A stretch of DNA of 64,000 bases from an uncultured bacterium (GCA_949284985.1 CASDWY010000029.1:1-64000), one strand, 5' to 3'; numbered from the stretch's first letter, positions 1 to 64,000 are shown. The notes: a model not told the origin generated them from the sequence alone. Numbers and translations are program-made.

Positions 1-272
1 AAATTTGTTTTATATTTATTACAGACAAAATTAATCAATGCTGAGGCATAGCCTTTATTTTGATACTGCGTATAAGTTGCAAGATTTTTTATTTCAACGG
101 TTTCCTTATCAATCTCCATAACAGCACAGATTGATGTCAAGGTATCATTATCGTACAAAGCAAAAATAGTTGACTGCTTTATATATTTATTAATCATCTT
201 TTCATCTTCATCGCCGATTAACAAAATATCCGTATAATCAGTTTTGTTTGTAGAGATTTCCTTAATTTGCAT
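1..272 (-). CDS. GNAT-family N-acetyltransferase, 3' end outside the window
   Basis: Reading left from an ATG at 272 the frame stays open to the window edge (about 90 residues visible). The end of the visible part, YTQYQNKGYASALI, has the Gly/Ala-rich acetyl-CoA pyrophosphate-binding loop of motif A of the GNAT fold (Q/R-x-x-G-x-G/A), preceded by beta-strand-like hydrophobic segments (IFALYDND, SICAVMEI). GNAT enzymes move an acetyl group from acetyl-CoA to an amine; nothing visible indicates the acceptor. The gene is divergent from the HAD remnant to its right. Family assignment is fairly sure; the C-terminal substrate region is not in view. Confidence 0.75.
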   Translation of the reverse strand, partial: MQIKEISTNKTDYTDILLIGDEDEKMINKYIKQSTIFALYDNDTLTSICAVMEIDKETVEIKNLATYTQYQNKGYASALINFVCNKYKTN

Positions 273-290
273 AAATTAAATATATCATAA

Positions 291-641
291 TTGATACAAA
301 ACGAATATACATGCTGTCGACCCGCAACAAGCTTTGGAATGGTGGATGTAAAAGTTATGCCCGGGGCGAAGGAGTTTATCGACAGCCTGAAAGCAGACGG
401 GCATACGATTATTATAAACACTGCCCGTAATATGCAGACTCAGGGGCATAACGTGGGTAGGGTTATGAAAAATGTAGGTAAAATCACTCTTGATTGGCTG
501 GAAGAAAACGGCATTAAGTACGATGAGATTTTCTTTGGCAAACCAAATGCCGATATCACGATTGATGACAGAGTTATGAAGTTTGAAGATTGGCACAAGA
601 TGGATAAAGGAGAACTTATAAAACAGGCAAAGGATAGATAG
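291..641 (+). pseudogene. N-terminally truncated HAD-like phosphatase fragment
   Basis: From about residue 18 (VKVMPGAKEFIDSLK) to the end (GKPNADITIDDRVMKFEDW) the frame matches the pattern of small HAD hydrolases found near capsule or LPS loci. The conserved acidic end (TIDDR) is the HAD motif IV and the GxTIIINTAR stretch is motif II-like. Missing is motif I, the nucleophile DxDGT that should sit at the very N-terminus. The first 17 residues, from a TTG at 291, are unrelated to the family and have no ribosome-binding site. Without the nucleophilic Asp the product could not be a HAD phosphatase, so I call it a 5'-deleted remnant. It lies two bases before the next gene. Confidence 0.65.
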
Positions 642-642
642 A

Positions 643-1032
643 ATGGATGAATTAAGAATTTTATATGAATTATTAAATAAATATGCTCAAAATGAGGATT
701 ATAGTACTGAATTTATAAAACTAGTGAGCCCTAGGTTAGTAGGGGGTATCCCTAGTAAGATATCTCTCGATTTGGTATTCCAAATAGTAGATATTCACCA
801 TTTTAACGTAGCGATGTTTAATATAGACAAGAAGGAACATTTTAATACAACCGAAGAAGTTCGGGCATTTTTAATAGATGACAATTTTAATTTTGATGCA
901 GATTATTTAGATTTTATTGAGACATACACTCAAAGAGGTTATTTTATCAATTTTGAGATAAATACCGAATGGAGTTCAAATAATCCTTTTGTAGGAGTGA
1001 TGACTAGATTTGGTTACAAGGCGGCTGATTAG
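643..1032 (+). CDS. hypothetical protein, 129 aa
   Basis: Not recognised. An acidic, soluble 129-residue protein with many aromatic residues (DYLDFIETYTQRGYF) and no membrane segment or signal peptide. The ATG at 643 follows the HAD remnant's stop codon by one base with no strong Shine-Dalgarno, so it may once have been translated by coupling to that gene. The surroundings are decayed, and it may itself be a passenger of a horizontally acquired polysaccharide locus. Confidence 0.5.
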   Translation: MDELRILYELLNKYAQNEDYSTEFIKLVSPRLVGGIPSKISLDLVFQIVDIHHFNVAMFNIDKKEHFNTTEEVRAFLIDDNFNFDADYLDFIETYTQRGYFINFEINTEWSSNNPFVGVMTRFGYKAAD

Positions 1033-1055
1033 AAATAGACAAATAGAGGCAATTA

Positions 1056-1358
1056 ATGAATAAAACAGAACAACACTTATTTGTCTTGTGGGAAAAAGCC
1101 AGAGAGAAAGGACAAGAAATTTTAAAGGAAATTAAAGCTCAATTTACTGTGCTTAAAGAATGTGAAATAGAATGAAGTAAAGATAGATTCTTAGACAATC
1201 TAAGTTCTTTTTATGGGCACGATCACACTGGCATAATTGAAGTTGAGTATCAACGGGGCAACGGAAAATTTTTAGTTGTTCTGGTGGAAGATAATGACCC
1301 ATTGCAAAAAAATGTGAATATTATTCAAAATACTATCCTAACCATGTTATTGAAGTAA
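1056..1358 (+). pseudogene. broken gene: in-frame TGA at codon 40
   Basis: An ATG at 1056 opens a frame (MNKTEQHLFVLWEKAREK...) that meets TGA at 1173-1175 and then stays open in the same frame to TAA at 1356-1358, 100 codons in total. The continuation (SKDRFLDNLSSFYG, then NGKFLVVLVEDNDP) is protein-like and on the same strand, which suggests one gene with a nonsense mutation. The stop falls where a TGG (Trp) codon would give EIEWSKDRF, a single G-to-A change. From memory, similar proteins occur near bacterial polysaccharide loci, but I cannot name a function. Recoding of TGA is unlikely because nearby genes end with TGA. Confidence 0.6.
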
Positions 1359-1363
1359 AAAAA

Positions 1364-1555
1364 ATGAAAAAAGAACGTTCTAATATAATAAAAGATAACG
1401 CCAGACTTATTATAGGTCAAATACTTTTGATACTTGCATCAGGAGCAAAAGGTTACGCTGATGGTTGTTCTAATTATCAAAGACAACATAAAACATATAT
1501 TCAATTTGGAAATACATTCTATGGTTCTGATGGTTCAACAGTTACCTTTTATTAA
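1364..1555 (+). CDS. small hypothetical protein with hydrophobic N-terminus, 63 aa
   Basis: Starts five bases after the end of the broken gene, with no clear ribosome-binding site. Residues 13-27 (ARLIIGQILLILASG) form a signal-like hydrophobic stretch after a basic head, and the tail IQFGNTFYGSDGS is reminiscent of short extracytoplasmic glycine/serine-rich repeats. It may be a short secreted or lipid-anchored protein, or the end of a decayed larger one. Function unknown; existence uncertain. Confidence 0.3.
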   Translation: MKKERSNIIKDNARLIIGQILLILASGAKGYADGCSNYQRQHKTYIQFGNTFYGSDGSTVTFY

Positions 1556-1658
1556 TCTTTACTTATAAATATTCATTTAAAGTAGAGCAAATATGTTGTA
1601 ATACAAATATGGTGAAAGCTAAAAAAACGGTGGAAGTACTAAAAGCATTTTTAATAAA

Positions 1659-1865
1659 ATGAGAGAATTAATGCTCTATGATTTGGGAGGATTAAAGCCC
1701 ATTGATGAGCTTGTAAAGATAATTCATGATAAAGATACACCTTTAGACATAAGAACCAAAATTTTACTTGATTTATTGCCGTATATCTATCCTAAACGAA
1801 AGCAAATTGAAGCAAATATTGAAATGGAGAAGTTTACACCAATAGAAATAAAACTTGCAGAATAA
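1659..1865 (+). CDS. small hypothetical protein, phage terminase small-subunit-like
   Basis: A 68-residue helical protein. The stretch DKDTPLDIRTKILLDLLPY followed by IYPKRKQIE resembles the helical middle of phage small-terminase-like proteins from gut bacteria, where 'K-I-..-L-L-PY-YPKRK' recurs; this is pattern recognition, not a verified match. A 17-codon frame (1609-1662) overlaps its start as ATGA, so the true N-terminus may have been frameshifted. A good terminator follows at once. Probably a remnant of a mobile element. Confidence 0.4.
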   Translation: MRELMLYDLGGLKPIDELVKIIHDKDTPLDIRTKILLDLLPYIYPKRKQIEANIEMEKFTPIEIKLAE

Positions 1866-1886
1866 GAGGTTTTAAACCTCTTTTTT
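1864..1886 (+). terminator. rho-independent terminator
   Basis: Perfect hairpin with arms AAGAGGTTT and AAACCTCTT around a single T, running into a T tract. It directly overlaps the stop of the 68-residue gene and closes the decayed region. Confidence 0.8.
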
Positions 1887-1948
1887 AATTCAAAAAAATA
1901 ATTCAACAATAATTCAACTTTAGTTTAACTAAAATTATAGAAAACAAA

Positions 1949-2059
1949 ATGTCTAAAACAATACATCTATTGTACTTATTTTGCGTTTTAGCCTTAGGAC
2001 TTTTACTTGTTAAACAAAGAATATTAGCAAATCTGTTTGCTGGAGTTTGTTCTATATAA
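1949..2059 (+). CDS. possible small membrane peptide, 36 aa
   Basis: ATG-to-TAA frame encoding MSKTIHLLYLFCVLALGLLL plus 16 more residues, that is, one transmembrane helix with a basic C-terminal side. No Shine-Dalgarno is visible (AAAACAAAATG) and there is no family to compare with. Apart from this frame I see nothing in the 1887-2094 gap. Confidence 0.2.
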   Translation: MSKTIHLLYLFCVLALGLLLVKQRILANLFAGVCSI

Positions 2060-2094
2060 ATCCCTGTTTATTGTTATCATAAAATTATTTTAGT

Positions 2095-2661
2095 TCAGTG
2101 TATGTATTTAATAATTTTGGCAGGATTGCCTGCAACAATTGTATTTTGAGGTACATCTTTTGTTACAACAGAGCCTGCACCTATAATTGCTCCGGTCTTT
2201 ATTGTTATGCCTGGTAGTATTGTCACATTTGCTCCTATCCAAACATCATTTTCAATTTTTACTTTTTTAGCATACATTGACAATCTGTTTTCGGGGTTGA
2301 AATCGTGATTTAACGTTGTTATTACAACGCTGTGTCCAATTAAAACATTGTCTCCTATTTCTATCCCACCTTGGTCTTGAAATTTACAACAAGTGTTTAT
2401 GAAAACATTTTTCCCTATTGTAATATTTATACCGCATTCAGTATAAAATGGCGGAAATAACCTAAAGGTATCATCCTTTTTCTTATTAATAAGCTTAAAA
2501 AATAAATCTCTAATTTCATCTGGTGTATGGTATTTATTGTTAAGCTCCATTGTAATTTTTCTTGCGTTTTCACTTAATTCGTAGAATTTTTCAAGTACTG
2601 ATGATGTTTTTTCTACGTAATTGTGAGTACGCATATATTCTATAAATTCAGAGTTATTCAT
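2095..2661 (-). CDS. sugar O-acetyltransferase, LacA/Maa/NodL type
   Basis: 188 residues, the usual length for the maltose/galactoside acetyltransferase family of left-handed beta-helix enzymes. The N-terminal helical Mac domain is residues 1-60. Hexapeptide repeats (I-G-x-N-V-F-I, I-G-D-N-V-L-I-G, WIGANVTI) fill about 85-185. The catalytic His lies in TTLNHDF, and the C-terminal loop GAGSVVTKDVP...AGNPAKII is typical. Such enzymes acetylate a sugar hydroxyl with acetyl-CoA in the cytoplasm; the acceptor cannot be told. It stands alone on the minus strand, 80 bp downstream of the LysR gene and possibly in its transcript. Confidence 0.9.
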   Translation of the reverse strand: MNNSEFIEYMRTHNYVEKTSSVLEKFYELSENARKITMELNNKYHTPDEIRDLFFKLINKKKDDTFRLFPPFYTECGINITIGKNVFINTCCKFQDQGGIEIGDNVLIGHSVVITTLNHDFNPENRLSMYAKKVKIENDVWIGANVTILPGITIKTGAIIGAGSVVTKDVPQNTIVAGNPAKIIKYIH

Positions 2662-2741
2662 AATCTTTATTATTTACTATGTTTTATAAAATGGCAAATG
2701 CTTATATTGAATGCGATATTATGCTTTTGAGGCATAAATAT

Positions 2742-3635
2742 TTAAGAGGTCAGCTTTTGCGTGATTTTCGATAAAAAAACTTTTGCTGCTGGTGAAAACA
2801 TCTGGTATTTTTTCCAAACTATATTAAGTTCTGATTTTAAAGTAGGCTTAAGAGGTTTAAAACAAAGATTGTTATTACCTGTTACGTTAATTAATCCATC
2901 TAATCCTAAAGCATACCCCACAGCTGCTTCAACCATAATTGCAGCATTGTATATAAGATTGTATCTTGCAACAATATTTAGGTTTTTAATTTTATCCCCA
3001 AACCATTCTAAATAGTTGTTTTTTATATTAATTATTTTTTCAACTTGTCTTGAGGCAATTAAGGGAATACCAATTAAATCTTCTATAGTAATAAAATTTT
3101 TACGTGCTAAAGGGGCATCTTTTTTCATAATTAGTCCCCAAGTATCGAACGAGTTTAATGATAAGTATTCATATTTAGAAATATCAGTAGGTTGAATTAA
3201 TATGCCAAAATCCAGTAAACCCTTATCGAGTTTTTCGCTTACATCATCTGCATTTCCGCTATATAGATTGTATTTGATATTTGGGTATTCTTCTTGTAGT
3301 TCTTTTATAACTTCTGCAACAATTTTTATGGAAGATGATTCTCCGCCACCTATAAAAATTTCACCGCCTAATTTGTCTTTCATATTAGAGAAATCAGCTT
3401 CGGTTTTATCAGCGAGCTCAATAATTTCTTGTGCGCGCTGTTTTAAAAGCATTCCTTCTGGTGTTAGTGATATGCTGTGAGAACTCCTTGTAAAAAGCTG
3501 TTGACCCAATTCTTTTTCTAAGTCCATTAGTTGTCTTGAAAGAGTTGGTTGAGTTACATGCAAAAAATTAGCTGCCCCTGTAATTGTACCTTCTTTTACA
3601 ACTGCTAGGAAATATCTTAAAACTCTAAGTTCCAT
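2742..3635 (-). CDS. LysR-family transcriptional regulator
   Basis: The N-terminal winged helix-turn-helix (MELRVLRYFLAVVKEG...VTQPTLSRQLMDLEKELG) and effector-binding domain (about residues 90-290) give a standard 297-residue LysR protein. I start at the ATG at 3635, preceded by GGAGAG seven bases away; an upstream in-frame start would add 18 non-conserved residues. It is divergent from the DUF3737 gene, with a 170-bp gap that would hold a LysR operator, so control of that gene is likely by the usual LysR arrangement. The inducer is unknown. Confidence 0.92.
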   Translation of the reverse strand: MELRVLRYFLAVVKEGTITGAANFLHVTQPTLSRQLMDLEKELGQQLFTRSSHSISLTPEGMLLKQRAQEIIELADKTEADFSNMKDKLGGEIFIGGGESSSIKIVAEVIKELQEEYPNIKYNLYSGNADDVSEKLDKGLLDFGILIQPTDISKYEYLSLNSFDTWGLIMKKDAPLARKNFITIEDLIGIPLIASRQVEKIINIKNNYLEWFGDKIKNLNIVARYNLIYNAAIMVEAAVGYALGLDGLINVTGNNNLCFKPLKPTLKSELNIVWKKYQMFSPAAKVFLSKITQKLTS

Positions 3636-3807
3636 ATTGTCTCTCCGCTGATAATGATTATCTTTAAATTTTATATGCTTGTCAAGCATAATTGATTATA
3701 CAATATAAGTATTTGCTATTTTTTTATGCATTGTAAATAATTAAAATGTAAATTTGTTATATGAAATTTGTGCACATTGTATTTTTTAATTAAAAAGGAG
3801 ATTTGTT

Positions 3808-4647
3808 GTGATGCAAGTCATTGATAAAATTTTTGATGAAGAGCGCTCTTTATATAACCTTAAAGACGCTGAAGTTTTGAACTGTACTTTTGCCGGAGAA
3901 AAAGATGGAGAATCCGTATTAAAAGAATGTAGAAATATATCTGTTAGAAATTGTTCATTTTCTCTTAGATATCCATTGTGGCATGTAAAAAAATTTGAGC
4001 TTATAAATTCTAAAATGGATGAAAAAACTCGTGCTCCGCTTTGGTATAGTGAAGATGGCTTAATCTCCGAATGCCATATTGATGGAATAAAATGCCTAAG
4101 AGAGTGTAAAAACATAAATGTAGAAAAATCTATAATAAATTCACCTGAGTTTGCTTGGAAGTGTTCGAATATTTTTATTAGAAATTCCATAATTAATTCT
4201 GAATATTTTGTTTTTGATTCTAGTAATGTAAAAATACACGGCTTAGAAATGAGTGGCAAGTACTCGTTTCAATATGTCAAGAATCTTCATATTATAAATT
4301 CTAAATTGGACACTAAGGATGCTTTTTGGCATTCTGAAAATGTTATCGTTGAGAATTCTATTATAAAAGGAGAATATTTGGGTTGGTTTTCTGATAAGCT
4401 TACTTTAATAAATTGCCAAATTAGTGGGACTCAACCTTTATGTTATTGTAAAAATCTTAAACTTATTAATTGCAAAATGGATGGGTGCGATTTGGCTTTT
4501 GAATATTCTGATGTTCAAGCGGATATAATAGGAGGGATTGTTTCTGTAAAAAATCCGAAATCAGGGGTTATTCAAGCTGATTCTGTTGGTGAAATTATAT
4601 CTGAGAATCCGATATTCCCTTCTAAAGGAATAGTTAGAACAAGATAA
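3808..4647 (+). CDS. DUF3737-family right-handed beta-helix protein
   Basis: About 280 residues made of short repeats of the form (I/V)xNSxIxxxxxFW (SIINSPEFAWKCSNIFI, NSKLDTKDAFWHSENVIV, NSIIKGEYLGWFSDKLTL), the turn pattern of DUF3737 proteins, predicted parallel beta-helices of unknown function. AAGGAG lies at 3795-3800; either the GTG at 3808 (7-base spacing) or the ATG at 3811 (10-base spacing) could start it. No signal peptide. Divergent from the LysR gene and probably under its control, a pairing I believe is common for this family. The substrate or role is unknown. Confidence 0.85.
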   Translation: MMQVIDKIFDEERSLYNLKDAEVLNCTFAGEKDGESVLKECRNISVRNCSFSLRYPLWHVKKFELINSKMDEKTRAPLWYSEDGLISECHIDGIKCLRECKNINVEKSIINSPEFAWKCSNIFIRNSIINSEYFVFDSSNVKIHGLEMSGKYSFQYVKNLHIINSKLDTKDAFWHSENVIVENSIIKGEYLGWFSDKLTLINCQISGTQPLCYCKNLKLINCKMDGCDLAFEYSDVQADIIGGIVSVKNPKSGVIQADSVGEIISENPIFPSKGIVRTR

Positions 4648-4681
4648 GTTTTTTTTGATTTAAATATTGATTTTAAGAGTG

Positions 4682-5077
4682 TTAATTAGGTTGTTTGTAT
4701 AATTTTTTTATTTCTTCTACATCTTTGATTCTGGGAATTCTTATTCTTTTAGGGTTGAAAGGAATAGAAAATCTTATTTTTCTGGGTTCATTTTCGGGTA
4801 AGTTCCGTTTTTTGTTGAAGTAGGAGATGCTTGTTCTATATTGTTTTAGTACGTGATCAAAGTATGATTTAAAATCTATTCTTTCTCTTTTGTATTCTTT
4901 GAACCCCATAATTTTTTCGTGGTTTGGTTCATGGCAAGTTATAATTCTTCCAACTACATTCCATTGGTTACTTATTTCTGTAAGTTTGTGTTTTATATTA
5001 TTATCTTTATATTTTGTTATTTTTCTAGTAAATTTTTCGCAATTTCCAAATGACACCGGTTGTATAGCTGCACACAT
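4682..5077 (-). CDS. lineage-specific hypothetical protein with N-terminal 'PVSFG' motif
   Basis: 131 residues, strongly basic (C-terminal IRFSIPFNPKRIRIPRI), no membrane segment. The first residues, MCAAIQPVSFGN, resemble the start of the 70-residue protein at 31479-31691 (MRINPIQNETFGS): a short hydrophobic/Pro element and then Phe-Gly within 13 residues. AAGGAAAA lies seven bases before the ATG. Function unknown. The basic charge could mean nucleic-acid or membrane-surface binding, which is only a guess. Confidence 0.6.
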   Translation of the reverse strand: MCAAIQPVSFGNCEKFTRKITKYKDNNIKHKLTEISNQWNVVGRIITCHEPNHEKIMGFKEYKRERIDFKSYFDHVLKQYRTSISYFNKKRNLPENEPRKIRFSIPFNPKRIRIPRIKDVEEIKKLYKQPN

Positions 5078-5139
5078 TTTATTTTCCTTTTTTTTATGAT
5101 TTTAGCATGTTGATATTACTAATGCAAAGATTTTATATA

Positions 5140-5832
5140 TTAATCTTTAATTTGCTCATAATAGGTTTGTGAAAGATTTTGAAATAATACAAGAAAATTT
5201 AAAGTTATTATTATGCAAATAGTGTAATCAAATAGTGGTGTAAAACCAAACAATCCATAAATTAGACCGCCTATTGGCAGGGATAGTGCTAAATTTAAAA
5301 GTATTGCGGTTATCGCGTAGATTACCAGATAAACAATAACTTCATGGAAATTTTTAATAATTTTTATTGGGTTTAGTCCTTCAAGTATTTTAAATTTTTT
5401 CGAGTAGAAAATAATACTTGTGACTAAAAAAGATGAAAATATTAAATAACCCAATGTAGCAAGTATTTTCATGTTGTATAAAGACAAGTCCAAGGTTGTT
5501 GTAGCATAGTTATGGAACAAAAAAATTGGTATTGTATATACACCACAAGAAATTATTCCCTTTAATCCAATATAAAAGGACTTAAAAATATTAAGATCCG
5601 GTAATATATATGTTTTCTCTTCTATAGAGTTGTTAAGGGTTTGTAGCATTGTTCCTAAGTAGGATGTAAAAAGAATTATTAACAATATCATTATTGTTGA
5701 ATTTGTTTGTGGAGTTGAGTCATAGTTGTATAGTATATGTGCTAAAAATGGCGCAAGACTAAATACATTTATTTTGAATAATGCATTGTTGTCAGAAAGT
5801 ATGAGTTTTATTGAGTCTATTATTGATGCCAT
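5140..5832 (-). CDS. integral membrane protein, DUF4013-like
   Basis: 230 residues with about six hydrophobic segments (roughly 20-36, 45-62, 85-105, 120-142, 160-185 and 200-222). The central charged loop FYSKKFKILEGLNPIKIIKNF, between helices 4 and 5, resembles DUF4013 proteins, a family of six-helix membrane proteins of unknown function that are common in Archaea and some gut bacteria. Monocistronic on the minus strand, downstream of a T-rich gap. No transport motif is seen. Confidence 0.6.
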   Translation of the reverse strand: MASIIDSIKLILSDNNALFKINVFSLAPFLAHILYNYDSTPQTNSTIMILLIILFTSYLGTMLQTLNNSIEEKTYILPDLNIFKSFYIGLKGIISCGVYTIPIFLFHNYATTTLDLSLYNMKILATLGYLIFSSFLVTSIIFYSKKFKILEGLNPIKIIKNFHEVIVYLVIYAITAILLNLALSLPIGGLIYGLFGFTPLFDYTICIIITLNFLVLFQNLSQTYYEQIKD

Positions 5833-5911
5833 AAAAACCTTTTTTTATTTATTTTAATACAAACGCAATTTTTTTTCATTTAAATACTTTATATAGAAAG
5901 GTAGGTGAAAT

Positions 5912-6271
5912 ATGTCGGTTACTTATACTCCTTTGGAAATGTTATCGCGTTCAGGAATTATTGGTTTTGATGCAGACTCTTATTTAAAGGGAAATGAGGG
6001 GTCGACAATATCTGTACCTAGAGCTGATTATAAAGTAAATGGTATGGATGATTATACTTATAGCAAAGATAGTAGTTCTGATAAGTATAATTTTTCTAAA
6101 AATCTTATAGAAAAACCGAGTTTGTTTAAAAAGATTTTAGCTTCTCTTTTGTTTTTATACATTACCGGAGTGGTTGTTACTCGTGGAAAATTAAATAACA
6201 TATTTAGTCGCGATTTTTATAGTAAGTGCAGAGAAAAAGTTTGTAAATTTATAGCGAAAATTTTTAAATAA
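5912..6271 (+). CDS. hypothetical protein with one membrane segment, 119 aa
   Basis: Starts at an ATG preceded by GAAAGGTAGGTGAA. Residues 1-80 are polar with Ser/Asp/Tyr-rich low-complexity sequence (YTYSKDSSSDKYNF); residues 84-100 (ILASLLFLYITGVVVTR) form one transmembrane helix, followed by a basic Cys-containing tail. The orientation would put the polar head outside and the basic tail inside. Not recognised as any family. Confidence 0.6.
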   Translation: MSVTYTPLEMLSRSGIIGFDADSYLKGNEGSTISVPRADYKVNGMDDYTYSKDSSSDKYNFSKNLIEKPSLFKKILASLLFLYITGVVVTRGKLNNIFSRDFYSKCREKVCKFIAKIFK

Positions 6272-6328
6272 GATTGTTTATATTGTATTAAGTTATATAA
6301 TAGTCTTTGTTTGATAAGAGGAAGAGAT

Positions 6329-7843
6329 ATGCAAAGACAACCATTATTTTATGATATTACATTAAGGGATGCGAATCAGTCTTTAAAAAAGCCGTGGGAT
6401 TTAAGAGAAAAAGAAATTATTTTTAATTATTTAGCAGAGCTAGGAGTGCAAGCAGTTGAAGTTGGTTTTCCTGCTGCATCAGAGATGGATTTTGCGGCAT
6501 GTAGCCGTTTAGCAGAAATTGCCCCTAAAGATACGATAATTTCGGGATTAGCAAGAGCCGTTGAACATGATATTGTTAAAGTGGTTCAAGCATTGGAAGC
6601 GGCGTCAAAGCCTCGTATACATACTTTTATAACAATGAGTCCATTTAATATGAAGTATGTTTTAAATAAGCGACCGCAAGAAGTTAGAAAGCTCGCTATT
6701 GAAGCAGTTACTTTTGCTAAAAGTTTAATTTGTGAAAAAGGAGAAATTGAGTTTTCTGTAGAGCATTTTGGTGATTGTATAGAGAATCTCGATTGGGTTA
6801 TTGATTCACTTAAAGAGGTTGTTAAAGCTGGTGCTACAACAATAAATCTTCCTAATACAGTTGAGCGCTATAGAATAAAAACTTATGTAGATATGGTAGA
6901 AAAAGTGTATAATGCTTTACCAAAAGATATAGCAATATCAGTTCATTGCCACAATGATTTAGGCATGGCTACAGCAGCGACGGTAGAAAGCTATTTTGCA
7001 GGTGCTATACAGTTGGAATGTGCTTTAAATGGACTTGGGGAGAGAGCAGGTAATACAAATATGTATGAAGTTGCTATTGCCTTGCATAATTCAGGGGTTA
7101 ATACAGGGCTTAATTTGGATAAGATATATGAAACCGCATTAGTCGTTTCTGAAATGTCAGGAGTTCCTATTTATGAGAAAGCGCCGCTGATAGGCCCTGA
7201 TGCTTTGGCTCATAGAAGCGGAATTCATCAAGATGGTGCAGTAAAAACTAAAAATATGGAAAAAGGTGCCTATAGAGCGATACATCCATCTTTAATAGGA
7301 AGATCTAATGATGAAAAGCTTGGTTTTACTTCTCAATCAGGTAAAACGGCTGTTTTTGAAATTATTTCTAATGCAGGTTATCCTATTTCAATGCAAGAAG
7401 CCGTTCGTATTACTCCTTTAGTAAAAGAAAAGGCACAAACTGTTGGAGAACTTTCTGACAAGCAGCTTATAGATATTTATATTCAAGAAGTTTTTGAACC
7501 TAAAGGTCCATTTTTGTTAAAAATGTTTGAAAAAATTACTGATGAGCAGTTTCATTTGGTATTTTTGCATAATGATAAAAAGTATGATTTAATTGGCAAA
7601 GGAAATGGACCCTTAGCAGCTTGTTTGAATGCGTTGGATGAGGCAGGTTTTCAACAGAAGTTATTGCATTATGAGCAACAGGCTATAGATGAAGATATTT
7701 TGGGCTCTGAAGCTATTGCAATGAGTATAATTCATTTAGAAGGGAAAAATGGTGAAACAATTGTTGCGAGAGCTAAGGATACCAGCACAATGAAAGCCAA
7801 TGTTAATGCTATTTTTAATGGGTTGAATATAATCAATTCTTAA
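6329..7843 (+). CDS. leuA: 2-isopropylmalate synthase
   Basis: 504 residues. It catalyses the first committed step of leucine synthesis: acetyl-CoA plus 2-oxoisovalerate gives 2-isopropylmalate. The HMGL-like TIM barrel starts with FYDITLRDANQSLKKPW (metal-binding Asp after the Arg), and has SVHCHNDLGMATAA (metal His pair) and GERAGNTNM near 230-270; the C-terminal third is the LeuA dimer/allosteric domain. The usual DG after LRD is DA here, as in the divergent 'NQSLKKPW' branch. I start at the ATG at 6329, preceded by AAGAGGAAGAG. No leucine leader peptide is visible in the short upstream gap. The 3' end overlaps the converging kinase gene by 4 bp. Confidence 0.9.
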   Translation: MQRQPLFYDITLRDANQSLKKPWDLREKEIIFNYLAELGVQAVEVGFPAASEMDFAACSRLAEIAPKDTIISGLARAVEHDIVKVVQALEAASKPRIHTFITMSPFNMKYVLNKRPQEVRKLAIEAVTFAKSLICEKGEIEFSVEHFGDCIENLDWVIDSLKEVVKAGATTINLPNTVERYRIKTYVDMVEKVYNALPKDIAISVHCHNDLGMATAATVESYFAGAIQLECALNGLGERAGNTNMYEVAIALHNSGVNTGLNLDKIYETALVVSEMSGVPIYEKAPLIGPDALAHRSGIHQDGAVKTKNMEKGAYRAIHPSLIGRSNDEKLGFTSQSGKTAVFEIISNAGYPISMQEAVRITPLVKEKAQTVGELSDKQLIDIYIQEVFEPKGPFLLKMFEKITDEQFHLVFLHNDKKYDLIGKGNGPLAACLNALDEAGFQQKLLHYEQQAIDEDILGSEAIAMSIIHLEGKNGETIVARAKDTSTMKANVNAIFNGLNIINS

Positions 7844-8367
7844 AGATTAAAATATTTTTTTATTTCAGCGATAATTTTTTGAGAATTTTTAACAAGGTCC
7901 TCATAAGAATTGTCATTAGAAATAACAAAATCCCAATCAGAAATATTGTCAAGGGCTGTTTCTGTTATGTCGTTTTCTGCGGCTAGAATTCCTCTTTTTG
8001 CTCTGCTTTCTGTTGTAGAATTAACTCGTATTTTAAAGGCATTTGCTTGTTTAAAATAATCATATTCTTTTTGAACTCGTATATCCGGAACAATTATATC
8101 TTGAGGCAAAGCAATAACTTTTTTTATCCAATAATCAGCATCTTGGCTTCTTCTTTTATTGCCTAATGCTTGCAGATCAGCTCTGTAGTGTGATTTGTTT
8201 TTCTCTATTTCTTCAATAGTTAAACCTTTTTCTTCTGCGTATTCTATTTTTATCCCATCACCCAGTCCGATTCTTTTAAAATTAGGTAATTCTTTTAGCA
8301 ATATTTTGGCTAAAGTATCCTTACCGCTAAACTGTTTTCCTGAGATTACTATTATTTTTTTTGTCAT
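7840..8367 (-). CDS. P-loop kinase, nucleotide/phosphomevalonate kinase-like
   Basis: 175 residues with an N-terminal Walker A, ISGKQFSGKDTLAKILL, and a lid-like segment HYRADLQALGNKRRSQDADYW. That segment resembles the YRxDMIxWGExKR motif of the eukaryote-type phosphomevalonate kinase fold and of phage deoxynucleotide monophosphate kinases. The product is therefore probably a small-molecule or nucleotide kinase. It is too short and lacks the motifs for guanylate or thymidylate kinase. It converges on leuA. The true substrate is unknown. Confidence 0.65.
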   Translation of the reverse strand: MTKKIIVISGKQFSGKDTLAKILLKELPNFKRIGLGDGIKIEYAEEKGLTIEEIEKNKSHYRADLQALGNKRRSQDADYWIKKVIALPQDIIVPDIRVQKEYDYFKQANAFKIRVNSTTESRAKRGILAAENDITETALDNISDWDFVISNDNSYEDLVKNSQKIIAEIKKYFNL

Positions 8368-8379
8368 AATTATTATCCT

Positions 8380-8405
8380 TTATTTATGAATTTTATCATA
8401 AATAA
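8380..8405. repeat. inverted repeat before the P-loop kinase gene
   Basis: Perfect 10-bp arms TTATTTATGA and TCATAAATAA with a 6-base loop, 13 bases upstream of the kinase start codon on the minus strand. It has no T tract of terminator type for the kinase and may be an operator or a 5'-UTR hairpin. Confidence 0.45.
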
Positions 8406-8504
8406 GTTTTGTATGTAAATTTTAAATAATTTGAAAGCAATTATTGATTTTAAATTTTTTTTATATAAAATAGAGAAACACAGTGTAAAAGTGGAAGGTG
8501 AATT

Positions 8505-8696
8505 TTGTACGTAACAAATATAAGTTATATTTCGCATTTGTTATCACAAAAGAATAATCAGCTTAAATTAAGTTCGATGACTGATTTTGCTCGTTCAAAG
8601 CGGCGTCTTGTTTCAATGGAAAGTCAGTATTCTATTGATAAGATGCTTAATCCTGATACTTTTACAAAGTCTAAGAGTGGAGAAGAAACTACTTAA
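8505..8696 (+). CDS. small hypothetical protein, 63 aa
   Basis: TTG start with GGAAGGTG seven bases upstream. A promoter-like TTGATT...TATAAA pair (about 8444-8472) lies 35 bases before it. Basic and serine-rich (FARSKRRLVSMESQYS), no hydrophobic segment. The stop overlaps the end of recG by 4 bp in convergent orientation. Not recognised. The ribosome-binding site and promoter are the only support. Confidence 0.45.
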   Translation: MYVTNISYISHLLSQKNNQLKLSSMTDFARSKRRLVSMESQYSIDKMLNPDTFTKSKSGEETT

Positions 8697-11095
8697 GCTT
8701 GACTTGAGAATGTTTGGTTGGTAAATTTTTTTTCATTTAGTTCATTTTCAAGTTTTGGGAAATCTTTTAAGTTATGGTTCATAACAAGGTCAAATGCATC
8801 GTTTCTGGCATCTTGTAAAATTTCAGTGTCTTTAGAAATATCTGCAATTGTAAAATCTGGCAAGCCGCTTTGTCTAACCCCGAGGAATTCTCCTGGTCCG
8901 CGAATTGCGAGATCTTTTTCAGCAATAATAAAACCATTGTTTGTTTGTTCCATAATTTTAAGTCGAGTTAGGGTTTCTTCATTTTTTGTTGAGCTTATTA
9001 AAATGCAGTAAGATTGGAGTTCAGAACGACCAACTCTGCCTCTAAGTTGATGTAATTGTGAGAGTCCAAATCTTTCTGCGTTCTCTATAATCATAACTGT
9101 TGCATTTTTAACATCAACACCGACTTCAACGACGGTTGTGCTTACTAAAATATTGTATTTGCCGTTTTTAAATTCATTCATAACCAGTTCTTTTTCGTCA
9201 TTTTTAAGTTTCCCATGTAGAAGTCCTATTTTGTAGTTAGGAAAAACATTTTTAAGCTTTTCTGCTTCTATAGTTGCAGCTTTTGCACTAAGGGTTTCAC
9301 TTTCTTCTATTAGAGGGAAAACGATATAAACTTGGTGTCCTGCTTCAATTTCTTGGATTATAAGGTTTTTTGCTTTTGATTTTGTTGTTGAAGTATAAAG
9401 CAGTGTTTTTATTGGTTTTCGGCCAAGGGGCATTTCATCGATTATAGAAAGATCCAAATCTCCATGTAAAGTCATTGCAAGGGTTCTTGGAATTGGAGTA
9501 GCAGTCATTGTTAAAATTTGAGGCATTGATCCTTTAGAATGGAGTTTGGAACGTTGTTTTACCCCAAATCTATGTTGTTCGTCGATAACAATTGCACCGA
9601 GGTTTTGGAATTCTATTTCGTCTTGAACAAGAGCATGTGTGCCAATGGCGATATTTATTTGACCATTTCTTAAGTCAGTTTCAATTTTTTTTCGTTTTTT
9701 TGTGGAATTAGAGCCTATAAAGAGTCCAAGATTGATATTATATGGAGATAGCCATTTTGAAAAATTTTCAAAGTGTTGTTGTGCTAAAATTTCAGTCGGA
9801 GCCATTAGAGCCCCTTGGAACCCGTTTTCTACTGCAGCTAATAGCATTATGCAAGCTACTATTGTTTTCCCGCTGCCGACATCTCCTTGTAAAAGACGTT
9901 GCATTGGCTGAGTTGAATTAAGATCATTTAAAATTTCTGTAACAGCCTTTTTTTGTGCTGTTGTTAGTTCAAACGGTAAATTTTTAATAAATTTTTGAAC
10001 TAGTCCGTTATTTTTTAATTTAATTTTAACAGATTTAAATGTTTTTGCTGCTTCTTTTCTTAATAATGCACAGCCGAGTTGAAATAAAAACAATTCTTCA
10101 TAGACAAGTCTTTTTCTTGCTTTTTCAATATTATCTTTTGTATCCGGAAAATGGATTTGAAAGACTGCGTCTACTTTTTGCATAAAACCATATTTCTCAA
10201 TTAAGTATTGGGGCAGAAAATCTGTAATTTCTTCTTTAAATTCTTGAAGTGCATTAAAAATGGCTTTTCTTAAGGTTTTAACATTTAAATTTTCGGTTAA
10301 TCCGTATATAGGAACAATACGTCCCAAGTTTAAGTTATTGTTTGGTTCATAACTCGAAGCGATTATTTGATGATCAGTTCTTTCTAAGGTTAATTCGTTT
10401 GAATACTTATCTCTTTTGACTCGCCCTGATACCATTATGAGTGCGTTTGCAGGAAATAAACTTTTGTAGCGTTCTAGTAGGAATTTAGAAGTTTTGCCGT
10501 AAAAATAGTTTAAATTTATATGTCCGGTTTCGTCTTTTATATTGATTTTTAAAACTCCCAAACCTGTTTTAGTAATAAAAGCAGAGCGTCCGGTTATTAT
10601 TCCGTAGATTGTAACATCATCCCCCTCTTTAAGGTTTCTTATTAAGGTTCTTGATGAGTAATCGATGTGTTTAGTAGGATAATATGTAATGAGATCATAA
10701 GCGTTGAATATGCCAAGTTTGTTGAGTTTTTCTGCAACTTTCGGGCCAACTCCTTTAATATAGGTTACATCTGTTGTTTTGAGGGTTCTTTCATATTTAG
10801 GTTTTTCTTTTGTTTTTTCCTTTTTTTCATTTTTTATTTCGAGTTTTATTGTATTTACGAGGAGTTCTATGCTGTCTCTTCGACCAGGAAGGTTATCCAT
10901 ATTGTATTTCTCAAACATATCAATAATTCTAAGCCATTTTGGATTTTTTCCCGAGTTTTTGTAGATATTATTTAATTGTTTAACTATAAAGTCTGCAAAT
11001 TTTTTATGTTTACCTTGAATATTGATATATTTGTTTTGAGCTTCGATATCTATAGCTTGTTGGATTTGCTGAATTATTTCGGTACTTATTAGCAT
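8693..11095 (-). CDS. recG: ATP-dependent DNA helicase RecG
   Basis: 800 residues; RecG remodels stalled forks and branch-migrates Holliday junctions. An extra N-terminal part of about 105 residues, lysine-rich at its end, precedes the wedge domain, as in cyanobacterial-type RecG. Then come a helix-hairpin-helix at 113-124 (IKGVGPKVAEKL), the OB-fold wedge (150-245), Walker A at 403-411 (QGDVGSGKT), DEQH at 505-508, TATPIPRT from 531 and the C-terminal helicase and TRG region (RGRVGRSE). It is the last gene of a minus-strand group, its first 7 bp overlapping the end of the cyclase gene. Confidence 0.96.
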   Translation of the reverse strand: MLISTEIIQQIQQAIDIEAQNKYINIQGKHKKFADFIVKQLNNIYKNSGKNPKWLRIIDMFEKYNMDNLPGRRDSIELLVNTIKLEIKNEKKEKTKEKPKYERTLKTTDVTYIKGVGPKVAEKLNKLGIFNAYDLITYYPTKHIDYSSRTLIRNLKEGDDVTIYGIITGRSAFITKTGLGVLKINIKDETGHINLNYFYGKTSKFLLERYKSLFPANALIMVSGRVKRDKYSNELTLERTDHQIIASSYEPNNNLNLGRIVPIYGLTENLNVKTLRKAIFNALQEFKEEITDFLPQYLIEKYGFMQKVDAVFQIHFPDTKDNIEKARKRLVYEELFLFQLGCALLRKEAAKTFKSVKIKLKNNGLVQKFIKNLPFELTTAQKKAVTEILNDLNSTQPMQRLLQGDVGSGKTIVACIMLLAAVENGFQGALMAPTEILAQQHFENFSKWLSPYNINLGLFIGSNSTKKRKKIETDLRNGQINIAIGTHALVQDEIEFQNLGAIVIDEQHRFGVKQRSKLHSKGSMPQILTMTATPIPRTLAMTLHGDLDLSIIDEMPLGRKPIKTLLYTSTTKSKAKNLIIQEIEAGHQVYIVFPLIEESETLSAKAATIEAEKLKNVFPNYKIGLLHGKLKNDEKELVMNEFKNGKYNILVSTTVVEVGVDVKNATVMIIENAERFGLSQLHQLRGRVGRSELQSYCILISSTKNEETLTRLKIMEQTNNGFIIAEKDLAIRGPGEFLGVRQSGLPDFTIADISKDTEILQDARNDAFDLVMNHNLKDFPKLENELNEKKFTNQTFSSQA

Positions 11096-13035
11096 GTTTT
11101 GTCTCTACTTACTCTAAGAACTTCGTAAATGTTTATTTTTTTTGCTTTCCCACGAATAGATACTTCGCGTATTTTAATAACATCACAAATACGGCTAACT
11201 TTTTCGTACGTAGCTTCGCTAATTAGAAATCTGGTTTTATAGACTTTGTTGTAGGACTCAATTCTGCTTGCTGTATTTACAGTGTCCCCAATTACGGTAT
11301 ATTCAATTCTTTCCGGGGAACCAATATTTCCGACGAAAGCATCACCTGTATTAATTGCTATTCCTATTTCAATATTGGGTTTACCTTCTATAATCCATTT
11401 TTGTTGAAGTTGTGCAATTTTTTCGTGAATATCGTTTGCGCAAAGGACGGCATTTAGTGCGTGGTTTTTATCTTGTATCGGTTCACCAAAAATAGCTAGT
11501 ACAGCATCTCCTATGAATTTATTCAATACACCTTTATGTTGGCGTATTATTGGTTCAACAGCAGAGAAATATTCATTTAGGATTGATGTGACTTCTTCTG
11601 CGCTCAATTTTTCTGAAATAGACGTAAATCCTCTAATATCAGCAAATAATACTGTGATATTGGCACGTTTTCCTCCCAGCTTAAGGTTGTCTATGTTCTT
11701 GACAACATTTTTCATAATATCTTTTGAAATATACAGTCCCATTGCATTTTGTATTTGTTCTTTCTTTTTACCTTCAATCAAAAATCTAAAAGTAAAACCT
11801 GCGGATATAACCATTAATAATAGAAAGACTGGTGTGATAAGTTGTATGGTTATCCCCTTGGCAAAGAGTATTGCTGCGGTTATAAGGTAGGCTCCTATTA
11901 AAAGTCCAAGTGCAATTAATGATGTAGAAAGGCTGAATGTTGAAATAATCCAAGCTCCTATAAGTACAATTGCAAGGGCTATGCTAAATTTCTGGAAAAA
12001 ATTTATTTCGTATCGAGACTGGTTTTCGAGTAAGTTACTTATTATTGTTGCTTGTATGTCGGCTCCAGCATGAGTTTTATCAATAATAGGTGTGCTTTTG
12101 ATATCTTCAAGGCTTTTTACTTTTGCTGCTGCACCAACAATAACTATTTTATTTTCAAATTCTTTTGGGTTTATAGTTGGTTTTTTTCCTTGTTTAATTT
12201 GTTCATATGACTCAAGGATATCTATCGCAGAGTATGTTTTGTGTGTAGAAAATTCATCAATAGGTTTGTACCATTTTATAAACATTTGAAGCCCATACAT
12301 TGTGTTGTTAACACGAATCTTTAGACTTTTGCAGTTATCTTCCGAGCATAAATATTTGTTGTTTACATATAATTTTTTGATTCCTTTATGTTTTGCAACC
12401 GCAGCAAAAGCGAGCATGGGATAGCTTTTATCTTTAATGTTTATAACAGGAAAGGCAGAACGTATAATGCCGTCTTTATCTATTGGGGTTACAATACATC
12501 CTAATGCGGCTGCATTTTTTATTTGTTGCGGATGGAGTTTGAGAATGCCGTTCATTATGTAGGGTTTTTTATCAACAACAAAATCAATGTCGAGGGCAGA
12601 TTTAGTGTTAATTATTTTTAATTCTTCAGGTGTTATTTGGTTTTGTTGTTCTAGATTGTAGCCTGCATCAAAAGAGCCTATGTAGTTGTCATACTTTTTT
12701 ATTGTATTAAAAAAGTATTTATCTGAATCCGGGAAGTCATTATCCGGTGAATAAATAAGAGCGTCGTGTGCAGTAACAGATGCGTGTCCATATTCATTAA
12801 GATATTCTATTATTTCGGCATATAGTTTTCTTTTCCAAGGCCAACGTATTTTGTCGATTGATTTCTGGTCTATCATTATCATTACGACATCGTCGGAGGC
12901 TTTATCCTTTGTAAGTTGTTTTGTATACAGATTGCTTATTTTAGGTTCAAGAAACCTTTCCATTGTTAAAAAAATGCCAAAGGATAAAACGGCGAAAAAG
13001 ATTATTATTAGAAAGTAAATTTTAAAATTCTTCAT
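11089..13035 (-). CDS. CHASE2-domain adenylate cyclase, membrane-bound
   Basis: 648 residues. An N-terminal anchor helix (6-24) and a CHASE2 extracytoplasmic sensor (about 40-330) are followed by three transmembrane helices (350-422) and a class III cyclase domain (455-630). Metal ligands are D466 (FADIRGFTS) and D510 (KFIGDAVLAIFG). K506 and the Asp in EYTVIGDTVNTASRIE fit adenine recognition, and the Asn and Arg of NTASR are the transition-state pair, so cAMP is the expected product. This layout is common in Cyanobacteria and their relatives. It lies 23 bp after the formyltransferase gene and overlaps recG by 7 bp. Confidence 0.92.
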   Translation of the reverse strand: MKNFKIYFLIIIFFAVLSFGIFLTMERFLEPKISNLYTKQLTKDKASDDVVMIMIDQKSIDKIRWPWKRKLYAEIIEYLNEYGHASVTAHDALIYSPDNDFPDSDKYFFNTIKKYDNYIGSFDAGYNLEQQNQITPEELKIINTKSALDIDFVVDKKPYIMNGILKLHPQQIKNAAALGCIVTPIDKDGIIRSAFPVINIKDKSYPMLAFAAVAKHKGIKKLYVNNKYLCSEDNCKSLKIRVNNTMYGLQMFIKWYKPIDEFSTHKTYSAIDILESYEQIKQGKKPTINPKEFENKIVIVGAAAKVKSLEDIKSTPIIDKTHAGADIQATIISNLLENQSRYEINFFQKFSIALAIVLIGAWIISTFSLSTSLIALGLLIGAYLITAAILFAKGITIQLITPVFLLLMVISAGFTFRFLIEGKKKEQIQNAMGLYISKDIMKNVVKNIDNLKLGGKRANITVLFADIRGFTSISEKLSAEEVTSILNEYFSAVEPIIRQHKGVLNKFIGDAVLAIFGEPIQDKNHALNAVLCANDIHEKIAQLQQKWIIEGKPNIEIGIAINTGDAFVGNIGSPERIEYTVIGDTVNTASRIESYNKVYKTRFLISEATYEKVSRICDVIKIREVSIRGKAKKINIYEVLRVSRDKTC

Positions 13036-13058
13036 AGTTAAATTGTAGTTGTAAAGGT

Positions 13059-13955
13059 TTATCTGTGCAAGTAATTAAGAATTGTTGCTGTATAATATTT
13101 TTTTAGGAAACCGAAAGCTTGCAAGTTTTTAAAGTATATAAATTTGTTGTCTTTTGTTTTAAGGCATAGGTTACATTTTGATCTTTTTTTGTAGCTTAAA
13201 GTTTCACAGTAATCAAAAATTTTAAAATATTCATTTTTGTAAAATAAATAAGTGCTTTGCCAAGGTGCGAGCCCCCTTATTTTATTGTGGATTTCGTTAA
13301 AGGTCATATTCTGAGGAATTACAATAATTTCGTCCGGTTTAATGTGCCCAAAGTAACTTGCATCTTTTTCATTTTGTTTAATTGGCATAAGTATTTCTGT
13401 GTCCAGTTTTTTTATTAATATAGGGCAGAGGTTTTCAACCTCCTTGCATATGCGAGTTTTTAGGGTTTGTGCATTATCTGTATTTAATATATCGACTTCC
13501 TTTTGCATTAAAATCGCTCCAGCGTCAAATTTTTCGTTAATAAGATGAAAAGTTATACCTGTTTTTTTCTCTCCAAACATAATTGCTCTGGAATAAGGAT
13601 TTGCTCCCCTGTATTTTGGTAAAAGGGATGGATGAATATTTATTGCGGCTATTTGTGGAATATCAAAAACTTCCTTCTTTATTTTTTCTCCCCAGGTACC
13701 GACAAGAAGAATATCCGGATTTAGTTTTAGTAGTTTATTTTTGAATTTTGGACTATTGGCACTATTAGCTTTGATTATCGGAAGTTTTTGTTGTTTAATA
13801 AATTTTTCTGTGTAGTCGCTTTTAAATAATTTTTTTATTTTATTTTTTTTAGTATTTTCCCAGTTCATTATGCCAACGATTTGAGCGTTTGTCTTTAAAA
13901 CGCCTTCTATCATTGAATAAAGCATGTCAGAAGAACCTAAAATTACTATTTTCAT
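13059..13955 (-). CDS. formyltransferase-fold protein, Fmt-like
   Basis: 298 residues of the formyl transferase fold. The catalytic Asn/His/Asp set is seen in INIHPSLLPKYRGANP (Asn, His) and FDAGAILMQKEVDI (Asp), and GTWGEKI is the usual preceding loop. The C-terminal 100 residues are shaped like the Fmt C-terminal OB domain but diverge (Cys-rich CNLCLKTKDNKF). It could be the methionyl-tRNA formyltransferase or a paralogue that formylates an amino sugar; the SLLPKYRG form differs a little from the usual Fmt SLLPxxRGAAP. First gene of the operon with the cyclase and recG. Confidence 0.75.
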   Translation of the reverse strand: MKIVILGSSDMLYSMIEGVLKTNAQIVGIMNWENTKKNKIKKLFKSDYTEKFIKQQKLPIIKANSANSPKFKNKLLKLNPDILLVGTWGEKIKKEVFDIPQIAAINIHPSLLPKYRGANPYSRAIMFGEKKTGITFHLINEKFDAGAILMQKEVDILNTDNAQTLKTRICKEVENLCPILIKKLDTEILMPIKQNEKDASYFGHIKPDEIIVIPQNMTFNEIHNKIRGLAPWQSTYLFYKNEYFKIFDYCETLSYKKRSKCNLCLKTKDNKFIYFKNLQAFGFLKKYYTATILNYLHR

Positions 13956-14019
13956 ACTTTTATTGTATCAAAATTTTTTAAAATGGCACATGCTCTTTTA
14001 GTTTTTTTAGTTTGAAAAA

Positions 14020-14053
14020 TAGACCATATGGATTATGCAATTAGTCCATTTGG
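14020..14053 (+). promoter_or_regulatory. paired 12-mer direct repeat, possible operator
   Basis: TAGACCATATGG (14020-14031) and TAGTCCATTTGG (14042-14053) agree at 10 of 12 positions and are 22 bp apart, two helical turns. They lie about 100 bp upstream of the 113-residue gene. A similar 12-mer occurs before the sensor gene at 51297, and a weaker relative before the one at 32729. The rest of the 13956-14145 gap holds only a 15-codon frame (14098-14144) ending just before the next start. Confidence 0.35.
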
Positions 14054-14145
14054 TTGTGTTGTATATCTTAAAATAAGCGATAATAGTATTGAGGAGATGT
14101 TGATAGTTAGAATAGTTAATTATATTAACGGGGAGATTAAATAAA

Positions 14146-14487
14146 GTGTTGAATGGGATATATAATGATGGTGTAAATAACGGATATATAAGTAGAGATA
14201 CTAATATTGTTCAAATTTCTGATGCACAGAAAAAATATGCTACTTCCCCTTTTCAGAATACTCATTTTGTTGATGAAACACAAATTTCTAATGAGGCAAT
14301 TAATCTTTATGAAAAAGAACAAGATGTTAAAAAGTTTGTTTCATTGGCATTATCTGATGAAGATGATACGTCTCATATGGATTTAATCAAAGAAGCCTTT
14401 GCAGATGGAGTAAAATCTCCATTTACAGATGATATGCTGGATGAACTGTTAAATAATCAAAAGTTTTTGGATGATATTAATGCGTAA
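14146..14487 (+). CDS. acidic hypothetical protein, 113 aa
   Basis: GTG start with GGGGAG ten bases upstream. Strongly acidic and helical in its second half (LYEKEQDVKKFVSLALSDED), with no membrane segment. Not a family I know. It is followed after nine bases by the TPR gene and then the YkgJ gene, so the three probably form one transcript. Confidence 0.6.
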   Translation: MLNGIYNDGVNNGYISRDTNIVQISDAQKKYATSPFQNTHFVDETQISNEAINLYEKEQDVKKFVSLALSDEDDTSHMDLIKEAFADGVKSPFTDDMLDELLNNQKFLDDINA

Positions 14488-14496
14488 TAACTAAAA

Positions 14497-15732
14497 ATGA
14501 GTGGCGACATTAAAGAAGCAAAGTTAGAACCAATAAAAGATGGACAAACTGATGATAAGCTAAGAACAGCTTTTCTTTTGTATGAGAGTAAAAGCTACAG
14601 TAAGGCTTTAAATGTTTTGTTAGCAGGTTTTGAAACCGACAAAACAGGGATTTATGCTAACTTTATAGGAGATTGTTATCAAAAGTTAGGCTCGTTGGGA
14701 GATGCGGTCCATTTTTGGCAAAAAGCAATATCTTTAAATCCAACTTGTTATCAAGCTTTTCTTGGTCTTGGGAATGCTATGTATTCTCAAAACAACATAA
14801 AGCAAGCTTTAATATATTGGCATATTGCATTGAGTATCTGTCCTGAAAATGCTCAAATAAATTATAACCTCGCTACAGCGTATTCCAGAAGAGATGAGCG
14901 TTTACCCGCAATTTATTATTATGAAAAATTTCTAAAATATTGTCAGGATGTTAATGGTAAAGATTATAAATATGTAACCAAAATGATAAGCTCATTACGT
15001 CAAAAAGCTATTGCGCTTTTAAAAAAAGCTTCTGATGCTATAAAAGCTGATAATATAAATATTGGGGTTCAGTATTATATAAAAGCTTTGCATAATTATC
15101 CTATCCTACCAAAAGTTGTGCAAAATATTGCTAAAATTTTTGCATATGATAGAAATTTTGATAAAGCAATTGAGTATTATAAGTTTGCGCTTAAGTTGGA
15201 CAATAAGCTTAAAGTTTGTATGGTTGATATCGCACAAGCTTATATGGCAAAAAAAGAATATGAGCTAGCATATTGTTATTTTACCAGATTTTTGAACTCT
15301 TATAATAAAAAAGCATCTTCTTTTGATGAAATTGAGCGTATTGCCGCTTATGCAAAAAGCAAGATAAGAAATGATTATGATTCAATAAAGCATTTTAATA
15401 TGGCAGTTGAGTTTGAAAATAATTTAAAATATAAAGAAGCGTTAGATGAGTATGAGAATTTTCGTTTGCTTTCTGATGTGAATGCTGAGAGAGTTACGGA
15501 AAGTATAAAAAAACTTAAGCTTATTCTTTTTCCTGAAAAAATTATTATAAAGCAGCTTGTTGAAAAAATTGAGGAGTTTTCATATAACTCAAAATATGAA
15601 GAAGCAGTAGCTCTTTGTGATCGTTTAATTATTCTTTCTGTTTTGAATTCTCAAGAGTTTTATTGGGCAAATAAAAAGAAACAAGAGTTAAAATATACAC
15701 TTTTTCGTTTAAATGAAGGGAAAAAGCATTGA
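14497..15732 (+). CDS. TPR-repeat protein
   Basis: 411 residues. At least five tetratricopeptide repeats are recognisable by the W/Y-x-x-A-L/I...A-P spacing: about 23-55, 56-89 (GDCYQKLGSLGDAVHFWQKA), 90-123 (GNAMYSQNNIKQALIYWHIA), 124-157 and 205-245 (AKIFAYDRNFDKAIEYYKFA). The C-terminal half is helical and less regular. No signal peptide; a cytoplasmic scaffold role is likely but partners are unknown. Its TGA stop overlaps the TTG start of the YkgJ gene by 4 bases, which suggests translational coupling. Confidence 0.85.
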   Translation: MSGDIKEAKLEPIKDGQTDDKLRTAFLLYESKSYSKALNVLLAGFETDKTGIYANFIGDCYQKLGSLGDAVHFWQKAISLNPTCYQAFLGLGNAMYSQNNIKQALIYWHIALSICPENAQINYNLATAYSRRDERLPAIYYYEKFLKYCQDVNGKDYKYVTKMISSLRQKAIALLKKASDAIKADNINIGVQYYIKALHNYPILPKVVQNIAKIFAYDRNFDKAIEYYKFALKLDNKLKVCMVDIAQAYMAKKEYELAYCYFTRFLNSYNKKASSFDEIERIAAYAKSKIRNDYDSIKHFNMAVEFENNLKYKEALDEYENFRLLSDVNAERVTESIKKLKLILFPEKIIIKQLVEKIEEFSYNSKYEEAVALCDRLIILSVLNSQEFYWANKKKQELKYTLFRLNEGKKH

Positions 15733-16151
15733 AAAATTTGTTATATCGTTTCTTTTATAAGTATATTTTACGAAGAAAATATTACAGGAATGGAGCTTGT
15801 AAAGGGTGCGGAGCATGTTGTACCCATATTTACGTAAAGCATGTAAAAGGTGTTGTCAAAACGGAAGACGAGTTTAATAAACTAAAGCTTTTGCATCCGT
15901 TTTATACGTACTTGAAAATATTGGGAGAGGATGAAATAGGTCTTTATTTTGAATGTAGCAACCTGGATAAGGGGACAAAAAAATGCAAAATACATTCAAA
16001 ACGACCAGGAATCTGTAGAAGATATCCACAGGAAGAAATTTTTCTTTTAGGTGGAACTCTTAAAGAAGATTGTGGGTATAACTTTGTTCCTATAGATAGT
16101 TTTGAAGATGTAATGAAAAAAATTCAAAAGAAAAAAAGATTTTTCTTTTGA
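15729..16151 (+). CDS. YkgJ-family cysteine-cluster protein
   Basis: 140 residues with the eight-Cys pattern of YkgJ-type proteins: GACKGCGACCTHIYV near the N-terminus, then FECSNLD, KKCKIHSKRPGICRRYP and EDCGYNF. These proteins are predicted to bind Zn or an Fe-S cluster; the biochemical role is not established. A TTG start overlaps the TPR stop. A paralogue lies at 51457-51846 with the same N-terminal pattern of aromatic residues before the first Cys pair. Confidence 0.85.
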   Translation: MKNLLYRFFYKYILRRKYYRNGACKGCGACCTHIYVKHVKGVVKTEDEFNKLKLLHPFYTYLKILGEDEIGLYFECSNLDKGTKKCKIHSKRPGICRRYPQEEIFLLGGTLKEDCGYNFVPIDSFEDVMKKIQKKKRFFF

Positions 16152-16174
16152 TAATTTTTTTGTAAATAAATTAT

Positions 16175-16363
16175 TTAATCAAGTAATTTTTCTAGAATTT
16201 CAGCATTTTTTGTAGCAAAAGTGTTTTCACGTATTTTATTTCTGTGAATATAAGTTCTTAAAGCCTCTCTAATTAATTCACTTCTTGAACGATTTTCTAA
16301 ATCAGCAACTTCATCAATATTTTTTAAAAATGTCTCAGGCATAGAAATTAAAACGCGTGCCAT
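16175..16363 (-). CDS. ribbon-helix-helix DNA-binding protein, CopG/Arc type
   Basis: 62 residues: beta strand ARVLISMPE, helix TFLKNIDEVADLEN, turn and second helix RSRSELIREALRTYI, the classic CopG/ParD ribbon-helix-helix, with a short helical tail. Such proteins are antitoxins or small repressors. No toxin gene follows on the same strand, so a stand-alone regulator is more likely. It lies just outside the island, and I see no specific operator. Confidence 0.8.
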   Translation of the reverse strand: MARVLISMPETFLKNIDEVADLENRSRSELIREALRTYIHRNKIRENTFATKNAEILEKLLD

Positions 16364-16528
16364 GTATAGTCCTCCAATAAAAGTGTGGTTTGTCTTATGT
16401 TAATATAAACGAAATAAATTAGAAAAAGTTGCCAAAATTATTTATTAAGTATATAAAAATAATGAAAAATGCTTTATTTAGTGAAATAAGAGGATTAATA
16501 TTAGTTTACAATTACAAAAAAACATGTC

Positions 16529-16557
16529 TTGCAAAAAAAAAATTAGCAGATTATAAT
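16529..16557 (+). promoter_or_regulatory. promoter of tRNA-Asp
   Basis: TTGCAA (16529-16534) and TATAAT (16552-16557) with 17 bases between, 13 bases before the first tRNA base. A near-ideal sigma-70-type promoter. The rest of 16364-16528 shows no gene. Confidence 0.75.
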
Positions 16558-16570
16558 ATAAATACAAATT

Positions 16571-16647
16571 GGGATTGTAGCTCAGTTGGTTAGAGTGCCT
16601 GCCTGTCACGCAGGAGGTCGCGAGTTCGAGCCTCGTCAGTCCCGCCA
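16571..16647 (+). tRNA. tRNA-Asp (GTC)
   Basis: Full cloverleaf: acceptor GGGATTG pairs with CAGTCCC, D-arm with TAGCTCAGTTGGTTAGAG, anticodon loop CTGTCAC (GTC), variable loop, T-arm GCGAG-TTCGAGC-CTCGT, discriminator G and an encoded CCA. Its 3' end is the integration site of the island, and the recombinase gene on the other strand reads 57 bases into it. Confidence 0.97.
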
Positions 16648-18221
16648 TTTTTAAAATTAGCACCTTCGGGTGCTTTTTTAGTGCAATTTTGTTGAGTTTC
16701 AGGTGGTTCGATAGTTGAATTTTGATGTTTGCTTTCTTTGGCTAACCTAAATAAGGTATCAAATGCTGGATGTAGCTCTACATCAAAGTTTCCATCATAA
16801 TATGTGGCGTTCGATAATACTGTTTGCGTAATAAATCGTTTATCTTCAACTGTGCCGTTTAAGAACATTTGATGTGCATTTCTTGCATACTTTAATAACT
16901 TCTCACATGTTTCATAGAATTTAACATCAGCCTCATTTACTCTGTGTAGGGCTTCAATTAATTCTGTCTTTTCAGCATGATATGACTTGTTGATTTCTCT
17001 CCAGAAATCTTCATCTATAGTGCCATCACATTTATCTTCATAGGCTTGTCTTATACGTTTATTTACTTGCTCTATTTTCCTAGTAATACTAGCCTCTGTC
17101 TTTTCTTGATAATCATGCTTATCGTCATGAATTTCTTTAATAAAGCTTTTTATGGAATCAAATAACTCTTTCGATATATTAAAGCTTTTTAAGAACTTAA
17201 TTATAATTTCATCTATAGAAGTTTGGGATATATAAGATAATTTCTTACAACCCTTTTTGTGTGTATCATTACAATGATAATATATGTACTCTTTGCCACT
17301 TTTCTTTTTCTTTAGTTCTGGAGTAAGCAAGCCCCCACACATACCACATTTAAATAATCCTTGATAAGGGAATTGAACATCGTGAGTTCTTGCTCTTACA
17401 ACACCACCTAATCGTTCTTGTATAGCATTAAATGTATCTATATCAATAATACCTTCGTGTTGAGCATTTGTGCATACAAACCCCTTAAATTCAAATTGCC
17501 CAATATAGAAAATGTTTTTAAACATTCTTTCAACAGTAGATTTTGCGAGCTTGTTACCATTCTTATTTGTAAGTCCTTCGGGGAATAGCATATCGTTAAT
17601 TGTCTTAGCTGAATAATTACCAGAGGCATATAATGAAAATGCTTTTTGTACGACCTTTCTCTTATCCTCATCAACGGCTATTATATGTCTGCCTCTCTTG
17701 TCCATAGTATTGTAATAACCGACAGGAGCTATTGATGGATAAACACCTTCTTCAATCTTCGCCAAAATTCCTTTTTCAGCTTCTTCCTTAAGGTTATCAA
17801 TGTATTGTTTTGACAGTACCACTCTTAGACCATATATCATTTTATCTTGGCTCTTTGATTTTTCTGAAATAATAGAACCTTCTTTAACAAAGTGTAATTC
17901 TAACCCCTCGATAGAATCCAAAGTAACAACATCTTTAAAATTACGAGTTATACGGTCTGTTTTTTCTACAAGTAGTTTATTTACATCGTTATGGGCTTTT
18001 AAGTATTTAAGCATAAGGTTAAATTGCTTTCGACCAGAAGTTTTAGCACTCATTGCCTCTCTGAAAAATTCTACAATTTCATATCCTTCATCTTCCGCAT
18101 ATTTACGCAACAGCTTTTCTTGTGCAGAAAGAGAATACCCCTTCTCTTGTTCTCTTGACGATACTCGAATATATGCTACAGCCTTATTGGTATCAATAAT
18201 ACTAGCTTTTTTCTTTACCAT
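16590..18221 (-). CDS. large serine recombinase (integrase) ending inside tRNA-Asp
   Basis: 543 residues from the ATG at 18221 (AAGGGG nine bases upstream). The resolvase domain starts AYIRVSSREQEKGYS with the catalytic Ser at residue 21; then a recombinase domain, a Cys4 zinc ribbon (FKCGMCGGLL...YHCNDTHKKGC) and a coiled coil. Large serine integrases insert elements by attP x attB exchange. The last 19 residues (NGGTDEARTRDLL...) are antisense tRNA sequence and so come from attB, not from the element. At 27085 the same frame continues differently for 41 codons, which would make a 565-residue protein in the circle. First gene of the island. Confidence 0.92.
   Translation of the reverse strand: MVKKKASIIDTNKAVAYIRVSSREQEKGYSLSAQEKLLRKYAEDEGYEIVEFFREAMSAKTSGRKQFNLMLKYLKAHNDVNKLLVEKTDRITRNFKDVVTLDSIEGLELHFVKEGSIISEKSKSQDKMIYGLRVVLSKQYIDNLKEEAEKGILAKIEEGVYPSIAPVGYYNTMDKRGRHIIAVDEDKRKVVQKAFSLYASGNYSAKTINDMLFPEGLTNKNGNKLAKSTVERMFKNIFYIGQFEFKGFVCTNAQHEGIIDIDTFNAIQERLGGVVRARTHDVQFPYQGLFKCGMCGGLLTPELKKKKSGKEYIYYHCNDTHKKGCKKLSYISQTSIDEIIIKFLKSFNISKELFDSIKSFIKEIHDDKHDYQEKTEASITRKIEQVNKRIRQAYEDKCDGTIDEDFWREINKSYHAEKTELIEALHRVNEADVKFYETCEKLLKYARNAHQMFLNGTVEDKRFITQTVLSNATYYDGNFDVELHPAFDTLFRLAKESKHQNSTIEPPETQQNCTKKAPEGANFKNGGTDEARTRDLLRDRQAL
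16660..16680 (+). terminator. terminator behind tRNA-Asp
   Basis: GCACC-TTCG-GGTGC followed by six T, 13 bases after the CCA end. It belongs to the element, not to the original chromosome, and on the other strand encodes part of the recombinase C-terminal region. Confidence 0.8.
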
Positions 18222-18290
18222 AATAAACACCCCTTATCTGCATATTATATCACAAATAAGGGGCGTATTAAGGTAAGTAATATTGTAGTG

Positions 18291-18449
18291 CTACATAGCT
18301 TTGTTATCCATTTCAACAAGCTTATAAAGATATTGTGCTAACTGTCTTTTGTTATCCTCATCAGTAGTTTCAAGAGAAGGTGTGTGAACTATTACTTTAA
18401 TTTTACCTACGATGAATGTTACATCGGAATTGTTCATTAGGTTTGTCAT
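18291..18449 (-). CDS. small island protein, 52 aa
   Basis: ATG at 18449 with AGGAG eight bases upstream, an excellent ribosome-binding site. The product starts MTNLMNNSDVTFIVGKIKVI; the remainder is acidic and helical (TDEDNKRQLAQYLYKLVE). No hydrophobic segment. It lies 70 bp upstream of the recombinase gene on the same strand, where recombination directionality factors and small repressors often sit, but nothing in the sequence proves such a role. Confidence 0.6.
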   Translation of the reverse strand: MTNLMNNSDVTFIVGKIKVIVHTPSLETTDEDNKRQLAQYLYKLVEMDNKAM

Positions 18450-18501
18450 TGCGTTATCTCCTATCGTTGTGTACTCTAGGAGTTTGACCGACCACGATAA
18501 C

Positions 18502-18600
18502 CAGAATAACTATTATTGTTATTCTGAAAATTTAGGCATACTAAAACAGCTACTATTATTGAATAGTAGCCATATTGTAATTTAGAAACTTGTTATTCTG
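18502..18600. repeat. hairpins and a repeated GTTATTCTG between two island genes
   Basis: CAGAATAAC (18502-18510) pairs with GTTATTCTG (18518-18526), and GTTATTCTG recurs at 18592-18600. Between them is a 9-bp hairpin, GCTACTATT/AATAGTAGC (18549-18570), followed on the minus strand by TGTTTTAG. This one may terminate the 340-residue gene; the others could be protein-binding sites. Confidence 0.5.
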
Positions 18601-18611
18601 TAAATAACAGT

Positions 18612-19634
18612 TTAGTTATCCCAAATATCTGTTATCATATAACATTCTAAGGTCTTATCATATCTCATAAGGGTTATAGACTCATCCAGTGTCATTTCCC
18701 GGTATTGCTCATTTAATCGGTTCACCATAGTAGTAAGAGTTCCCATTTTGTCATATAGTTTTGTTGGTTTCTCTCCAATTAATTCAGAAGGATATATCAT
18801 ATAATCTCGAGCCTTTGCGTACATCTTAATGAAATTGTACAATTCTTGTACGGTTGGTGAGAAGTGTTTTCTTACCTTCTTTGATTTATTTTTTTGAGTC
18901 TTAGGTTCTTTTTTTGTATCTTCTTTTGTATCATTTGCATTATATCCTTCTACAAAATCATTGGCTGATATAATACCTTTGAAAATAAGTTTGTTATCCT
19001 TGTTAAAATGAATGTCTATACCTACAACTGTAAGTTTGTTAAGGGATTCATTGTAACAGATAGCTTTGATATATTTTATATCGTTAACAATGAAATTACT
19101 AAGGTTGTAAGTATTTGCTGTTAACAAGCTATATAATGCCTCATTATTGGCAGCACAAGTTAGTGTATTATATTCATCACTATAAACACAATCACAACCA
19201 TAACTAAAACAATATTCATCGAGTGCTTGCCTACATTTGTCTTTATTTTTAATGAAGAATGATATTTGTGTGCTTGTATCAGAAAGCTTTTTATACTCTA
19301 TATCAAATAATGGGTTATTATCATAATAATGCTTATGATAATCTACTAAAGGTTCACCCATTATAAGAGTTTCACCGTAATAAGGGTGTTCTATATAATG
19401 TTCACCAGCTACATAGTAATAATCTGTAAAAGTTGTCATTGCACAATCTATTATAGTGTTCAGATTATCATATTGTTCTTGGTTATTCACGACAAACTCA
19501 ATTTTATTAGTAATAAAATCAATATCTTTTGCAGACATAGCCGAGCGTATCAATGCTAAAGCTCCATCCAAAACATCAGTACTGTGCGACTGTATTTCAC
19601 CTTTCATAAATTCCAATTTTGATATCATAAACAT
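18612..19634 (-). CDS. unrecognised island protein beside the iterons, 340 aa (replication or copy-control candidate)
   Basis: No family recognised. The N-terminal 230 residues are mixed and acidic, rich in Tyr/Asn/Asp. A Lys-rich linker (about 233-252, KEDTKKEPKTQKNKSKKVRK) joins a C-terminal domain (255-340) with helical segments and a final strand pair (LMRYDKTLECYMITD) that could be a winged helix. The start is uncertain (19634, 19628 or 19607) because no Shine-Dalgarno is seen; TATAAT sits directly before the first ATG. The iterons begin about 70 bp upstream, so a protein binding them could repress this gene. It may be the initiator or a partner of the 414-residue protein. Confidence 0.6.
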   Translation of the reverse strand: MFMISKLEFMKGEIQSHSTDVLDGALALIRSAMSAKDIDFITNKIEFVVNNQEQYDNLNTIIDCAMTTFTDYYYVAGEHYIEHPYYGETLIMGEPLVDYHKHYYDNNPLFDIEYKKLSDTSTQISFFIKNKDKCRQALDEYCFSYGCDCVYSDEYNTLTCAANNEALYSLLTANTYNLSNFIVNDIKYIKAICYNESLNKLTVVGIDIHFNKDNKLIFKGIISANDFVEGYNANDTKEDTKKEPKTQKNKSKKVRKHFSPTVQELYNFIKMYAKARDYMIYPSELIGEKPTKLYDKMGTLTTMVNRLNEQYREMTLDESITLMRYDKTLECYMITDIWDN

Positions 19635-19704
19635 AATTATACATCAAATAACCTAGTAAACTTTAATGTTCCGTTCTTTTAGAGTTTAATACATGAGTTA
19701 AAAA

Positions 19705-19846
19705 GTAACCATTTTGCAATTTTTGCCGATAAACAAGTTACTATCCTACAATTTTGTTGTTATCATACTGCAATTTATCGGTTACCATTGTGCAATAAAA
19801 TTGTTACTATGTTGCAATAAAAATGTTACCATTGTGCAATTTTCAA
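19705..19846 (+). repeat. iteron array (six copies, five at exact 22-bp steps)
   Basis: Copies of GTTACCATTGTGCAAT start at 19705, 19737, 19759, 19781, 19803 and 19825. The last five are spaced exactly 22 bp, two turns of B-DNA; the first is 32 bp away. Variable positions are mainly the C/T of GTTAY and the two bases before TGCAAT. Regular repeats of this length between two element genes are the hallmark of iteron-controlled plasmid origins, where a Rep protein binds each copy on one face of the helix. No known family's iteron matches from memory. Confidence 0.85.
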
Positions 19847-19900
19847 AAGCTCAAAAGCCTTATATTTATTACATTCAAGGCTAATATAAAAGCTCCTATC

Positions 19901-19931
19901 TATTGTTTATTTATTGTTTAGTTATTGTTTA
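19901..19931 (+). repeat. AT-rich triple repeat, possible DNA unwinding element
   Basis: TATTGTTTA occurs at 19901, 19912 and 19923, an 11-bp period, about 55 bp beyond the last iteron. AT-rich phased repeats beside iterons are where origins usually melt. No good DnaA box (TTATCCACA) is seen nearby, so DnaA dependence is open. Confidence 0.6.
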
Positions 19932-19951
19932 TCTATGTTCATTTATTTCTA

Positions 19952-20101
19952 GACACACAAAAAACAGGGTTAGACTAACCCCACCTTCCAAAGGTAGGGA
20001 AACGCTCTTTTTTATTTCTTTTTTATCTCAATATAAAAGCATTTATTATATTTTAAGATGACACACAAAAAAACAGGGTTGGGCTTCCCAACCTTCCAAA
20101 G
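19952..20101 (+). repeat. two copies of a 42-bp hairpin-containing repeat
   Basis: GACACACAAAAAACAGGGTT...CCTTCCAAAG occurs at 19952-19993 and again at 20060-20101, 108 bp apart. In each copy the middle forms a hairpin (GGGTTAG/CTAACCC; GGTTGGG/CCCAACC) whose stem sequence differs but stays paired. The first copy is followed by a T-rich run. Candidate roles are tandem terminators, a small regulatory RNA, or a single-strand origin. The gap 19847-20237 holds no other gene. Confidence 0.6.
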
Positions 20102-20140
20102 AATTTAAGACCTTTCGGTCATTCCAATAAACGAACAACA

Positions 20141-20168
20141 AAAGGTAATTATTAAGTTAATTACCTTT
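20141..20168. repeat. perfect inverted repeat upstream of the 414-residue gene
   Basis: AAAGGTAATTA and TAATTACCTTT, 11-bp arms around a 6-base loop, 70 bp before the start codon. Size and place fit a dimeric repressor operator or a leader hairpin; the following T-rich stretch is too interrupted for a clear terminator. Confidence 0.55.
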
Positions 20169-20237
20169 TATTTTTATTCCGAGAAATTAAATTATTACAT
20201 TTTAATTTGTTCGAGATGAAAATGAGGAATGACAAAA

Positions 20238-21482
20238 ATGGTCAAAAAAACTTTTAACCCTGCCGACTATCGGCAAAAACAAGAAAAAAATTTAAATCAG
20301 GGACGCAAACCCGGATTTATTTTCGATGTTGTCCTTGATGACGAATCCTTAACAAACGTAGTCAAAAATGCAAACACAGCGTGTGTTTTAGATTATCTTG
20401 AAGGAAAACAATATTTAGGTGCAATGTATCCATCTAAACCTTGTACCTACATTGTGTGTAATACTTTATTATTCAAATTGCTCAATTTGCCGACAATGTG
20501 GGCATTTGAGCTATTATCTGGCATGTATGTATATTACTTTGCTCCAACCAATGAGGCAAGTTTTAACAGGCTTCAAAGCCTTGAAAACGAGGATATTATA
20601 AGCATTTATAGCTGTTACGGTATTGTATTTAACAAATACCAAATGCTTAAACTATGCCCAAACTGGGGAGATTATAAACTGTCCAATTTGCCTCAGCTAA
20701 CACCTCAAACCCTTGATTTTATAGAGGAAACAGCCCAAAAAGTAATAGATAATAAAGATAATTTCTTCCAAATAAACAAGCTAAAACCCTTTTATAATAT
20801 GCCTTTAGCTTTATCGGCAAAACTTGGAAAAGTCGTATTGGCAATAAATACACATATTTTATTAGAACACCTTTTGCAACAAATGACGCACAGCAGCGCC
20901 GTTATCGACAATACATACAGCGATGTTTATCTTGTTAATTATGCCCAATTTCAAAAGGGGCTTGCTTTTCAAGGCAAACATAAAAGAAAAGATGTTGTTA
21001 TTGATGAAACCTTAAAAGAGCTTCAAAATAACGCTATTATTGATGATTTCGAAGTGGTTGACGACAACCTTGTATTTGAATCCGCTTTAATAACAAAACA
21101 TATTAAACAACGCATAAGGCGAAATATGGGCTTTTATGCCCAACTACCGCCAACTAAGCAAGCCCCCATAATTGCAACATTCATTAATTATCTGGCATGG
21201 ATTAGTGACTGCCCTAGCAATTTTGCACAATTAACTATTGCATTGGATACATTAATTGGTCAATTAGGCGTTGAACGCCTACTAAAAGAACACAGATTAG
21301 GTGAGATTGCCAAATTGTTGAACCTTTTGAGGTGTTATGGCGTGCGATACGGCTTATTATGCATGCCACCTAACTCAACGGAAATAACAAGCAAGAATGT
21401 AAAGTACCTATTACAGAATAGGGGTAAATTACACGAATTTTTTGTATTAAAAACCGCCGAGAACGGCAAGGAGAAAAAATAA
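20238..21482 (+). CDS. unrecognised island protein downstream of the iterons, 414 aa (replication-initiator candidate)
   Basis: Not matched to a family. I start at the ATG at 20238, ten bases after GAGG; the ATG at 20229 is only one base from it. The basic N-terminus (VKKTFNPADYRQKQEK) is followed by two alpha/beta regions. The C-terminal half has helix-rich segments with basic patches (ITKHIKQRIRRNMGF, LGEIAKLLNLLRCYGVRYG) that could be winged-helix DNA-binding domains as in two-domain Rep proteins. Gene order (iterons, AT-rich repeat, then this gene) is that of iteron plasmids. Followed without a gap by a 64-residue gene. Confidence 0.7.
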   Translation: MVKKTFNPADYRQKQEKNLNQGRKPGFIFDVVLDDESLTNVVKNANTACVLDYLEGKQYLGAMYPSKPCTYIVCNTLLFKLLNLPTMWAFELLSGMYVYYFAPTNEASFNRLQSLENEDIISIYSCYGIVFNKYQMLKLCPNWGDYKLSNLPQLTPQTLDFIEETAQKVIDNKDNFFQINKLKPFYNMPLALSAKLGKVVLAINTHILLEHLLQQMTHSSAVIDNTYSDVYLVNYAQFQKGLAFQGKHKRKDVVIDETLKELQNNAIIDDFEVVDDNLVFESALITKHIKQRIRRNMGFYAQLPPTKQAPIIATFINYLAWISDCPSNFAQLTIALDTLIGQLGVERLLKEHRLGEIAKLLNLLRCYGVRYGLLCMPPNSTEITSKNVKYLLQNRGKLHEFFVLKTAENGKEKK

Positions 21483-21677
21483 ATGTTTAGCATTGAAACT
21501 TATGATTTTATGGCAGATGAAAAATTCCAAGAATTCTTGAAGAAGAAGATTGGAGATGAATTTATCCCCAAAGATAAATTTCTAAGGAAACTAAACGCAA
21601 TAAAAAAAGAGTGGATTAAAATATTAAACTCACCAATTTTAAGACACGCATATAAGGTTGATTTTGATGTCGAATAA
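21483..21677 (+). CDS. small island protein, 64 aa
   Basis: The ATG directly follows the previous stop, with AAGGAG inside the end of that gene, so the two are in one operon and possibly coupled. Lys/Glu-rich and helical (EFLKKKIGDEF, LNAIKKEWIKIL). No hydrophobic segment. Unknown; a partner or copy-number factor of the 414-residue protein is only suggested by position. Confidence 0.6.
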   Translation: MFSIETYDFMADEKFQEFLKKKIGDEFIPKDKFLRKLNAIKKEWIKILNSPILRHAYKVDFDVE

Positions 21678-21790
21678 CAAAAGATTCTAATTAAGGGGTA
21701 ATAAATATTACCTAAATATATTTTAATACCCCTTAAATGGCGTTATACAGCCTCAAATTAGATTTTAAAATAATAGGAGAACTTAAATAC

Positions 21791-21994
21791 ATGGAATATA
21801 CAAAAGAACAATTAGCACAAATACTAAAGAAGAAAGCAAAGAAAGAAAAACAACAAAAAGACGATATAGTTAAGACGGCGGAAGTGCCAAAGCCTCTAAA
21901 CCCAATGGAAAAAGCAAAAGCCTTGTTGCAAAAGACTGACAGCAAATATCAGTCTTATATTGCGAAAAAACTCACGCCGAGCTTGAATAAATAG
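21791..21994 (+). CDS. small Lys-rich island protein, 67 aa
   Basis: I choose the ATG at 21791, preceded by AGGAG, instead of the start at 21737, which lacks one. The product begins MEYTKEQLAQILKKKAKKEK, a strongly basic helix, and ends in a flexible tail. Probably the third gene of the operon with the initiator candidate. Function unknown; the basic helix suggests DNA contact. The following 236 bp to the resolvase show no gene. Confidence 0.55.
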   Translation: MEYTKEQLAQILKKKAKKEKQQKDDIVKTAEVPKPLNPMEKAKALLQKTDSKYQSYIAKKLTPSLNK

Positions 21995-22231
21995 CCCTGT
22001 TGGCGTATAGACAGCTTTAAAACTCCTATAATATAAGGCTCTTACACATCTAAAAGGCTTGTAACACAGGCATGGTGGGCGTGTAAGGGCTTTACATATA
22101 TATAATGATAAAACAAATCCTACATCCACAAGGCAAGCTATATAAGGATTTTAGGGATAGAAGCACTATAAATACCTTAATTTCCTTTTTTGCTTAAGGG
22201 CTGACAAAGATTATAGAATTTCCACAAACTT

Positions 22232-22885
22232 TTACCCTTTGTTGTAATAAATTTTGAGGTAGTTGTAAAACGTTCCACGTGATAATTTTTTCTTGTTCTT
22301 TGCTATCAAAGCTCCATTAATACTGTTTAATAACTCGGTCTTTGTTTCGTTGCCTGTAGCTTTCTCCACGACCTTTAGAAACTCTTTTGGTAGGTCGTTA
22401 AAGGTCAATTCGTGTCTGCCGAACTTAACCCCTTTATCTTTTGCAGCCTCTCTACCTGCGTTGGTTTTCTCTAATAATTGCCTGCGTTCTTCATCAGCCA
22501 ACCATGTCATCGTAGCAAGTACAATGTCCACAACTAGGGCGGTTGCAGGATTATCATCCTTTTTTCGTGTATCTAATAAAGGACAGGTAGCTACTACAAA
22601 GGCAATATTTTTTTCTTTCAACTTGTGGAAAAACTCCAATGTGCCTGCGTACGTCCTGCCTGCACGTGCAACGTCAATTAATATCAAACAATCGCCTGAT
22701 TGCATGCCGTCTGCAAGCTGTTTCAACTTTGGTCTATCAAAGTTCTTGCCTGTTCTACTCTCGGTAATTATGTTATCAGGTGATATTTTTATGCCTTGTG
22801 CAGTGCAAAAGTCCATGAGTTGTTTATACTGGCGGTCAAACTCCTGTTTTTTTGTGGATTTTCTAAGGTATGCGTAGTATGTCAT
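22232..22885 (-). CDS. small serine resolvase/invertase
   Basis: 217 residues. The N-terminal catalytic domain starts YYAYLRKSTKKQEFDRQ (nucleophile Ser in RKST), with the resolvase landmarks SGDCLILIDVARAGRT and ADEERRQLLEKTNAGREAAK; a C-terminal helix-turn-helix-like region (SRGTFYNYLKIYY) follows. On plasmids such enzymes resolve dimers at a res site. Here it fits a replicating circular stage of the element. AGGGG lies before the ATG at 22885. Its leader, ATAGGGGTAATTAT, also precedes the Fic gene. Downstream of the 91-residue gene, probably one transcript. Confidence 0.88.
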   Translation of the reverse strand: MTYYAYLRKSTKKQEFDRQYKQLMDFCTAQGIKISPDNIITESRTGKNFDRPKLKQLADGMQSGDCLILIDVARAGRTYAGTLEFFHKLKEKNIAFVVATCPLLDTRKKDDNPATALVVDIVLATMTWLADEERRQLLEKTNAGREAAKDKGVKFGRHELTFNDLPKEFLKVVEKATGNETKTELLNSINGALIAKNKKKLSRGTFYNYLKIYYNKG

Positions 22886-22915
22886 ATAATTACCCCTATG
22901 ATTGAAAGGTAGCTT

Positions 22916-23191
22916 TTAGGCTACCTTAAACCTTCTACTTAATCTCTCTGTCATATACTCCGCTACATCGCCGAAATCTGCTCTAAAGGCTTTTAAATCA
23001 AATACTTTAGAAACTACTTGAGTCCAATGAATAACTGCTGTTCCTAAGTCTAAGTGTTCAATCTTTTGAGCTTCCATGTAATCCTTTAGTACTTGTTCTT
23101 GGTTTTTTATAGCTTCTTTTAGTTCTGCTTCTTGGTTGTAAAGAGCTTGAAGGGTTTTAACTGTTGCTAGTAATTCGATTTTAGATGTCAT
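22916..23191 (-). CDS. phage/plasmid-type hypothetical protein, 91 aa
   Basis: An N-terminal coiled coil (about 10-45, LQALYNQEAELKEAIKNQEQ), then a strand pair and the C-terminal pattern VFDLKAFRADF...TERLSRRFKVA. This layout (coiled coil, short strand region, 'FD..AF.....SRRF.VA') recurs in small phage and element proteins of gut bacteria; the function is not established. A consensus-like promoter stands directly upstream. 30 bp before the resolvase gene. Confidence 0.6.
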   Translation of the reverse strand: MTSKIELLATVKTLQALYNQEAELKEAIKNQEQVLKDYMEAQKIEHLDLGTAVIHWTQVVSKVFDLKAFRADFGDVAEYMTERLSRRFKVA

Positions 23192-23227
23192 AATAATTAT
23201 CTCCTATTTGTTGCTTTCCATACTTTT

Positions 23228-23282
23228 ATAATAACGTACTATATGTTATTTGTCAATAAAATCATCTCACATTTATTGACAA
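23228..23282. promoter_or_regulatory. promoter of the 91-residue gene inside an inverted repeat
   Basis: On the minus strand TTGACA (23256-23251) and TATTAT (23233-23228) are 17 bases apart. The -35 is part of an inverted repeat, TTGTCAATAAA/TTTATTGACAA (23250-23282), whose other arm offers TTGACA on the plus strand. A regulator binding this palindrome would cover the -35. On the plus strand TTGCAG...TATAAT (about 23293-23323) could also start transcription into the end of the nuclease gene. Confidence 0.6.
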
Positions 23283-23443
23283 TATTTACAAATTGCAGCA
23301 CTTTTTATATTTTTAACTTATAATCCAATAATAACAAGTGTTTATACCAATTTAGACTTAAACCTTGATTAAAGAATTTATAGCCTAAATTGTTGTACAA
23401 TCAAGTTATGAATTTATTGACATATTATAAACTTAAATAAGAT

Positions 23444-24541
23444 TTATCCAATTAAACTTATTTTGTTATCAAATGACAAATTATTGATTGTTGGTTGAAA
23501 TGCAATACTAATTGACTGAACATCAGAATCATTTGTCATTAACTTTCTTTGAAAATCAAGAATATTTTCGTTTATCGAATTAAAATGCGATGTACAATTT
23601 TTACATATTCGTAAATCAGCACTATTTTCACACAAATTATAGACCCTATATATATTATAACAACCTCTTGGACAAGTTAGTGCAAAATTAATTTCTCTAT
23701 CACTATATACAATTCTTTGTTCAAAATTAAATTTTGTGGTTTTAACATCTAAGTATATTACATTATCAGCTAAATCTTGATAAAAGAAATCATATGGATT
23801 TCCACTTTCTGAATTTTCATTGACCCAATTATAAGTTTTAATTTTGTTCTCAAATTTTAACTTATCAAAATATTCAGCAACAAGAACTTCGCCTTTTTTA
23901 CCAATTTCTGTAAATATAGTTTGAGCTCTTTGAATATCATATTTGCGAAATTTTCTTTCATTTATTAGCTTACCTGGAATCTGGGTTTCAATTTCTAATT
24001 CTTGGATAACATTCTTAGTAGATATATCAAGAGTGCTTTCTATATATGAAAGTATTTGACCGAAAATAGTATCATCAGCTGTTACTCTTCCCTTTGAATG
24101 CTCATCAAGGTTTAATCCAATATTTATAATATCTTTATAAGCTTGAGATTGATTGTCAAATAGCCAAAAAACAGATTGACCACTTTGAAGACCGAACCAA
24201 AATAAAAACCAAATAATATTTTTATCTGCATTACGAGCAATTTCTCTAATTGTAGAAACCAAAGAAACAGTGCCTCTTCCGCCTACTTTAATTTTAGGAC
24301 TTCTAAAAGTTCCATCTGGATTTGCGATTCTATCAAAATTCAAGCTTAAAATTTCAGTATTTGATTCATAAATAAACATTGCAGAATCTTCTATTATTGG
24401 TTCATTTGGTAAGAATGTTAAAACGTCATCAAATAAACCAATATGAGTTTGGTGACTTGTAATCCTACGACCTAAATCTGCATCCGTCAATGCTTTATAT
24501 CCAATTATTTTTTCATCATGCAATTCAAAAAACTTTTCCAT
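23444..24541 (-). CDS. putative restriction endonuclease, PD-(D/E)XK/DUF3883-like
   Basis: 365 residues. Near residues 210-270 is GKKGEVLVAEYFDKL...PYDFFY...IYLDVKTT: D251 and D265-V-K267 would be the PD-(D/E)XK catalytic set, and the preceding GxxGE helix and 'VKTT' end resemble DUF3883-type nuclease domains. The N-terminal 200 residues are unfamiliar and could recognise DNA. Last gene of the minus-strand set after two methyltransferases, one base after the second, so the nuclease is translated last. It should cut the site both methylases protect. Recognition sequence unknown. Confidence 0.72.
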   Translation of the reverse strand: MEKFFELHDEKIIGYKALTDADLGRRITSHQTHIGLFDDVLTFLPNEPIIEDSAMFIYESNTEILSLNFDRIANPDGTFRSPKIKVGGRGTVSLVSTIREIARNADKNIIWFLFWFGLQSGQSVFWLFDNQSQAYKDIINIGLNLDEHSKGRVTADDTIFGQILSYIESTLDISTKNVIQELEIETQIPGKLINERKFRKYDIQRAQTIFTEIGKKGEVLVAEYFDKLKFENKIKTYNWVNENSESGNPYDFFYQDLADNVIYLDVKTTKFNFEQRIVYSDREINFALTCPRGCYNIYRVYNLCENSADLRICKNCTSHFNSINENILDFQRKLMTNDSDVQSISIAFQPTINNLSFDNKISLIG

Positions 24542-24542
24542 A

Positions 24543-25646
24543 TTATTCCATCCTTAAAACATTCTTTTCTATTAATAGATAATATAATATTGCATAAACA
24601 GTATTTACACTAACAGCATTTCCTGCTTGCTTGTACAACTGATGATTACTAATGTCCGCTTTTTGACAATTTCTACAATACGATGCTGGGAAACCTTGAA
24701 ACCTAAGGGCTTCAAGAGGTGTTATCTTACGAATTCTCTTTTCAATAAGTTCTTCTTTGGTGAAAACAATTTCTTTGTATTTTATCGGGTCTTCTGCATT
24801 AATAAAGTCATCACTAAAATAGTTATCTTGGCAAGCCCTATGCATTTTAACCATAGTTGCTGTTAATGGCTTTGCAATTATAGGATTTATTTCTGATTTG
24901 CTTGAAAAGTTCTTGGTTCCATTTGATAGAATTGTAGGTTTTAAAACCTTTGAAATATAATACTTTTCGTCTACTTTTTTTTCTAAAACATCTAATACAT
25001 TATTTTGTATTTGCAATGAAGTTCTGTTTTTTATTTTATTAAATGAATCTTTCACAAGCTCTTGTGAGAACTCAAATCCTTTTTGTAAAGGGGTTTTAGA
25101 TGCAAAAATAAAAACTCTATTTCTAGTTTGTGCTAAACCAAAATTATTTGTATTAAAAATATCATGATATATATATGGATAGCCAGCCTTCTTAATTAAA
25201 GCAAGTATAGTTTTAAATGTTTCACCATTATTATGTGAAACTAAATTTCTTACATTCTCTAATAATATAATTTGAGGTTGCTTTTCCTTTAAAATATCTA
25301 TAATTTTAAAAAATACATTTCCTCTTAAATCATCAAAACCTTTCTGTAAGCCCATCATGCTAAATGCTTGACAAGGGAATCCTCCAGTTAGTAAAGAAAA
25401 ATCGTCTAAATGTGTTATATTCTTTTTGTCTTCTGTAAATTTAACGATATCCCCAATTTCAAGTTCATTATTAGTATTAAAATTTGCTTTATAACTTTGA
25501 GTAGCATAATTATCTATCTCTGAAAAACCAACACAATGTATATTTACACCAAAATCCTGCCCTAGAAGTTCTAGTGCTAAACGGAATCCTCCAATTCCTG
25601 CAAATAATTCTAAATGTTTTAATTCTCTATTTTTTTTATTATGCAC
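24543..25646 (-). CDS. DNA (cytosine-5) methyltransferase
   Basis: 367 residues with motif I FAGIGGFRLAL (from 15), motif IV GGFPCQAFSMMG (catalytic Cys 92), motif VI ENVRNL, motif VIII AQTRNRVFIF, a target-recognition region (about 200-300) and motif X QAGNAVSVN. A GTG at 25646 is the only start before motif I. It overlaps the upstream methylase gene by 28 bp. The Cys-rich end of the recognition region (SYCRNCQKAD) is unusual. Two m5C enzymes in one system usually mean an asymmetric site with one enzyme per strand. Confidence 0.95.
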   Translation of the reverse strand: MHNKKNRELKHLELFAGIGGFRLALELLGQDFGVNIHCVGFSEIDNYATQSYKANFNTNNELEIGDIVKFTEDKKNITHLDDFSLLTGGFPCQAFSMMGLQKGFDDLRGNVFFKIIDILKEKQPQIILLENVRNLVSHNNGETFKTILALIKKAGYPYIYHDIFNTNNFGLAQTRNRVFIFASKTPLQKGFEFSQELVKDSFNKIKNRTSLQIQNNVLDVLEKKVDEKYYISKVLKPTILSNGTKNFSSKSEINPIIAKPLTATMVKMHRACQDNYFSDDFINAEDPIKYKEIVFTKEELIEKRIRKITPLEALRFQGFPASYCRNCQKADISNHQLYKQAGNAVSVNTVYAILYYLLIEKNVLRME

Positions 25647-26764
25647 TTTCCTATTACCTCTGCTAATTTAACTGGCACTGCATTACCTATTTGCATATAC
25701 CAACTATTTTGCGGACCTTTAAAAACATAGTCATCTGGAAATGTTTGTACTCTGGCTGCTTCTCTTGGTGATAAACCTCTTGCTTGAGTAGGGTGTATAT
25801 ACATATTACAATCAAATTTCATATGAGATGTAATTGTTTTACATACTTCATTTTCTGATAATTTATAATATTTATCTTTAAATATATCATTTCTACTCTT
25901 ATATGGCATTATATCCTTGATTGATTCATGTAAAGAATTGCATCCCTGTGGTAATAAACTAAAGATTTTAATATCTCGTTCATTATTATACCTACTTTTA
26001 TGGTTATAGATTTTAGAAATATTCCTGTTATTGTTGATAAAATTATAAAATGTAGTGCGTTTATAATTATAATCTCTTTCAAAATAGCCACATTTTTCAT
26101 CTTCATATTCAGTATTATTTTTCAATTTATTTGGTTGTAATTTAGGTAGGTCTAATATTGCAGTACCCAATGTTACAATTTTAGATTTCTTACAACTTTC
26201 TATTTCGTCAAAAATTTGGCTTGATTTAATTCCTATACGATTACCAATAACAATTAATCGTTCTCTATTTTGAGGTACCCCAAAATCTTTAGCATTAAGA
26301 ATTTTGTATTCAATATCATATTTTAAACCTAGCTTATTATGAAAATCATCTAAGATTTCCTCCATTTTTTTAGCCATGCCCTTTACATTTTCCATAATAA
26401 AAAATTTAGGTTTTGTTACGCTTAAAAATTCCAAATAACTTTTATATAAATGATTTCTAGGGTCATCAATTAATCTTTGTCGATTTGCCATAGAAAATCC
26501 TTGACAAGGTGGACCACCACATACCAAAGAAATATTGTCAAAATGATGTTTATACATATCAATGTTTTGTAATAGATTATTTATATCACCGACAAACATC
26601 TGCTCTTTTGAGAGTTTTCTATTATATAGATATGTTTCAGCACAAGTAGCATTAATTTCGTTTGCAAAAACAACTTGAAACCCAGCTTGCTCTAGCCCAA
26701 GACTTAAGCCTCCTGCCCCAGCAAATAAATCTACAAACTTATATGCTTTGTCATCTTTTGTCAT
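25619..26764 (-). CDS. DNA (cytosine-5) methyltransferase
   Basis: 381 residues from the ATG at 26764 (AGGTGG just upstream). Motif I FAGAGGLSLGLEQAGF, motif IV GGPPCQGFSMANRQR (catalytic Cys 87), motif VI MENVKG, motif VIII PQNRERLIVIG and motif X QIGNAVPVKL are all present, so it should be active. First gene of the restriction-modification operon, as expected for protection before cleavage. The promoter TTGATA...TATATT (about 26783-26810, minus strand) lies directly upstream. No controller (C) protein gene is seen. Confidence 0.95.
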   Translation of the reverse strand: MTKDDKAYKFVDLFAGAGGLSLGLEQAGFQVVFANEINATCAETYLYNRKLSKEQMFVGDINNLLQNIDMYKHHFDNISLVCGGPPCQGFSMANRQRLIDDPRNHLYKSYLEFLSVTKPKFFIMENVKGMAKKMEEILDDFHNKLGLKYDIEYKILNAKDFGVPQNRERLIVIGNRIGIKSSQIFDEIESCKKSKIVTLGTAILDLPKLQPNKLKNNTEYEDEKCGYFERDYNYKRTTFYNFINNNRNISKIYNHKSRYNNERDIKIFSLLPQGCNSLHESIKDIMPYKSRNDIFKDKYYKLSENEVCKTITSHMKFDCNMYIHPTQARGLSPREAARVQTFPDDYVFKGPQNSWYMQIGNAVPVKLAEVIGKCIIKKIEN

Positions 26765-26959
26765 ATTCCACCTGCTACTCAAAATATAACATAAATATAA
26801 TTGTTATCAAAGTTTGTAAAGATGATTAAAATACACAAAGTTACCTAAATTATTAATTTAAATTGTTTATTTAAAATACTACTTCTGTTATTATTAAGTA
26901 ATTTAGATTGTTAAATTTTTATCAAGACTGAAGGCAAGAAATCTTAGACAAGCACTATT

Positions 26960-27085
26960 TTACGCAATATATCTAGAAACCCATTGATTCAACATATAAA
27001 CTAGTTTTGCACTATCTTTATTCATTAACTGCAATTTTAATGTTGTAATAAATGGTTCGATATAAAACGCATTATTTCCGCCATT
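26960..27085 (-). other. proposed attR 1 with detached recombinase 3' end (41 codons)
   Basis: On the minus strand, starting at the shared AAT-GGC-GG of the tRNA end, the frame of the recombinase continues for 41 codons to TAA at 26962-26960. It encodes ...NAFYIEPFITTLKLQ... and ends LNQWVSRYIA. In a circle formed by joining 16649 to 27085 this would replace the tRNA-derived tail. At about 70% AT an open run of this length has roughly a 4% chance, so it is supportive, not decisive. The flanks 26783-26959 hold only the methylase promoter. Confidence 0.55.
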
Positions 27086-27089
27086 TAAA

Positions 27090-27116
27090 AAGAAGTCAAA
27101 AGGCTTCTTTTTTTTT
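27090..27116 (+). terminator. terminator at attR 1
   Basis: AAGAAGTC pairs with GGCTTCTT (one G-T pair) around AAAA, followed by a run of T. It stands at the same distance from CCGCCATTT as the terminators at 16660 and 28232 do from their copies, as if each were once a tRNA terminator. Confidence 0.7.
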
Positions 27117-27120
27117 GTAC

Positions 27121-27140
27121 TCGTCTCTAACTCGCGACCT
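27121..27140 (-). repeat. inverted fragment of a tRNA 3' half
   Basis: On the minus strand AGGTCGCGAGTTAGAGACGA matches the tRNA-Asp variable and T-arm segment (AGGTCGCGAGTTCGAGCCTC) at 16 of 20 positions. The orientation is opposite to the intact tRNA. No acceptor end follows, so it is a scrap. Confidence 0.4.
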
Positions 27141-27190
27141 ACGGCCGCTCCCTCTATTTGCTTATGTGCTTATCTGATATTTTATAATTT

Positions 27191-27250
27191 TTACACTAAG
27201 AATGAGACATTTAGCAAGTAGGATGTGGTAACTTTGGCAGTCCCGTCATG
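27191..27250 (-). other. att-like site 2 with a 19-codon in-frame tail
   Basis: CAGTCCCGTCATGTTAA (27238-27254) agrees with the tRNA end and following bases (CAGTCCCGCCATTTTTAA) at most positions of its first 13. On the minus strand the recombinase-equivalent frame is open for 19 codons to TAA at 27193-27191. Probably the scar of another insertion; the 165 bp between sites 1 and 2 contain no gene. Confidence 0.4.
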
Positions 27251-27294
27251 TTAATAAAAATTATATTATGAAGTTTTTTTATTGCTTTTATATC

Positions 27295-27470
27295 TAATCT
27301 AGAATCGTAAGAGAGCGAAAATTCACCTTACCTCTCACAAAACAATTCGCAGGATTGTTTTGTTCGGCAGAGTGTCATCTTACTCACTTTTTCAAGTGAG
27401 ACTCACCTAGCTCCACACTCGGTTATTGACCTCTACAAGTGAAGCACGGCTCAAACTTGTATAATGAGCA
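27295..27470. other. intergenic region with three hairpins, downstream of Fic
   Basis: Three perfect stems follow each other: ACAAAACAAT/ATTGTTTTGT (27337-27363), CTCACTT/AAGTGAG (27383-27400) and TACAAGT/ACTTGTA (27434-27461). The base composition is less AT-rich than its surroundings. No frame of note. It could be an RNA gene on either strand, a replication or transfer site of the older element, or the leader of something lost. Confidence 0.4.
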
Positions 27471-28079
27471 TTATTTTAATTCTTCTGCTCTGTACACAGC
27501 ATAACCCTCATAATGGTAACTTGCATCAATGCCTTTCATATAGACTTCTCTGCTACTGATTTCTGTGGTTAGTGCTTCTTTTAAAAGGGCTTTTATTTCC
27601 ACGCTTTTAATTGGACTTCTTTCCATTGCCAATAGATAATCTTCCTTGTCTATTTTGCTCCAATCAACAACTTGCCCTAACTCTTTTTTAAAAATCAAAT
27701 CAAGCCAAATTCTTGCACTTCTACCATTACCTTCTCTAAAAGGATGAGCAACATTCATTTCTACGTATTTTTCAACAATCTCATCAAAATTAGATTGCGG
27801 CATATTGTCAATGTGCTCTAACGCAGATTTAAGATACATAACAGGTGCAAATCTAAAATTACCTTTTGCAATATTTACAGTTCTTATTTCTCCTGCAAAA
27901 TCATAGATTTCATCAAACAAATATTTGTGAATAAAAGCGAGAGATTCAAATGTTCCAACTTTCAAATCGTAAATAACCTTGTTCTCAAAAAGCTCTATTG
28001 CTTTAAGCTTACTTATTTTTTCTTCTACTCTAAAAAGCTCTGTTGAATCAGTTATGCCTAATTTGTTTTCTAAAGTCAT
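27471..28079 (-). CDS. Fic-domain protein (putative AMP transferase)
   Basis: 202 residues with the Fic motif HPFREGNGRSARIW at about 112-125 (catalytic His; GNGR binds the nucleotide phosphates), preceded by a flap region (NIAKGNFRFAP) that positions the target. Fic enzymes usually transfer AMP to a protein hydroxyl. The inhibitory (S/T)xxxE(G/N) motif is not evident in this protein, and no small antitoxin gene adjoins it, so control is unclear. AGGGG precedes the ATG. It starts nine bases after the end of the proposed recombinase tail at site 3, on the same strand, as cargo of an older element. Confidence 0.9.
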   Translation of the reverse strand: MTLENKLGITDSTELFRVEEKISKLKAIELFENKVIYDLKVGTFESLAFIHKYLFDEIYDFAGEIRTVNIAKGNFRFAPVMYLKSALEHIDNMPQSNFDEIVEKYVEMNVAHPFREGNGRSARIWLDLIFKKELGQVVDWSKIDKEDYLLAMERSPIKSVEIKALLKEALTTEISSREVYMKGIDASYHYEGYAVYRAEELK

Positions 28080-28087
28080 AATTACCC

Positions 28088-28225
28088 CTATACGACTATT
28101 CTATCATAAAAATTATTAATTAGTTTGTTTATCTTTAAACAAACTATAGATACATAATTTGTTTGTAAATTTATATAATATCTCTTCAACAAAAGTTCGA
28201 ACCTAGAAGCGTCAGTTCCGCCATT
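28088..28225 (-). other. att-like site 3 with a 45-codon in-frame tail, outermost island end
   Basis: CGTCAGTTCCGCCATTT (28210-28226) matches the tRNA-Asp 3' end (16634-16650) at 16 of 17 positions and shares TTCCGCCATTTAAA with site 1. On the minus strand the recombinase-equivalent frame stays open for 45 codons (NGGTDASRFELLLKRYY...) to TAG at 28090-28088, just before the Fic start. I take it as the right end of the first element to enter this tRNA. The rest of 28080-28372 holds only the terminator and the next gene's leader. Confidence 0.6.
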
Positions 28226-28231
28226 TAAATC

Positions 28232-28257
28232 AAGAGCCTTTTTTGAGGCTCTTTTTT
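28232..28257 (+). terminator. terminator, probably the original one of tRNA-Asp
   Basis: AAGAGCCT and AGGCTCTT arms around a T-rich loop, followed by T. It lies six bases beyond the outermost tRNA-end copy and has the same stem type as the terminator of tRNA-Val (45388), as expected for a chromosomal tRNA terminator displaced by insertion. Confidence 0.75.
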
Positions 28258-28372
28258 CTTGTTTTACGAGACTTTTGCTGATAAAGGACTTTAACTTTTC
28301 ATAAAATTCTTGATTTTAATTGAAAAATATAGTATTTCATTATTATAGATTTGTTATAAAGGAGTCTTGTCA

Positions 28373-28912
28373 ATGAACAAAAATGTGTTGATTTTGGCTA
28401 CAAGTCCGCGTAAAAATGCTAATTCAAGCCGGCTGGCTGAAGCATTTTGCAAAGGAGTTAAGGATGCCGGCAATTCTGCAGAGATTGTTTATTTATATAA
28501 TAAACAAGTTGGTTTTTGCTGTGGGTGTCTTTCTTGTCAAAGGACCAGAAAATGTATTATTAAGGATGATGTGAATTACATTGTTGACAAAATGAGTGAA
28601 GCTGATGTTATTGTTTGGGCATCTCCGATTTATTACTATGATGTGTGTGCGCAAATGAAAACACTTATTGATAGGTCTAACCCATTGTTTGGAACTAATT
28701 ATAAGTTTAGGGATGTTTATTTTTTGGCTTCTTCTGCTGATCAGTCGCAAGATGCTATGGATGGGGCGATTGTGAGTTTGCAAGGTTGGCTTTCTTGTTA
28801 TGGAAAAGCTGAGCTTAAGGGGGTTGTAAAAGCTTTGGGCGTAGAACAAATCGGGGATATTGATGGCTTGCCGGCTCTTGATGAAGCGTATTTGATGGGA
28901 AAAGCTGTTTAA
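28373..28912 (+). CDS. flavodoxin-fold NAD(P)H-dependent FMN reductase
   Basis: 179 residues from the ATG at 28373 (GGAG eight bases upstream). The FMN-phosphate loop is ATSPRKNANSSRLAEAF; WASPIYYYDVCAQMKTLIDR is the typical second FMN-contact segment. The Cys-rich CCGCLSCQRTRKC after strand 2 is usual for the iron-sulfur-flavoprotein-like branch of this family. It would reduce quinones, flavins or Fe centres with NAD(P)H. First gene beyond the island; single, with its own terminator. Confidence 0.88.
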   Translation: MNKNVLILATSPRKNANSSRLAEAFCKGVKDAGNSAEIVYLYNKQVGFCCGCLSCQRTRKCIIKDDVNYIVDKMSEADVIVWASPIYYYDVCAQMKTLIDRSNPLFGTNYKFRDVYFLASSADQSQDAMDGAIVSLQGWLSCYGKAELKGVVKALGVEQIGDIDGLPALDEAYLMGKAV

Positions 28913-28934
28913 TTTAAGTGAAATTATATTGTGT

Positions 28935-28970
28935 AAAAAAGACTGCAAGCTATTACTGCAGTCTTTTTTG
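28935..28970. terminator. bidirectional terminator
   Basis: AAAAAAGACTGCA pairs with TGCAGTCTTTTTT around a 9-base loop. A T tract on one strand and an A tract on the other let it serve both converging neighbours. Confidence 0.9.
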
Positions 28971-28990
28971 TTTATAATGCCGAATTCTTT

Positions 28991-29530
28991 TTATTTCGCA
29001 AAATTTGTAAATTCATTTAGAAGGTCTACTTCTGCATTAGGTGAAAATAAAAGTTGATTATTTACTTCTTTTTTAACGCCTGTTTGGGGATTAATCAAGT
29101 AAACAGTAGGAAATCCTTGTACTTTGTATTCAGCCATATGTTTTGCGTTTTCTGCATTATCTCCATTAATATAAGCTACATTTAATTTTTCTTTAAAGGC
29201 TTTGTTTTTAGTTACTTTGGCAAAAGTCGGTGCAAATCTTTTGCAATAACCGCACCAATCCGCATAGAAAAAGGCAACTATGGGTTTATTAGATTTAAGA
29301 GCTTTTTCAAGAGTTTGGTTTTTAGCATATTTTTTTGTAATAGTTTCTCCTGCCGGTTGTGCTTGTGCAGGTTGTCCACCATTTAAAATTGTTGTTAAAA
29401 CTTTATTTGAATTATAACTATAGTATGCTGAAACTATTGTTCCTGCAGCAATAATTCCTAGAAGTACATATTGTATGACTTTATTTTTTTTACATTTACA
29501 GTTTCTTTCTTTGTGTTCATTTGTTGTCAT
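28991..29530 (-). CDS. membrane-anchored thioredoxin-fold protein
   Basis: 179 residues. A Cys/Lys-rich cytoplasmic head, one transmembrane helix (about 20-40, VIQYVLLGIIAAGTIVSAYY), a short linker and a thioredoxin domain with active site ADWCGYCKRF and the cis-Pro loop GFPTVYLIN. The domain should face the periplasm. The dipeptide between the active Cys residues is GY, seen in oxidising or general thioredoxin-like proteins; substrates are unknown. The N-terminal NCKCKKN is unusual. Confidence 0.88.
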   Translation of the reverse strand: MTTNEHKERNCKCKKNKVIQYVLLGIIAAGTIVSAYYSYNSNKVLTTILNGGQPAQAQPAGETITKKYAKNQTLEKALKSNKPIVAFFYADWCGYCKRFAPTFAKVTKNKAFKEKLNVAYINGDNAENAKHMAEYKVQGFPTVYLINPQTGVKKEVNNQLLFSPNAEVDLLNEFTNFAK

Positions 29531-29654
29531 TTTATTCTCCTTTTTTTTTTTATATGCTAAATAATATCATAATTTGAATAATAAGACTATATTAATATTG
29601 TAAAACTAGTTTAATTGGAGTACAATTTGTTTGATACATAATAATAGGGTGTAA

Positions 29655-30221
29655 ATGGATAAAGTTATAGAAAAGTATGTTGCATTATTAAAGAATTTAT
29701 TTGAAGCTTTTGATAAAGATGAAATTATTGAAGTAGCAAATATTTTAATCAAAGCTAGAGATGAGGGGAAAACAATTTTTGTTATGGGGAATGGTGGTTC
29801 TGGTCTTGCAGCTTCTCATTTTGTTGCAGATATAGGGAAGAGTGCAAGCTATGGTAAAAATAAGCGCTTTAAGGTTGTTTGCTTAAATGATAATATGTCT
29901 ATGCTAATGTCTTATGCTAATGATGTAAGTTATAAGGTTGTATTTTTAGAGCAGTTAAAAAATTTGTTTAGCCCTGGTGATATAGTTATTGGTTTTTCTG
30001 GTAGTGGAAATTCTGAAAATGTAATTAAGGCGATAGAATATGCTAATGATAACGGTGGTATAACAGTAGGGTTTACTGGTTATGATGGTGGCAAACTGAA
30101 GCAAGTTTCTAATTATTCTGTTAATTCAGGTTGTAATGATATTCAAATTTCAGAAGATTTTCATTTAATGATGATACATCTTTTGATGAAAATGATTAAT
30201 GAGAAAGATTTGAACTCTTAG
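29655..30221 (+). CDS. gmhA: SIS-domain sugar-phosphate isomerase, GmhA-like
   Basis: 188 residues, the length of sedoheptulose-7-phosphate isomerase, which makes D-glycero-D-manno-heptose 7-phosphate. The SIS core has VMGNGGSGLAASHFVADIGK near 45 and GFSGSGNSENVIKAIEYA near 118, and the end SEDFHLMMIHLL has the Glu/His of the active site. GmhA, DiaA and AGC-type SIS proteins are close; the RfaE-like kinase at 56132 and glycosyltransferases of the heptosyltransferase family support the heptose role. It converges on the next gene with a 26-bp overlap. Confidence 0.82.
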   Translation: MDKVIEKYVALLKNLFEAFDKDEIIEVANILIKARDEGKTIFVMGNGGSGLAASHFVADIGKSASYGKNKRFKVVCLNDNMSMLMSYANDVSYKVVFLEQLKNLFSPGDIVIGFSGSGNSENVIKAIEYANDNGGITVGFTGYDGGKLKQVSNYSVNSGCNDIQISEDFHLMMIHLLMKMINEKDLNS

Positions 30222-31206
30222 AAAATAAAAGTTTTTCTGCTGTTTCTATAATATCTTCAGGTTTTATTGCTTCCATGCATGGAGTGTAAATTTTTGTGGT
30301 GCCTTTTATATATTTGCATTTTCTGCGATTACAAGGAACGCATTTTAAATTAGATTTTATAGATTGGCAATTAATACCGAAAGTTCCTGTTCTTTGAATT
30401 GGCATGGAGCCGTAAAGACCAATAGATGGGACGCCAAGTGCAGTTGCAATATGTAAAGGTCCGGAATCGCCTGATATCATTAAGTCACATTGCTCAATCA
30501 GTGCTGCATTTTGTTCTAAAGTCGTTTTCCCAACAAAAGAGACTGAATAAGGTATTGAGGTTAGGGGAAGTAAGGCTTTTTCGTCTTCTTTTGCGCCTGT
30601 GAAAATTAAGCTGGCATTGTATTTTTGAGCTAGGATTGTACCTGCTTCTATCCATTTTTCTATAGGGTAGGTTCTGCCTTGGCGTGGTGAAAAAATCCCC
30701 CCTGCATTGAGGGCTATAAGTGGCCTTTTTAAATTTTTGAGCTCTGCTTTTGCATAATTTCTTGCTTCATCTGAAATGTATAGTCTCATTGTATTGGGCA
30801 GTGTTATATTTTTAAAATAATTTTTTGCTGTTTGAAAAAAGTTTTCTACCGCATGTTGTTTAAAAGATTTTTTATAAATAAGTTGTTTTTTTATACCGCT
30901 TAAAAAAACAAGTAGCCTGGTTTTAAAGTTTGGTTGTAAATTTATAGCTATTGTATAATTTTCATTTTTTAATTTATTGGCAAGAATTTTAATTTGATTT
31001 AAATTTAATTCTTCTTTTTTTATTGCCCAAACTTTATCAATTTCTGGGTCATTTTCTAAAAAACAGGCTTGCGTTGATGTTGTAAGATAATGTATCTCTG
31101 TGAGATTGTTTGCTTTTTTTATTGCTCTATAGGTGTTTGTTGTATGCACAACATCGCCTATCGCTCCAAGTCGAATTATTAGTATTTTTTCTTTTTTATT
31201 GTCCAT
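30196..31206 (-). CDS. glycosyltransferase family 9 (heptosyltransferase-like)
   Basis: 336 residues with the GT9 landmarks: N-terminal ILIIRLGAIGDVVHTTNTY (acceptor-side glycine loop) and C-terminal ISGDSGPLHIATALGVPSIGLYGS (nucleotide-sugar site). Family members add heptose from ADP-heptose to lipopolysaccharide core in the cytoplasm. Near the C-terminus CVPCNRRKCKYIKG is a Cys-rich insert often seen in GT9 of this kind. No Shine-Dalgarno; a consensus promoter places the mRNA start at or next to the ATG. Confidence 0.88.
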   Translation of the reverse strand: MDNKKEKILIIRLGAIGDVVHTTNTYRAIKKANNLTEIHYLTTSTQACFLENDPEIDKVWAIKKEELNLNQIKILANKLKNENYTIAINLQPNFKTRLLVFLSGIKKQLIYKKSFKQHAVENFFQTAKNYFKNITLPNTMRLYISDEARNYAKAELKNLKRPLIALNAGGIFSPRQGRTYPIEKWIEAGTILAQKYNASLIFTGAKEDEKALLPLTSIPYSVSFVGKTTLEQNAALIEQCDLMISGDSGPLHIATALGVPSIGLYGSMPIQRTGTFGINCQSIKSNLKCVPCNRRKCKYIKGTTKIYTPCMEAIKPEDIIETAEKLLFSKSSNLSH

Positions 31207-31212
31207 ATTAGA

Positions 31213-31241
31213 ATTATAAAATTATAACTAAATAGTGTCAA
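31213..31241 (-). promoter_or_regulatory. consensus promoter giving a probably leaderless mRNA
   Basis: TTGACA (31241-31236), 17 bases, TATAAT (31218-31213) on the minus strand; the ATG of the GT9 gene is at 31206, six bases after the -10, where transcription should begin. The rest of the 31242-31478 gap shows no convincing gene. Confidence 0.75.
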
Positions 31242-31478
31242 TTTGATATATAATGCTTTTATATGGGAGTGGGATGTAAGAGATTACTTAATATTTTTAG
31301 AAGATATATATTTACAGCTAAAATCAGTCCTTGAAAAATGTATGTGTCGAAGATTTTCTCATAGGTTATGGTTAATTCTGCATTAAAAATACGCCAGACA
31401 AAGATACATGGCATTGAGTTCCGGCAGTAAGCAATATTTATGTAAGATGCTTCTTAAATAATAGAGAACTTAGTTTAA

Positions 31479-31691
31479 CTATGCCAATAAATTTAGTTTT
31501 GATGTCGTTGTTTTTGGCAGACTTTTTTTAACAGTATTAATAAGATGATCTAGGGTAGAACTTTTTTCTGCAATGGTGCCAACAAAATATTGTTGACCAT
31601 CAATGAGAACAGCATACCCTTTTTTTGCAGCTTGGACTGCTGCAGTATTTGTTGAGCCAAATGTTTCATTTTGTATAGGGTTTATTCTCAT
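31479..31691 (-). CDS. lineage-specific small protein with 'NPIQ..TFG' start, 70 aa
   Basis: I start at the ATG at 31691 (AAGG eight bases upstream). The product starts MRINPIQNETFGSTNTAAV, continues with a small strand-rich core (GYAVLIDGQQYFVGTI) and ends with a helix and a Lys/Thr-rich tail. The opening resembles the 131-residue protein at 4682-5077. Not a named family. No membrane segment. Confidence 0.65.
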   Translation of the reverse strand: MRINPIQNETFGSTNTAAVQAAKKGYAVLIDGQQYFVGTIAEKSSTLDHLINTVKKSLPKTTTSKLNLLA

Positions 31692-31775
31692 ATTTGTATC
31701 CTTATGTCCTTTTTTGGAATGAGCGTCCATTATATAATAGTTTTTTGTGTATGTCAACACCTTTTTTAATAAAAA

Positions 31776-32729
31776 TTAATATTTGTGTGAAGTATTATTA
31801 TCTGATGAGTTTATGGTGCTCTCTATGTATGGTTTTAGCTTGAAGCCAAAAACATTTAATCCCGAGTTAAAGCTTTTGGCTATTATTTCACCTTGGTGTT
31901 TTTCTATTATATTTTTTGCGATGTATAATCCTAAACCTGTGCCGGATTTGTTGTAGCGATTTTTTAATGAAAAATTTTTGTTAAACAAGTTGTTGAGATT
32001 TTGAGGCGAAATATATTCTCCTATATTTTCAATTTTAAAAAGAACTTCGTTTTGATTTGTTTGAATATAAATTTTAATTTCTGAACCTTTAGCGGAGTAT
32101 TTAATAGCATTTGTTATTAAGTTCATTATTACTCGTTGTATTTCATTTTGATCTCCTTTTATGTAACAACATTTAGGTATAATTGTTAAAAAATGAATAT
32201 TTCTTTCTTCTGCTATATATTTTAAATTTTGTACACAAGTTGAAATTTTTTCACACAAGTTAAAGGGTTGAAAATTAAGCTGTAAATTTTTATTTTCCAG
32301 TTTGTATGCACATAAAATGTCGCTTACAAGCATTAAAGAGTAAAGGTTCGAATTATATAAAAGAGTTATTATTTCTTTTTGGGCGGGGGCTAGAGTAATT
32401 AATTTTTCTTTTAGCAGAAGTTCTATTGCTCTTTTTTGAGCATATAAAGGTGATTTTAAATCATGTGCTATCATTGCAAACGAGGTTTCTCGTTCTTTTT
32501 GTTTGTTTATTTCTGTTGTAATGTCGATAATTGAAGTTATTTCTAAGTTTTGATTGAGTGTAGAGTCATATATGCTGGTTTTTTCTGTTTTTTGAGTAAT
32601 ATTTTCATTTACAGATGATATGGCTTCATATTGTTTGTTAGAATAAATTTTTTTGCCGTCTTCTGTAACTACATAAAAGGCTATTGGGAGTGAGTTAACT
32701 ATGTTTTCAAGGATGTGAGGGTTTTTCAC
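31776..32729 (-). CDS. PAS-domain sensor histidine kinase
   Basis: 317 residues. An N-terminal PAS-like domain (about 5-75), the HisKA dimerisation helix with MIAHDLKSPLYAQKRAI (phospho-acceptor His near 88), and a HATPase domain with the N box (VIMNLITNAIKYS), a G1-like box (ENIGEYISPQN) and G2 (SGTGLGLYIAKNIIEKHQG). No transmembrane segment, so a cytoplasmic sensor. No response regulator gene adjoins. It shares the HDLKSP(L/I) H-box and domain arrangement with the kinase at 49477. Confidence 0.9.
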   Translation of the reverse strand: MKNPHILENIVNSLPIAFYVVTEDGKKIYSNKQYEAISSVNENITQKTEKTSIYDSTLNQNLEITSIIDITTEINKQKERETSFAMIAHDLKSPLYAQKRAIELLLKEKLITLAPAQKEIITLLYNSNLYSLMLVSDILCAYKLENKNLQLNFQPFNLCEKISTCVQNLKYIAEERNIHFLTIIPKCCYIKGDQNEIQRVIMNLITNAIKYSAKGSEIKIYIQTNQNEVLFKIENIGEYISPQNLNNLFNKNFSLKNRYNKSGTGLGLYIAKNIIEKHQGEIIAKSFNSGLNVFGFKLKPYIESTINSSDNNTSHKY

Positions 32730-32862
32730 AATATGTTTGTGAGAATTGAATTTATTTATTAATTTTGATAAAAAATCTATGTTCTTCGTTGTTTGTTTTA
32801 CCTTATCAGTTAATTATAATCACATTTATGATGTTAGCTCGTGTTTTTAAAATAGACTATTG

Positions 32863-32883
32863 CCCAAATGGCGAGTTTTGTGA
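32863..32883 (-). promoter_or_regulatory. possible operator shared by two sensor kinases
   Basis: CCATTTGGGCAATAGTCTATT read on the minus strand, about 135 bp upstream of the kinase, resembles the site before the kinase at 51297 (16 of 21 positions). The rest of the 32730-33044 gap holds a T-rich promoter region for the OmpH gene and nothing else that I can support. Confidence 0.3.
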
Positions 32884-33044
32884 TTTTAATATATTAGTAG
32901 TTTTGCTTAACTCAGTTGGATAGTTTTTTCTTTTAGTAAAATATTTGTATTCATTTTTGTGTATTTTTTTTTAAACTTATGTTAAAATTGTTTATGTTAT
33001 TTTATTTAAATTGGGTAAAGGATAATACGGAAAGGATTTTCAGT

Positions 33045-33512
33045 ATGAAAAACAGTATTAAGTTAGTTTCAGTAGCAGCGTTATCATTACTTATTGGGTT
33101 ATCTGTTAGCAATTTTGCAGTTTCAGATGTTCCATCTAATTATAAAGTAGCTGTTGTTGATGTTCCAAAAGTAGTTAATAGTTCTAAGCAAGTTTCTGCA
33201 TTAAAAGCAGAACAAAAACAAAAAGTCGCGGATTTGACAAATTTTGTGAAGACAGCAAAAGCTAACATTGCAAATGAAAAGGATGCGACAAAGAAAAAAG
33301 CTTTAGAGGCTAAATATACTAAAGAGCTTGCAGCAAAGAAAAGCGCCATAGAAAAAGATTATGCTAAAAAACTTCTAGCAATAGATAAAAGTATTTCAAA
33401 TGTAATTCAAGCAAAAGCAAAGGAAGGAAATTATAATCTTGTTTTATCTAAGGGAGTAGTTCTTTCAGGCGGTGTAGATATTACATCATCGGTTGCAGCT
33501 GCTGTAAAGTAG
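33045..33512 (+). CDS. OmpH/Skp-family periplasmic chaperone
   Basis: 155 residues from the ATG at 33045, which has GGAAAGGA upstream; an earlier start would put 22 residues before the signal peptide. Signal peptide: basic MKNSIK, hydrophobic core ALSLLIGLSVSNFAV. The mature part starts with a strand (KVAVVDVPKVVNSS), then a long Lys/Ala/Glu coiled coil (about 55-125, the Skp tentacle), then closing strands (YNLVLSKGVVLSGG). Skp/OmpH holds unfolded outer-membrane proteins in the periplasm, so this supports a diderm envelope. Confidence 0.9.
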   Translation: MKNSIKLVSVAALSLLIGLSVSNFAVSDVPSNYKVAVVDVPKVVNSSKQVSALKAEQKQKVADLTNFVKTAKANIANEKDATKKKALEAKYTKELAAKKSAIEKDYAKKLLAIDKSISNVIQAKAKEGNYNLVLSKGVVLSGGVDITSSVAAAVK

Positions 33513-33521
33513 AAATATTTA

Positions 33522-33552
33522 AAAAAAAAGAGCCTTTCGAGGCTCTTTTTTG
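33522..33552 (+). terminator. terminator of the OmpH gene
   Basis: AAAAAGAGCC and GGCTCTTTTT around TTTCGA, ending in a T run and directly abutting the ribosome-binding site of the next gene. Confidence 0.9.
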
Positions 33553-33564
33553 TTTGAGGGAAAA

Positions 33565-34383
33565 ATGAAAAGAGTTAGTGTAGTAAGTTTGCAATTTGCT
33601 CCAATAAAAGCAAATGCTATTGAAAATTGCAAGAAGGTTAAGAATTTACTTGAGAATTTAAAAGATGATGCTTACGATTTGATTGTTTTGCCGGAGTTTT
33701 TTAATGCCGGTATAAATATGACAAATGAAGAATTTTTCGAGTATGCAGAGGTTGAGTCTAATTCTGTTGTATTGTCAAAAATGGCAGAAGTAGCAAGAAA
33801 ATATAACTCATATGTTTTGTGTGGAAGTGTTTTATTTAGAGAGGGCAAAAAATTATTAAACAGAAGCTATCTGTTGAACCGTCATGGATCGGTTGAAGTT
33901 AAATATGATAAAATACACCTTTTTAATTATTTTGGCGGAACTGAGGGCGGATATACATATCCTGGAGAGCAAGTATGTGTTGCTAAAACAGATTTTGGAG
34001 TATTAGGGTTGGCGACTTGTTTTGATTTAAGATTTCCTGAACATTTTTTAAAATTAGTTAAGCGAGGGGCTCAAATTATTACATTGCCTGCAGCATGGTC
34101 AATAGTAAATAAAGTAACCCCTGAATACAAGAGTCAATTTATAAAAAATTGGCGGACGTTGTGTAGCGCACGGGCATTGGATTGTAATGCGTTTTTTGTT
34201 TCATCGAATAATGCCGGAGATATTCACCCATTATTTAAAGGGATTGGCAACTCTATGATTATAGATTTTGACGGAAAGATATTAGCCCAAGCTGGTGAAA
34301 CTCCTGATATAGCGATAAAAGCAGTTCTTGATATTGAGGCTTTAAAAAAGTCCAGAAAGGTTTTTCCTGTTGAAAAGCTATAG
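33565..34383 (+). CDS. carbon-nitrogen hydrolase (nitrilase superfamily, omega-amidase-like)
   Basis: 272 residues from the ATG at 33565 (GAGGG upstream). The catalytic triad is visible: Glu in LIVLPEFFNAG, Lys in VKYDKIHLFN, Cys in GLATCFDLRFPEHF. The spacing and the YDKIHLF motif fit the Nit2/omega-amidase branch, which hydrolyses amides such as 2-oxoglutaramate. The particular substrate is inferred from family resemblance only. Single gene between terminators and a phage-like cassette. Confidence 0.9.
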   Translation: MKRVSVVSLQFAPIKANAIENCKKVKNLLENLKDDAYDLIVLPEFFNAGINMTNEEFFEYAEVESNSVVLSKMAEVARKYNSYVLCGSVLFREGKKLLNRSYLLNRHGSVEVKYDKIHLFNYFGGTEGGYTYPGEQVCVAKTDFGVLGLATCFDLRFPEHFLKLVKRGAQIITLPAAWSIVNKVTPEYKSQFIKNWRTLCSARALDCNAFFVSSNNAGDIHPLFKGIGNSMIIDFDGKILAQAGETPDIAIKAVLDIEALKKSRKVFPVEKL

Positions 34384-34459
34384 TTGATTTACCGTTGCAA
34401 GTTGACATGTGTAAATTATTTGTCTAATATTTTAATTGTAAGAGTTAGATAAGGTGTAA

Positions 34460-35638
34460 ATGTTGATTTGCTTCCCGGAAAAAAACTATTCTAATTATGC
34501 AAAAGTAAAGTTGGCAGAGTTCGATTTTTCTGCCATGCTTTTGACGATATTAAACAGGTATTGTCTTCAACTTGTTCTTTCTGAAATATTTGATTTTAAA
34601 TTTGAGCTTGGGCAATCTTATAAGTATAAATTTTCTGAATTTGAGTTAACTTCACTAGGAAAAAAGAGTGAGGACGAGTTAATTAAAAAAAAGGTTTTGT
34701 GTGTTCCGTATAATTTTATTCTTAGTACGTTTGGGCAGAAATACAGAGGAGAAATATTTATTAAGATTGAATTTATCAACAAGGGTACATTCGAAAACAG
34801 TTTTTATGACATATATTTGGAAGTCAGACCTAATAATAGTTTAAGAATATCTCCATTTTTTTTAAATGAAACTGCTTTTATTATGCATATTTCTGAATTT
34901 ATGCAGAAGATGTGGAAGCCAATATGGGTTGAGTTGTCTGTTGTAGGCGACTTAAAAAAATCAATGTTAAGTGAATATAATTTAGGAAGTGAAGTTGAAA
35001 TATTTTCAACTGATATTTTTGATATGATAAAATTACCGAGCGAGATTAGTGATTTAGTTTGTGATGTTTTTTGTATTGCATCAGCTCTGTGGTTAAAGTA
35101 TTCAAGCAGTTCCTGGATTATGCTTTCAGCAGATGATGTTCTTAATCAAAGGGGGTTGGAAAAAAATTTAAATTTAAATGGAAAAAAATATGGATATAAA
35201 GCTGTTGCAAGAAACAAAATTCATGCGGCGTTAAATATATTAAATATTACAGGTGTACTTGTGGTTAGAGAGTTTGGGGAATATAATTATGCAATTAGTG
35301 TGCCTTATAATTTAAGAGGAAGCAAGCGTTATAAAGTTCCTATAAAGTTATTTAAGTATAAATATAAAACAGAACTTTGGAAAAAACGCATTGGATTGTA
35401 TTTGAGGATAAATAAACCTTTCAAAATCAAGGTAGAGCATGTTTTAGATTTAGTGCAAAATTTATGTATGTCTTATAAACCGTTACAGTGCCGAGATAAG
35501 CTGGAAGAAACCCTTGATATGTTAGTTTATGAAGCGATATTAGATGATTGGTGCTATGAGGAAATAGACGAAAATAGTATGCAGGGAAAAGCTTGGTTTA
35601 ATAATTGGAAAAAATTAATCTTAGTTTTTAGGTATTAG
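34460..35638 (+). CDS. hypothetical protein before a phage-tail-like pair, 392 aa
   Basis: Not recognised. AAGGTG lies before the ATG. The N-terminal half is rich in aromatic residues; residues about 215-280 (SSSWIMLSADDVLNQRG, KIHAALNILNITGVLVVREFG) resemble a winged helix with a strand pair, so DNA binding is possible. A basic segment follows (RGSKRYKVPIKLFKYKYK). It stands 93 bp before two tail-fibre-like genes and may belong to the same cassette. Confidence 0.6.
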   Translation: MLICFPEKNYSNYAKVKLAEFDFSAMLLTILNRYCLQLVLSEIFDFKFELGQSYKYKFSEFELTSLGKKSEDELIKKKVLCVPYNFILSTFGQKYRGEIFIKIEFINKGTFENSFYDIYLEVRPNNSLRISPFFLNETAFIMHISEFMQKMWKPIWVELSVVGDLKKSMLSEYNLGSEVEIFSTDIFDMIKLPSEISDLVCDVFCIASALWLKYSSSSWIMLSADDVLNQRGLEKNLNLNGKKYGYKAVARNKIHAALNILNITGVLVVREFGEYNYAISVPYNLRGSKRYKVPIKLFKYKYKTELWKKRIGLYLRINKPFKIKVEHVLDLVQNLCMSYKPLQCRDKLEETLDMLVYEAILDDWCYEEIDENSMQGKAWFNNWKKLILVFRY

Positions 35639-35731
35639 CGTTAACAATAAGCATTTTGGTAAAAGCTTCTTGTGTAATAGTGGAATTGTAAGCTTACAAG
35701 TAAATTATTTTCACAAATAAGGAGTAACAAA

Positions 35732-36886
35732 ATGACAATATACAAAGTTCCCTATACATTTGTACCAGGGACAAAAGCTAAGGCATCAGAGGTAAATGCC
35801 AATTTTAGCGCAGTTCTTGATTTTGTAGAATCTACTAATGATAATTGTTTAAGCAAAGATTTTTCAAATCTTACAGAAGAAGGTAAAAAAGCAATTTATA
35901 ATAATTCATCTGGGGCAAAAATTCCGGGAGAAATTATTACTTCTATGGTTCCATTAGATGATCCGGCATTGAGACTGTTGGATGGTTCAAAAGTTATTGG
36001 AGGAGGAGTTAACAGTGGTTTTGTTGAATATATAGCGGAATTGTATGACTCTTATCCTGACTTATTTTGTACAGAAGATGAATGGCAAGCTGCAGAGTCA
36101 GAATATGGGGTTTGCGGAAAGTTTGTTTATGATGAAACGGCAGATACTGTCAGGCTGCCTAAAATTACGGGTATAATATCAGGAACTACGGATGTAAGCG
36201 CATTAGGTGATTTGATAGAAGCAGGGTTGCCTAATATAACCGGACAGTTTGGTCATGTTGTAGATGGTGATACGTGTCCTGCAACAGGTGCTTTCCAACA
36301 AGTTTTCCAAGGAAATTACCATGATGGTGGCGGTGATGATAACTGGAGTGTAAATTTTGATGCATCTCGTTCAAGCTCAATATATGGAAATGCTGATACA
36401 GTTCAACCTCAAGTGATAAAAATTTTATATTACATTGTAGTTGCTTCAAGAGTTAAACTTGATGTTACTATTGATTTGGATGAAGTAGCCACAGACTTAA
36501 ATCAAAAAGCGGATACTTCGTTATCTAATTTGTCTGTAGAGGGTGCTTCCGTAATAGGAAAGCATTGTACTCCTTCAAATGATTTTGTAGAGCTTCAAGT
36601 TTTAGCCAGTGGTGCTTCTTATACTGCACCCGGAATTGGTTATTTTTGTGCTGATTATATAATGACTCAAAGTGGCACTACCGGAAGTTATTTTGTAGAA
36701 GTTTATGTGAATGATGTTAAGACAATTGGTGCAGGACATTCTTTTACGCCGTCATATAAGCCGGCTGGGGTGCCATTGCTTTCACCTTTACTTAATAAAA
36801 ATGACAAGGTAGTAATTACTTATAGTCCGGGATATTTAACTAATTTTAAATTTGTTTATACCAAAGGTACAAAAGAGGAGGAATAA
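35732..36886 (+). CDS. phage tail fibre/collar-like protein
   Basis: 384 residues. The opening, VPYTFVPGTKAKASEVNANF, is the usual head of tail-fibre-like proteins of gut phages (F-x-P-G-T-x-A-x-A-x-x-V-N-x-N-F). Later, a collar-like segment (EYGVCGKFVYDETADTVRLP, then KITG) and His/Gly/Asp-rich loops suggest a receptor-binding or trimeric fibre. No signal peptide. GGAG precedes the ATG. Its stop overlaps the next start as TAATG. No capsid, portal or sheath gene is near, so it is an isolated cassette or a surface protein recruited from a phage. Confidence 0.75.
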   Translation: MTIYKVPYTFVPGTKAKASEVNANFSAVLDFVESTNDNCLSKDFSNLTEEGKKAIYNNSSGAKIPGEIITSMVPLDDPALRLLDGSKVIGGGVNSGFVEYIAELYDSYPDLFCTEDEWQAAESEYGVCGKFVYDETADTVRLPKITGIISGTTDVSALGDLIEAGLPNITGQFGHVVDGDTCPATGAFQQVFQGNYHDGGGDDNWSVNFDASRSSSIYGNADTVQPQVIKILYYIVVASRVKLDVTIDLDEVATDLNQKADTSLSNLSVEGASVIGKHCTPSNDFVELQVLASGASYTAPGIGYFCADYIMTQSGTTGSYFVEVYVNDVKTIGAGHSFTPSYKPAGVPLLSPLLNKNDKVVITYSPGYLTNFKFVYTKGTKEEE

Positions 36887-37389
36887 TGTTTTTAGCATAT
36901 AATAATGATTTAATAGTTTTAGCAGCAAATACGATTGAGGAAATTGAAAATGCACCTCTTATTAATTATGACAGAATAGAAGAAACTTCGGAAACATATA
37001 TATTGGTTGATGGTGTATATGTTACTAAAGAAGAACAATTGAGTTTAGCAAAAACTCAAAAAAAAGCTGAATGTTTACAAAAAGCAAATGAAGCAGAAGA
37101 AAACGGATCTGTTCTTTATAAAAATGCAGTTTTTGAGACTTCTGCATCTAATATGGCAAAGCTTACTTCTCAGTTTGCAATGATACAAGTTGGTCTAATA
37201 GATAGCGTCCAGTGGTTGTCTAAAGATGATGTCCAAATGGAGCTTACATCAGAAGATATAATGGCTTTAGGTCAATTAATTGCAGATTATACAGGTGCTT
37301 TGTGGAATGTGCAATATCTGAATTTTATGGAGCAGATAGAAAATGCAAATTCATTAGAAGAATTAAATCTCATTAATATTGAATATTAG
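36886..37389 (+). CDS. tail-fibre-associated protein, DUF4376-like
   Basis: 167 residues starting in the overlap TAATG of the fibre gene, with GAGGAG upstream. A coiled-coil middle (about 48-75, EEQLSLAKTQKKAECLQKAN) and the end SKDDVQMELTSEDIMALGQL resemble DUF4376 domains, which recur in proteins encoded after phage tail fibres, as chaperones or fibre parts. Coupling to the fibre gene fits that role. Followed by a strong terminator. Confidence 0.7.
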   Translation: MFLAYNNDLIVLAANTIEEIENAPLINYDRIEETSETYILVDGVYVTKEEQLSLAKTQKKAECLQKANEAEENGSVLYKNAVFETSASNMAKLTSQFAMIQVGLIDSVQWLSKDDVQMELTSEDIMALGQLIADYTGALWNVQYLNFMEQIENANSLEELNLINIEY

Positions 37390-37423
37390 TTCAATTATTT
37401 CCATCCTATTCACATTTATTTTC

Positions 37424-37448
37424 CCGCATCTATGATGCGGTTTTTTTT
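37424..37448 (+). terminator. terminator of the tail-like cassette
   Basis: CCGCATC and GATGCGG around TAT, followed by eight T. It overlaps the start of the converging gene's 3' end. Confidence 0.9.
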
Positions 37449-38331
37449 AAATTTTTTTATATTTGATTCTGGTTTTTATTCCCCATAAACAAAAGTGAAT
37501 AAATCTTTTGTCTTTGTGTAAAATTGGTAAAAATCTTCGTAAGTTTTGGTCATAAAAGCTATCCCAGGGGGTATTTTTGAGTGCTTTAAAATATTCTTTA
37601 TTAAAAGAATGCTTTGAGCCGGTAAGCCAAGGTTTATAAGCTGTAATAAAATGAATTAATTTGGGTGGTTTTTCTTGGGAGTAATGTTTTGCTTTGCCCT
37701 GCCAATTCCAAGTTATAGGCATTTCTTTTACATTTCCTTTTAGACAAATATTTAAAATATCTTGGTCATCTAATCCATTTTTTATTGTATCAAAAAGTTT
37801 TTTTTCTAAATTTTCACTAAAGCATTTCTGAAGGTTAAAGAGGATAACCCCGGAATTAAAATAAATTTCATTTGGGTTAAAGCCAAATTTTTTTTGTTGA
37901 GTTTCGCAAGAGGTATCTCTTATAACGGCTGCTGAGTAGTTAGTTAAATCAGTATTGTAGAATTCAGAGATAGATGTTGTGGCTATAATATCGCAGTCTA
38001 TATACAAAATTTTATCCAGGTTTTTGAATAAAGATGGAATTAAAAATCTATGATAAGAAGAAATAGAAAGATAACCTTTTTGTGGCGGTAAATATAACCC
38101 CTCAAACTTTTTATTGTCTACCTTTATAAATTCTATATTGCAAGGTTTTAGTTTTTTTAATTCTAAAATTTCTTTTTTTCTTTTGTTTGAAATATTATTG
38201 TCTAAAATAAAGAAATTAAAATAGTCGTTTGATTCTGCAGATTTTAGGAAAGAAGATATAGATACCCCTGCTAATTTTGCATAATTATTATCAGAAGCAA
38301 GGCATATATTCATTTGATTTTGATAGGTCAT
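37447..38331 (-). CDS. glycosyltransferase family 8
   Basis: 294 residues from the ATG at 38331 (GGAG upstream). GT-A fold: N-terminal NICLASDNNYAKLAGVSISS, the metal-binding DxD in ILYIDCDIIATTSI (about 100), and the C-terminal HFITAYKPW with the usual His/Lys. These are retaining galactosyl/glucosyltransferases of the LgtC/GlgA-like type that extend lipopolysaccharide or other glycans from UDP-sugars. The C-terminal 25 residues are basic and may touch the membrane. Single gene. Confidence 0.9.
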   Translation of the reverse strand: MTYQNQMNICLASDNNYAKLAGVSISSFLKSAESNDYFNFFILDNNISNKRKKEILELKKLKPCNIEFIKVDNKKFEGLYLPPQKGYLSISSYHRFLIPSLFKNLDKILYIDCDIIATTSISEFYNTDLTNYSAAVIRDTSCETQQKKFGFNPNEIYFNSGVILFNLQKCFSENLEKKLFDTIKNGLDDQDILNICLKGNVKEMPITWNWQGKAKHYSQEKPPKLIHFITAYKPWLTGSKHSFNKEYFKALKNTPWDSFYDQNLRRFLPILHKDKRFIHFCLWGIKTRIKYKKI

Positions 38332-38407
38332 TAATATCTCCAAGCTAAAAAGCTATGATGTTAATATTAAATTGAATAAAATTTTATGTCAATTATATGT
38401 GGATATA

Positions 38408-38432
38408 AAAAAAACACCCTCAGGGTGTTTTA
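38408..38432 (-). terminator. terminator of tRNA-Gly
   Basis: AACACCCT and AGGGTGTT arms, followed on the minus strand by a run of T, one base beyond the CCA end of the tRNA. Confidence 0.85.
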
Positions 38433-38433
38433 A

Positions 38434-38508
38434 TGGAGCGAGAGACGAGGCTCGAACTCGCGACCCCTTCCTTGGCAAGGAAGTGTTCTACCACTGAACT
38501 ACTCTCGC
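38434..38508 (-). tRNA. tRNA-Gly (GCC)
   Basis: Acceptor GCGAGAG pairs with CTCTCGC; anticodon loop TTGCCAA (GCC); T-loop TTCGAGC; the discriminator T and CCA are encoded. No insertion adjoins this tRNA. Confidence 0.97.
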
Positions 38509-38613
38509 ATTGGATTATATGTTAATTATACATGGACATTTTTAAATTTCAAGTATTATTTAAAAAAAATCATTTTTAAGATATTATTCATTTGTAATAA
38601 TTTGGAGTTAGCT

Positions 38614-39354
38614 GTGATTAAGAATTATTCTATAGAGAATATAAAAAATATAGTTCAAAATACCAATTTAAAGCATGTAGCAATTATTATGGATGGCAAT
38701 AGACGTTGGGCTAAGGATAGGTTGTTACCCAGTGCGGTTGGACATCAAAAAGGGGTAGACTCATTAAAAGCAACAATGAGAGCCTGTGATAAATTTGGTA
38801 TAAAGTATTTAACAGTGTACGCGTTTTCTACTGAAAATTGGAATCGTAAACCGGATGAAGTTGAGTTTTTGATGAATCTTTTGGCTAAGACACTTGGTAA
38901 AGAACTGGATGAAATGCATAAAGAGAATGTAAAGATAAAATTTTTAGGTGATATAAAGGCACTTTCTGATAATCTTCAATATATTCTTAAGAATGCAGAA
39001 GAAACAACAAAAGATAATACCGGTGTAAATTTGCAAATAGCATTTAATTATGGAGCGCGTGCTGAAATTATACATGCTATGAAAGAAATTGCTAAAAAAA
39101 TAAAAGATGAGGCTATATCTATTGACGATATTTCTGAATCTTTGGTTGAAGAGTATCTTTATACATCAAGTATTCCTAATCCTGATTTGTTAATTAGAAC
39201 AGGAGGAGAGAAAAGAGTTAGTAATTATTTGCTTTGGCAAATTGCATATTCGGAAATACTTGTTTTGGATGCGTATTGGCCTGAGTTTGATGCTGATAGT
39301 CTTGCAGGGGCAGTGCTTGAGTTTGAACGACGCAATAGAAGGTATGGGAAATAA
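38614..39354 (+). CDS. uppS: isoprenyl transferase (undecaprenyl diphosphate synthase)
   Basis: 246 residues. I start at the GTG at 38614 with GGAG six bases upstream. The catalytic segment HVAIIMDGNRRWAKDR (Asp after MDG? pattern M-D-G-N-R-R-W), YAFSTENWNR and RTGGEKRVSNYLLWQIAYSE are all typical cis-prenyltransferase motifs. It condenses isopentenyl diphosphate onto farnesyl diphosphate to make the C55 carrier for peptidoglycan and O-antigen. Its TAA overlaps the ATG of rdgB, so the two are coupled. Confidence 0.95.
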   Translation: MIKNYSIENIKNIVQNTNLKHVAIIMDGNRRWAKDRLLPSAVGHQKGVDSLKATMRACDKFGIKYLTVYAFSTENWNRKPDEVEFLMNLLAKTLGKELDEMHKENVKIKFLGDIKALSDNLQYILKNAEETTKDNTGVNLQIAFNYGARAEIIHAMKEIAKKIKDEAISIDDISESLVEEYLYTSSIPNPDLLIRTGGEKRVSNYLLWQIAYSEILVLDAYWPEFDADSLAGAVLEFERRNRRYGK

Positions 39355-39932
39355 TGATAGAAATAGTTTTGGCTACAGCAAATCCTCATAAGGTTGAAGA
39401 AATTAATGCAATTGCTAATGAGCATGGAATAAATTTTGTACAAGTTGTTGATGGATTTGAGCCTGAAGAAAATGGAAAAACCTTTGAAGAAAATTCAACA
39501 ATAAAAGCTATAGCAGCATCAAAACTTATGCAAAGCTATGCACTGGCAGATGATACCGGACTATGTGTAGATGCGTTGAATGGTCGTCCTGGTTTGTTTT
39601 CGGCAAGATATGCTCCAACTCAAAAGGAAAAAATAGAAAAACTTTTAAATGAATTAAAAGGTTTTGATAAAGAAGAACGTAAAGCAGAGTTTGTTTGTTC
39701 AATGACACTTACTGATAAGTATGGCAATGTCGTTTATCGAACAAAGGGTGTGTGTAAAGGGCATATAGCATTTTCACCATATGGAAATGGTGGTTTTGGA
39801 TATGATCCGGTTTTTGAGGTTGATGGGTTGGGAAAGACCATGGCAGAGTTTTCTTTGAAAGAAAAAAATACAATAAGTCACAGAGCAAAGGCACTTTTAC
39901 CTATGTTGGAGTGGATAAAAGTTAATTTTTAG
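39354..39932 (+). CDS. rdgB: XTP/dITP pyrophosphatase
   Basis: 192 residues of the HAM1/RdgB family, which clears ITP, dITP and XTP from the nucleotide pool. Motifs: LATANPHKVEEINAI (substrate loop), ADDTGLCVDALNGRPGLFSARYA (metal and base site), FGYDPVF and SHRAKAL near the end. The start overlaps the uppS stop by one base. Full length and all motifs intact. Confidence 0.95.
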   Translation: MIEIVLATANPHKVEEINAIANEHGINFVQVVDGFEPEENGKTFEENSTIKAIAASKLMQSYALADDTGLCVDALNGRPGLFSARYAPTQKEKIEKLLNELKGFDKEERKAEFVCSMTLTDKYGNVVYRTKGVCKGHIAFSPYGNGGFGYDPVFEVDGLGKTMAEFSLKEKNTISHRAKALLPMLEWIKVNF

Positions 39933-40802
39933 CTATGGATGAGCATTAATCTTATTAAGAGTTGACCATTTATTGCTAAGCCATTTTGGAGCTATCATTG
40001 TACGAGAGTATCCGTTTCCGCATAGCCTATGGATTATAGTATCCCGGGGGAGAATCTTTAAACATTCGCATACTATCTCAACATATTCATCTTCAGAAAG
40101 GAGCTTTATTTCTCCTTGATTATATAATTTTTCCAAAGGAGTGTTGGGCATTACGCATAAGGCATGAAACTTTACTCCATCAACTTTAAGTTCTGCCAGT
40201 TTTTTTGCTGTTAATAGCATTTCTTCTTTTGTTTCGTTAGGCAATCCAAGAATTATATGAGCACATACTTTAATATTTCTTTTTTTTGTTTCAAAATAAG
40301 CCTTTTCAAAAGTCTCATAAGTGTGACCTCTGTTCATCCAGGTTAAGGATTTGTTGTGAATAGATTGTAGACCGTATTCTATCCAAGTTTCATAGGTTTT
40401 TGTAAAAGAAGAAATTAGATCAAGTTTTTGAGCATCAATACAATCCGGGCGAGTACCAATAGATATTCCAATTATTTGTGGATTTTTCAAGGCTTCTTTG
40501 TAGATTTTTTCAAGTTCATTAACAGGCTTATAAGTATTAGAAAAGGCTTGGAAATAAGCCATAAACTTGTTTGCGCCAAATCTTTTATGTTGGCTTTGTA
40601 TTCCGGTTTCAATTTGTTCGGATATGCTTAATAATCGGGAGTGAGCTTTAGAAAAGCTCCCCCCATCGTCGCAAAACAAGCAACCTTTTTTAGAAATACT
40701 TCCGTCTCTGTTTGGACAAGTAAACCCAGCATCTATAGTAATTTTATAGACTTTTTCATTAAACTTATCTTTAAGATAAGTGCTTAGTGGGTAGTATTTC
40801 AT
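39933..40802 (-). CDS. radical SAM protein, TIGR01212/YhcC type
   Basis: 289 residues. The iron-sulfur cluster motif near residue 28 is FTCPNRDGSISKKGCLFCDD, the CX(9)CX2C-like spacing of the YhcC/TIGR01212 family (not the usual CX3CX2C). RxHxxxGLPNETKEEML (HIILGLPNETKEE) is the SAM-domain landmark. Family members are of unknown or Elp3-like tRNA-related function. The start codon overlaps the zinc-ribbon gene's stop by one base, so the two are one operon. Confidence 0.88.
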   Translation of the reverse strand: MKYYPLSTYLKDKFNEKVYKITIDAGFTCPNRDGSISKKGCLFCDDGGSFSKAHSRLLSISEQIETGIQSQHKRFGANKFMAYFQAFSNTYKPVNELEKIYKEALKNPQIIGISIGTRPDCIDAQKLDLISSFTKTYETWIEYGLQSIHNKSLTWMNRGHTYETFEKAYFETKKRNIKVCAHIILGLPNETKEEMLLTAKKLAELKVDGVKFHALCVMPNTPLEKLYNQGEIKLLSEDEYVEIVCECLKILPRDTIIHRLCGNGYSRTMIAPKWLSNKWSTLNKINAHP

Positions 40803-40972
40803 TAGTTTGCAGATTCATCGTTGTTTTTTGGTGGATATACGTAGTGTTCGCCACATCCTGGGCAAACTACTTCTTGTTGTTTTTCATCTTCAAGCGTTGC
40901 TACTTCAAAAAGTGTTCTACAGCTTGAGTTTACACATCTAATAGCCCAAGTGGGTCTAATAATTCTAGCCAT
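40802..40972 (-). CDS. small zinc-ribbon protein, 56 aa
   Basis: ATG at 40972, with AAGGAG upstream (minus strand AAGGAGAATATAATC). The product starts MARIIRPTWAIRCVNSSCRT and has a second knuckle CPGCGEHY, so CxxxxC and CxxC would hold one Zn. Its TAA overlaps the ATG of the radical SAM gene, which suggests the pair works together or is merely coupled. Too short to assign; a nucleic-acid or protein-binding zinc ribbon. Confidence 0.75.
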   Translation of the reverse strand: MARIIRPTWAIRCVNSSCRTLFEVATLEDEKQQEVVCPGCGEHYVYPPKNNDESAN

Positions 40973-41119
40973 GATTATATTCTCCTTACTTAGTTGCTTT
41001 TATATTTTAGCACATACAATTGTAAAGAAGTGTTTCAATATATAATTATTAACTAAAGAAATTAGAAAATTTATCCGTAAGGATTAATATTAATATGAGG
41101 ATACTATATAAGGAGTTTT

Positions 41120-41239
41120 ATGAACGGATTTGTATACAGAGTGTGGTTAAGTTCAAAGGAGGTATGGCTAAAACTTACCAGTTCTTACGCATTAGTAAGT
41201 GCGTATGTTGATTATTATGACTTAAAGGTGCGCCGCTAG
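41120..41239 (+). CDS. possible small protein, 39 aa
   Basis: ATG at 41120 with AAGGAG four bases away; the product begins MNGFVYRVWLSSKEVWLKLT and ends basic (YDLKVRR). Trp/Tyr-rich, no clear helix of membrane type. Translation would compete with RNA structure in the same region. Reported only because of the ribosome-binding site. Confidence 0.3.
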   Translation: MNGFVYRVWLSSKEVWLKLTSSYALVSAYVDYYDLKVRR

Positions 41240-41334
41240 ACGCAAGGAGGTTCGAAAAAGACAGTTGAATAGCCCCCAATAACTTGCTTTTAGCAAGAAA
41301 GAAAATAAAAAATACCGCAAATAGGTTTTACAAG

Positions 41335-41362
41335 AAAATACCCGAAGTTATTCGGGTATTTT
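41335..41362. terminator. bidirectional terminator
   Basis: Perfect AAAATACCCGAA/TTCGGGTATTTT around GTTA. It ends the possible RNA on the plus strand and touches the stop codon of the converging minus-strand gene. Confidence 0.9.
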
Positions 41363-41771
41363 ATTTAACATTTTCTTTTGCAATCAGTTCTTGTAGAATT
41401 TCTGCGCAATCACCAACCATTTTGCTGCAGTGATGCTTTCTTTCAGGTGTTGCCATATCATATCCTGCGGTTAAGGCTTTACAGCAAGTAAATTTGTTTT
41501 TTTCTTTAAATTTATTTATTGCGTATTTAGCAATGTTTTTAGCTTGAACTGGGGATTCAGAAACATCTTTTCTTCCATATATAGCACCAATTACAAGTTG
41601 CATACCTGCAATTGCTCCACACAAGCAACCTGATGATATTCCACCTGAAAACGGTGTAGCTAAAGGAAGTAAATTTTTATTTACAATTCCTTTTTCTATA
41701 GCTGCCATTACTACTGATTCTGAACAACTGTATCCTTTATTTATAAAATTGTAAATTGCCGCTTCTTTCAT
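41361..41771 (-). CDS. C_GCAxxG_C_C family redox protein
   Basis: 136 residues. The family's name motif is present as FSGGISSGCLCGAIAGMQL, with further Cys residues in KGYSCSESV, FTCCKAL and HHCSKMVGDC. Such proteins are thought to hold redox-active Cys or a metal, but the function is unknown. Last gene of the minus-strand operon after lepB, eight bases from its stop. All family Cys seem to be present. Confidence 0.88.
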   Translation of the reverse strand: MKEAAIYNFINKGYSCSESVVMAAIEKGIVNKNLLPLATPFSGGISSGCLCGAIAGMQLVIGAIYGRKDVSESPVQAKNIAKYAINKFKEKNKFTCCKALTAGYDMATPERKHHCSKMVGDCAEILQELIAKENVK

Positions 41772-41779
41772 TTAAATCC

Positions 41780-42442
41780 TTAATAATTGAGTTTTTTAAA
41801 GTATTCTGCACGTGTAATTGGCCAAAAGATAAAAACAGCACGTCCAATTATTCTGTCTTTTGGTAAATATCCCCAATATCTGGAATCTTGGGAGTTACCT
41901 CGGTTGTCTCCCATCATAAAATAGGAGTTAGGAGGTACTATAGCTTCTTCGCAGTATGCTGTTTCTTTTGTACAGGAATATCTTACATCAGTTATGTCTT
42001 CTACATAGGGTTCATTAAGTTGCTTGCCGTTTATGTACACATAAGAGTTTCCTTCCGGAGTTGTTTTAATGCTTATTTTGTCTCCCGGAAGCCCAATTAC
42101 TCTTTTTATGTAGGCAACATCCTTACAGAAAAAGCCTGTTAATCTTGCAAATACTGATCCAAAGTCATTTTTTAAATCTTCTTGTGGCGGATAAAATACT
42201 AAAATATCTCCGCGTTGTGGTGATTTATAAAAACGAGAAAAACGTTCTATGAAAAGTCTGTCTCCTTCCATTAATGTAGGGTGCATTGATGCTGATGGTA
42301 TCCAACGTATTTCACCTATAAAAAACCTTATTATAATGACCATGACAATTACAAAAACTATTGTTTCTATTGTTTCTTTTGCAATTGATTTTATTGTATC
42401 TTTTGTAAATCGTGTTTTTATAAAGTCTATAAATTTATTCAC
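41780..42442 (-). CDS. lepB: signal peptidase I
   Basis: 220 residues with one N-terminal transmembrane helix (about 25-43). Catalytic Ser52 is in IPSASMHPTLMEGD and the general base Lys113 in YIKRVIGLPGD; the GDNRGNSQDSRYWG box and a C-terminal FIFWP complete the fold. It removes signal peptides at the outer face of the cytoplasmic membrane. Located in an operon with the phosphohexomutase and a YhcH-family gene. A small loop with two Cys (YSCTKETAYCEEA) may form a disulfide, as in cyanobacterial and plastid types. Confidence 0.95.
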   Translation of the reverse strand: MNKFIDFIKTRFTKDTIKSIAKETIETIVFVIVMVIIIRFFIGEIRWIPSASMHPTLMEGDRLFIERFSRFYKSPQRGDILVFYPPQEDLKNDFGSVFARLTGFFCKDVAYIKRVIGLPGDKISIKTTPEGNSYVYINGKQLNEPYVEDITDVRYSCTKETAYCEEAIVPPNSYFMMGDNRGNSQDSRYWGYLPKDRIIGRAVFIFWPITRAEYFKKLNY

Positions 42443-42490
42443 TTTTTTATCCTATCTTTTTACTTAAAAATTATAGCATGAACCAGATGT

Positions 42491-42940
42491 TTAGCATTTG
42501 ACTTTAACAATAACTTTTTTTACTTCTTTAGTTTTATCAATTTTTAACATAGGTTGGTGGGCATCATTAGGGGTGAAAATTACAAAGTAACCTTGTGGAA
42601 CAGTTATATAAGAACCATTTGCTGTGCCGAATGCAATATCGTTTTCTTTATTATATTCTTCAGTAATAATAAAATTCTCGATATTGGCCCATCCCATAAT
42701 TTCTGCTCCATTTATGATGTATTGAATATCAGTATAGACTTTGTGGATTTCCCAGGGGGTTGTTTCTTTGTTTTTTGTTGGTCCCAATTGAATGTTAGCA
42801 AATAAGTTTTCGCCATCAATAATATCTTTTCCAATTTGTATATTTTCCAAATTGGTGTTTTGTAAGTATTTTAGACCTTTTGTTAAGTTATCATTTAGGT
42901 TAAAGTAAAGGTGAGCATTTGAAATTTTATCTATAATCAT
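42491..42940 (-). CDS. YhcH/YjgK/YiaL-family protein
   Basis: 149 residues, a double-stranded beta-helix protein of the DUF386 type. Landmarks: WEIHKVYTDIQYIINGAE (metal-binding His/Glu/Asp) and YFVIFTPNDAHQPML. Homologues act on sialic acid or other sugar catabolites, mostly with unproved chemistry. 14 bp after the phosphohexomutase gene, so a sugar-related role fits. Confidence 0.9.
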   Translation of the reverse strand: MIIDKISNAHLYFNLNDNLTKGLKYLQNTNLENIQIGKDIIDGENLFANIQLGPTKNKETTPWEIHKVYTDIQYIINGAEIMGWANIENFIITEEYNKENDIAFGTANGSYITVPQGYFVIFTPNDAHQPMLKIDKTKEVKKVIVKVKC

Positions 42941-42954
42941 ATGTGGACTCCAAT

Positions 42955-44346
42955 CTATATTTTTGCCATATTACGTGCTATTTTTTTAAGTTGTTCCATT
43001 TTTTCATAAGTGTCAGTTTCTATATATATTCTCAAGAGAGGTTCGGTGCCGCTTGGTCTGATAAGCAGCCAGCTTTTGTGGTCATTAAGGTATAATTTAA
43101 TTCCATCTTTTCGTCCGATTTTTTTTATCCCCAATAATTCGTGAAGATGCATATCTGTTGCAAATTTTTCTAAAATTTCAGATATTTCTTTTTTGTTGTC
43201 TAATTTAATATCTATTCTATCATTAATAAAAGTTATGCCTACGTATTCTTTTAGTTCAGCCTGGAGTTGATAAAGCGGTTTTTGGGCTTTCGCGACCATT
43301 TCAAGAACTAATAGATTTGCTAGTATGCCGTCTTTTTCAGGAATATGACCTTTTATGCTTAAGCCGCCGGATTCTTCACCAGCTAAAACAACGTCGTGTT
43401 CACGCATCGCTTGACCTACGTGCTTAAAGCCAACAGGGGTTTCTATAAGGCCTATACCAAGTTTCATGGCTAATATATCATGCATAAGGCTGGCACCTAC
43501 AGTTTTAACGTATTTACCGGAGTGCTTTTTGTTTTTAACAAGATGCATTAAGAGCATACCCATTATTTCGTTTGGAGTAACATATTCACCAAGTTCATTT
43601 ATAACTCCATATCTGTCAGCATCTCCATCATTGGAAAGTCCAATTGCATTGTGTGAGTTTTTGACTTTTTCAATAAGCTCTTTTAAATATTTTGGTTTAG
43701 GTTCAGGCAGTCCCCCTCCAAAGTTTATGTCTCTCTTGTTGTGAATAATTTCGTATTTAACATTTTCAACATCTAAAATTCTGTCAAAGTATCCGTTTGC
43801 TGCTGAGTATAAAGCATCAAAAATGATATTAATCCCGGCTTTTCTTATTATGTTGAAATCTATTAAGTCATCAATATGTTCGTAGTATTCTTGAAAAAAT
43901 TTCTTTTTTTCTATGGAGCCTGTTCTAATAGGGGTTACAGGTTTTCCTATATTTTTTACTATTGCTTCTGTAATTTCAGAGGTTGCAGGACCGGCGTAGT
44001 CCGGAATATATTTTATTCCAAGATATTCTGGTGGATTGTGGGAAGCTGTAAACATTATAGCACTTGCGTTAAGTCTTTTTGCATAAAAGGCAAGAACTGG
44101 TGTTGGTAAAAATGTTTCGCTAATATATACATTAAAGCCAATTTCTTTAAGAAGATTAGCTGCTATTTGTGCGTAATCATCTGCTTTGTTACGTGTATCA
44201 TATCCGATTATTATTCTTTTATCTATATTAAAGTTGTCAAGAACATATCTTGCTATGGCGGAGATAACAAGATTTACGTTTTTATCATTGAATTCTTTTC
44301 CTACAATTGCTCTCCAACCATCAGTTCCGAACTTTATGTTTGCCAT
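42955..44346 (-). CDS. phosphoglucomutase/phosphomannomutase family protein
   Basis: 463 residues, four-domain alpha-D-phosphohexomutase. The active-site loop is FTASHNPPEYLG with the phosphoserine S102, metal loop NDGDADRYG, sugar-recognition loop GEESGG, and phosphate loop IRPSGTEPLLRIYIE. It interconverts hexose 1- and 6-phosphates; Glc, Man or GlcN specificity cannot be told. Divergent from pheA, whose promoter overlaps this gene's first bases. First gene of the operon with the YhcH-type gene and lepB. Confidence 0.92.
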   Translation of the reverse strand: MANIKFGTDGWRAIVGKEFNDKNVNLVISAIARYVLDNFNIDKRIIIGYDTRNKADDYAQIAANLLKEIGFNVYISETFLPTPVLAFYAKRLNASAIMFTASHNPPEYLGIKYIPDYAGPATSEITEAIVKNIGKPVTPIRTGSIEKKKFFQEYYEHIDDLIDFNIIRKAGINIIFDALYSAANGYFDRILDVENVKYEIIHNKRDINFGGGLPEPKPKYLKELIEKVKNSHNAIGLSNDGDADRYGVINELGEYVTPNEIMGMLLMHLVKNKKHSGKYVKTVGASLMHDILAMKLGIGLIETPVGFKHVGQAMREHDVVLAGEESGGLSIKGHIPEKDGILANLLVLEMVAKAQKPLYQLQAELKEYVGITFINDRIDIKLDNKKEISEILEKFATDMHLHELLGIKKIGRKDGIKLYLNDHKSWLLIRPSGTEPLLRIYIETDTYEKMEQLKKIARNMAKI

Positions 44347-44368
44347 GCTTATCTCCTTTTTGTATAAT
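44340..44368 (+). promoter_or_regulatory. promoter of pheA, nearly leaderless
   Basis: TTGCCA (44340-44345), 17 bases, TATAAT (44363-44368); the ATG is at 44381, so the leader would be about five bases. The region ATAAGATAA before the ATG has no Shine-Dalgarno. The -35 overlaps the start codon of the divergent phosphohexomutase gene. Confidence 0.7.
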
Positions 44369-44380
44369 CATATAAGATAA

Positions 44381-45250
44381 ATGGCTGAGATACAAATGTT
44401 TGAAAATAAAAATAATAAACAAATTCTTTTTTTAGGCCCTAAAGGCTCATATACAGATTCGGCAAAAGATTATTTTGCGCAAAAATTTGATTTAGTGGAA
44501 GTTGCTGAAGTTCCAATGCAAACTATTAGAGGAATACTAAATTTTATTGATTTGTCTTTGGATAAAGATATATTGGCGGTTATACCTATAGAAAATTCTA
44601 TAGAAGGTGTTGTTCGGGAAACTCTTGATAATCTTACAAGACTTAAGGATAAATCAATTAAAATTATTGCAGAAACTGTGCTTCCTATTTCACATTGTTT
44701 AATTACAGAGGCTGACAGTTTTGACAAAATAAAAGTTATTTCTTCTTATCCACAAGGGATAGCACAGTGTCGAATGTTTATTGAAGAAAATTTTCAAGAT
44801 AAAGTTAAAATAAGAACATCTGATTCTACTGCGCAGGCAGTAAGAGAATTAAAACATCCTACTGAAGCTGCAATTGCTAGTGAAAAAGCGGCGTTACTAT
44901 ATAATAAGCCTGTTTTAGCTCGTAACATTAATGATGAAAAAGATAATAAAACGCGTTTTGTACTAATTGGTAGGGAGGAAACATCAAGAACAAATGAGGA
45001 TAAAACCAGTATAACTTTTTCAACTGAAAACAAGCCCGGAGCTTTGAATAAAATATTAAACATTTTGGAAAAGCATGACATTAATATGTCTTATATTGAT
45101 TCACGACCTTCGAAAAAGGTTTTGGGAGAGTATACGTTTTATATAGATTTTGATGGACATATAAAAGATGAAAAGGTTGCAAAAGCACTTTTTGAGATAT
45201 TGCAGTATACAAAATTTTTCAGACATATTGGCTCATATGGGAAAGTTTAG
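44381..45250 (+). CDS. pheA: prephenate dehydratase
   Basis: 289 residues, stand-alone type (no chorismate mutase domain). It turns prephenate into phenylpyruvate. The catalytic domain (15-195) opens FLGPKGSYTDSA and has IPIENSIEGVV and the conserved DNKTRFVLIG, whose Thr-Arg-Phe is the hallmark. A C-terminal ACT domain (207-285) with KPGALNKILNIL and the Phe-binding-type SRPSKK gives feedback control. The ESRP form is DSRP here. Complete. Confidence 0.94.
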   Translation: MAEIQMFENKNNKQILFLGPKGSYTDSAKDYFAQKFDLVEVAEVPMQTIRGILNFIDLSLDKDILAVIPIENSIEGVVRETLDNLTRLKDKSIKIIAETVLPISHCLITEADSFDKIKVISSYPQGIAQCRMFIEENFQDKVKIRTSDSTAQAVRELKHPTEAAIASEKAALLYNKPVLARNINDEKDNKTRFVLIGREETSRTNEDKTSITFSTENKPGALNKILNILEKHDINMSYIDSRPSKKVLGEYTFYIDFDGHIKDEKVAKALFEILQYTKFFRHIGSYGKV

Positions 45251-45310
45251 ACTAAGTTAAAATAAAATCTTGACAAAGATTTTTGAGCACGTAATATAAT
45301 AAATACGCAA

Positions 45311-45386
45311 GGGCGTTTAGCTCAGTTGGTAGAGCGCTTCCCTTACAAGGAAGATGTCGGGAGTTCGAGCCTCTCAACGCCCACCA
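45311..45386 (+). tRNA. tRNA-Val (TAC)
   Basis: Acceptor GGGCGTT/AACGCCC, D-arm TAGCTCAGTTGGTAGAGC, anticodon loop CTTACAA (TAC), T-loop TTCGAGC, and an encoded CCA. TTGACA (45270) and a TATAAT (45295) precede it, with 19-base spacing. Confidence 0.97.
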
Positions 45387-45387
45387 T

Positions 45388-45413
45388 AAAAAAGAGCCTA
45401 ATGGCTCTTTTTT
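45388..45413 (+). terminator. terminator of tRNA-Val
   Basis: AAAAAAGAGCC and GGCTCTTTTTT around TAAT, two bases after the CCA. Confidence 0.92.
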
Positions 45414-45432
45414 AATGCTTTCGAGGGTCAGT

Positions 45433-46389
45433 ATGAGTAAAATTATTGTTATAGCTCCGCAATTTGTTGGTGATAGCATTTTGGCTATTCCTTTTTTACG
45501 AGAATTAAAAAAACATTGCGGAAGAACTGAGATAGATGTTTTAACAAAAAATGCAGGTTGTCTTATTTTTTCAAAATGCAGATATGTTAGTGAAGTTTTT
45601 GATATTAATCATATTGATTATAAAAAGTTGTGTAGTAACAAATATGAAAAAGCTTATGTCTTAAAACGTTCTTTATCGGCAGCACTTATTGCGTTTTTGA
45701 TAGGGGCAAAAAAAAGAATTGGGTTTGGAGGTCAGTTTAGAGAAATCTTTTTGACAAAGGTTGTTAATTACAATAAAGAAGAAAAAAAACATGAGTTGCA
45801 GCATTTTATGGATGTGCTTAAAGCTGATTATATTGAAATTACAGATGAAAGTCTTGAACTTTTTGTTGATAGTGAGGCTGTAAAGTCAATACAAAATTAT
45901 CTTACAGAGAGGAAAAAAGTGCTGGTGGTTGCGTGTTCTTCAACTCATGTAAAAGATTGGGAAGCGGATAGGTTTGCAGCTGTGTCTGATTTTTTAATTC
46001 AAAAAGGTTATACTGTATATTTTGCAGGTCTTGAAAGAGAAAAGGCATATTGCGATAATATTGTTGATTTGATGAAAGAAAAAGCTGTTAAAAATTTATG
46101 CGGAGTTTTGAGCTTTGACGAAATTACTGCGCTTATAAGTAAAATGGATTTGATTTTTGGTGTGGATAGCGGTTTTTGCCATGCCGGAGCAGCGTTAGGA
46201 AAGAAGGTCGCAGTAATGTTTGGTTCAACTTCGCTTTATCAATGGGCACCGCTTGGAGATAGTTGCGTTATTACTGCTGGAGTTGAGTGTGCGCCTTGTA
46301 AAAAACCTAAAAAATGCAGAAGTAATTTTATCTGTATGAAAAATATTTCTTCTGAAATGGTTATCTCAAAATTAGAAAAATTTTTGTAA
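45433..46389 (+). CDS. glycosyltransferase family 9
   Basis: 318 residues; I start at the ATG at 45433 (GAGGG upstream), since the earlier ATG lies in the tRNA terminator. The N-terminal IVIAPQFVGDSILAIPFLRE and C-terminal FGVDSGFCHAGAALGKKVAV are the two GT9 halves. Like the GT9 at 30196 it has a Cys-rich end (CAPCKKPKKCRSNFIC). It probably adds a heptose or related sugar to the lipopolysaccharide core. It may depend on the tRNA-Val promoter only by read-through; no own promoter is clear. Confidence 0.88.
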   Translation: MSKIIVIAPQFVGDSILAIPFLRELKKHCGRTEIDVLTKNAGCLIFSKCRYVSEVFDINHIDYKKLCSNKYEKAYVLKRSLSAALIAFLIGAKKRIGFGGQFREIFLTKVVNYNKEEKKHELQHFMDVLKADYIEITDESLELFVDSEAVKSIQNYLTERKKVLVVACSSTHVKDWEADRFAAVSDFLIQKGYTVYFAGLEREKAYCDNIVDLMKEKAVKNLCGVLSFDEITALISKMDLIFGVDSGFCHAGAALGKKVAVMFGSTSLYQWAPLGDSCVITAGVECAPCKKPKKCRSNFICMKNISSEMVISKLEKFL

Positions 46390-46459
46390 AAATCTTTTAA
46401 TATATTGTCAGAAGTGTTGCAATAATTTATGATTATATTGAGGACTAAAGGAATTTGTT

Positions 46460-48010
46460 ATGAAAAAATTAATTGCGTTAATAGGAATATTTTTTTTCTG
46501 TTCACTTAATTCTTATGCTGAAACCTGGAAAAATGATTTAAGAAGTTTATTTCAAAATAACAGTGCAAATATTTATGTAATAAATATCAGATCGTTTTCA
46601 GCAGAAGATAAAAACCATGATGGACTTATTTCGATTGAAAAAGGAGATGTTCCAGGTACATTTACAGGTGCTGCTAAGAGGTTGGACAGTCTAAAATCAT
46701 ATGGAATTAATACAATCCATCTTATGCCGATAACACCGGTTGGAAAGTTAAAAGCTTTGGGAACTGCAGGGTCGCTTTATGCAATGGATGATTTTTCGAG
46801 TGTTAATCCTCAGTTTGATGATGTAAAAAACCCTATGAATGTTCGTGATGAGGCAAAATATTTCATATCAGAAGCACACAAAAGAAATATTAGAGTCATA
46901 GTTGATTTGCCAAGTTGCGGATCATACGATTTATATCTTAGAAATCCGGGTCTTTTTGCTGTTGATGCTGCAGGTAATTCTATATCTCCGGTTGATTGGA
47001 ACGATGTAAGACTTTTTAAGACACAACAAAGTGACGGAGCTTTAAATCAAGAGCTTTTGAGTTACCATAAAGATTTTATTGATATGGTTAAAGCATTGGG
47101 AGCAGATGGAGTTAGAGCGGATGTTGCTACAATAAAGCCATATGAGTTTTGGAAAGAGCTTATTTCTTATGCGAGGAGAGATGATTCCCAGTTTTTATTT
47201 GTAGCAGAGGCGTCTCCGGCATGGACTGAGCCTGCCGCAAAAGAGGCTGTTTTTACCCCATACAATAAGCTTGTTAGTGCAGGATTTGACGGTTATTTGG
47301 GTAATTATATGAATTATTTGAAGTTCTCTTCACCGACAGAACTGTTTGAATCTTACAAGGAGGCAAAAAATCTTAGTGAACGTTGTGGTGAGAAAAAATC
47401 AATTTTGCTAAATTTTGCAACTCATGATGATATCAGCCCTTTGCTGGTAAACTCTAATTTTCCATTCCAACTTTTGTGGCTTTCTGCAACGCTACCTGGT
47501 AATATGTATTTTGTAAATGGATTTATTACCGGAGATCCATATTTATATCAGTATGAGAATAAAAAAGCTGATAAAACTTATACTGATAATGAAGTTTATT
47601 ATGTCCATAAAGGGAAACTGGATATATTTAATTTTGCGCCAAGAGCCGGAGGAAGACAAAAACAGTTGGCTCAAGAATATAAGCTTGCTGTGCAGTTGAA
47701 AAATAGATTTAATTATTTAATAAGTGAAACACCTAATATATTAAAGACATCTAATAATGATCTTTATGCTTATGAATATGAAAAAGATGGGTATAAATTG
47801 ATAGTTATTTTAAATCATAATCAATTAAATGAAGTAAGCGGAACAGTTTCATATCGTGGTATAACAAAGTTTGACGAGTTATTGTCAGTTAGATATTCTT
47901 CAGGGACAATAAGTTTTAGCGATAATAAATTTAAAGTACGACTCGCTCCGTCTGATATTGCGGTTTTCTTGCATAGTAATCAACAGGCACAAAGTTATGG
48001 TCAAATTTAA
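46460..48010 (+). CDS. secreted alpha-amylase-family glycoside hydrolase (GH13)
   Basis: 516 residues with a signal peptide (KKLIALIGIFFFCSLNSYA, cleavage near 20). The GH13 (beta/alpha)8 barrel is seen from YVINIRSFSAED onward. Catalytic residues: nucleophile D221 in GADGVRADVAT, acid/base E250 in FLFVAEASP, and D323 in NFATHDDIS with the preceding His. A short C-terminal beta domain (430-505). It should hydrolyse or rearrange alpha-glucans in the periplasm or outside the cell. DKNHDGLIS at 50-58 is an EF-hand-like Ca-binding loop. Confidence 0.92.
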   Translation: MKKLIALIGIFFFCSLNSYAETWKNDLRSLFQNNSANIYVINIRSFSAEDKNHDGLISIEKGDVPGTFTGAAKRLDSLKSYGINTIHLMPITPVGKLKALGTAGSLYAMDDFSSVNPQFDDVKNPMNVRDEAKYFISEAHKRNIRVIVDLPSCGSYDLYLRNPGLFAVDAAGNSISPVDWNDVRLFKTQQSDGALNQELLSYHKDFIDMVKALGADGVRADVATIKPYEFWKELISYARRDDSQFLFVAEASPAWTEPAAKEAVFTPYNKLVSAGFDGYLGNYMNYLKFSSPTELFESYKEAKNLSERCGEKKSILLNFATHDDISPLLVNSNFPFQLLWLSATLPGNMYFVNGFITGDPYLYQYENKKADKTYTDNEVYYVHKGKLDIFNFAPRAGGRQKQLAQEYKLAVQLKNRFNYLISETPNILKTSNNDLYAYEYEKDGYKLIVILNHNQLNEVSGTVSYRGITKFDELLSVRYSSGTISFSDNKFKVRLAPSDIAVFLHSNQQAQSYGQI

Positions 48011-48057
48011 TAAACTATTATATAATTAAGATGCAAATGAGAATAAAGGATTAAGAG

Positions 48058-48405
48058 ATGGCAAAACATATAGATACGGTACCAATAGAAGTAATTATTT
48101 TAACTGTGGATCATGATATTAAAGGAACAGTGCATGTAGCAAAGTATACAAATTCAAATCGTGATTTGACAGATTTGTTGAATGATAAAGAAAGACGCTT
48201 TCTTGCAGTAACTAATGTAGAAATATATTCAAAAAATTCCAGTGCACCACCGCGTCGTTACAATTTTCTTGAAATTCATATGGATTATATTTTGTTGGTT
48301 CATCCTACTACTCAAGCGGTGTTTAAAGAGTCAAATAAAGCTCAAGAAGATATTGCACGTTTTAGAGAATTAAGAAACAAATTAGGTCAAACAAAGCCGT
48401 TTTAA
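48058..48405 (+). CDS. conserved hypothetical, DUF6812-like, 115 aa
   Basis: A small protein whose first 85 residues form a beta-rich domain: VPIEVIILTVDHDIKGTVHV, then LTDLLNDKERRFLAVTNVEI and FLEIHMDYILLVHP. This order, with 'L-D-L-N....F-x-x-V-T-x-x-x-x-Y....F-L-x-x-x-x-x-x-I', resembles DUF6812-type proteins, whose function is unknown. AAGGATTAAG precedes the ATG; nine bases after its stop starts the DUF2229 gene, so they form an operon. Confidence 0.65.
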   Translation: MAKHIDTVPIEVIILTVDHDIKGTVHVAKYTNSNRDLTDLLNDKERRFLAVTNVEIYSKNSSAPPRRYNFLEIHMDYILLVHPTTQAVFKESNKAQEDIARFRELRNKLGQTKPF

Positions 48406-48414
48406 AAGAGGATT

Positions 48415-49485
48415 ATGATGAAAATCGGTATACCACGTGCTTTAATTTATTATAATTATTTCCCATTTTGGTTTGGTTTTTTTAAGTCATTGGGTGTGGA
48501 TGTAGTTCTGTCAGATAAAACTACAAAACAAACAATGTCTAAAGGCTCTGCACTTGTGGTAACTGAAACTTGTTTGCCAATTAAGGTTTATGTCGGGCAT
48601 GTACTAAATTTGTTGGATAAGGGTGTTGATACTATTTTTGTTCCATCTATTCAATCAGTTGCGCATAAAATATATAATTGCTCAAAGATAAGAGCACTTC
48701 CTGATTTAATTAGAAACGTTGTAAAACGAGATTTTAAAATTATTGAGGCAACATTGGATAAGTCAGAGAAAGAGCAAGGTTTGCCTGAATTTTTAATAGA
48801 CATTGCAAAAGGCGTAGGAATACATAATCGACAAAAAATAAAAGAAGCACAAGATAGTGCTTGGACTGTATATAATAATTTTCAAACTATGACAATGGCA
48901 GGGGTGCCTTTTGAAAAAGCACTTAATTCTGCAATAAGAGGCAAAATAATAATTTCAGTGTCTGACAAAGAATATGACGTTAGTATTGCTTTGATTTCTC
49001 ATGGCTATAATATATACGATGAAAGAGTTTCTATGAAGATTTTTGATAAGCTTGAAAAACTTGGTGTAAAGGTTTATACATATGAACAACTAACACAAGA
49101 ACAACTTGAAGAAGGTTTGACAACACTTGGTGTTGAAAGAGCTTATTGGGCAAATGAATCTGAAATGACAGGAGCGGCAGGGCATTATCTTCAAAGTTCT
49201 AAGGTTGATGGATTGGTTACAATTACGGCTTTTGGCTGTGGACCGGACTCTATTATGGTTGATCGTATCATGAGAAATGCTAAGAAATTTGAAAAGCCTG
49301 TCTTGGGGCTTACTCTGGATGAGCATACAGGAGAAGCCGGGTTTGTTACTCGATTAGAGGCTTTTATAGATATGCTTTCGAGAAAAAAACGTGTTTGTGC
49401 TGCTTTGAGTAATACTAATGCTTTAAATGAAGATAGTGCTGTTGAAATTAAAAAACCTAATTTTGAGAATATACCTTTAGCTTAG
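48415..49485 (+). CDS. DUF2229/CoA-activase-like protein, stand-alone
   Basis: 356 residues. The opening KIGIPRALIYYNYFPFW and TETCLPIKVYVGHVLNLLDK fit DUF2229, a domain usually fused to or encoded near activators of 2-hydroxyacyl-CoA dehydratases (BcrA/BadF type). Cys residues in ETCLP, YNCSK and FGCGPDS could hold an iron-sulfur cluster. Neither the ATPase activator domain nor a dehydratase is encoded near. The last nine bases overlap the converging kinase gene. Function unknown here. Confidence 0.8.
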   Translation: MMKIGIPRALIYYNYFPFWFGFFKSLGVDVVLSDKTTKQTMSKGSALVVTETCLPIKVYVGHVLNLLDKGVDTIFVPSIQSVAHKIYNCSKIRALPDLIRNVVKRDFKIIEATLDKSEKEQGLPEFLIDIAKGVGIHNRQKIKEAQDSAWTVYNNFQTMTMAGVPFEKALNSAIRGKIIISVSDKEYDVSIALISHGYNIYDERVSMKIFDKLEKLGVKVYTYEQLTQEQLEEGLTTLGVERAYWANESEMTGAAGHYLQSSKVDGLVTITAFGCGPDSIMVDRIMRNAKKFEKPVLGLTLDEHTGEAGFVTRLEAFIDMLSRKKRVCAALSNTNALNEDSAVEIKKPNFENIPLA

Positions 49486-51297
49486 TAAAAGTTTGTTGGT
49501 TTGTTCTGTTAAGTTAGAGTTTTGTTGGGTTATTTTAGGTAGGATGAAAATGAAAGTAGAACCTTCGTTAAGTTTGCTTTGTACTAAAAGTTTTCCTTTG
49601 TGAGCTTCAATAATAGATTTTGAAATATACAACCCTAAACCTGAGCCAACTTTCCTGTATTTTTTGGCAAGTGTAACGTTTTTATCAAATATTCGGGTTA
49701 TATCTTTTTCAGCAATTCCGTATCCTGTATCTATTATTTTGGTAATAATTTTATTTTCTGTTTCTTCAACGCAAACAAAAATTTTACCTTTTGGAGGGGT
49801 ATATTCAGAAGCATTTGCTATAAGATTAACAAGAACTCGTTTAATTTCTGTTTTATCGTAAAGTATGTAATCACTACAAGCATTATAAGAGACTCTTATT
49901 TGTTGATTTTTTGTTGTAATTAGGTACATAACTTCTTTAATTGATTCATCTATAGTGGCTTTGTAGGAGTTTTCTTCAGGCACTATTTCAAATTTATCTG
50001 ATGAAAACTTGTATCTTGTTAAAATATTGTCTATCATTCTTTTCATATATTCTCGAGAGTTAAGCATTTCGCTTAAAATTTCTTTTTGTAACACATTTAG
50101 TTCGCCAAATTTTCCTTCCAGCATTTGGGATAAAATACTTTGTTCTGCCCTAATTGGGGATTTTAAATCATGAGTAAGAGTTGCTATAAAAGTTTCTTTT
50201 TGTTCTTCTATAATTCTGGCGTTTGTAATATCATCTACCATAATTAAATAATGTTCTAAGTTACCATTTTTTGAATATATTTTTGTGATTTGTGTATCAA
50301 AAAATTTTCCCAAGAATTCAAAAACAAAATTGATATTTTTGCTATCATTATTCGAAAAATCTATTATTTTTTCTTCCGGATAGTTAATATTATTTTCTTT
50401 AAGATAGTTAAAAAAGTAATCACCGCGACCGATTGGCAGGTATTGAATTCCTGCGGTAAGTACTATAAAGTTTGAATTTGTTATTATTGGTTGTTTGGTA
50501 GAATATTTAATCATATTTTCAAGTAATTTGTTTTCTCTAAAGAGATTATCTTGAAGTTCTTTAACTTTAAGTACGTTTCTTATTTGTGCTTTTAAAATTT
50601 CAATATTGTATGGCTTTTCTATGTATGAATATGATCCAAGTTCATAGCTTTTGATAATATTTTTAGTTTCTGGTGATGATGAAATGAATATAAATGGAGT
50701 ATTTTGGTTTGTTAATGATTTGTTAATGCATTCTGCAGCCTCAAATATTGATTTTGTTGGTGTCGTACTGTCAATTATTATTAGGTCGTAATTATCTTTT
50801 TGTATTTCTTCTATAGCTTCAAATGTGTTTGTTCTAATTGTATAGAGGTAATCAAATTCATCTAAAACTTGAATAAGTAACTCTATATTAAGCCTGTTAT
50901 CATCAATAATAAGAACTTTTTTAAGTGATTGATAATTGAGAGCATCATCTTTTTCTATGTCATCGTTTTCTGGATTTGCCATAGTATCCAAAGTGCTAAT
51001 AAGACTTAGAGGTCTTGGAATTACATTGTCAAAACCGGAGGTATAAAGTTTTAAAATATTGTTTTTGGATGTATCGCTGGTTATAGCCCAAAATTTTTCT
51101 TTATTTTTTTTATATTTATCAATAATATTTTGGTAATCTTCAAATAAATCTGTATCGATTAAATAATAATCAGCATTTTTAATATTTTCAAGATGCTCGT
51201 GTGATTTTGCTATTTTAACCCTATAGTAAGGTTCACCTATGTCTTTAGGCAGATTATCAGTTAGGTTGTTATTAGTATATAGGATAATTTGTTTCAT
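49477..51297 (-). CDS. receiver-domain hybrid sensor histidine kinase
   Basis: 606 residues from the ATG at 51297 (no strong Shine-Dalgarno). Residues 1-110 look like a degenerate receiver; a second, intact receiver is about 126-245, with acidic pair IDD and phospho-acceptor Asp in LIIIDSTTP. A PAS-like region follows, then HisKA with ATLTHDLKSPIRAEQSIL (His near 390), and a HATPase domain with VLVNLIANASEY, DTGYGIAEKD and GSGLGLYISKSI. Soluble. N-terminal receivers make it a target of another kinase. A motif in its promoter is shared with the kinase at 32729. Confidence 0.9.
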   Translation of the reverse strand: MKQIILYTNNNLTDNLPKDIGEPYYRVKIAKSHEHLENIKNADYYLIDTDLFEDYQNIIDKYKKNKEKFWAITSDTSKNNILKLYTSGFDNVIPRPLSLISTLDTMANPENDDIEKDDALNYQSLKKVLIIDDNRLNIELLIQVLDEFDYLYTIRTNTFEAIEEIQKDNYDLIIIDSTTPTKSIFEAAECINKSLTNQNTPFIFISSSPETKNIIKSYELGSYSYIEKPYNIEILKAQIRNVLKVKELQDNLFRENKLLENMIKYSTKQPIITNSNFIVLTAGIQYLPIGRGDYFFNYLKENNINYPEEKIIDFSNNDSKNINFVFEFLGKFFDTQITKIYSKNGNLEHYLIMVDDITNARIIEEQKETFIATLTHDLKSPIRAEQSILSQMLEGKFGELNVLQKEILSEMLNSREYMKRMIDNILTRYKFSSDKFEIVPEENSYKATIDESIKEVMYLITTKNQQIRVSYNACSDYILYDKTEIKRVLVNLIANASEYTPPKGKIFVCVEETENKIITKIIDTGYGIAEKDITRIFDKNVTLAKKYRKVGSGLGLYISKSIIEAHKGKLLVQSKLNEGSTFIFILPKITQQNSNLTEQTNKLLLS

Positions 51298-51354
51298 AGT
51301 CTTAACCAACTTTCTTAATTACATAATACGTTAATATGACTAATTAACCATTAC

Positions 51355-51366
51355 CCAATTGGACTA
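51355..51366 (-). promoter_or_regulatory. TAGTCCAATTGG site upstream of the hybrid kinase
   Basis: TAGTCCAATTGG on the minus strand, about 60 bp before the start, followed by GTAATGGTTAATT. It matches TAGTCCATTTGG at 14042 at 11 of 12 positions and the site at 32863 over 16 of 21. The core CCAATTGG is a palindrome. The 51298-51456 gap holds nothing else. Confidence 0.35.
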
Positions 51367-51456
51367 TTTCGTTTATGTAATTTGATTAAATATTGAGTTA
51401 GTAGTTTTAGTTTATAACTAAAATATGGTTCATTCTTATTATATAAAAATATATAA

Positions 51457-51846
51457 CTATTTTAGATAATCGTCAAATTTTATATCTTTTACTTTATATC
51501 CGCATCCCTCATGCAAGGTTATTTTTCGAGATAATTTTTTTACGGGATAATTTCTGCACATTCTAAGTCTTTTGCCATAAACAGAACATTTGCCATCCGG
51601 AGTAACTAATTTGCAAGCAAAAATAAGATTTCCGTCTTTATCTTTACCTTTAATATAAAATCTTTTATATGCCGGGTAAAGAAATTGCATAATTTTAAAT
51701 TCCTTTTCGGTATAAGTATCATAGCTATACATGTAGTTGCAGCATTTTCCGCATTGTTTACACTCTCCGGTTATTTCATAGTATACCTTTTGAGGTACAA
51801 AATATGAACATATTTCGTAATATAGTGCTTTAATAATGTTAATCAT
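51457..51846 (-). CDS. YkgJ-family cysteine-cluster protein (second copy)
   Basis: 129 residues with the same cysteine plan as the one at 15729: ITGECKQCGKCCNYMYS, FACKLVTPDGKCSVYGKRLR, MCRNYP and EGCGYKV. The N-terminal 20 residues (IIKALYYEICSYF) are aromatic and hydrophobic, as in the paralogue, and may sit on the membrane. Predicted Zn or Fe-S binding. Divergent from PBP1A. Confidence 0.85.
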   Translation of the reverse strand: MINIIKALYYEICSYFVPQKVYYEITGECKQCGKCCNYMYSYDTYTEKEFKIMQFLYPAYKRFYIKGKDKDGNLIFACKLVTPDGKCSVYGKRLRMCRNYPVKKLSRKITLHEGCGYKVKDIKFDDYLK

Positions 51847-51904
51847 TGTGCAATATTTTGTCTTTTGTTCTATTATAATTACATTATAGTATAAGGAATA
51901 AAAT

Positions 51905-54046
51905 ATGAGAGAATATAAAGTGCCTAAAAGAAAAAAAAATGAAACTGGAAAGTTTATTATAAATTCTTTGGTTATTGGTGTTGCGTTTTGCTTTGCTGCA
52001 GTAGTGGCTTTGAAGCTATATACAATGATGCTGCCGCCAATTAAAAATTTAAATGAATACAGGCCAAATGTAGTAACTCAAATTTATTCTGATGATGGAG
52101 AAATAATAAAAACATTTACAGCCTTTACTTCTGAAAATGTTTCGATAAAAGATGTACCTTTGAATTTAAAAAAAGCGATTATAGCAACAGAGGATAAAAA
52201 TTTTTACAATCATGACGGATATGATTTGACAGGTTTGGCACGTTCTACTGTAGCCAATATCCAAGCAGGAAAACTTGTTCAAGGAGCTAGTACGATTACT
52301 CAACAGTTGGCTCGACTTTTGTTTCTTAGTAATGAAAAAACTTATGACAGAAAAATAAAAGAATTTATATTATCAGCAAGAATTGAAAAGTCTTTACCAA
52401 AAGATACTATACTTGAAATGTATTTAAATAATGTATATCTTGGCTCAGGAGCATATGGTGTAGCAGGGGCATCTAAAGTTTATTTTAATAAGCCTCTAAA
52501 TGAGCTGACGCTTGCAGAGTGTGCATTAATTGCAGGCTTGCCTCAGGCTCCGTCTGTGTATTCTCCTTTTAATGATGTTGATAAAGCAATTAAGCGTCGT
52601 AATCAAGTGCTAAATCGGATGTACAAAATGCGTTATATTACTAAAGAGCAGTATTCGAATGCAAAGCAGGAAAAAGTTACTTTAAATCAATATCCAAGTA
52701 TTTATGTATATAATAAAGCTCCTTATTTTGTTGATTATGTTATGAAAGAGCTTGAGAGTATGGGGTTTGATGAAACAGATATAACCCAAGGCGGCTATAA
52801 GATATATACAACGCTCGATTCTAAAGCACAAAATGCAGCTAACATGGCTATTATAAAAAATTTGAATGCTTGGGGTATGAGAGGTGACAAAAATCAAGCT
52901 GCAGTATTTTCATTTTCACCTATAACAGGTGAAATTGTAGTATTTGCTGGAGGAAAAGATTATTCAAAAAGTCAGTATGATAGAATAACGCATTCGGTCA
53001 GACCTCCCGGATCGTCTTTCAAGCCTATTGTATATGCAGCAGCTGTGGAAAAAGGTTGGGGTCCAAATGATATGCTTGATGATAAACCAATAACTATTGG
53101 TAAATGGAGCCCTCGTAATTATGGTTCTAAGTATAGAGGCTCAATTCCTCTTTATGCTGGTTTAACCATTTCTTCTAACGTTATGGCGGTTAGACTTATC
53201 CAAGATGTTGGTGTCCGTTCTGTCATTTCTCTTGCGAAGGCACTTGGTATTACAACACCATTGTCTTATGATTCAACAATTGCTTTGGGGTCTAATGGTG
53301 TAAAATTGTATGATTTGACAGTAGTATACGGAGCATTTGCAAATGGAGGGTATAGAGTTACTCCATTTGCAGTAAAAAAAGTTGAAACAAGCAGGGGTAA
53401 GGTTGTGTACCAAGCCCCAAAAACTCGTGCAGTAAAAGCAGTTTCGTACGAAACTGCTGCAACTATGACTGCAATGTTAAAAACTGTTATTACTCATGGA
53501 ACGGCTCGTGCTGCAAATATTGGGGTTCCGGCCGCAGCTAAAACAGGTACTACTGATGATTATAGAGATGCGTGGTTTGTGGGTTATACTCCTAACCTTG
53601 TTACCGGTGTTTGGGTTGGAAATGACGATAACTCTGTGATGAGAGGTATGACAGGTGGAACTGTTCCTGCTTTTATATGGCGAGATGTTATGTCTACTGC
53701 TGTAAAAAGATATTCTATGAGTGATTTTGAGTATCCTGATGTTTATATAGATATGGTTAAAATTCCAGCTGGAGTAACAGCAGCGCAGGTTAAGGAACAA
53801 GAAGAAAAACAAAAAGAACAAGAAAAAGAAAAACTTGATGCTTCTGCTTCAGATGAAAAAATTGATATTGATCTGCCAAATATTGCTCCTGTAAAATTTC
53901 AGCAAACTAATATGCAAAAAAATAATTTTTCAGATGTTTTTGACAAGGTTCAGAAAACCCAAGGAAATGCAGGTGTCTCATCCGGAGAAACCTCCTCAAC
54001 ACAGAATACACCTGTTGCTGCTCCTGTTCCTGGCGTTCAACAATAA
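51905..54046 (+). CDS. class A penicillin-binding protein (PBP1A type)
   Basis: 713 residues. A membrane anchor (16-40) precedes the glycosyltransferase domain with ATEDKNFYNHDGYDLTG (catalytic Glu96), GASTITQQLARLLFL and RKIKEFILSARIEK. The transpeptidase domain has SxxK at 370-373 (RPPGSSFKPI), SSN at 423-425 and KTGT at 546-549. The tail (from about 625) is a charged coiled coil and then a Gln/Ser/Pro-rich disordered end, seen also in cyanobacterial PBPs. It polymerises and cross-links peptidoglycan. AAGGAATA precedes the ATG. Confidence 0.96.
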   Translation: MREYKVPKRKKNETGKFIINSLVIGVAFCFAAVVALKLYTMMLPPIKNLNEYRPNVVTQIYSDDGEIIKTFTAFTSENVSIKDVPLNLKKAIIATEDKNFYNHDGYDLTGLARSTVANIQAGKLVQGASTITQQLARLLFLSNEKTYDRKIKEFILSARIEKSLPKDTILEMYLNNVYLGSGAYGVAGASKVYFNKPLNELTLAECALIAGLPQAPSVYSPFNDVDKAIKRRNQVLNRMYKMRYITKEQYSNAKQEKVTLNQYPSIYVYNKAPYFVDYVMKELESMGFDETDITQGGYKIYTTLDSKAQNAANMAIIKNLNAWGMRGDKNQAAVFSFSPITGEIVVFAGGKDYSKSQYDRITHSVRPPGSSFKPIVYAAAVEKGWGPNDMLDDKPITIGKWSPRNYGSKYRGSIPLYAGLTISSNVMAVRLIQDVGVRSVISLAKALGITTPLSYDSTIALGSNGVKLYDLTVVYGAFANGGYRVTPFAVKKVETSRGKVVYQAPKTRAVKAVSYETAATMTAMLKTVITHGTARAANIGVPAAAKTGTTDDYRDAWFVGYTPNLVTGVWVGNDDNSVMRGMTGGTVPAFIWRDVMSTAVKRYSMSDFEYPDVYIDMVKIPAGVTAAQVKEQEEKQKEQEKEKLDASASDEKIDIDLPNIAPVKFQQTNMQKNNFSDVFDKVQKTQGNAGVSSGETSSTQNTPVAAPVPGVQQ

Positions 54047-54134
54047 GCTGTTGATTTTCTTTGTGCTGTTCTTTTTGTTAAAAAATATTGTGCATAAGAT
54101 GAGTATAACTTTCATTTAATTTATTATATTGATG

Positions 54135-55520
54135 TTATACGCATTCAATAGACTTTTTGTTTGAATTTATTTCTTTTCTTGATAAAACGCCGCTAAGCAT
54201 TGCGACTGAAGTCCAGAATACAAATTGAATTTGCGGACGGAAAAATACAGTATCAAATAATCCATGCGTCATTAAGCCCAGAATACTCATAATACTTATT
54301 GAAACATATATTTTACCTCTAATAGATTGATCTTGGCAAATATATTTAATTGAATCAATGAAAAGGAAAAGTATAAAGGCAAAAAAGCTTATAAAACCGC
54401 AAATGCCGGTTTCAACTGCTATTTCTAAAGGAACACTGTATGCTGCTAATGCATCAAAGCCGGTTAGCATGTAATAACCGTATATTTCTCGAAATGTGTG
54501 GTTACCTGGACCGATTCCAAAAATGGGATTATCTGTAAACATATGCCAAGATGATTTGTAAACATTCATTCTGAATGAAGTTGATGAATCGCCTCTTAAT
54601 AGAAATACTGACATTAGTCTGTTTAAAAATTTTGGCATACAAGCTAAGCTTATGATACCTGTTGCTATTATAGAGGATGCAAAATTTATCCATAATTTTT
54701 TAAATTGTTTGAAAGCAGAAAAATCATAAAAAACAATTCTGTATGACACAAGCATATAACCAAACAATATTGCTATTATTGCTAAATATGCACCTCTACA
54801 ACCTGTTTGGAATATAGCTAACAAAGAAACAATAACACCTGTAAGTGCTATAAATAATGATTTTTTGTGTCTTTTTTCAACTGTTAATAGAGAAATACCT
54901 ATAACCGCAGGGAAACAAGCAATAAGATAGCCTGCTAGAAGGTTGGGATTATATGGTTTTAGGCTGCCGTAAACTCTGGATATTGCATCTTCCGGATTAA
55001 TATAGCTAAAATCTTGCCAAGTAGCACCTTCAATTACTGTGTTTGCTTGCATTAGAGCATAGCATGATTCCAAGGTGCATAATGCTCCAAGTAAAAGGAC
55101 TGTCCTAAGAACGAGCCTGCGGCGTTTTCTAAACATTGGAACTATTGAAAAATAGTATCCTATATATATAAAGTATTTTATAAAACCTTCAAAGCTTGCC
55201 TTAGGAAGCGTCGAGTTGTATGTTGCAAACATTAAAAATATAAAAAAGATTATGATTGCACCATCAGCCTTTGAAAGCTCTATTTTTTCGTCTTTTGAGA
55301 TAAATAATCTTATTAGTGATAGGACTATTATTACAAATGCAATAATTCCAAGTATGTCTGTTGAACAGAATACTGATATGACAAGCAATATAGATAACAT
55401 CGCAAAGATAATATCATCGATGTTCTTTAGTATTGCGCTGTTTTGAGACAAAAAGTTTAGTTTTTGTTGGATTTTGCTTACAAATAAATTGATTTTATCA
55501 AGAATAAAGCTGTTCATCAA
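54135..55520 (-). CDS. O-antigen ligase/polymerase (Wzy_C) family membrane protein
   Basis: 461 residues with about 11 transmembrane helices. The large periplasmic loop (about 300-350) has the family's signature RMNVYKSSWHMFTDNPIFGI and GPGNHTFREIYG (conserved Arg and His). WaaL joins O-antigen to lipid A-core at the periplasmic face; Wzy-like relatives polymerise glycans. Last gene of the operon with the heptose kinase and DUF4330 genes, which supports a lipopolysaccharide role. The start may be either of two adjacent ATG codons. Confidence 0.88.
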   Translation of the reverse strand: MMNSFILDKINLFVSKIQQKLNFLSQNSAILKNIDDIIFAMLSILLVISVFCSTDILGIIAFVIIVLSLIRLFISKDEKIELSKADGAIIIFFIFLMFATYNSTLPKASFEGFIKYFIYIGYYFSIVPMFRKRRRLVLRTVLLLGALCTLESCYALMQANTVIEGATWQDFSYINPEDAISRVYGSLKPYNPNLLAGYLIACFPAVIGISLLTVEKRHKKSLFIALTGVIVSLLAIFQTGCRGAYLAIIAILFGYMLVSYRIVFYDFSAFKQFKKLWINFASSIIATGIISLACMPKFLNRLMSVFLLRGDSSTSFRMNVYKSSWHMFTDNPIFGIGPGNHTFREIYGYYMLTGFDALAAYSVPLEIAVETGICGFISFFAFILFLFIDSIKYICQDQSIRGKIYVSISIMSILGLMTHGLFDTVFFRPQIQFVFWTSVAMLSGVLSRKEINSNKKSIECV

Positions 55521-55536
55521 ATATTATCCTTAATAC

Positions 55537-56130
55537 CTATTGTTGGATATTTTGTGGTAAAAGTGTTTCATTTTGTTTTTGAATTTGTTGTTTAGCTTGT
55601 TCTGATGCGATGTTATCTTTAAGAATTTTAGCTTCTTCTTCAGTAAGAACTTTTAAATTAGATAAAGTTCCGTTGAGTCTATAGTCTTTTCCTTCAAGAA
55701 CAATAGGTAAACCAATTTTAAGCTTATTGCCACCTACAACTACACCGTCTTCTGTAACTTTTGCATCATCACAAAGAGTTATTAAACTATCGTACATGTA
55801 TGGTGCTGAAATATCTTTAATAATTTTTTCTTTCCCATTGGCATCAGTAATTGTAGTTAGACGGGGCATTTGTTGTACCCCTAAAATAGTAACTTTTTTA
55901 TGTGGTACATTTCTTATTGTTATAAAACTTTCATCAAGAGGCTTAAAAATAGAATTTTCAGATGAAATAGTTATTCCTCTAAAAAATACTTGGAAAACAA
56001 CAGTATTTTCAGAGATAACAGGGGTTTTTGCTATTTTATGTTTTAAAGAAAAAATTGCAGCTAGAGAAACTGCTAAAATCAAAACAATAGTTATAATGAT
56101 GTAGTCAAATTTTTTTAGTTCAATTTTCAT
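55537..56130 (-). CDS. DUF4330-family protein
   Basis: 197 residues: one N-terminal transmembrane helix (about 10-29), then a beta-rich extracytoplasmic domain (VFQVFFRGITISSENSIF, KVTILGVQQMPRLTTI, GLPIVLEGKDYRLNG) and a Gln-rich disordered tail. DUF4330 is found in Cyanobacteria and some Firmicutes; function unknown. GGGGGATAAA precedes the ATG, one base after the heptose kinase stop. Its place between envelope genes points to the outer layers. Confidence 0.82.
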   Translation of the reverse strand: MKIELKKFDYIIITIVLILAVSLAAIFSLKHKIAKTPVISENTVVFQVFFRGITISSENSIFKPLDESFITIRNVPHKKVTILGVQQMPRLTTITDANGKEKIIKDISAPYMYDSLITLCDDAKVTEDGVVVGGNKLKIGLPIVLEGKDYRLNGTLSNLKVLTEEEAKILKDNIASEQAKQQIQKQNETLLPQNIQQ

Positions 56131-56131
56131 T

Positions 56132-57166
56132 TTATCCCCCTATAATAAGATTGTTCATATCCATAATTTTTAAGTTCTCAGCAATTTCTTCAACAGTTGT
56201 TGTAGCGCAGCCAAAATGACGTATTACTATGCTTGCAGCAACATTTCCAATTACAGCAGCATATTTAGGTTCAAAACCTGCTGCAAGAGCGAGTGTAAAT
56301 GCGGCAATAACGGTATCACCAGCACCGGTCACGTCAAATACATCTTTTTTGTTAAATACAGGAATTCTTGTTACTTTTTCATTTTTTTCAAAAAGAACCA
56401 TTCCTTTATCGCCTCTTGTTACAAGAACCATTTGGGCATTTGTATCTGTTATGATATCTTTTCCAGCTTTTACCAATGATTCTTCATCCTTAATAAAATA
56501 TCCAACGAATTTTTCTGTATCCGGTTGGTTAGGTGTAAGTGCAGTTACACCTTGATATTTATTAAGTGTTTTTTGAGCATCTACAGTAATTATTTTGTTA
56601 TATTTTTTTGCAAGTTCAATGGCTTTATCTATAATTTTTTGAGTAAGTGTACCAAGATGATAATCTGAAAGAATTATTGCATCATATTCAGGTATTGCTT
56701 TCTCAAGTTTTTTTATTACTTTTAATTCTGTTTCTTCGCACAAAGGGGTTGTTGTTTGGCGGTCAATTCTTACTATTTGTTGAGTTATTGATTGAGAGCA
56801 TGTTCCTGATATTCTTGTTTTAACAGTTGTGTGACGACTTTTATCAGTCACTAAGTAATCTGTATTTATATTGGCTTCTTTAAAGGCATTAATTAAAATA
56901 GGAGCGTGATAATCATCTCCAATAACGCCAATTACACCTGCTTTGCCATTATTTAAAGTTGAAATATTATGTGCTGCGTTTGAACCGCCGCCAAGTATAA
57001 CTTTAGTATTATTGTGGAGTAGAATTAAAACTGGTGCTTCACGTGAAATACGCTCTGTATCACCGTATATCATTTCATCAATTGCTAAGTCTCCTACGAC
57101 AAGAACTTTTTGTTCTTTTAGCTTTTCTATATTCTCTAGAATGTACTCTCTGTCTATATTAAACAA
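56132..57166 (-). CDS. heptose 7-phosphate kinase, RfaE/HldE N-terminal domain type
   Basis: 344 residues, PfkB/ribokinase fold: KVLVVGDLAIDEMIYGDTER, GGGSNAAHNISTLN and the end DVTGAGDTVIAAFTLALAAG (catalytic Asp in GAGD). RISREAPV is the usual RfaE signature (R-I-S-x-E-A-P-V). It phosphorylates D-glycero-D-manno-heptose 7-phosphate at C1. The adenylyltransferase half of bifunctional HldE is absent, so a separate HldC would be needed elsewhere. A TTG at 57166 is the start, with GGAG eight bases upstream. Operon leader for the DUF4330 and ligase genes. Confidence 0.9.
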   Translation of the reverse strand: MFNIDREYILENIEKLKEQKVLVVGDLAIDEMIYGDTERISREAPVLILLHNNTKVILGGGSNAAHNISTLNNGKAGVIGVIGDDYHAPILINAFKEANINTDYLVTDKSRHTTVKTRISGTCSQSITQQIVRIDRQTTTPLCEETELKVIKKLEKAIPEYDAIILSDYHLGTLTQKIIDKAIELAKKYNKIITVDAQKTLNKYQGVTALTPNQPDTEKFVGYFIKDEESLVKAGKDIITDTNAQMVLVTRGDKGMVLFEKNEKVTRIPVFNKKDVFDVTGAGDTVIAAFTLALAAGFEPKYAAVIGNVAASIVIRHFGCATTTVEEIAENLKIMDMNNLIIGG

Positions 57167-57260
57167 ATCTATATCTCCATTATTTGTTCGATTAAAATGT
57201 ATAAATTATCGTTTATAATACTATAAGTTTATCACGAAGGGTTCAATAGAGGAAAGTATT

Positions 57261-57830
57261 TTGAGCGAAAATATTACAAACAATGAAGACGGCAATTTAA
57301 ATCGCAGTTCGGCATCTCCGGATATAGATGAGTTAGAGGCTATAATTAAGCAAAAGATGGCTGAGGATGAAAATAATTTATCAGAAAACGGTTATGAGTT
57401 CGGACCTGATTATGCTTATTCTTTTGAAAATAATTCTGAGGAAGAGATTGATTTAGAAAATGAATATTACGATATGGCTCCGCAAGAAAAAAAATATGTT
57501 ATTGCGGTTGGACCTGATAATGTACCTTTTTTTGATGGGCTTTCTCCAGAAAAAAGGACTGAGCTTGTAAATTCATGGATTACCCATTATCAAGAAGAGT
57601 TGAAAAAGACGCCGGATGAAATTAGAACTAAAAAATTTATTAAGCACGCTTTTGTTGTGTTATTGACTGTTGTTATTGGGTTTCCTCTTATTTTTTATAT
57701 AACAAATGCTTCTATTGAGGCAACTGTTAACAGTTATCGAGAAATTCAAGGTAATTTTGAAAAACTTTATAAAGAAAAAGGCGGAATTAAGCGTAAGGAT
57801 CTAACAAAAATTCAGAACCTTCAATATTAG
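57261..57830 (+). CDS. acidic hypothetical protein with C-terminal membrane helix, 189 aa
   Basis: TTG start with GAGGAAAG upstream. The first 110 residues are very acidic and polar (DNNLSENGYEFGPD, ENNSEEEIDLENEYYD); around 132-155 is a transmembrane helix (HAFVVLLTVVIGFPLIFYIT), followed by 35 residues outside. The polarity suggests a large cytoplasmic acidic head and a small external tail. Not recognised. Convergent with the AsmA/TamB gene eight bases on. Confidence 0.6.
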   Translation: MSENITNNEDGNLNRSSASPDIDELEAIIKQKMAEDENNLSENGYEFGPDYAYSFENNSEEEIDLENEYYDMAPQEKKYVIAVGPDNVPFFDGLSPEKRTELVNSWITHYQEELKKTPDEIRTKKFIKHAFVVLLTVVIGFPLIFYITNASIEATVNSYREIQGNFEKLYKEKGGIKRKDLTKIQNLQY

Positions 57831-57838
57831 GGTTGAGA

Positions 57839-60800
57839 TTAATCAATCCATTTAAAGGTTTGAACATAATTTTCACCGTTAATATTTCCGTCTATTGTTG
57901 CGCTAAAAAATCTATAATCGTCGTTTGATAATTCTAGTCCGGGAATTTTATTTAATTCTTTTAGCACAGAGCTTTCTGTTTCTGTAAGTTTTATTCCTGG
58001 AATTATGCTAAATAAAGTGTTAAGTGAAGTATTTCCTATTGGACCGAGAAGTGTTGATATTTTTTTAGAGAGTTTGCCGTATACAATCATTTGAGAGTTT
58101 TGGGTTATTAAATCTGCTGTTCCGGTTATATATAAGCTCAAATTTTTACCTTTTGAGTAAATTTTTATATCTTTAGCTTTTCCGTCGCCCATAACAATAT
58201 TACCTCTAATTGCAGAAAATTCACCTGTTCTGATTGGGACAAGCAGTTCAATTATGTTATTTATGGTAAATCCGGTTATACCGCTTTTTAAAACGTTACC
58301 TGCTCTAAGGAGGTATTCCAGCGAGCCGAGTTTGGGCATTTTGCCATCTTTTATAATAAATGATACTTTTCCGTTAAGATTTTTTATACGTTCTTCAGGT
58401 GAAATTCCTGTCGTATTAAAGCTAACTGTACCATCTAACGCTCCAAAAATCTGATTTTTTGTATTTAAGAAAATTTGTGTAAATTGGTTTGCATCGATTG
58501 ATTTTGCAATACAATCCCCTTTAAATTTGTTTGTTTTTAAATCGTATTCACCTACTGCACTAACAGTTCCTTCAGCTATTTTAAAATCAAAGTTATTTAT
58601 TTGTAAGATTTTGTCTGTATTTTGTTGGAAGTTTACTTTTAAATCTGTTGAGGGGAAGCTTTTTATGACAATTTTATTGGCAGTTACTATTCCATTATCA
58701 ATTAAGATATCTCTTGGGTTGATTAAATTAACTATTTCAAGATTATCGTTTATATTTAAAGTATGTTGAGGTTGCATTGTTACTTTTGTAAGTGAATCGA
58801 AAACATTATCTAAGTCAAAGTAGTCTGCTTTTATTGATAAGTGTTTAATATGATATGGAGCATAGAGTTTGTTGTCCATGTTCAAGTTTGCCAAAATATT
58901 TGTATTGTAGATATTTCCTGTGATTTTTACTGCTAAGGTATTTGGTCTGAAATCTGCAAGTATATTTTTTATTGTCGTTTGGTATGTTGGCATATAAAGA
59001 TTATTGAGTTTTATAAATCCAAAAATTTTAGGTTTTTTAATATTACCATTTATGCTTAAATCGCATTCAAAGTCGCCGGATTTTAGTAGAGATTTTTTAA
59101 ATAAAATGTTAAAAAATCTGCTGCTGGTTTTAGTAGTTGTTTTTATGTGAAAATCGTTCAAAGTGGTATTTTTTTTAAATTCAATTTTACCTGAAGCGGT
59201 GATGTAAGGATATTTTGTTCTTTTACCGCTTAAAGCCGTAATGTATTTTGAATATGTTGCTTGAGAGACATTAAAGTTGTTTTTTGATTGAATCATGTTA
59301 ATTTTAATTTCTCTATCAACATCTTCTTCATCAAGGCTTGCTCCCATATAAGATAGATCTGAACCGCTTGGAAAGGTAAATGTAGTTGAGGATTTTATGG
59401 AGTCAAGAGTTCCTGTGAAGTATGATTTTATTGTCATTTCACCTTTTAGTTTAATCGGATAGCCTAAATTAGCATTGATGTATTTGTTAACAAATGATGG
59501 ATAAATATTTGAGGTAATATAGCCTCGAAAAGCTGGTTTTTTTGTAAAATTTTTAATGTTTATGCTTAAAAATACAGGCACATTGTCCACAATAGCGTTT
59601 AATGATTTTAAATCAAGTGTATCATTTTTAAATATAAGATCGGCTGTCTCTACAGTGAGCGGCATTTGCATTTTTTTGTGAACGAATTTTATATTTGATA
59701 AGTTGAGTTTACCGTTAATACCTGATTTTTTTAGCTGAAGCCATCCGTTTATTGAGCCTTGGTAGTCTTTATAGGCAGAAATTATTCTTAAAAAATCAGA
59801 ACCTAGGAATTTGTATGAGTTAAGATTATTTAGCGTAGAAAGATTTAGGTTTTTCAACATACAATTTAAATTGTAGTCGGGGTTTTGATTTGCAAAGTTA
59901 TGAATATTTCCATCAATCGAAATATTTGCCCCTAAGAGGTTTAGATTTAATTTGTTTATAAAAATGTTACCGTTTTGAACTTTAATATAGCCTTGTGATG
60001 CATAAAGTTTAGGTGACGTTATTGCTCCTAAATTATTATGAACAAGTTTTGCTTCTGCATTTAGATGTTGGGCGTCAAATGTTTTTGATTTTGAGTGGTA
60101 AAGTGCAGTGAAAGACAACCCAGCTCCTGTAGTATTTTGAGATGATTGGAAAAAGTTTTTGTAGATATTTTTTTTGTCAGCAAGAATAATTAAATCTTGA
60201 AGAAGCACTTTTTCAGATGTTGCGTATATTTTAACATTGTCTTTTTTAATTTCACCGTCCAAATTTATTTTAGAGTTAAGAATTTTTGTGTTTGCTTTAA
60301 TTTTTATATTATTTTTATCAAAATTTGTTGTTGCGTTTGACAAAATAATCTTTGCAGGCAGTTTTGATATTGCAATTTGGTTATTTTTAAGTGTTGCAAA
60401 GCCTTTGTACTCTAATTTTGAAATGTCTATGGGTAATTTTGGGTTAGTAATGTCAAGTTTGCCTGTAAAGTTTAATGAAAATGTTGTACTGCCTTTAATT
60501 TCTTTTATTAAATTCAGTTCTTTAATCTCTTTAGCAATAGGTGTTAGCATTGGGCTTTTTGTGAGAATGTCTGTCAGTGATTGAGTTGTTATAGAATTAG
60601 ATAAAAGATCAACTGAAAAACTTCCATCTAGGTTTCCTGTTCCGCTAATTTTAATTTTATCGGTTTTTATATCTGCAGAAGTAGTGGCAAAATCAGCATC
60701 TTTACCCTTAAAATTTAAATAGCCGCTTATATTTTTAATCGTTGTATTTATTCCATCAAGTTTGCATTGACCATTATAAAAATTTAACCGACCTTTTACG

Positions 60801-62341
60801 ATAGCATCTTCTCTTGTCCCGGTAATATATAAAGACGCATCACCTCTTCCTTTTTCGACCATTAGTTGATTTAAGATTCCAAAATTTAGGCTAAAAGTAT
60901 CTTGAATAGGCATAAGGATTGCTCTTGTTAGAGCTAATTCAACGTTTTTACCGGACTTAATTTTAAACGTTGCACTTTTTCTACCATAAAGTTCACATAT
61001 ACCATCAACATCAACAACTGTTCCGGGGTTTGGTATTACATGGGATAGAACCTGTAACTTGTCTTTTAAAAAGACCAGTTTTATAGTGGCTTTGGCTTTT
61101 TGAGCAATAGGTTGATCTATGAATAAGTCTGAGGCGTGGAATTCGCCTTCTATGTCAGGTGTTAGAACATTGCCTTTTATGGTAATTTCACCATCTACAG
61201 TAGCTTTTGGTTTGTATTTTTTTATTTTTGCTATCATTCTGTTTTCAAAATTAATTTCGGAGGGTATTGCATGATATATCATGCTGTCTTTTTCGTTGTG
61301 TAAGTTTAATTTTAAATCCAAAATCGGTTTTTGGGTGTTTATTTTAAAAACCTTACCACTTACTTTTATCTCGTGTTTCGGAGTTTTTAAATTAAAGAAT
61401 TTTACTATTAAGTTATTATCTTTTAAATTTGTAGTAAAAGTTATTTTGGCTTTTTCTTTAAGATATGTGGTGTTTTCCGGTAATTTCTCTTGTAAACAAA
61501 GATTCTGAGTGACAATTTCTCCGACTATTTGTTTTTCATTGCTTTCATTTTCCGTAGAGGTTTTTAATGACGCTGTAATATTTCCGTTTAGACCTGTAAT
61601 ATTAGGATTGTTTAGGTATGGTACAAAGGGATTGAAGGAAGATAAATCAAGTTTGTCGAGTAATAAATTAAGATAAAAGTCTTTTTGACTCAGGTGTTTT
61701 TCAATTGGTAGACTTGTATTTAAATTAACATCAAATTTAGCTTTTTTATTGTTAGAAAAAATTAAACCTTGTGCATCTATGTTAATTTTTTTATTGCTGG
61801 AAAATTCTTTTATATTAAAGTAATTACCTTGGAATAAAATTTTGCTTGTTATGTTTTCATCAAGATATGTGATTTTGTAGGTTTTTAGGTTAAGTTTTAA
61901 ATTTTTTATATTTGGAGTTGTTTTTGTTAACAGATTAGAGGGTAGAAGTTCTAAAAGGTTTATTTTCCCATTTTTTGACTTTATTATATTAAGATTTAAT
62001 TCATCTATGTCTAAATTGTCTATGTACAAATGATTAAAAAGAATGGGTAGTATTTTAATTTTGGAATTAAAATTTTTTATATCAACAATTGTTTGACCAT
62101 TTTGTTGAAGATTAACTTTTAGTGCTGATATACTTAATGAAAAGTCTGGATTTGTTTTGTATTTTAAATTTAAAATAACAGGGGAAGCACTTGTTTTTTT
62201 TTGAAGTTGTTGTTCAATGATTTCTGAGGAGAGGTATTTGTTTAATGCAAATTTTGCACCGAACAGCCAAATTAAATCTAGGGCTGTAATAACCCCCAAA
62301 AAAATTACTATGAGTTTGATTATACAATTCCTCAACTTCAT
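57839..62341 (-). CDS. AsmA/TamB-like giant envelope protein, 1500 aa
   Basis: N-terminal transmembrane helix (8-30), then about 1450 residues of beta-strand-rich repeats with alternating hydrophobic residues (for example LDLKLNLHNEKDSMIYHAI), the look of the beta-taco groove of AsmA, TamB and YhdP proteins. The C-terminal 250 residues (NLNGKVSFIIKDGKMPKLG, FSAIRGNIVMGDGKAKDIKI, GTADLITQNSQMIVYGKLSK) match the AsmA_2/DUF3971-type end. These proteins bridge the periplasm and are thought to move phospholipids to the outer membrane. Single gene; AsmA-like fits better than canonical TamB. Confidence 0.85.
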   Translation of the reverse strand: MKLRNCIIKLIVIFLGVITALDLIWLFGAKFALNKYLSSEIIEQQLQKKTSASPVILNLKYKTNPDFSLSISALKVNLQQNGQTIVDIKNFNSKIKILPILFNHLYIDNLDIDELNLNIIKSKNGKINLLELLPSNLLTKTTPNIKNLKLNLKTYKITYLDENITSKILFQGNYFNIKEFSSNKKINIDAQGLIFSNNKKAKFDVNLNTSLPIEKHLSQKDFYLNLLLDKLDLSSFNPFVPYLNNPNITGLNGNITASLKTSTENESNEKQIVGEIVTQNLCLQEKLPENTTYLKEKAKITFTTNLKDNNLIVKFFNLKTPKHEIKVSGKVFKINTQKPILDLKLNLHNEKDSMIYHAIPSEINFENRMIAKIKKYKPKATVDGEITIKGNVLTPDIEGEFHASDLFIDQPIAQKAKATIKLVFLKDKLQVLSHVIPNPGTVVDVDGICELYGRKSATFKIKSGKNVELALTRAILMPIQDTFSLNFGILNQLMVEKGRGDASLYITGTREDAIVKGRLNFYNGQCKLDGINTTIKNISGYLNFKGKDADFATTSADIKTDKIKISGTGNLDGSFSVDLLSNSITTQSLTDILTKSPMLTPIAKEIKELNLIKEIKGSTTFSLNFTGKLDITNPKLPIDISKLEYKGFATLKNNQIAISKLPAKIILSNATTNFDKNNIKIKANTKILNSKINLDGEIKKDNVKIYATSEKVLLQDLIILADKKNIYKNFFQSSQNTTGAGLSFTALYHSKSKTFDAQHLNAEAKLVHNNLGAITSPKLYASQGYIKVQNGNIFINKLNLNLLGANISIDGNIHNFANQNPDYNLNCMLKNLNLSTLNNLNSYKFLGSDFLRIISAYKDYQGSINGWLQLKKSGINGKLNLSNIKFVHKKMQMPLTVETADLIFKNDTLDLKSLNAIVDNVPVFLSINIKNFTKKPAFRGYITSNIYPSFVNKYINANLGYPIKLKGEMTIKSYFTGTLDSIKSSTTFTFPSGSDLSYMGASLDEEDVDREIKINMIQSKNNFNVSQATYSKYITALSGKRTKYPYITASGKIEFKKNTTLNDFHIKTTTKTSSRFFNILFKKSLLKSGDFECDLSINGNIKKPKIFGFIKLNNLYMPTYQTTIKNILADFRPNTLAVKITGNIYNTNILANLNMDNKLYAPYHIKHLSIKADYFDLDNVFDSLTKVTMQPQHTLNINDNLEIVNLINPRDILIDNGIVTANKIVIKSFPSTDLKVNFQQNTDKILQINNFDFKIAEGTVSAVGEYDLKTNKFKGDCIAKSIDANQFTQIFLNTKNQIFGALDGTVSFNTTGISPEERIKNLNGKVSFIIKDGKMPKLGSLEYLLRAGNVLKSGITGFTINNIIELLVPIRTGEFSAIRGNIVMGDGKAKDIKIYSKGKNLSLYITGTADLITQNSQMIVYGKLSKKISTLLGPIGNTSLNTLFSIIPGIKLTETESSVLKELNKIPGLELSNDDYRFFSATIDGNINGENYVQTFKWID

Positions 62342-62430
62342 ACATGTTATTTTACACTAAACTAATTTATATGGTTATTTTGTAACTGTTATAAATATTA
62401 ATTTTGAGGAATGAAAAAATTGTTAAATAA

Positions 62431-63525
<1,095 letters not shown>

Positions 63526-63535
63526 TTATAGTTAT

Positions 63536-63570
63536 GAAAGAAAGCCCCCAATTTGGGGGCTTTCTTTTTT
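63536..63570. terminator. bidirectional terminator
   Basis: GAAAGAAAGCCCCCA pairs with TGGGGGCTTTCTTTT across an AATT loop, with a T run on each strand; it separates converging ilvC and atpC. Confidence 0.95.
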
Positions 63571-63586
63571 ATTTAATTATTTAAAT

Positions 63587-63997
63587 TTAGGCCTTTTTGG
63601 CAGAAGCTTTTAATCTGGCAACTGCTTTTGCTAAAGCTATTTCAGCTCTGCGTCTGTCCAAAGCGGTATCTTGAGAGCCTAATCTTGCTTCTGCCCGATC
63701 TTTTGCCTCTTTAGCTCGAGCTACATCAATATCTTCAGCTAATTCTGCGACATCACTGAGTATAATAGCTTCATTATCCTTGATTTGGAAGGCACCTCCC
63801 ATAATAGCGATAAATACGGTGTTTTCGCCAATAATTGCTCTTGTTACGCCTATTTTCAGTGCTGTCATAAAAGGAATGTGTCCGGGTAGCACTCCGAATT
63901 CTCCTTTTTCTCCGGAAGCATAAATGGCATCTACATCGCTGTCAAAGACTACTTTTTCATGGGTTAAGACTTTTAAGTGTAATTTTTTTTCACTCAT
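63587..63997 (-). CDS. atpC: ATP synthase epsilon subunit
   Basis: 136 residues, complete (ATG at 63997). The N-terminal beta-sandwich (LHLKVLTHEKVVFDSDVDA, GEFGVLPGHIPFMTALKIG) is typical; the C-terminal helical hairpin is (from 88) DIDVARAKEAKDRAEARLG and the Ala/Lys-rich end. It couples the F1 sector to the rotor and inhibits hydrolysis. Probably the last gene of the atp operon, whose atpD would lie just beyond the window. Confidence 0.95.
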   Translation of the reverse strand: MSEKKLHLKVLTHEKVVFDSDVDAIYASGEKGEFGVLPGHIPFMTALKIGVTRAIIGENTVFIAIMGGAFQIKDNEAIILSDVAELAEDIDVARAKEAKDRAEARLGSQDTALDRRRAEIALAKAVARLKASAKKA

Positions 63998-64000
63998 AGT

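Follow-up and report, generated by a model that had tools for sequence, protein, structure and literature searches.

In the current work, a large serine recombinase of an integrative element from a gut bacterium is found to carry its attachment site, attP, inside the 3' coding end of its own gene, and integration into a host tRNA-Asp gene exchanges the C-terminal tail of the encoded enzyme. This tail-swap design recurs in three recombinase lineages. The element was analysed within a window of 64,000 nucleotides (i.e., the whole stretch of DNA under study) from a genome of 1.78 Mb, the relatives of which are Candidatus Gastranaerophilales. The coordinates of its features, counted from the first letter of the window, are collected in Table 1.

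Table 1. Position of the recombinase gene, its detached tails, the attachment sites and neighbouring features in the window.
Feature	Coordinates	Strand	Remarks
Large serine recombinase, integrated form	18230..16593	minus	546 aa from GTG; ORF overlaps tRNA-Asp
Host tRNA-Asp (gtc), attB/attL	16571..16647	+	TCGAA motif 15 nt from AATGG core
Core CCGCCATTT at attL (tRNA 3' end)	16642..16650		In homologues, host-variable tRNA sequence starts just past the core
tRNA-gene terminator, element-borne	16659..16684	+	AGCACC-TTCG-GGTGCT and T run; antisense to recombinase linker codons
Integrated element	16650..27084		About 10.4 kb
52-aa ORF	18449..18294	minus	Just upstream of the recombinase; kept across A-type elements at 40-94% identity
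340-aa protein	18612..19634	minus	No Pfam match; closest A-type elements have conserved counterparts
Detached 41-codon C-terminal recombinase tail (circle form)	26963..27085	minus	Stop TAA 26962-26960
attR / attP P'-arm	27045..27086		Core CCGCCATTT 27078-27086; TCGAA 20 nt from core
Second detached recombinase tail, B'-type, 45 codons	28225..28091	minus	Core 28218-28226

The integrated form of the recombinase contains the Pfam domains Resolvase (residues 17-163), Recombinase (188-274) and Zn_ribbon_recom (289-347), all three scoring above the Pfam cut-offs, and the PDB relatives of its catalytic domain include the TP901-1 integrase. Its terminal codons (16649..16593) are antisense to the host tRNA-Asp and its stop codon is located inside the tRNA gene, the terminus being NGGTDEARTRDLLRDRQAL followed by the stop, which amounts to 19 codons if the core codon AAT at 16649 is taken as the first. 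The terminator-like hairpin that follows the tRNA gene varies in stem sequence among elements while its pairing is kept, as judged by eye.

At the opposite end of the element, the minus-strand frame that starts at 27085, equivalent to the recombinase frame, is open for 41 codons and specifies NGGNNAFYIEPFITTLKLQLMNKDSAKLVYMLNQWVSRYIA. A join of 16649 with 27085 preserves the frame, and would yield 568 codons if GTG is the start and 565 if it is ATG. A first-pass annotation, made from the sequence alone, had claimed that the recombinase enters the tRNA gene and ends 19 codons further on, that 41 codons are open in the equivalent frame at 27085 and that the join restores a protein of about 565 residues, and all three claims held. 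It had also put the chance of so long an open run at about 4%, which was recomputed as 5-7% for this AT-rich region. Because a 41-codon run on its own can arise with such a probability, homologues were needed as evidence, and they make chance untenable as an explanation.

Relatives of the recombinase at 42-96% identity were obtained from 18 loci of public genomes, and more were retrieved by whole-genome searches. Every intact relative down to 42% identity (L069-L086 and the genome loci) enters tRNA-Asp in one frame, none of them ending before the tRNA overlap, and the integrated ends read NGGxDEARTRDL(L/M)RDR(Q/H)(A/T)L or a near host variant. The relative at L077 shares 95% identity in the part of the recombinase that was matched, yet terminates in NGGDDGYRTRDLLRDRQAL because its host tRNA differs. 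The tRNA-derived part of these ends tracks the host and not the element, and therefore the crossover is placed at the tRNA 3' end, with the last ~16 codons being host sequence. The linker from the C-terminal domain to the NGG motif is ungapped and of fixed length, even among relatives that are ~40% identical. Two apparent cases of a native short C-terminus were rejected: L143 represents an interrupted gene, in which the body ends at 10768 and a 70% match to the 3' end lies beside the tRNA at 12234-12353 (the intervening 1.5-kb insert is unidentified), and L142 represents a decayed gene with four in-frame stops and a frameshift, the sequence of which is unrelated past codon 511. Relatives in phage and plasmid records were all below 60% identity, those listed being at 20-29%, and were uninformative with respect to the tail.

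The assignment of the two attachment sites is supported independently by the spacing of a short motif. TCGAA starts 20 nt after AATGG in 25 of the 27 A-type tails, representing attP arms, whereas the spacing is 15 nt in each of the 15 tRNA-Asp sites that were examined as attB. A structural study of serine integrases places the zinc-domain (ZD) motif of attB 5 bp nearer to the centre than that of attP (PMC3783163). The difference between 15 and 20 nt fits this 5-bp shift, and therefore attB-like behaviour is assigned to the tRNA and attP-like behaviour to the tail side; the identification of TCGAA as the ZD motif is itself an inference. The positions of the att sites and the compatibility of the frames are shown by the sequence.

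In homologous elements, the frame that follows AATGGCGG at the far att site specifies a related tail, which is exactly 41 codons long. When the 41-residue tail was used as a query, related tails were recovered in 26 of 383 family genomes, and nearly all of the intact copies have this length; the tail of G473 overruns the usual stop, and those of G432, G439 and G319, with stops or a different end, have decayed or diverged. Nucleotide identity, which is ~0.7-0.99 within the tail, falls mostly to 0.2-0.4 immediately after the stop. The first ~14 codons are nearly invariant and overlap the attP arm, which alone can account for their conservation, and constraint on DNA cannot be separated there from constraint on protein. 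Beyond this arm, codons 15-41 show pS 0.47 versus pN 0.07 in the A2 clade, with changes distributed 17/11/45 over the three codon positions (45 of 73 being at third positions), and pS 0.77 versus pN 0.21 in the A3 clade, whereas the other two forward frames of the A2 and A3 tails are without so strong a contrast between pS and pN. The tail counts lack phylogenetic independence, and the pairwise pN/pS values have branches in common. Compared across elements, the tail is conserved in length and in protein sequence, and past the attP arm it is under purifying selection as protein in the recombinase frame. A chance open frame is rejected by the recurring homologues, the third-position bias of the changes and the loss of similarity after the stop. 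The proposal of the first-pass annotation that attP lies in the 3' coding end, and that the integrated form has a different tail, is therefore supported by the homologues, the selection and the ZD shift.

The same organization was found in two further lineages. A sister recombinase lineage at 42-44% identity is also located in tRNA-Asp and has its own tails, mostly of 36-39 residues and typically of the form NGG.DASRFELL.... With a loose threshold, such tails were detected in 36 of 288 family genomes, and beyond the att arm they show pS 0.44 versus pN 0.19. The B'-type tail of the window has close relatives in L205, L208 and L210, and represents the attR of an older element, now a remnant, in which a Fic gene is located. 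A tRNA-Ala lineage at 34-35% identity has the integrated end WWRIGDSNS followed by a stop, and at the partner site a tail of the form WW(R/S)LTYDLTLxIxxxAA followed by a stop; matches related to this tail are present in 35 of 383 genomes (E up to 1). Other members of the class end within or beside tRNA-Gly, -Asn, -Val, -Ser, -Arg and -Gln genes, their partner sites being unresolved; in the tRNA-Gly lineage the recombinase enters tRNA-Gly, but a search extending 40 kb from one element did not reveal an attR. Many att sites carry tandem arrays and orphan tails, and one such array contains a sister-lineage recombinase in frame with the A3-type tail of the next element, the two forming a single natural ORF (466 aa, counted from the contig edge).

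An assembled circle junction was not found in 383 genomes with up to 3 mismatches allowed, and viral contigs gave no match to the recombinase protein or to two attP patterns. The genomes are single assemblies, mostly metagenome-derived, and no raw reads were available. An AlphaFold model of the natural fused relative has a normal-looking body, a disordered linker and a two-helix tail, and in it a coiled-coil insertion is predicted after the zinc-ribbon strands (helices 250-298 and 302-348). The model is based on an alignment of 21 rows only, and the pLDDT of the tail is only ~50, so that a structural role of this segment cannot be inferred from it.

Absence of the element from a genome of the same genus (G002) is deduced from the fact that the same tRNA-Asp is joined there directly to the Fic region, the Fic gene following within ~300 bp; in the window, the Fic gene lies beyond 27085. 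Nearby cargo comprises two C5-cytosine methyltransferases, a NOV_C protein and a small serine resolvase, and the methyltransferases together with the NOV_C protein probably constitute a restriction-modification set. The 52-aa ORF is the best candidate for a recombination directionality factor, an inference that is based on position only.

The mechanism proposed here is as follows. In the circular form of the integrative element, the recombinase gene, with attP near its 3' coding end, would encode ~565-568 residues and end in a conserved segment of ~38 residues past the core. When attP recombines with attB in the tRNA-Asp 3' end, this segment would be severed and stranded at attR, where it lacks a start codon. 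The recombinase frame would then close with ~16 residues encoded by the antisense strand of the host tRNA, integration leaving the Resolvase, Recombinase and zinc-ribbon domains untouched. Since the circle and a tandem neighbour are the only sources from which the tail can be translated together with the recombinase, selection on it is inferred to act on the circle-made enzyme. It is further inferred that the tail serves integration, be it through activity, oligomer assembly or a short lifetime conferred by its hydrophobic, alanine-terminated end, and that the host-tailed integrated enzyme is catalytically complete and would be used for excision, probably with the small protein encoded just upstream; the exchange of C-termini would thus mark the enzyme as 'free' or 'integrated'. 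As an overall explanation, we consider it likely that attP lies in the 3' coding end, that the circle tail serves integration and that the host-tailed form excises, with the reservation that the effects on activity, direction and stability are inferred, there being no transcript, protein or activity data. A bolder reading, in which throughout a widespread group of bacterial serine integrases the circle tail favours integration and the host-tailed form is poised for excision, such that recombination rewrites the enzyme, is also inferred, and in our judgement the balance lies slightly against it. The suggestion of a possible built-in switch, made by the first-pass annotation, consequently remains unproven, as the assemblies hold no circle junction and activity data are lacking.

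The main rival is a suicide model, according to which integration inactivates the recombinase as in SSV-type integrases, and the element remains locked until another intact recombinase excises it; the rescuing enzyme could be one that is restored by a tandem neighbour. In favour of this model, the tail is selected, and therefore its loss should matter; tandem arrays and orphan tails are common, and the tail of one neighbour restores the full open frame. Against it, the catalytic, recombinase and zinc-ribbon domains are intact, unlike in SSV integrases, and the integrated frame is unbroken in the many copies examined, although selection during the circular phase could also maintain it. The suicide model remains possible, and it is regarded as less likely than the proposed mechanism because no catalytic part is lost.

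A second rival, modelled on the repressors of integration-dependent immunity phages, holds that the circle-specific end is a degron, with the free enzyme being short-lived and the integrated enzyme stable. It is supported by the C-termini: each of the 16 distinct intact A-type tails closes with -IA, -VA or -AA, 13 of 29 sister tails have a final -A, the first two tRNA-Ala-lineage tails found both end in -AA, and the host tmRNA tag ends in -ALAA; the integrated ends are different (-QAL, -HAL, -QTL). On the other hand, many sister-lineage tails end in -VV, -VI, -TK, -LE or -IS, and a degron alone needs no ~27 further conserved residues. With the sister lineage mixed, the tail ends are no more than a hint of an effect on lifetime, and in the absence of stability data this rival is regarded as possible, to a degree no higher than the suicide model.

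A third rival requires only DNA: the tail would be kept merely as the P' arm of attP, its open frame being a by-product, and the host tRNA would simply set the end of the enzyme. In favour of this rival, the attP arm contains both the TCGAA motif and tail codons 1 to ~14, all of which are nearly invariant. It is nevertheless very unlikely and largely refuted, since codons 15-41 lie outside the 25-bp half-site and yet show pS far above pN, a fixed stop and a collapse of similarity after that stop, and since the sister-lineage tails also have a low pN/pS past the att arm. The codon-position and frame controls reject constraint on DNA alone beyond codon 14. Finally, the possibility that the tail at attR is a separate small gene, or part of an unrelated neighbour, as might be suggested by its distance of 180 bp from a methyltransferase gene and its separation from the recombinase in the integrated state, is all but excluded, in that the tail begins at the core without a start codon across different host contexts and the frame is continuous where a recombinase end adjoins a tail in tandem.

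The nearest precedents for the tail exchange are the archaeal suicidal integrases and phage Mx8, neither of which is a serine recombinase that swaps its own tail. In SSV-type 'suicidal' integrases (SSV1, pTN3, pT26-2), attP is located in the integrase coding sequence and the gene is split upon integration; they have been described as exclusively archaeal and as tyrosine recombinases (PMC8371274). The comparison with SSV-type integrases, drawn by the first-pass annotation, held in part, as the window recombinase also has attP in its coding sequence and is split upon integration. It is only partial because the catalytic domain of the serine recombinase stays intact on integration: the SSV-type enzymes belong to the tyrosine recombinases (Phage_integr_3) and have their catalytic part separated, whereas the window enzyme has serine recombinase domains only and retains Resolvase 17-163 in the 546-aa integrated form. 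In Myxococcus phage Mx8 (and Mx9), attP is located in int, and integration generates a new int 3' end by which function is changed and not abolished, an event described as altering the specificity of Int (PMC6070905). The window recombinase similarly gains a 3' end made of host attB sequence. The Int protein of Mx8 is a tyrosine recombinase and thus of another family, whereas the present case concerns an element family with a conserved circle-only tail and an integrated tail encoded by the host tRNA. In mycobacteriophage integration-dependent immunity, attP again lies inside a coding sequence, and integration removes a C-terminal ssrA-like end (PMC9934374). Both systems lose a C-terminal end upon integration, but it is the repressor that is split there and the recombinase here, where a degron is unproven. 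Domain order and the 5-bp offset of the attP/attB ZD motif are shared with the integrases of A118, LI, phiC31 and Bxb1. In the serine integrases of the literature found, unlike in the window recombinase, attP is separate, the enzyme is identical in both states and the recombination directionality factor (RDF) sets direction. No serine integrase that swaps its own tail was encountered in the literature searched, which was mostly non-subscription, and the absence of a precedent is thereby unproven.

The tail swap explains the odd 'tRNA-antisense' recombinase endings in annotation and the orphan tails beside tRNA genes, and carries the warning that integrases cloned from integrated copies may miss the real C-terminus. 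Disruption of a recombinase's own gene, which had been called exclusively archaeal and is known for tyrosine recombinases, is now seen in bacterial serine recombinases. It occurs there in several lineages and in two or more kinds of tRNA gene, and the detached tail is selected at the protein level. Should activity be controlled by the tail, the state-dependent form of a serine integrase would be set by the DNA join itself, which would bear on the old problem of directionality and on genome-engineering tools; and if the bolder reading were true, these elements would possess a self-encoded direction switch, for which no regulator would be needed to sense the chromosomal state.

The recombinase linker is encoded on the strand opposite to the terminator-like hairpin, the stems of which vary in sequence between elements with their pairing being retained. 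In three loci (L118, L119 and L127, from family genomes G385, G110 and G425, respectively) the detached recombinase tail is preceded by TAATTCGG in place of AATGGCGG, perhaps because the host core differs there or because sequence has been deleted where the two ends join.

Coordinates of features associated with the integrated element and related loci (window positions unless a locus is named)
Feature	Position	Strand	Description
Terminator-like hairpin	16659-16684		supplied by the element to the tRNA gene
Inverted repeat	18227-18266		16 pairs; flanks TATAAT-like element just ahead of recombinase start
52-aa ORF	18449..18294	minus	immediately upstream of recombinase
Direct repeats	19952-20101		two, 42 nt each, 74% identical
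Methyltransferases and NOV_C protein	23444-26782		two C5-cytosine methyltransferases, side by side, plus NOV_C protein
Older element remnant	27085-28225		bounded by two att cores
Fic gene	27471-28079		inside older remnant
Tandem array	L078 / L137 1-1398		fused recombinase
tRNA-Ala recombinase lineage	L158 6016-6294; L156 1677-1730

Upstream of the recombinase, the inverted repeat could act as an operator or attenuator, and the 52-aa ORF, kept directly before the recombinase in A-type elements (relatives of the window's element at tRNA-Asp, the sister lineage apart) at 40-94% identity, is a tentative candidate for a directionality factor. The 42-nt repeats, which contain hairpin-like GGGTTAGACTAACCC and are located upstream of a protein of 417 aa whose function is unknown, possibly represent a replication or terminator region. 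The methyltransferase pair and NOV_C protein, probably restriction-modification cargo, were without a match among the other elements compared.

The older remnant beyond attR terminates in a detached recombinase tail of its own, and its Fic gene is also carried at the same tRNA in G002, a same-genus genome lacking the window element there. Beside the attR core, a short piece (27128-27150) similar to antisense tRNA-Asp (AACTCGCGACCT) was observed, conceivably the scar of an earlier integration.

The tRNA-Ala lineage displays the same layout, with a tail of 17 residues and a terminal -AA; at L158 a tandem arrangement joins a degraded recombinase copy to its tail. In the L078 / L137 array, an older sister-lineage recombinase and the tail of the next element form a single 466-aa open frame, a natural chimaeric recombinase.
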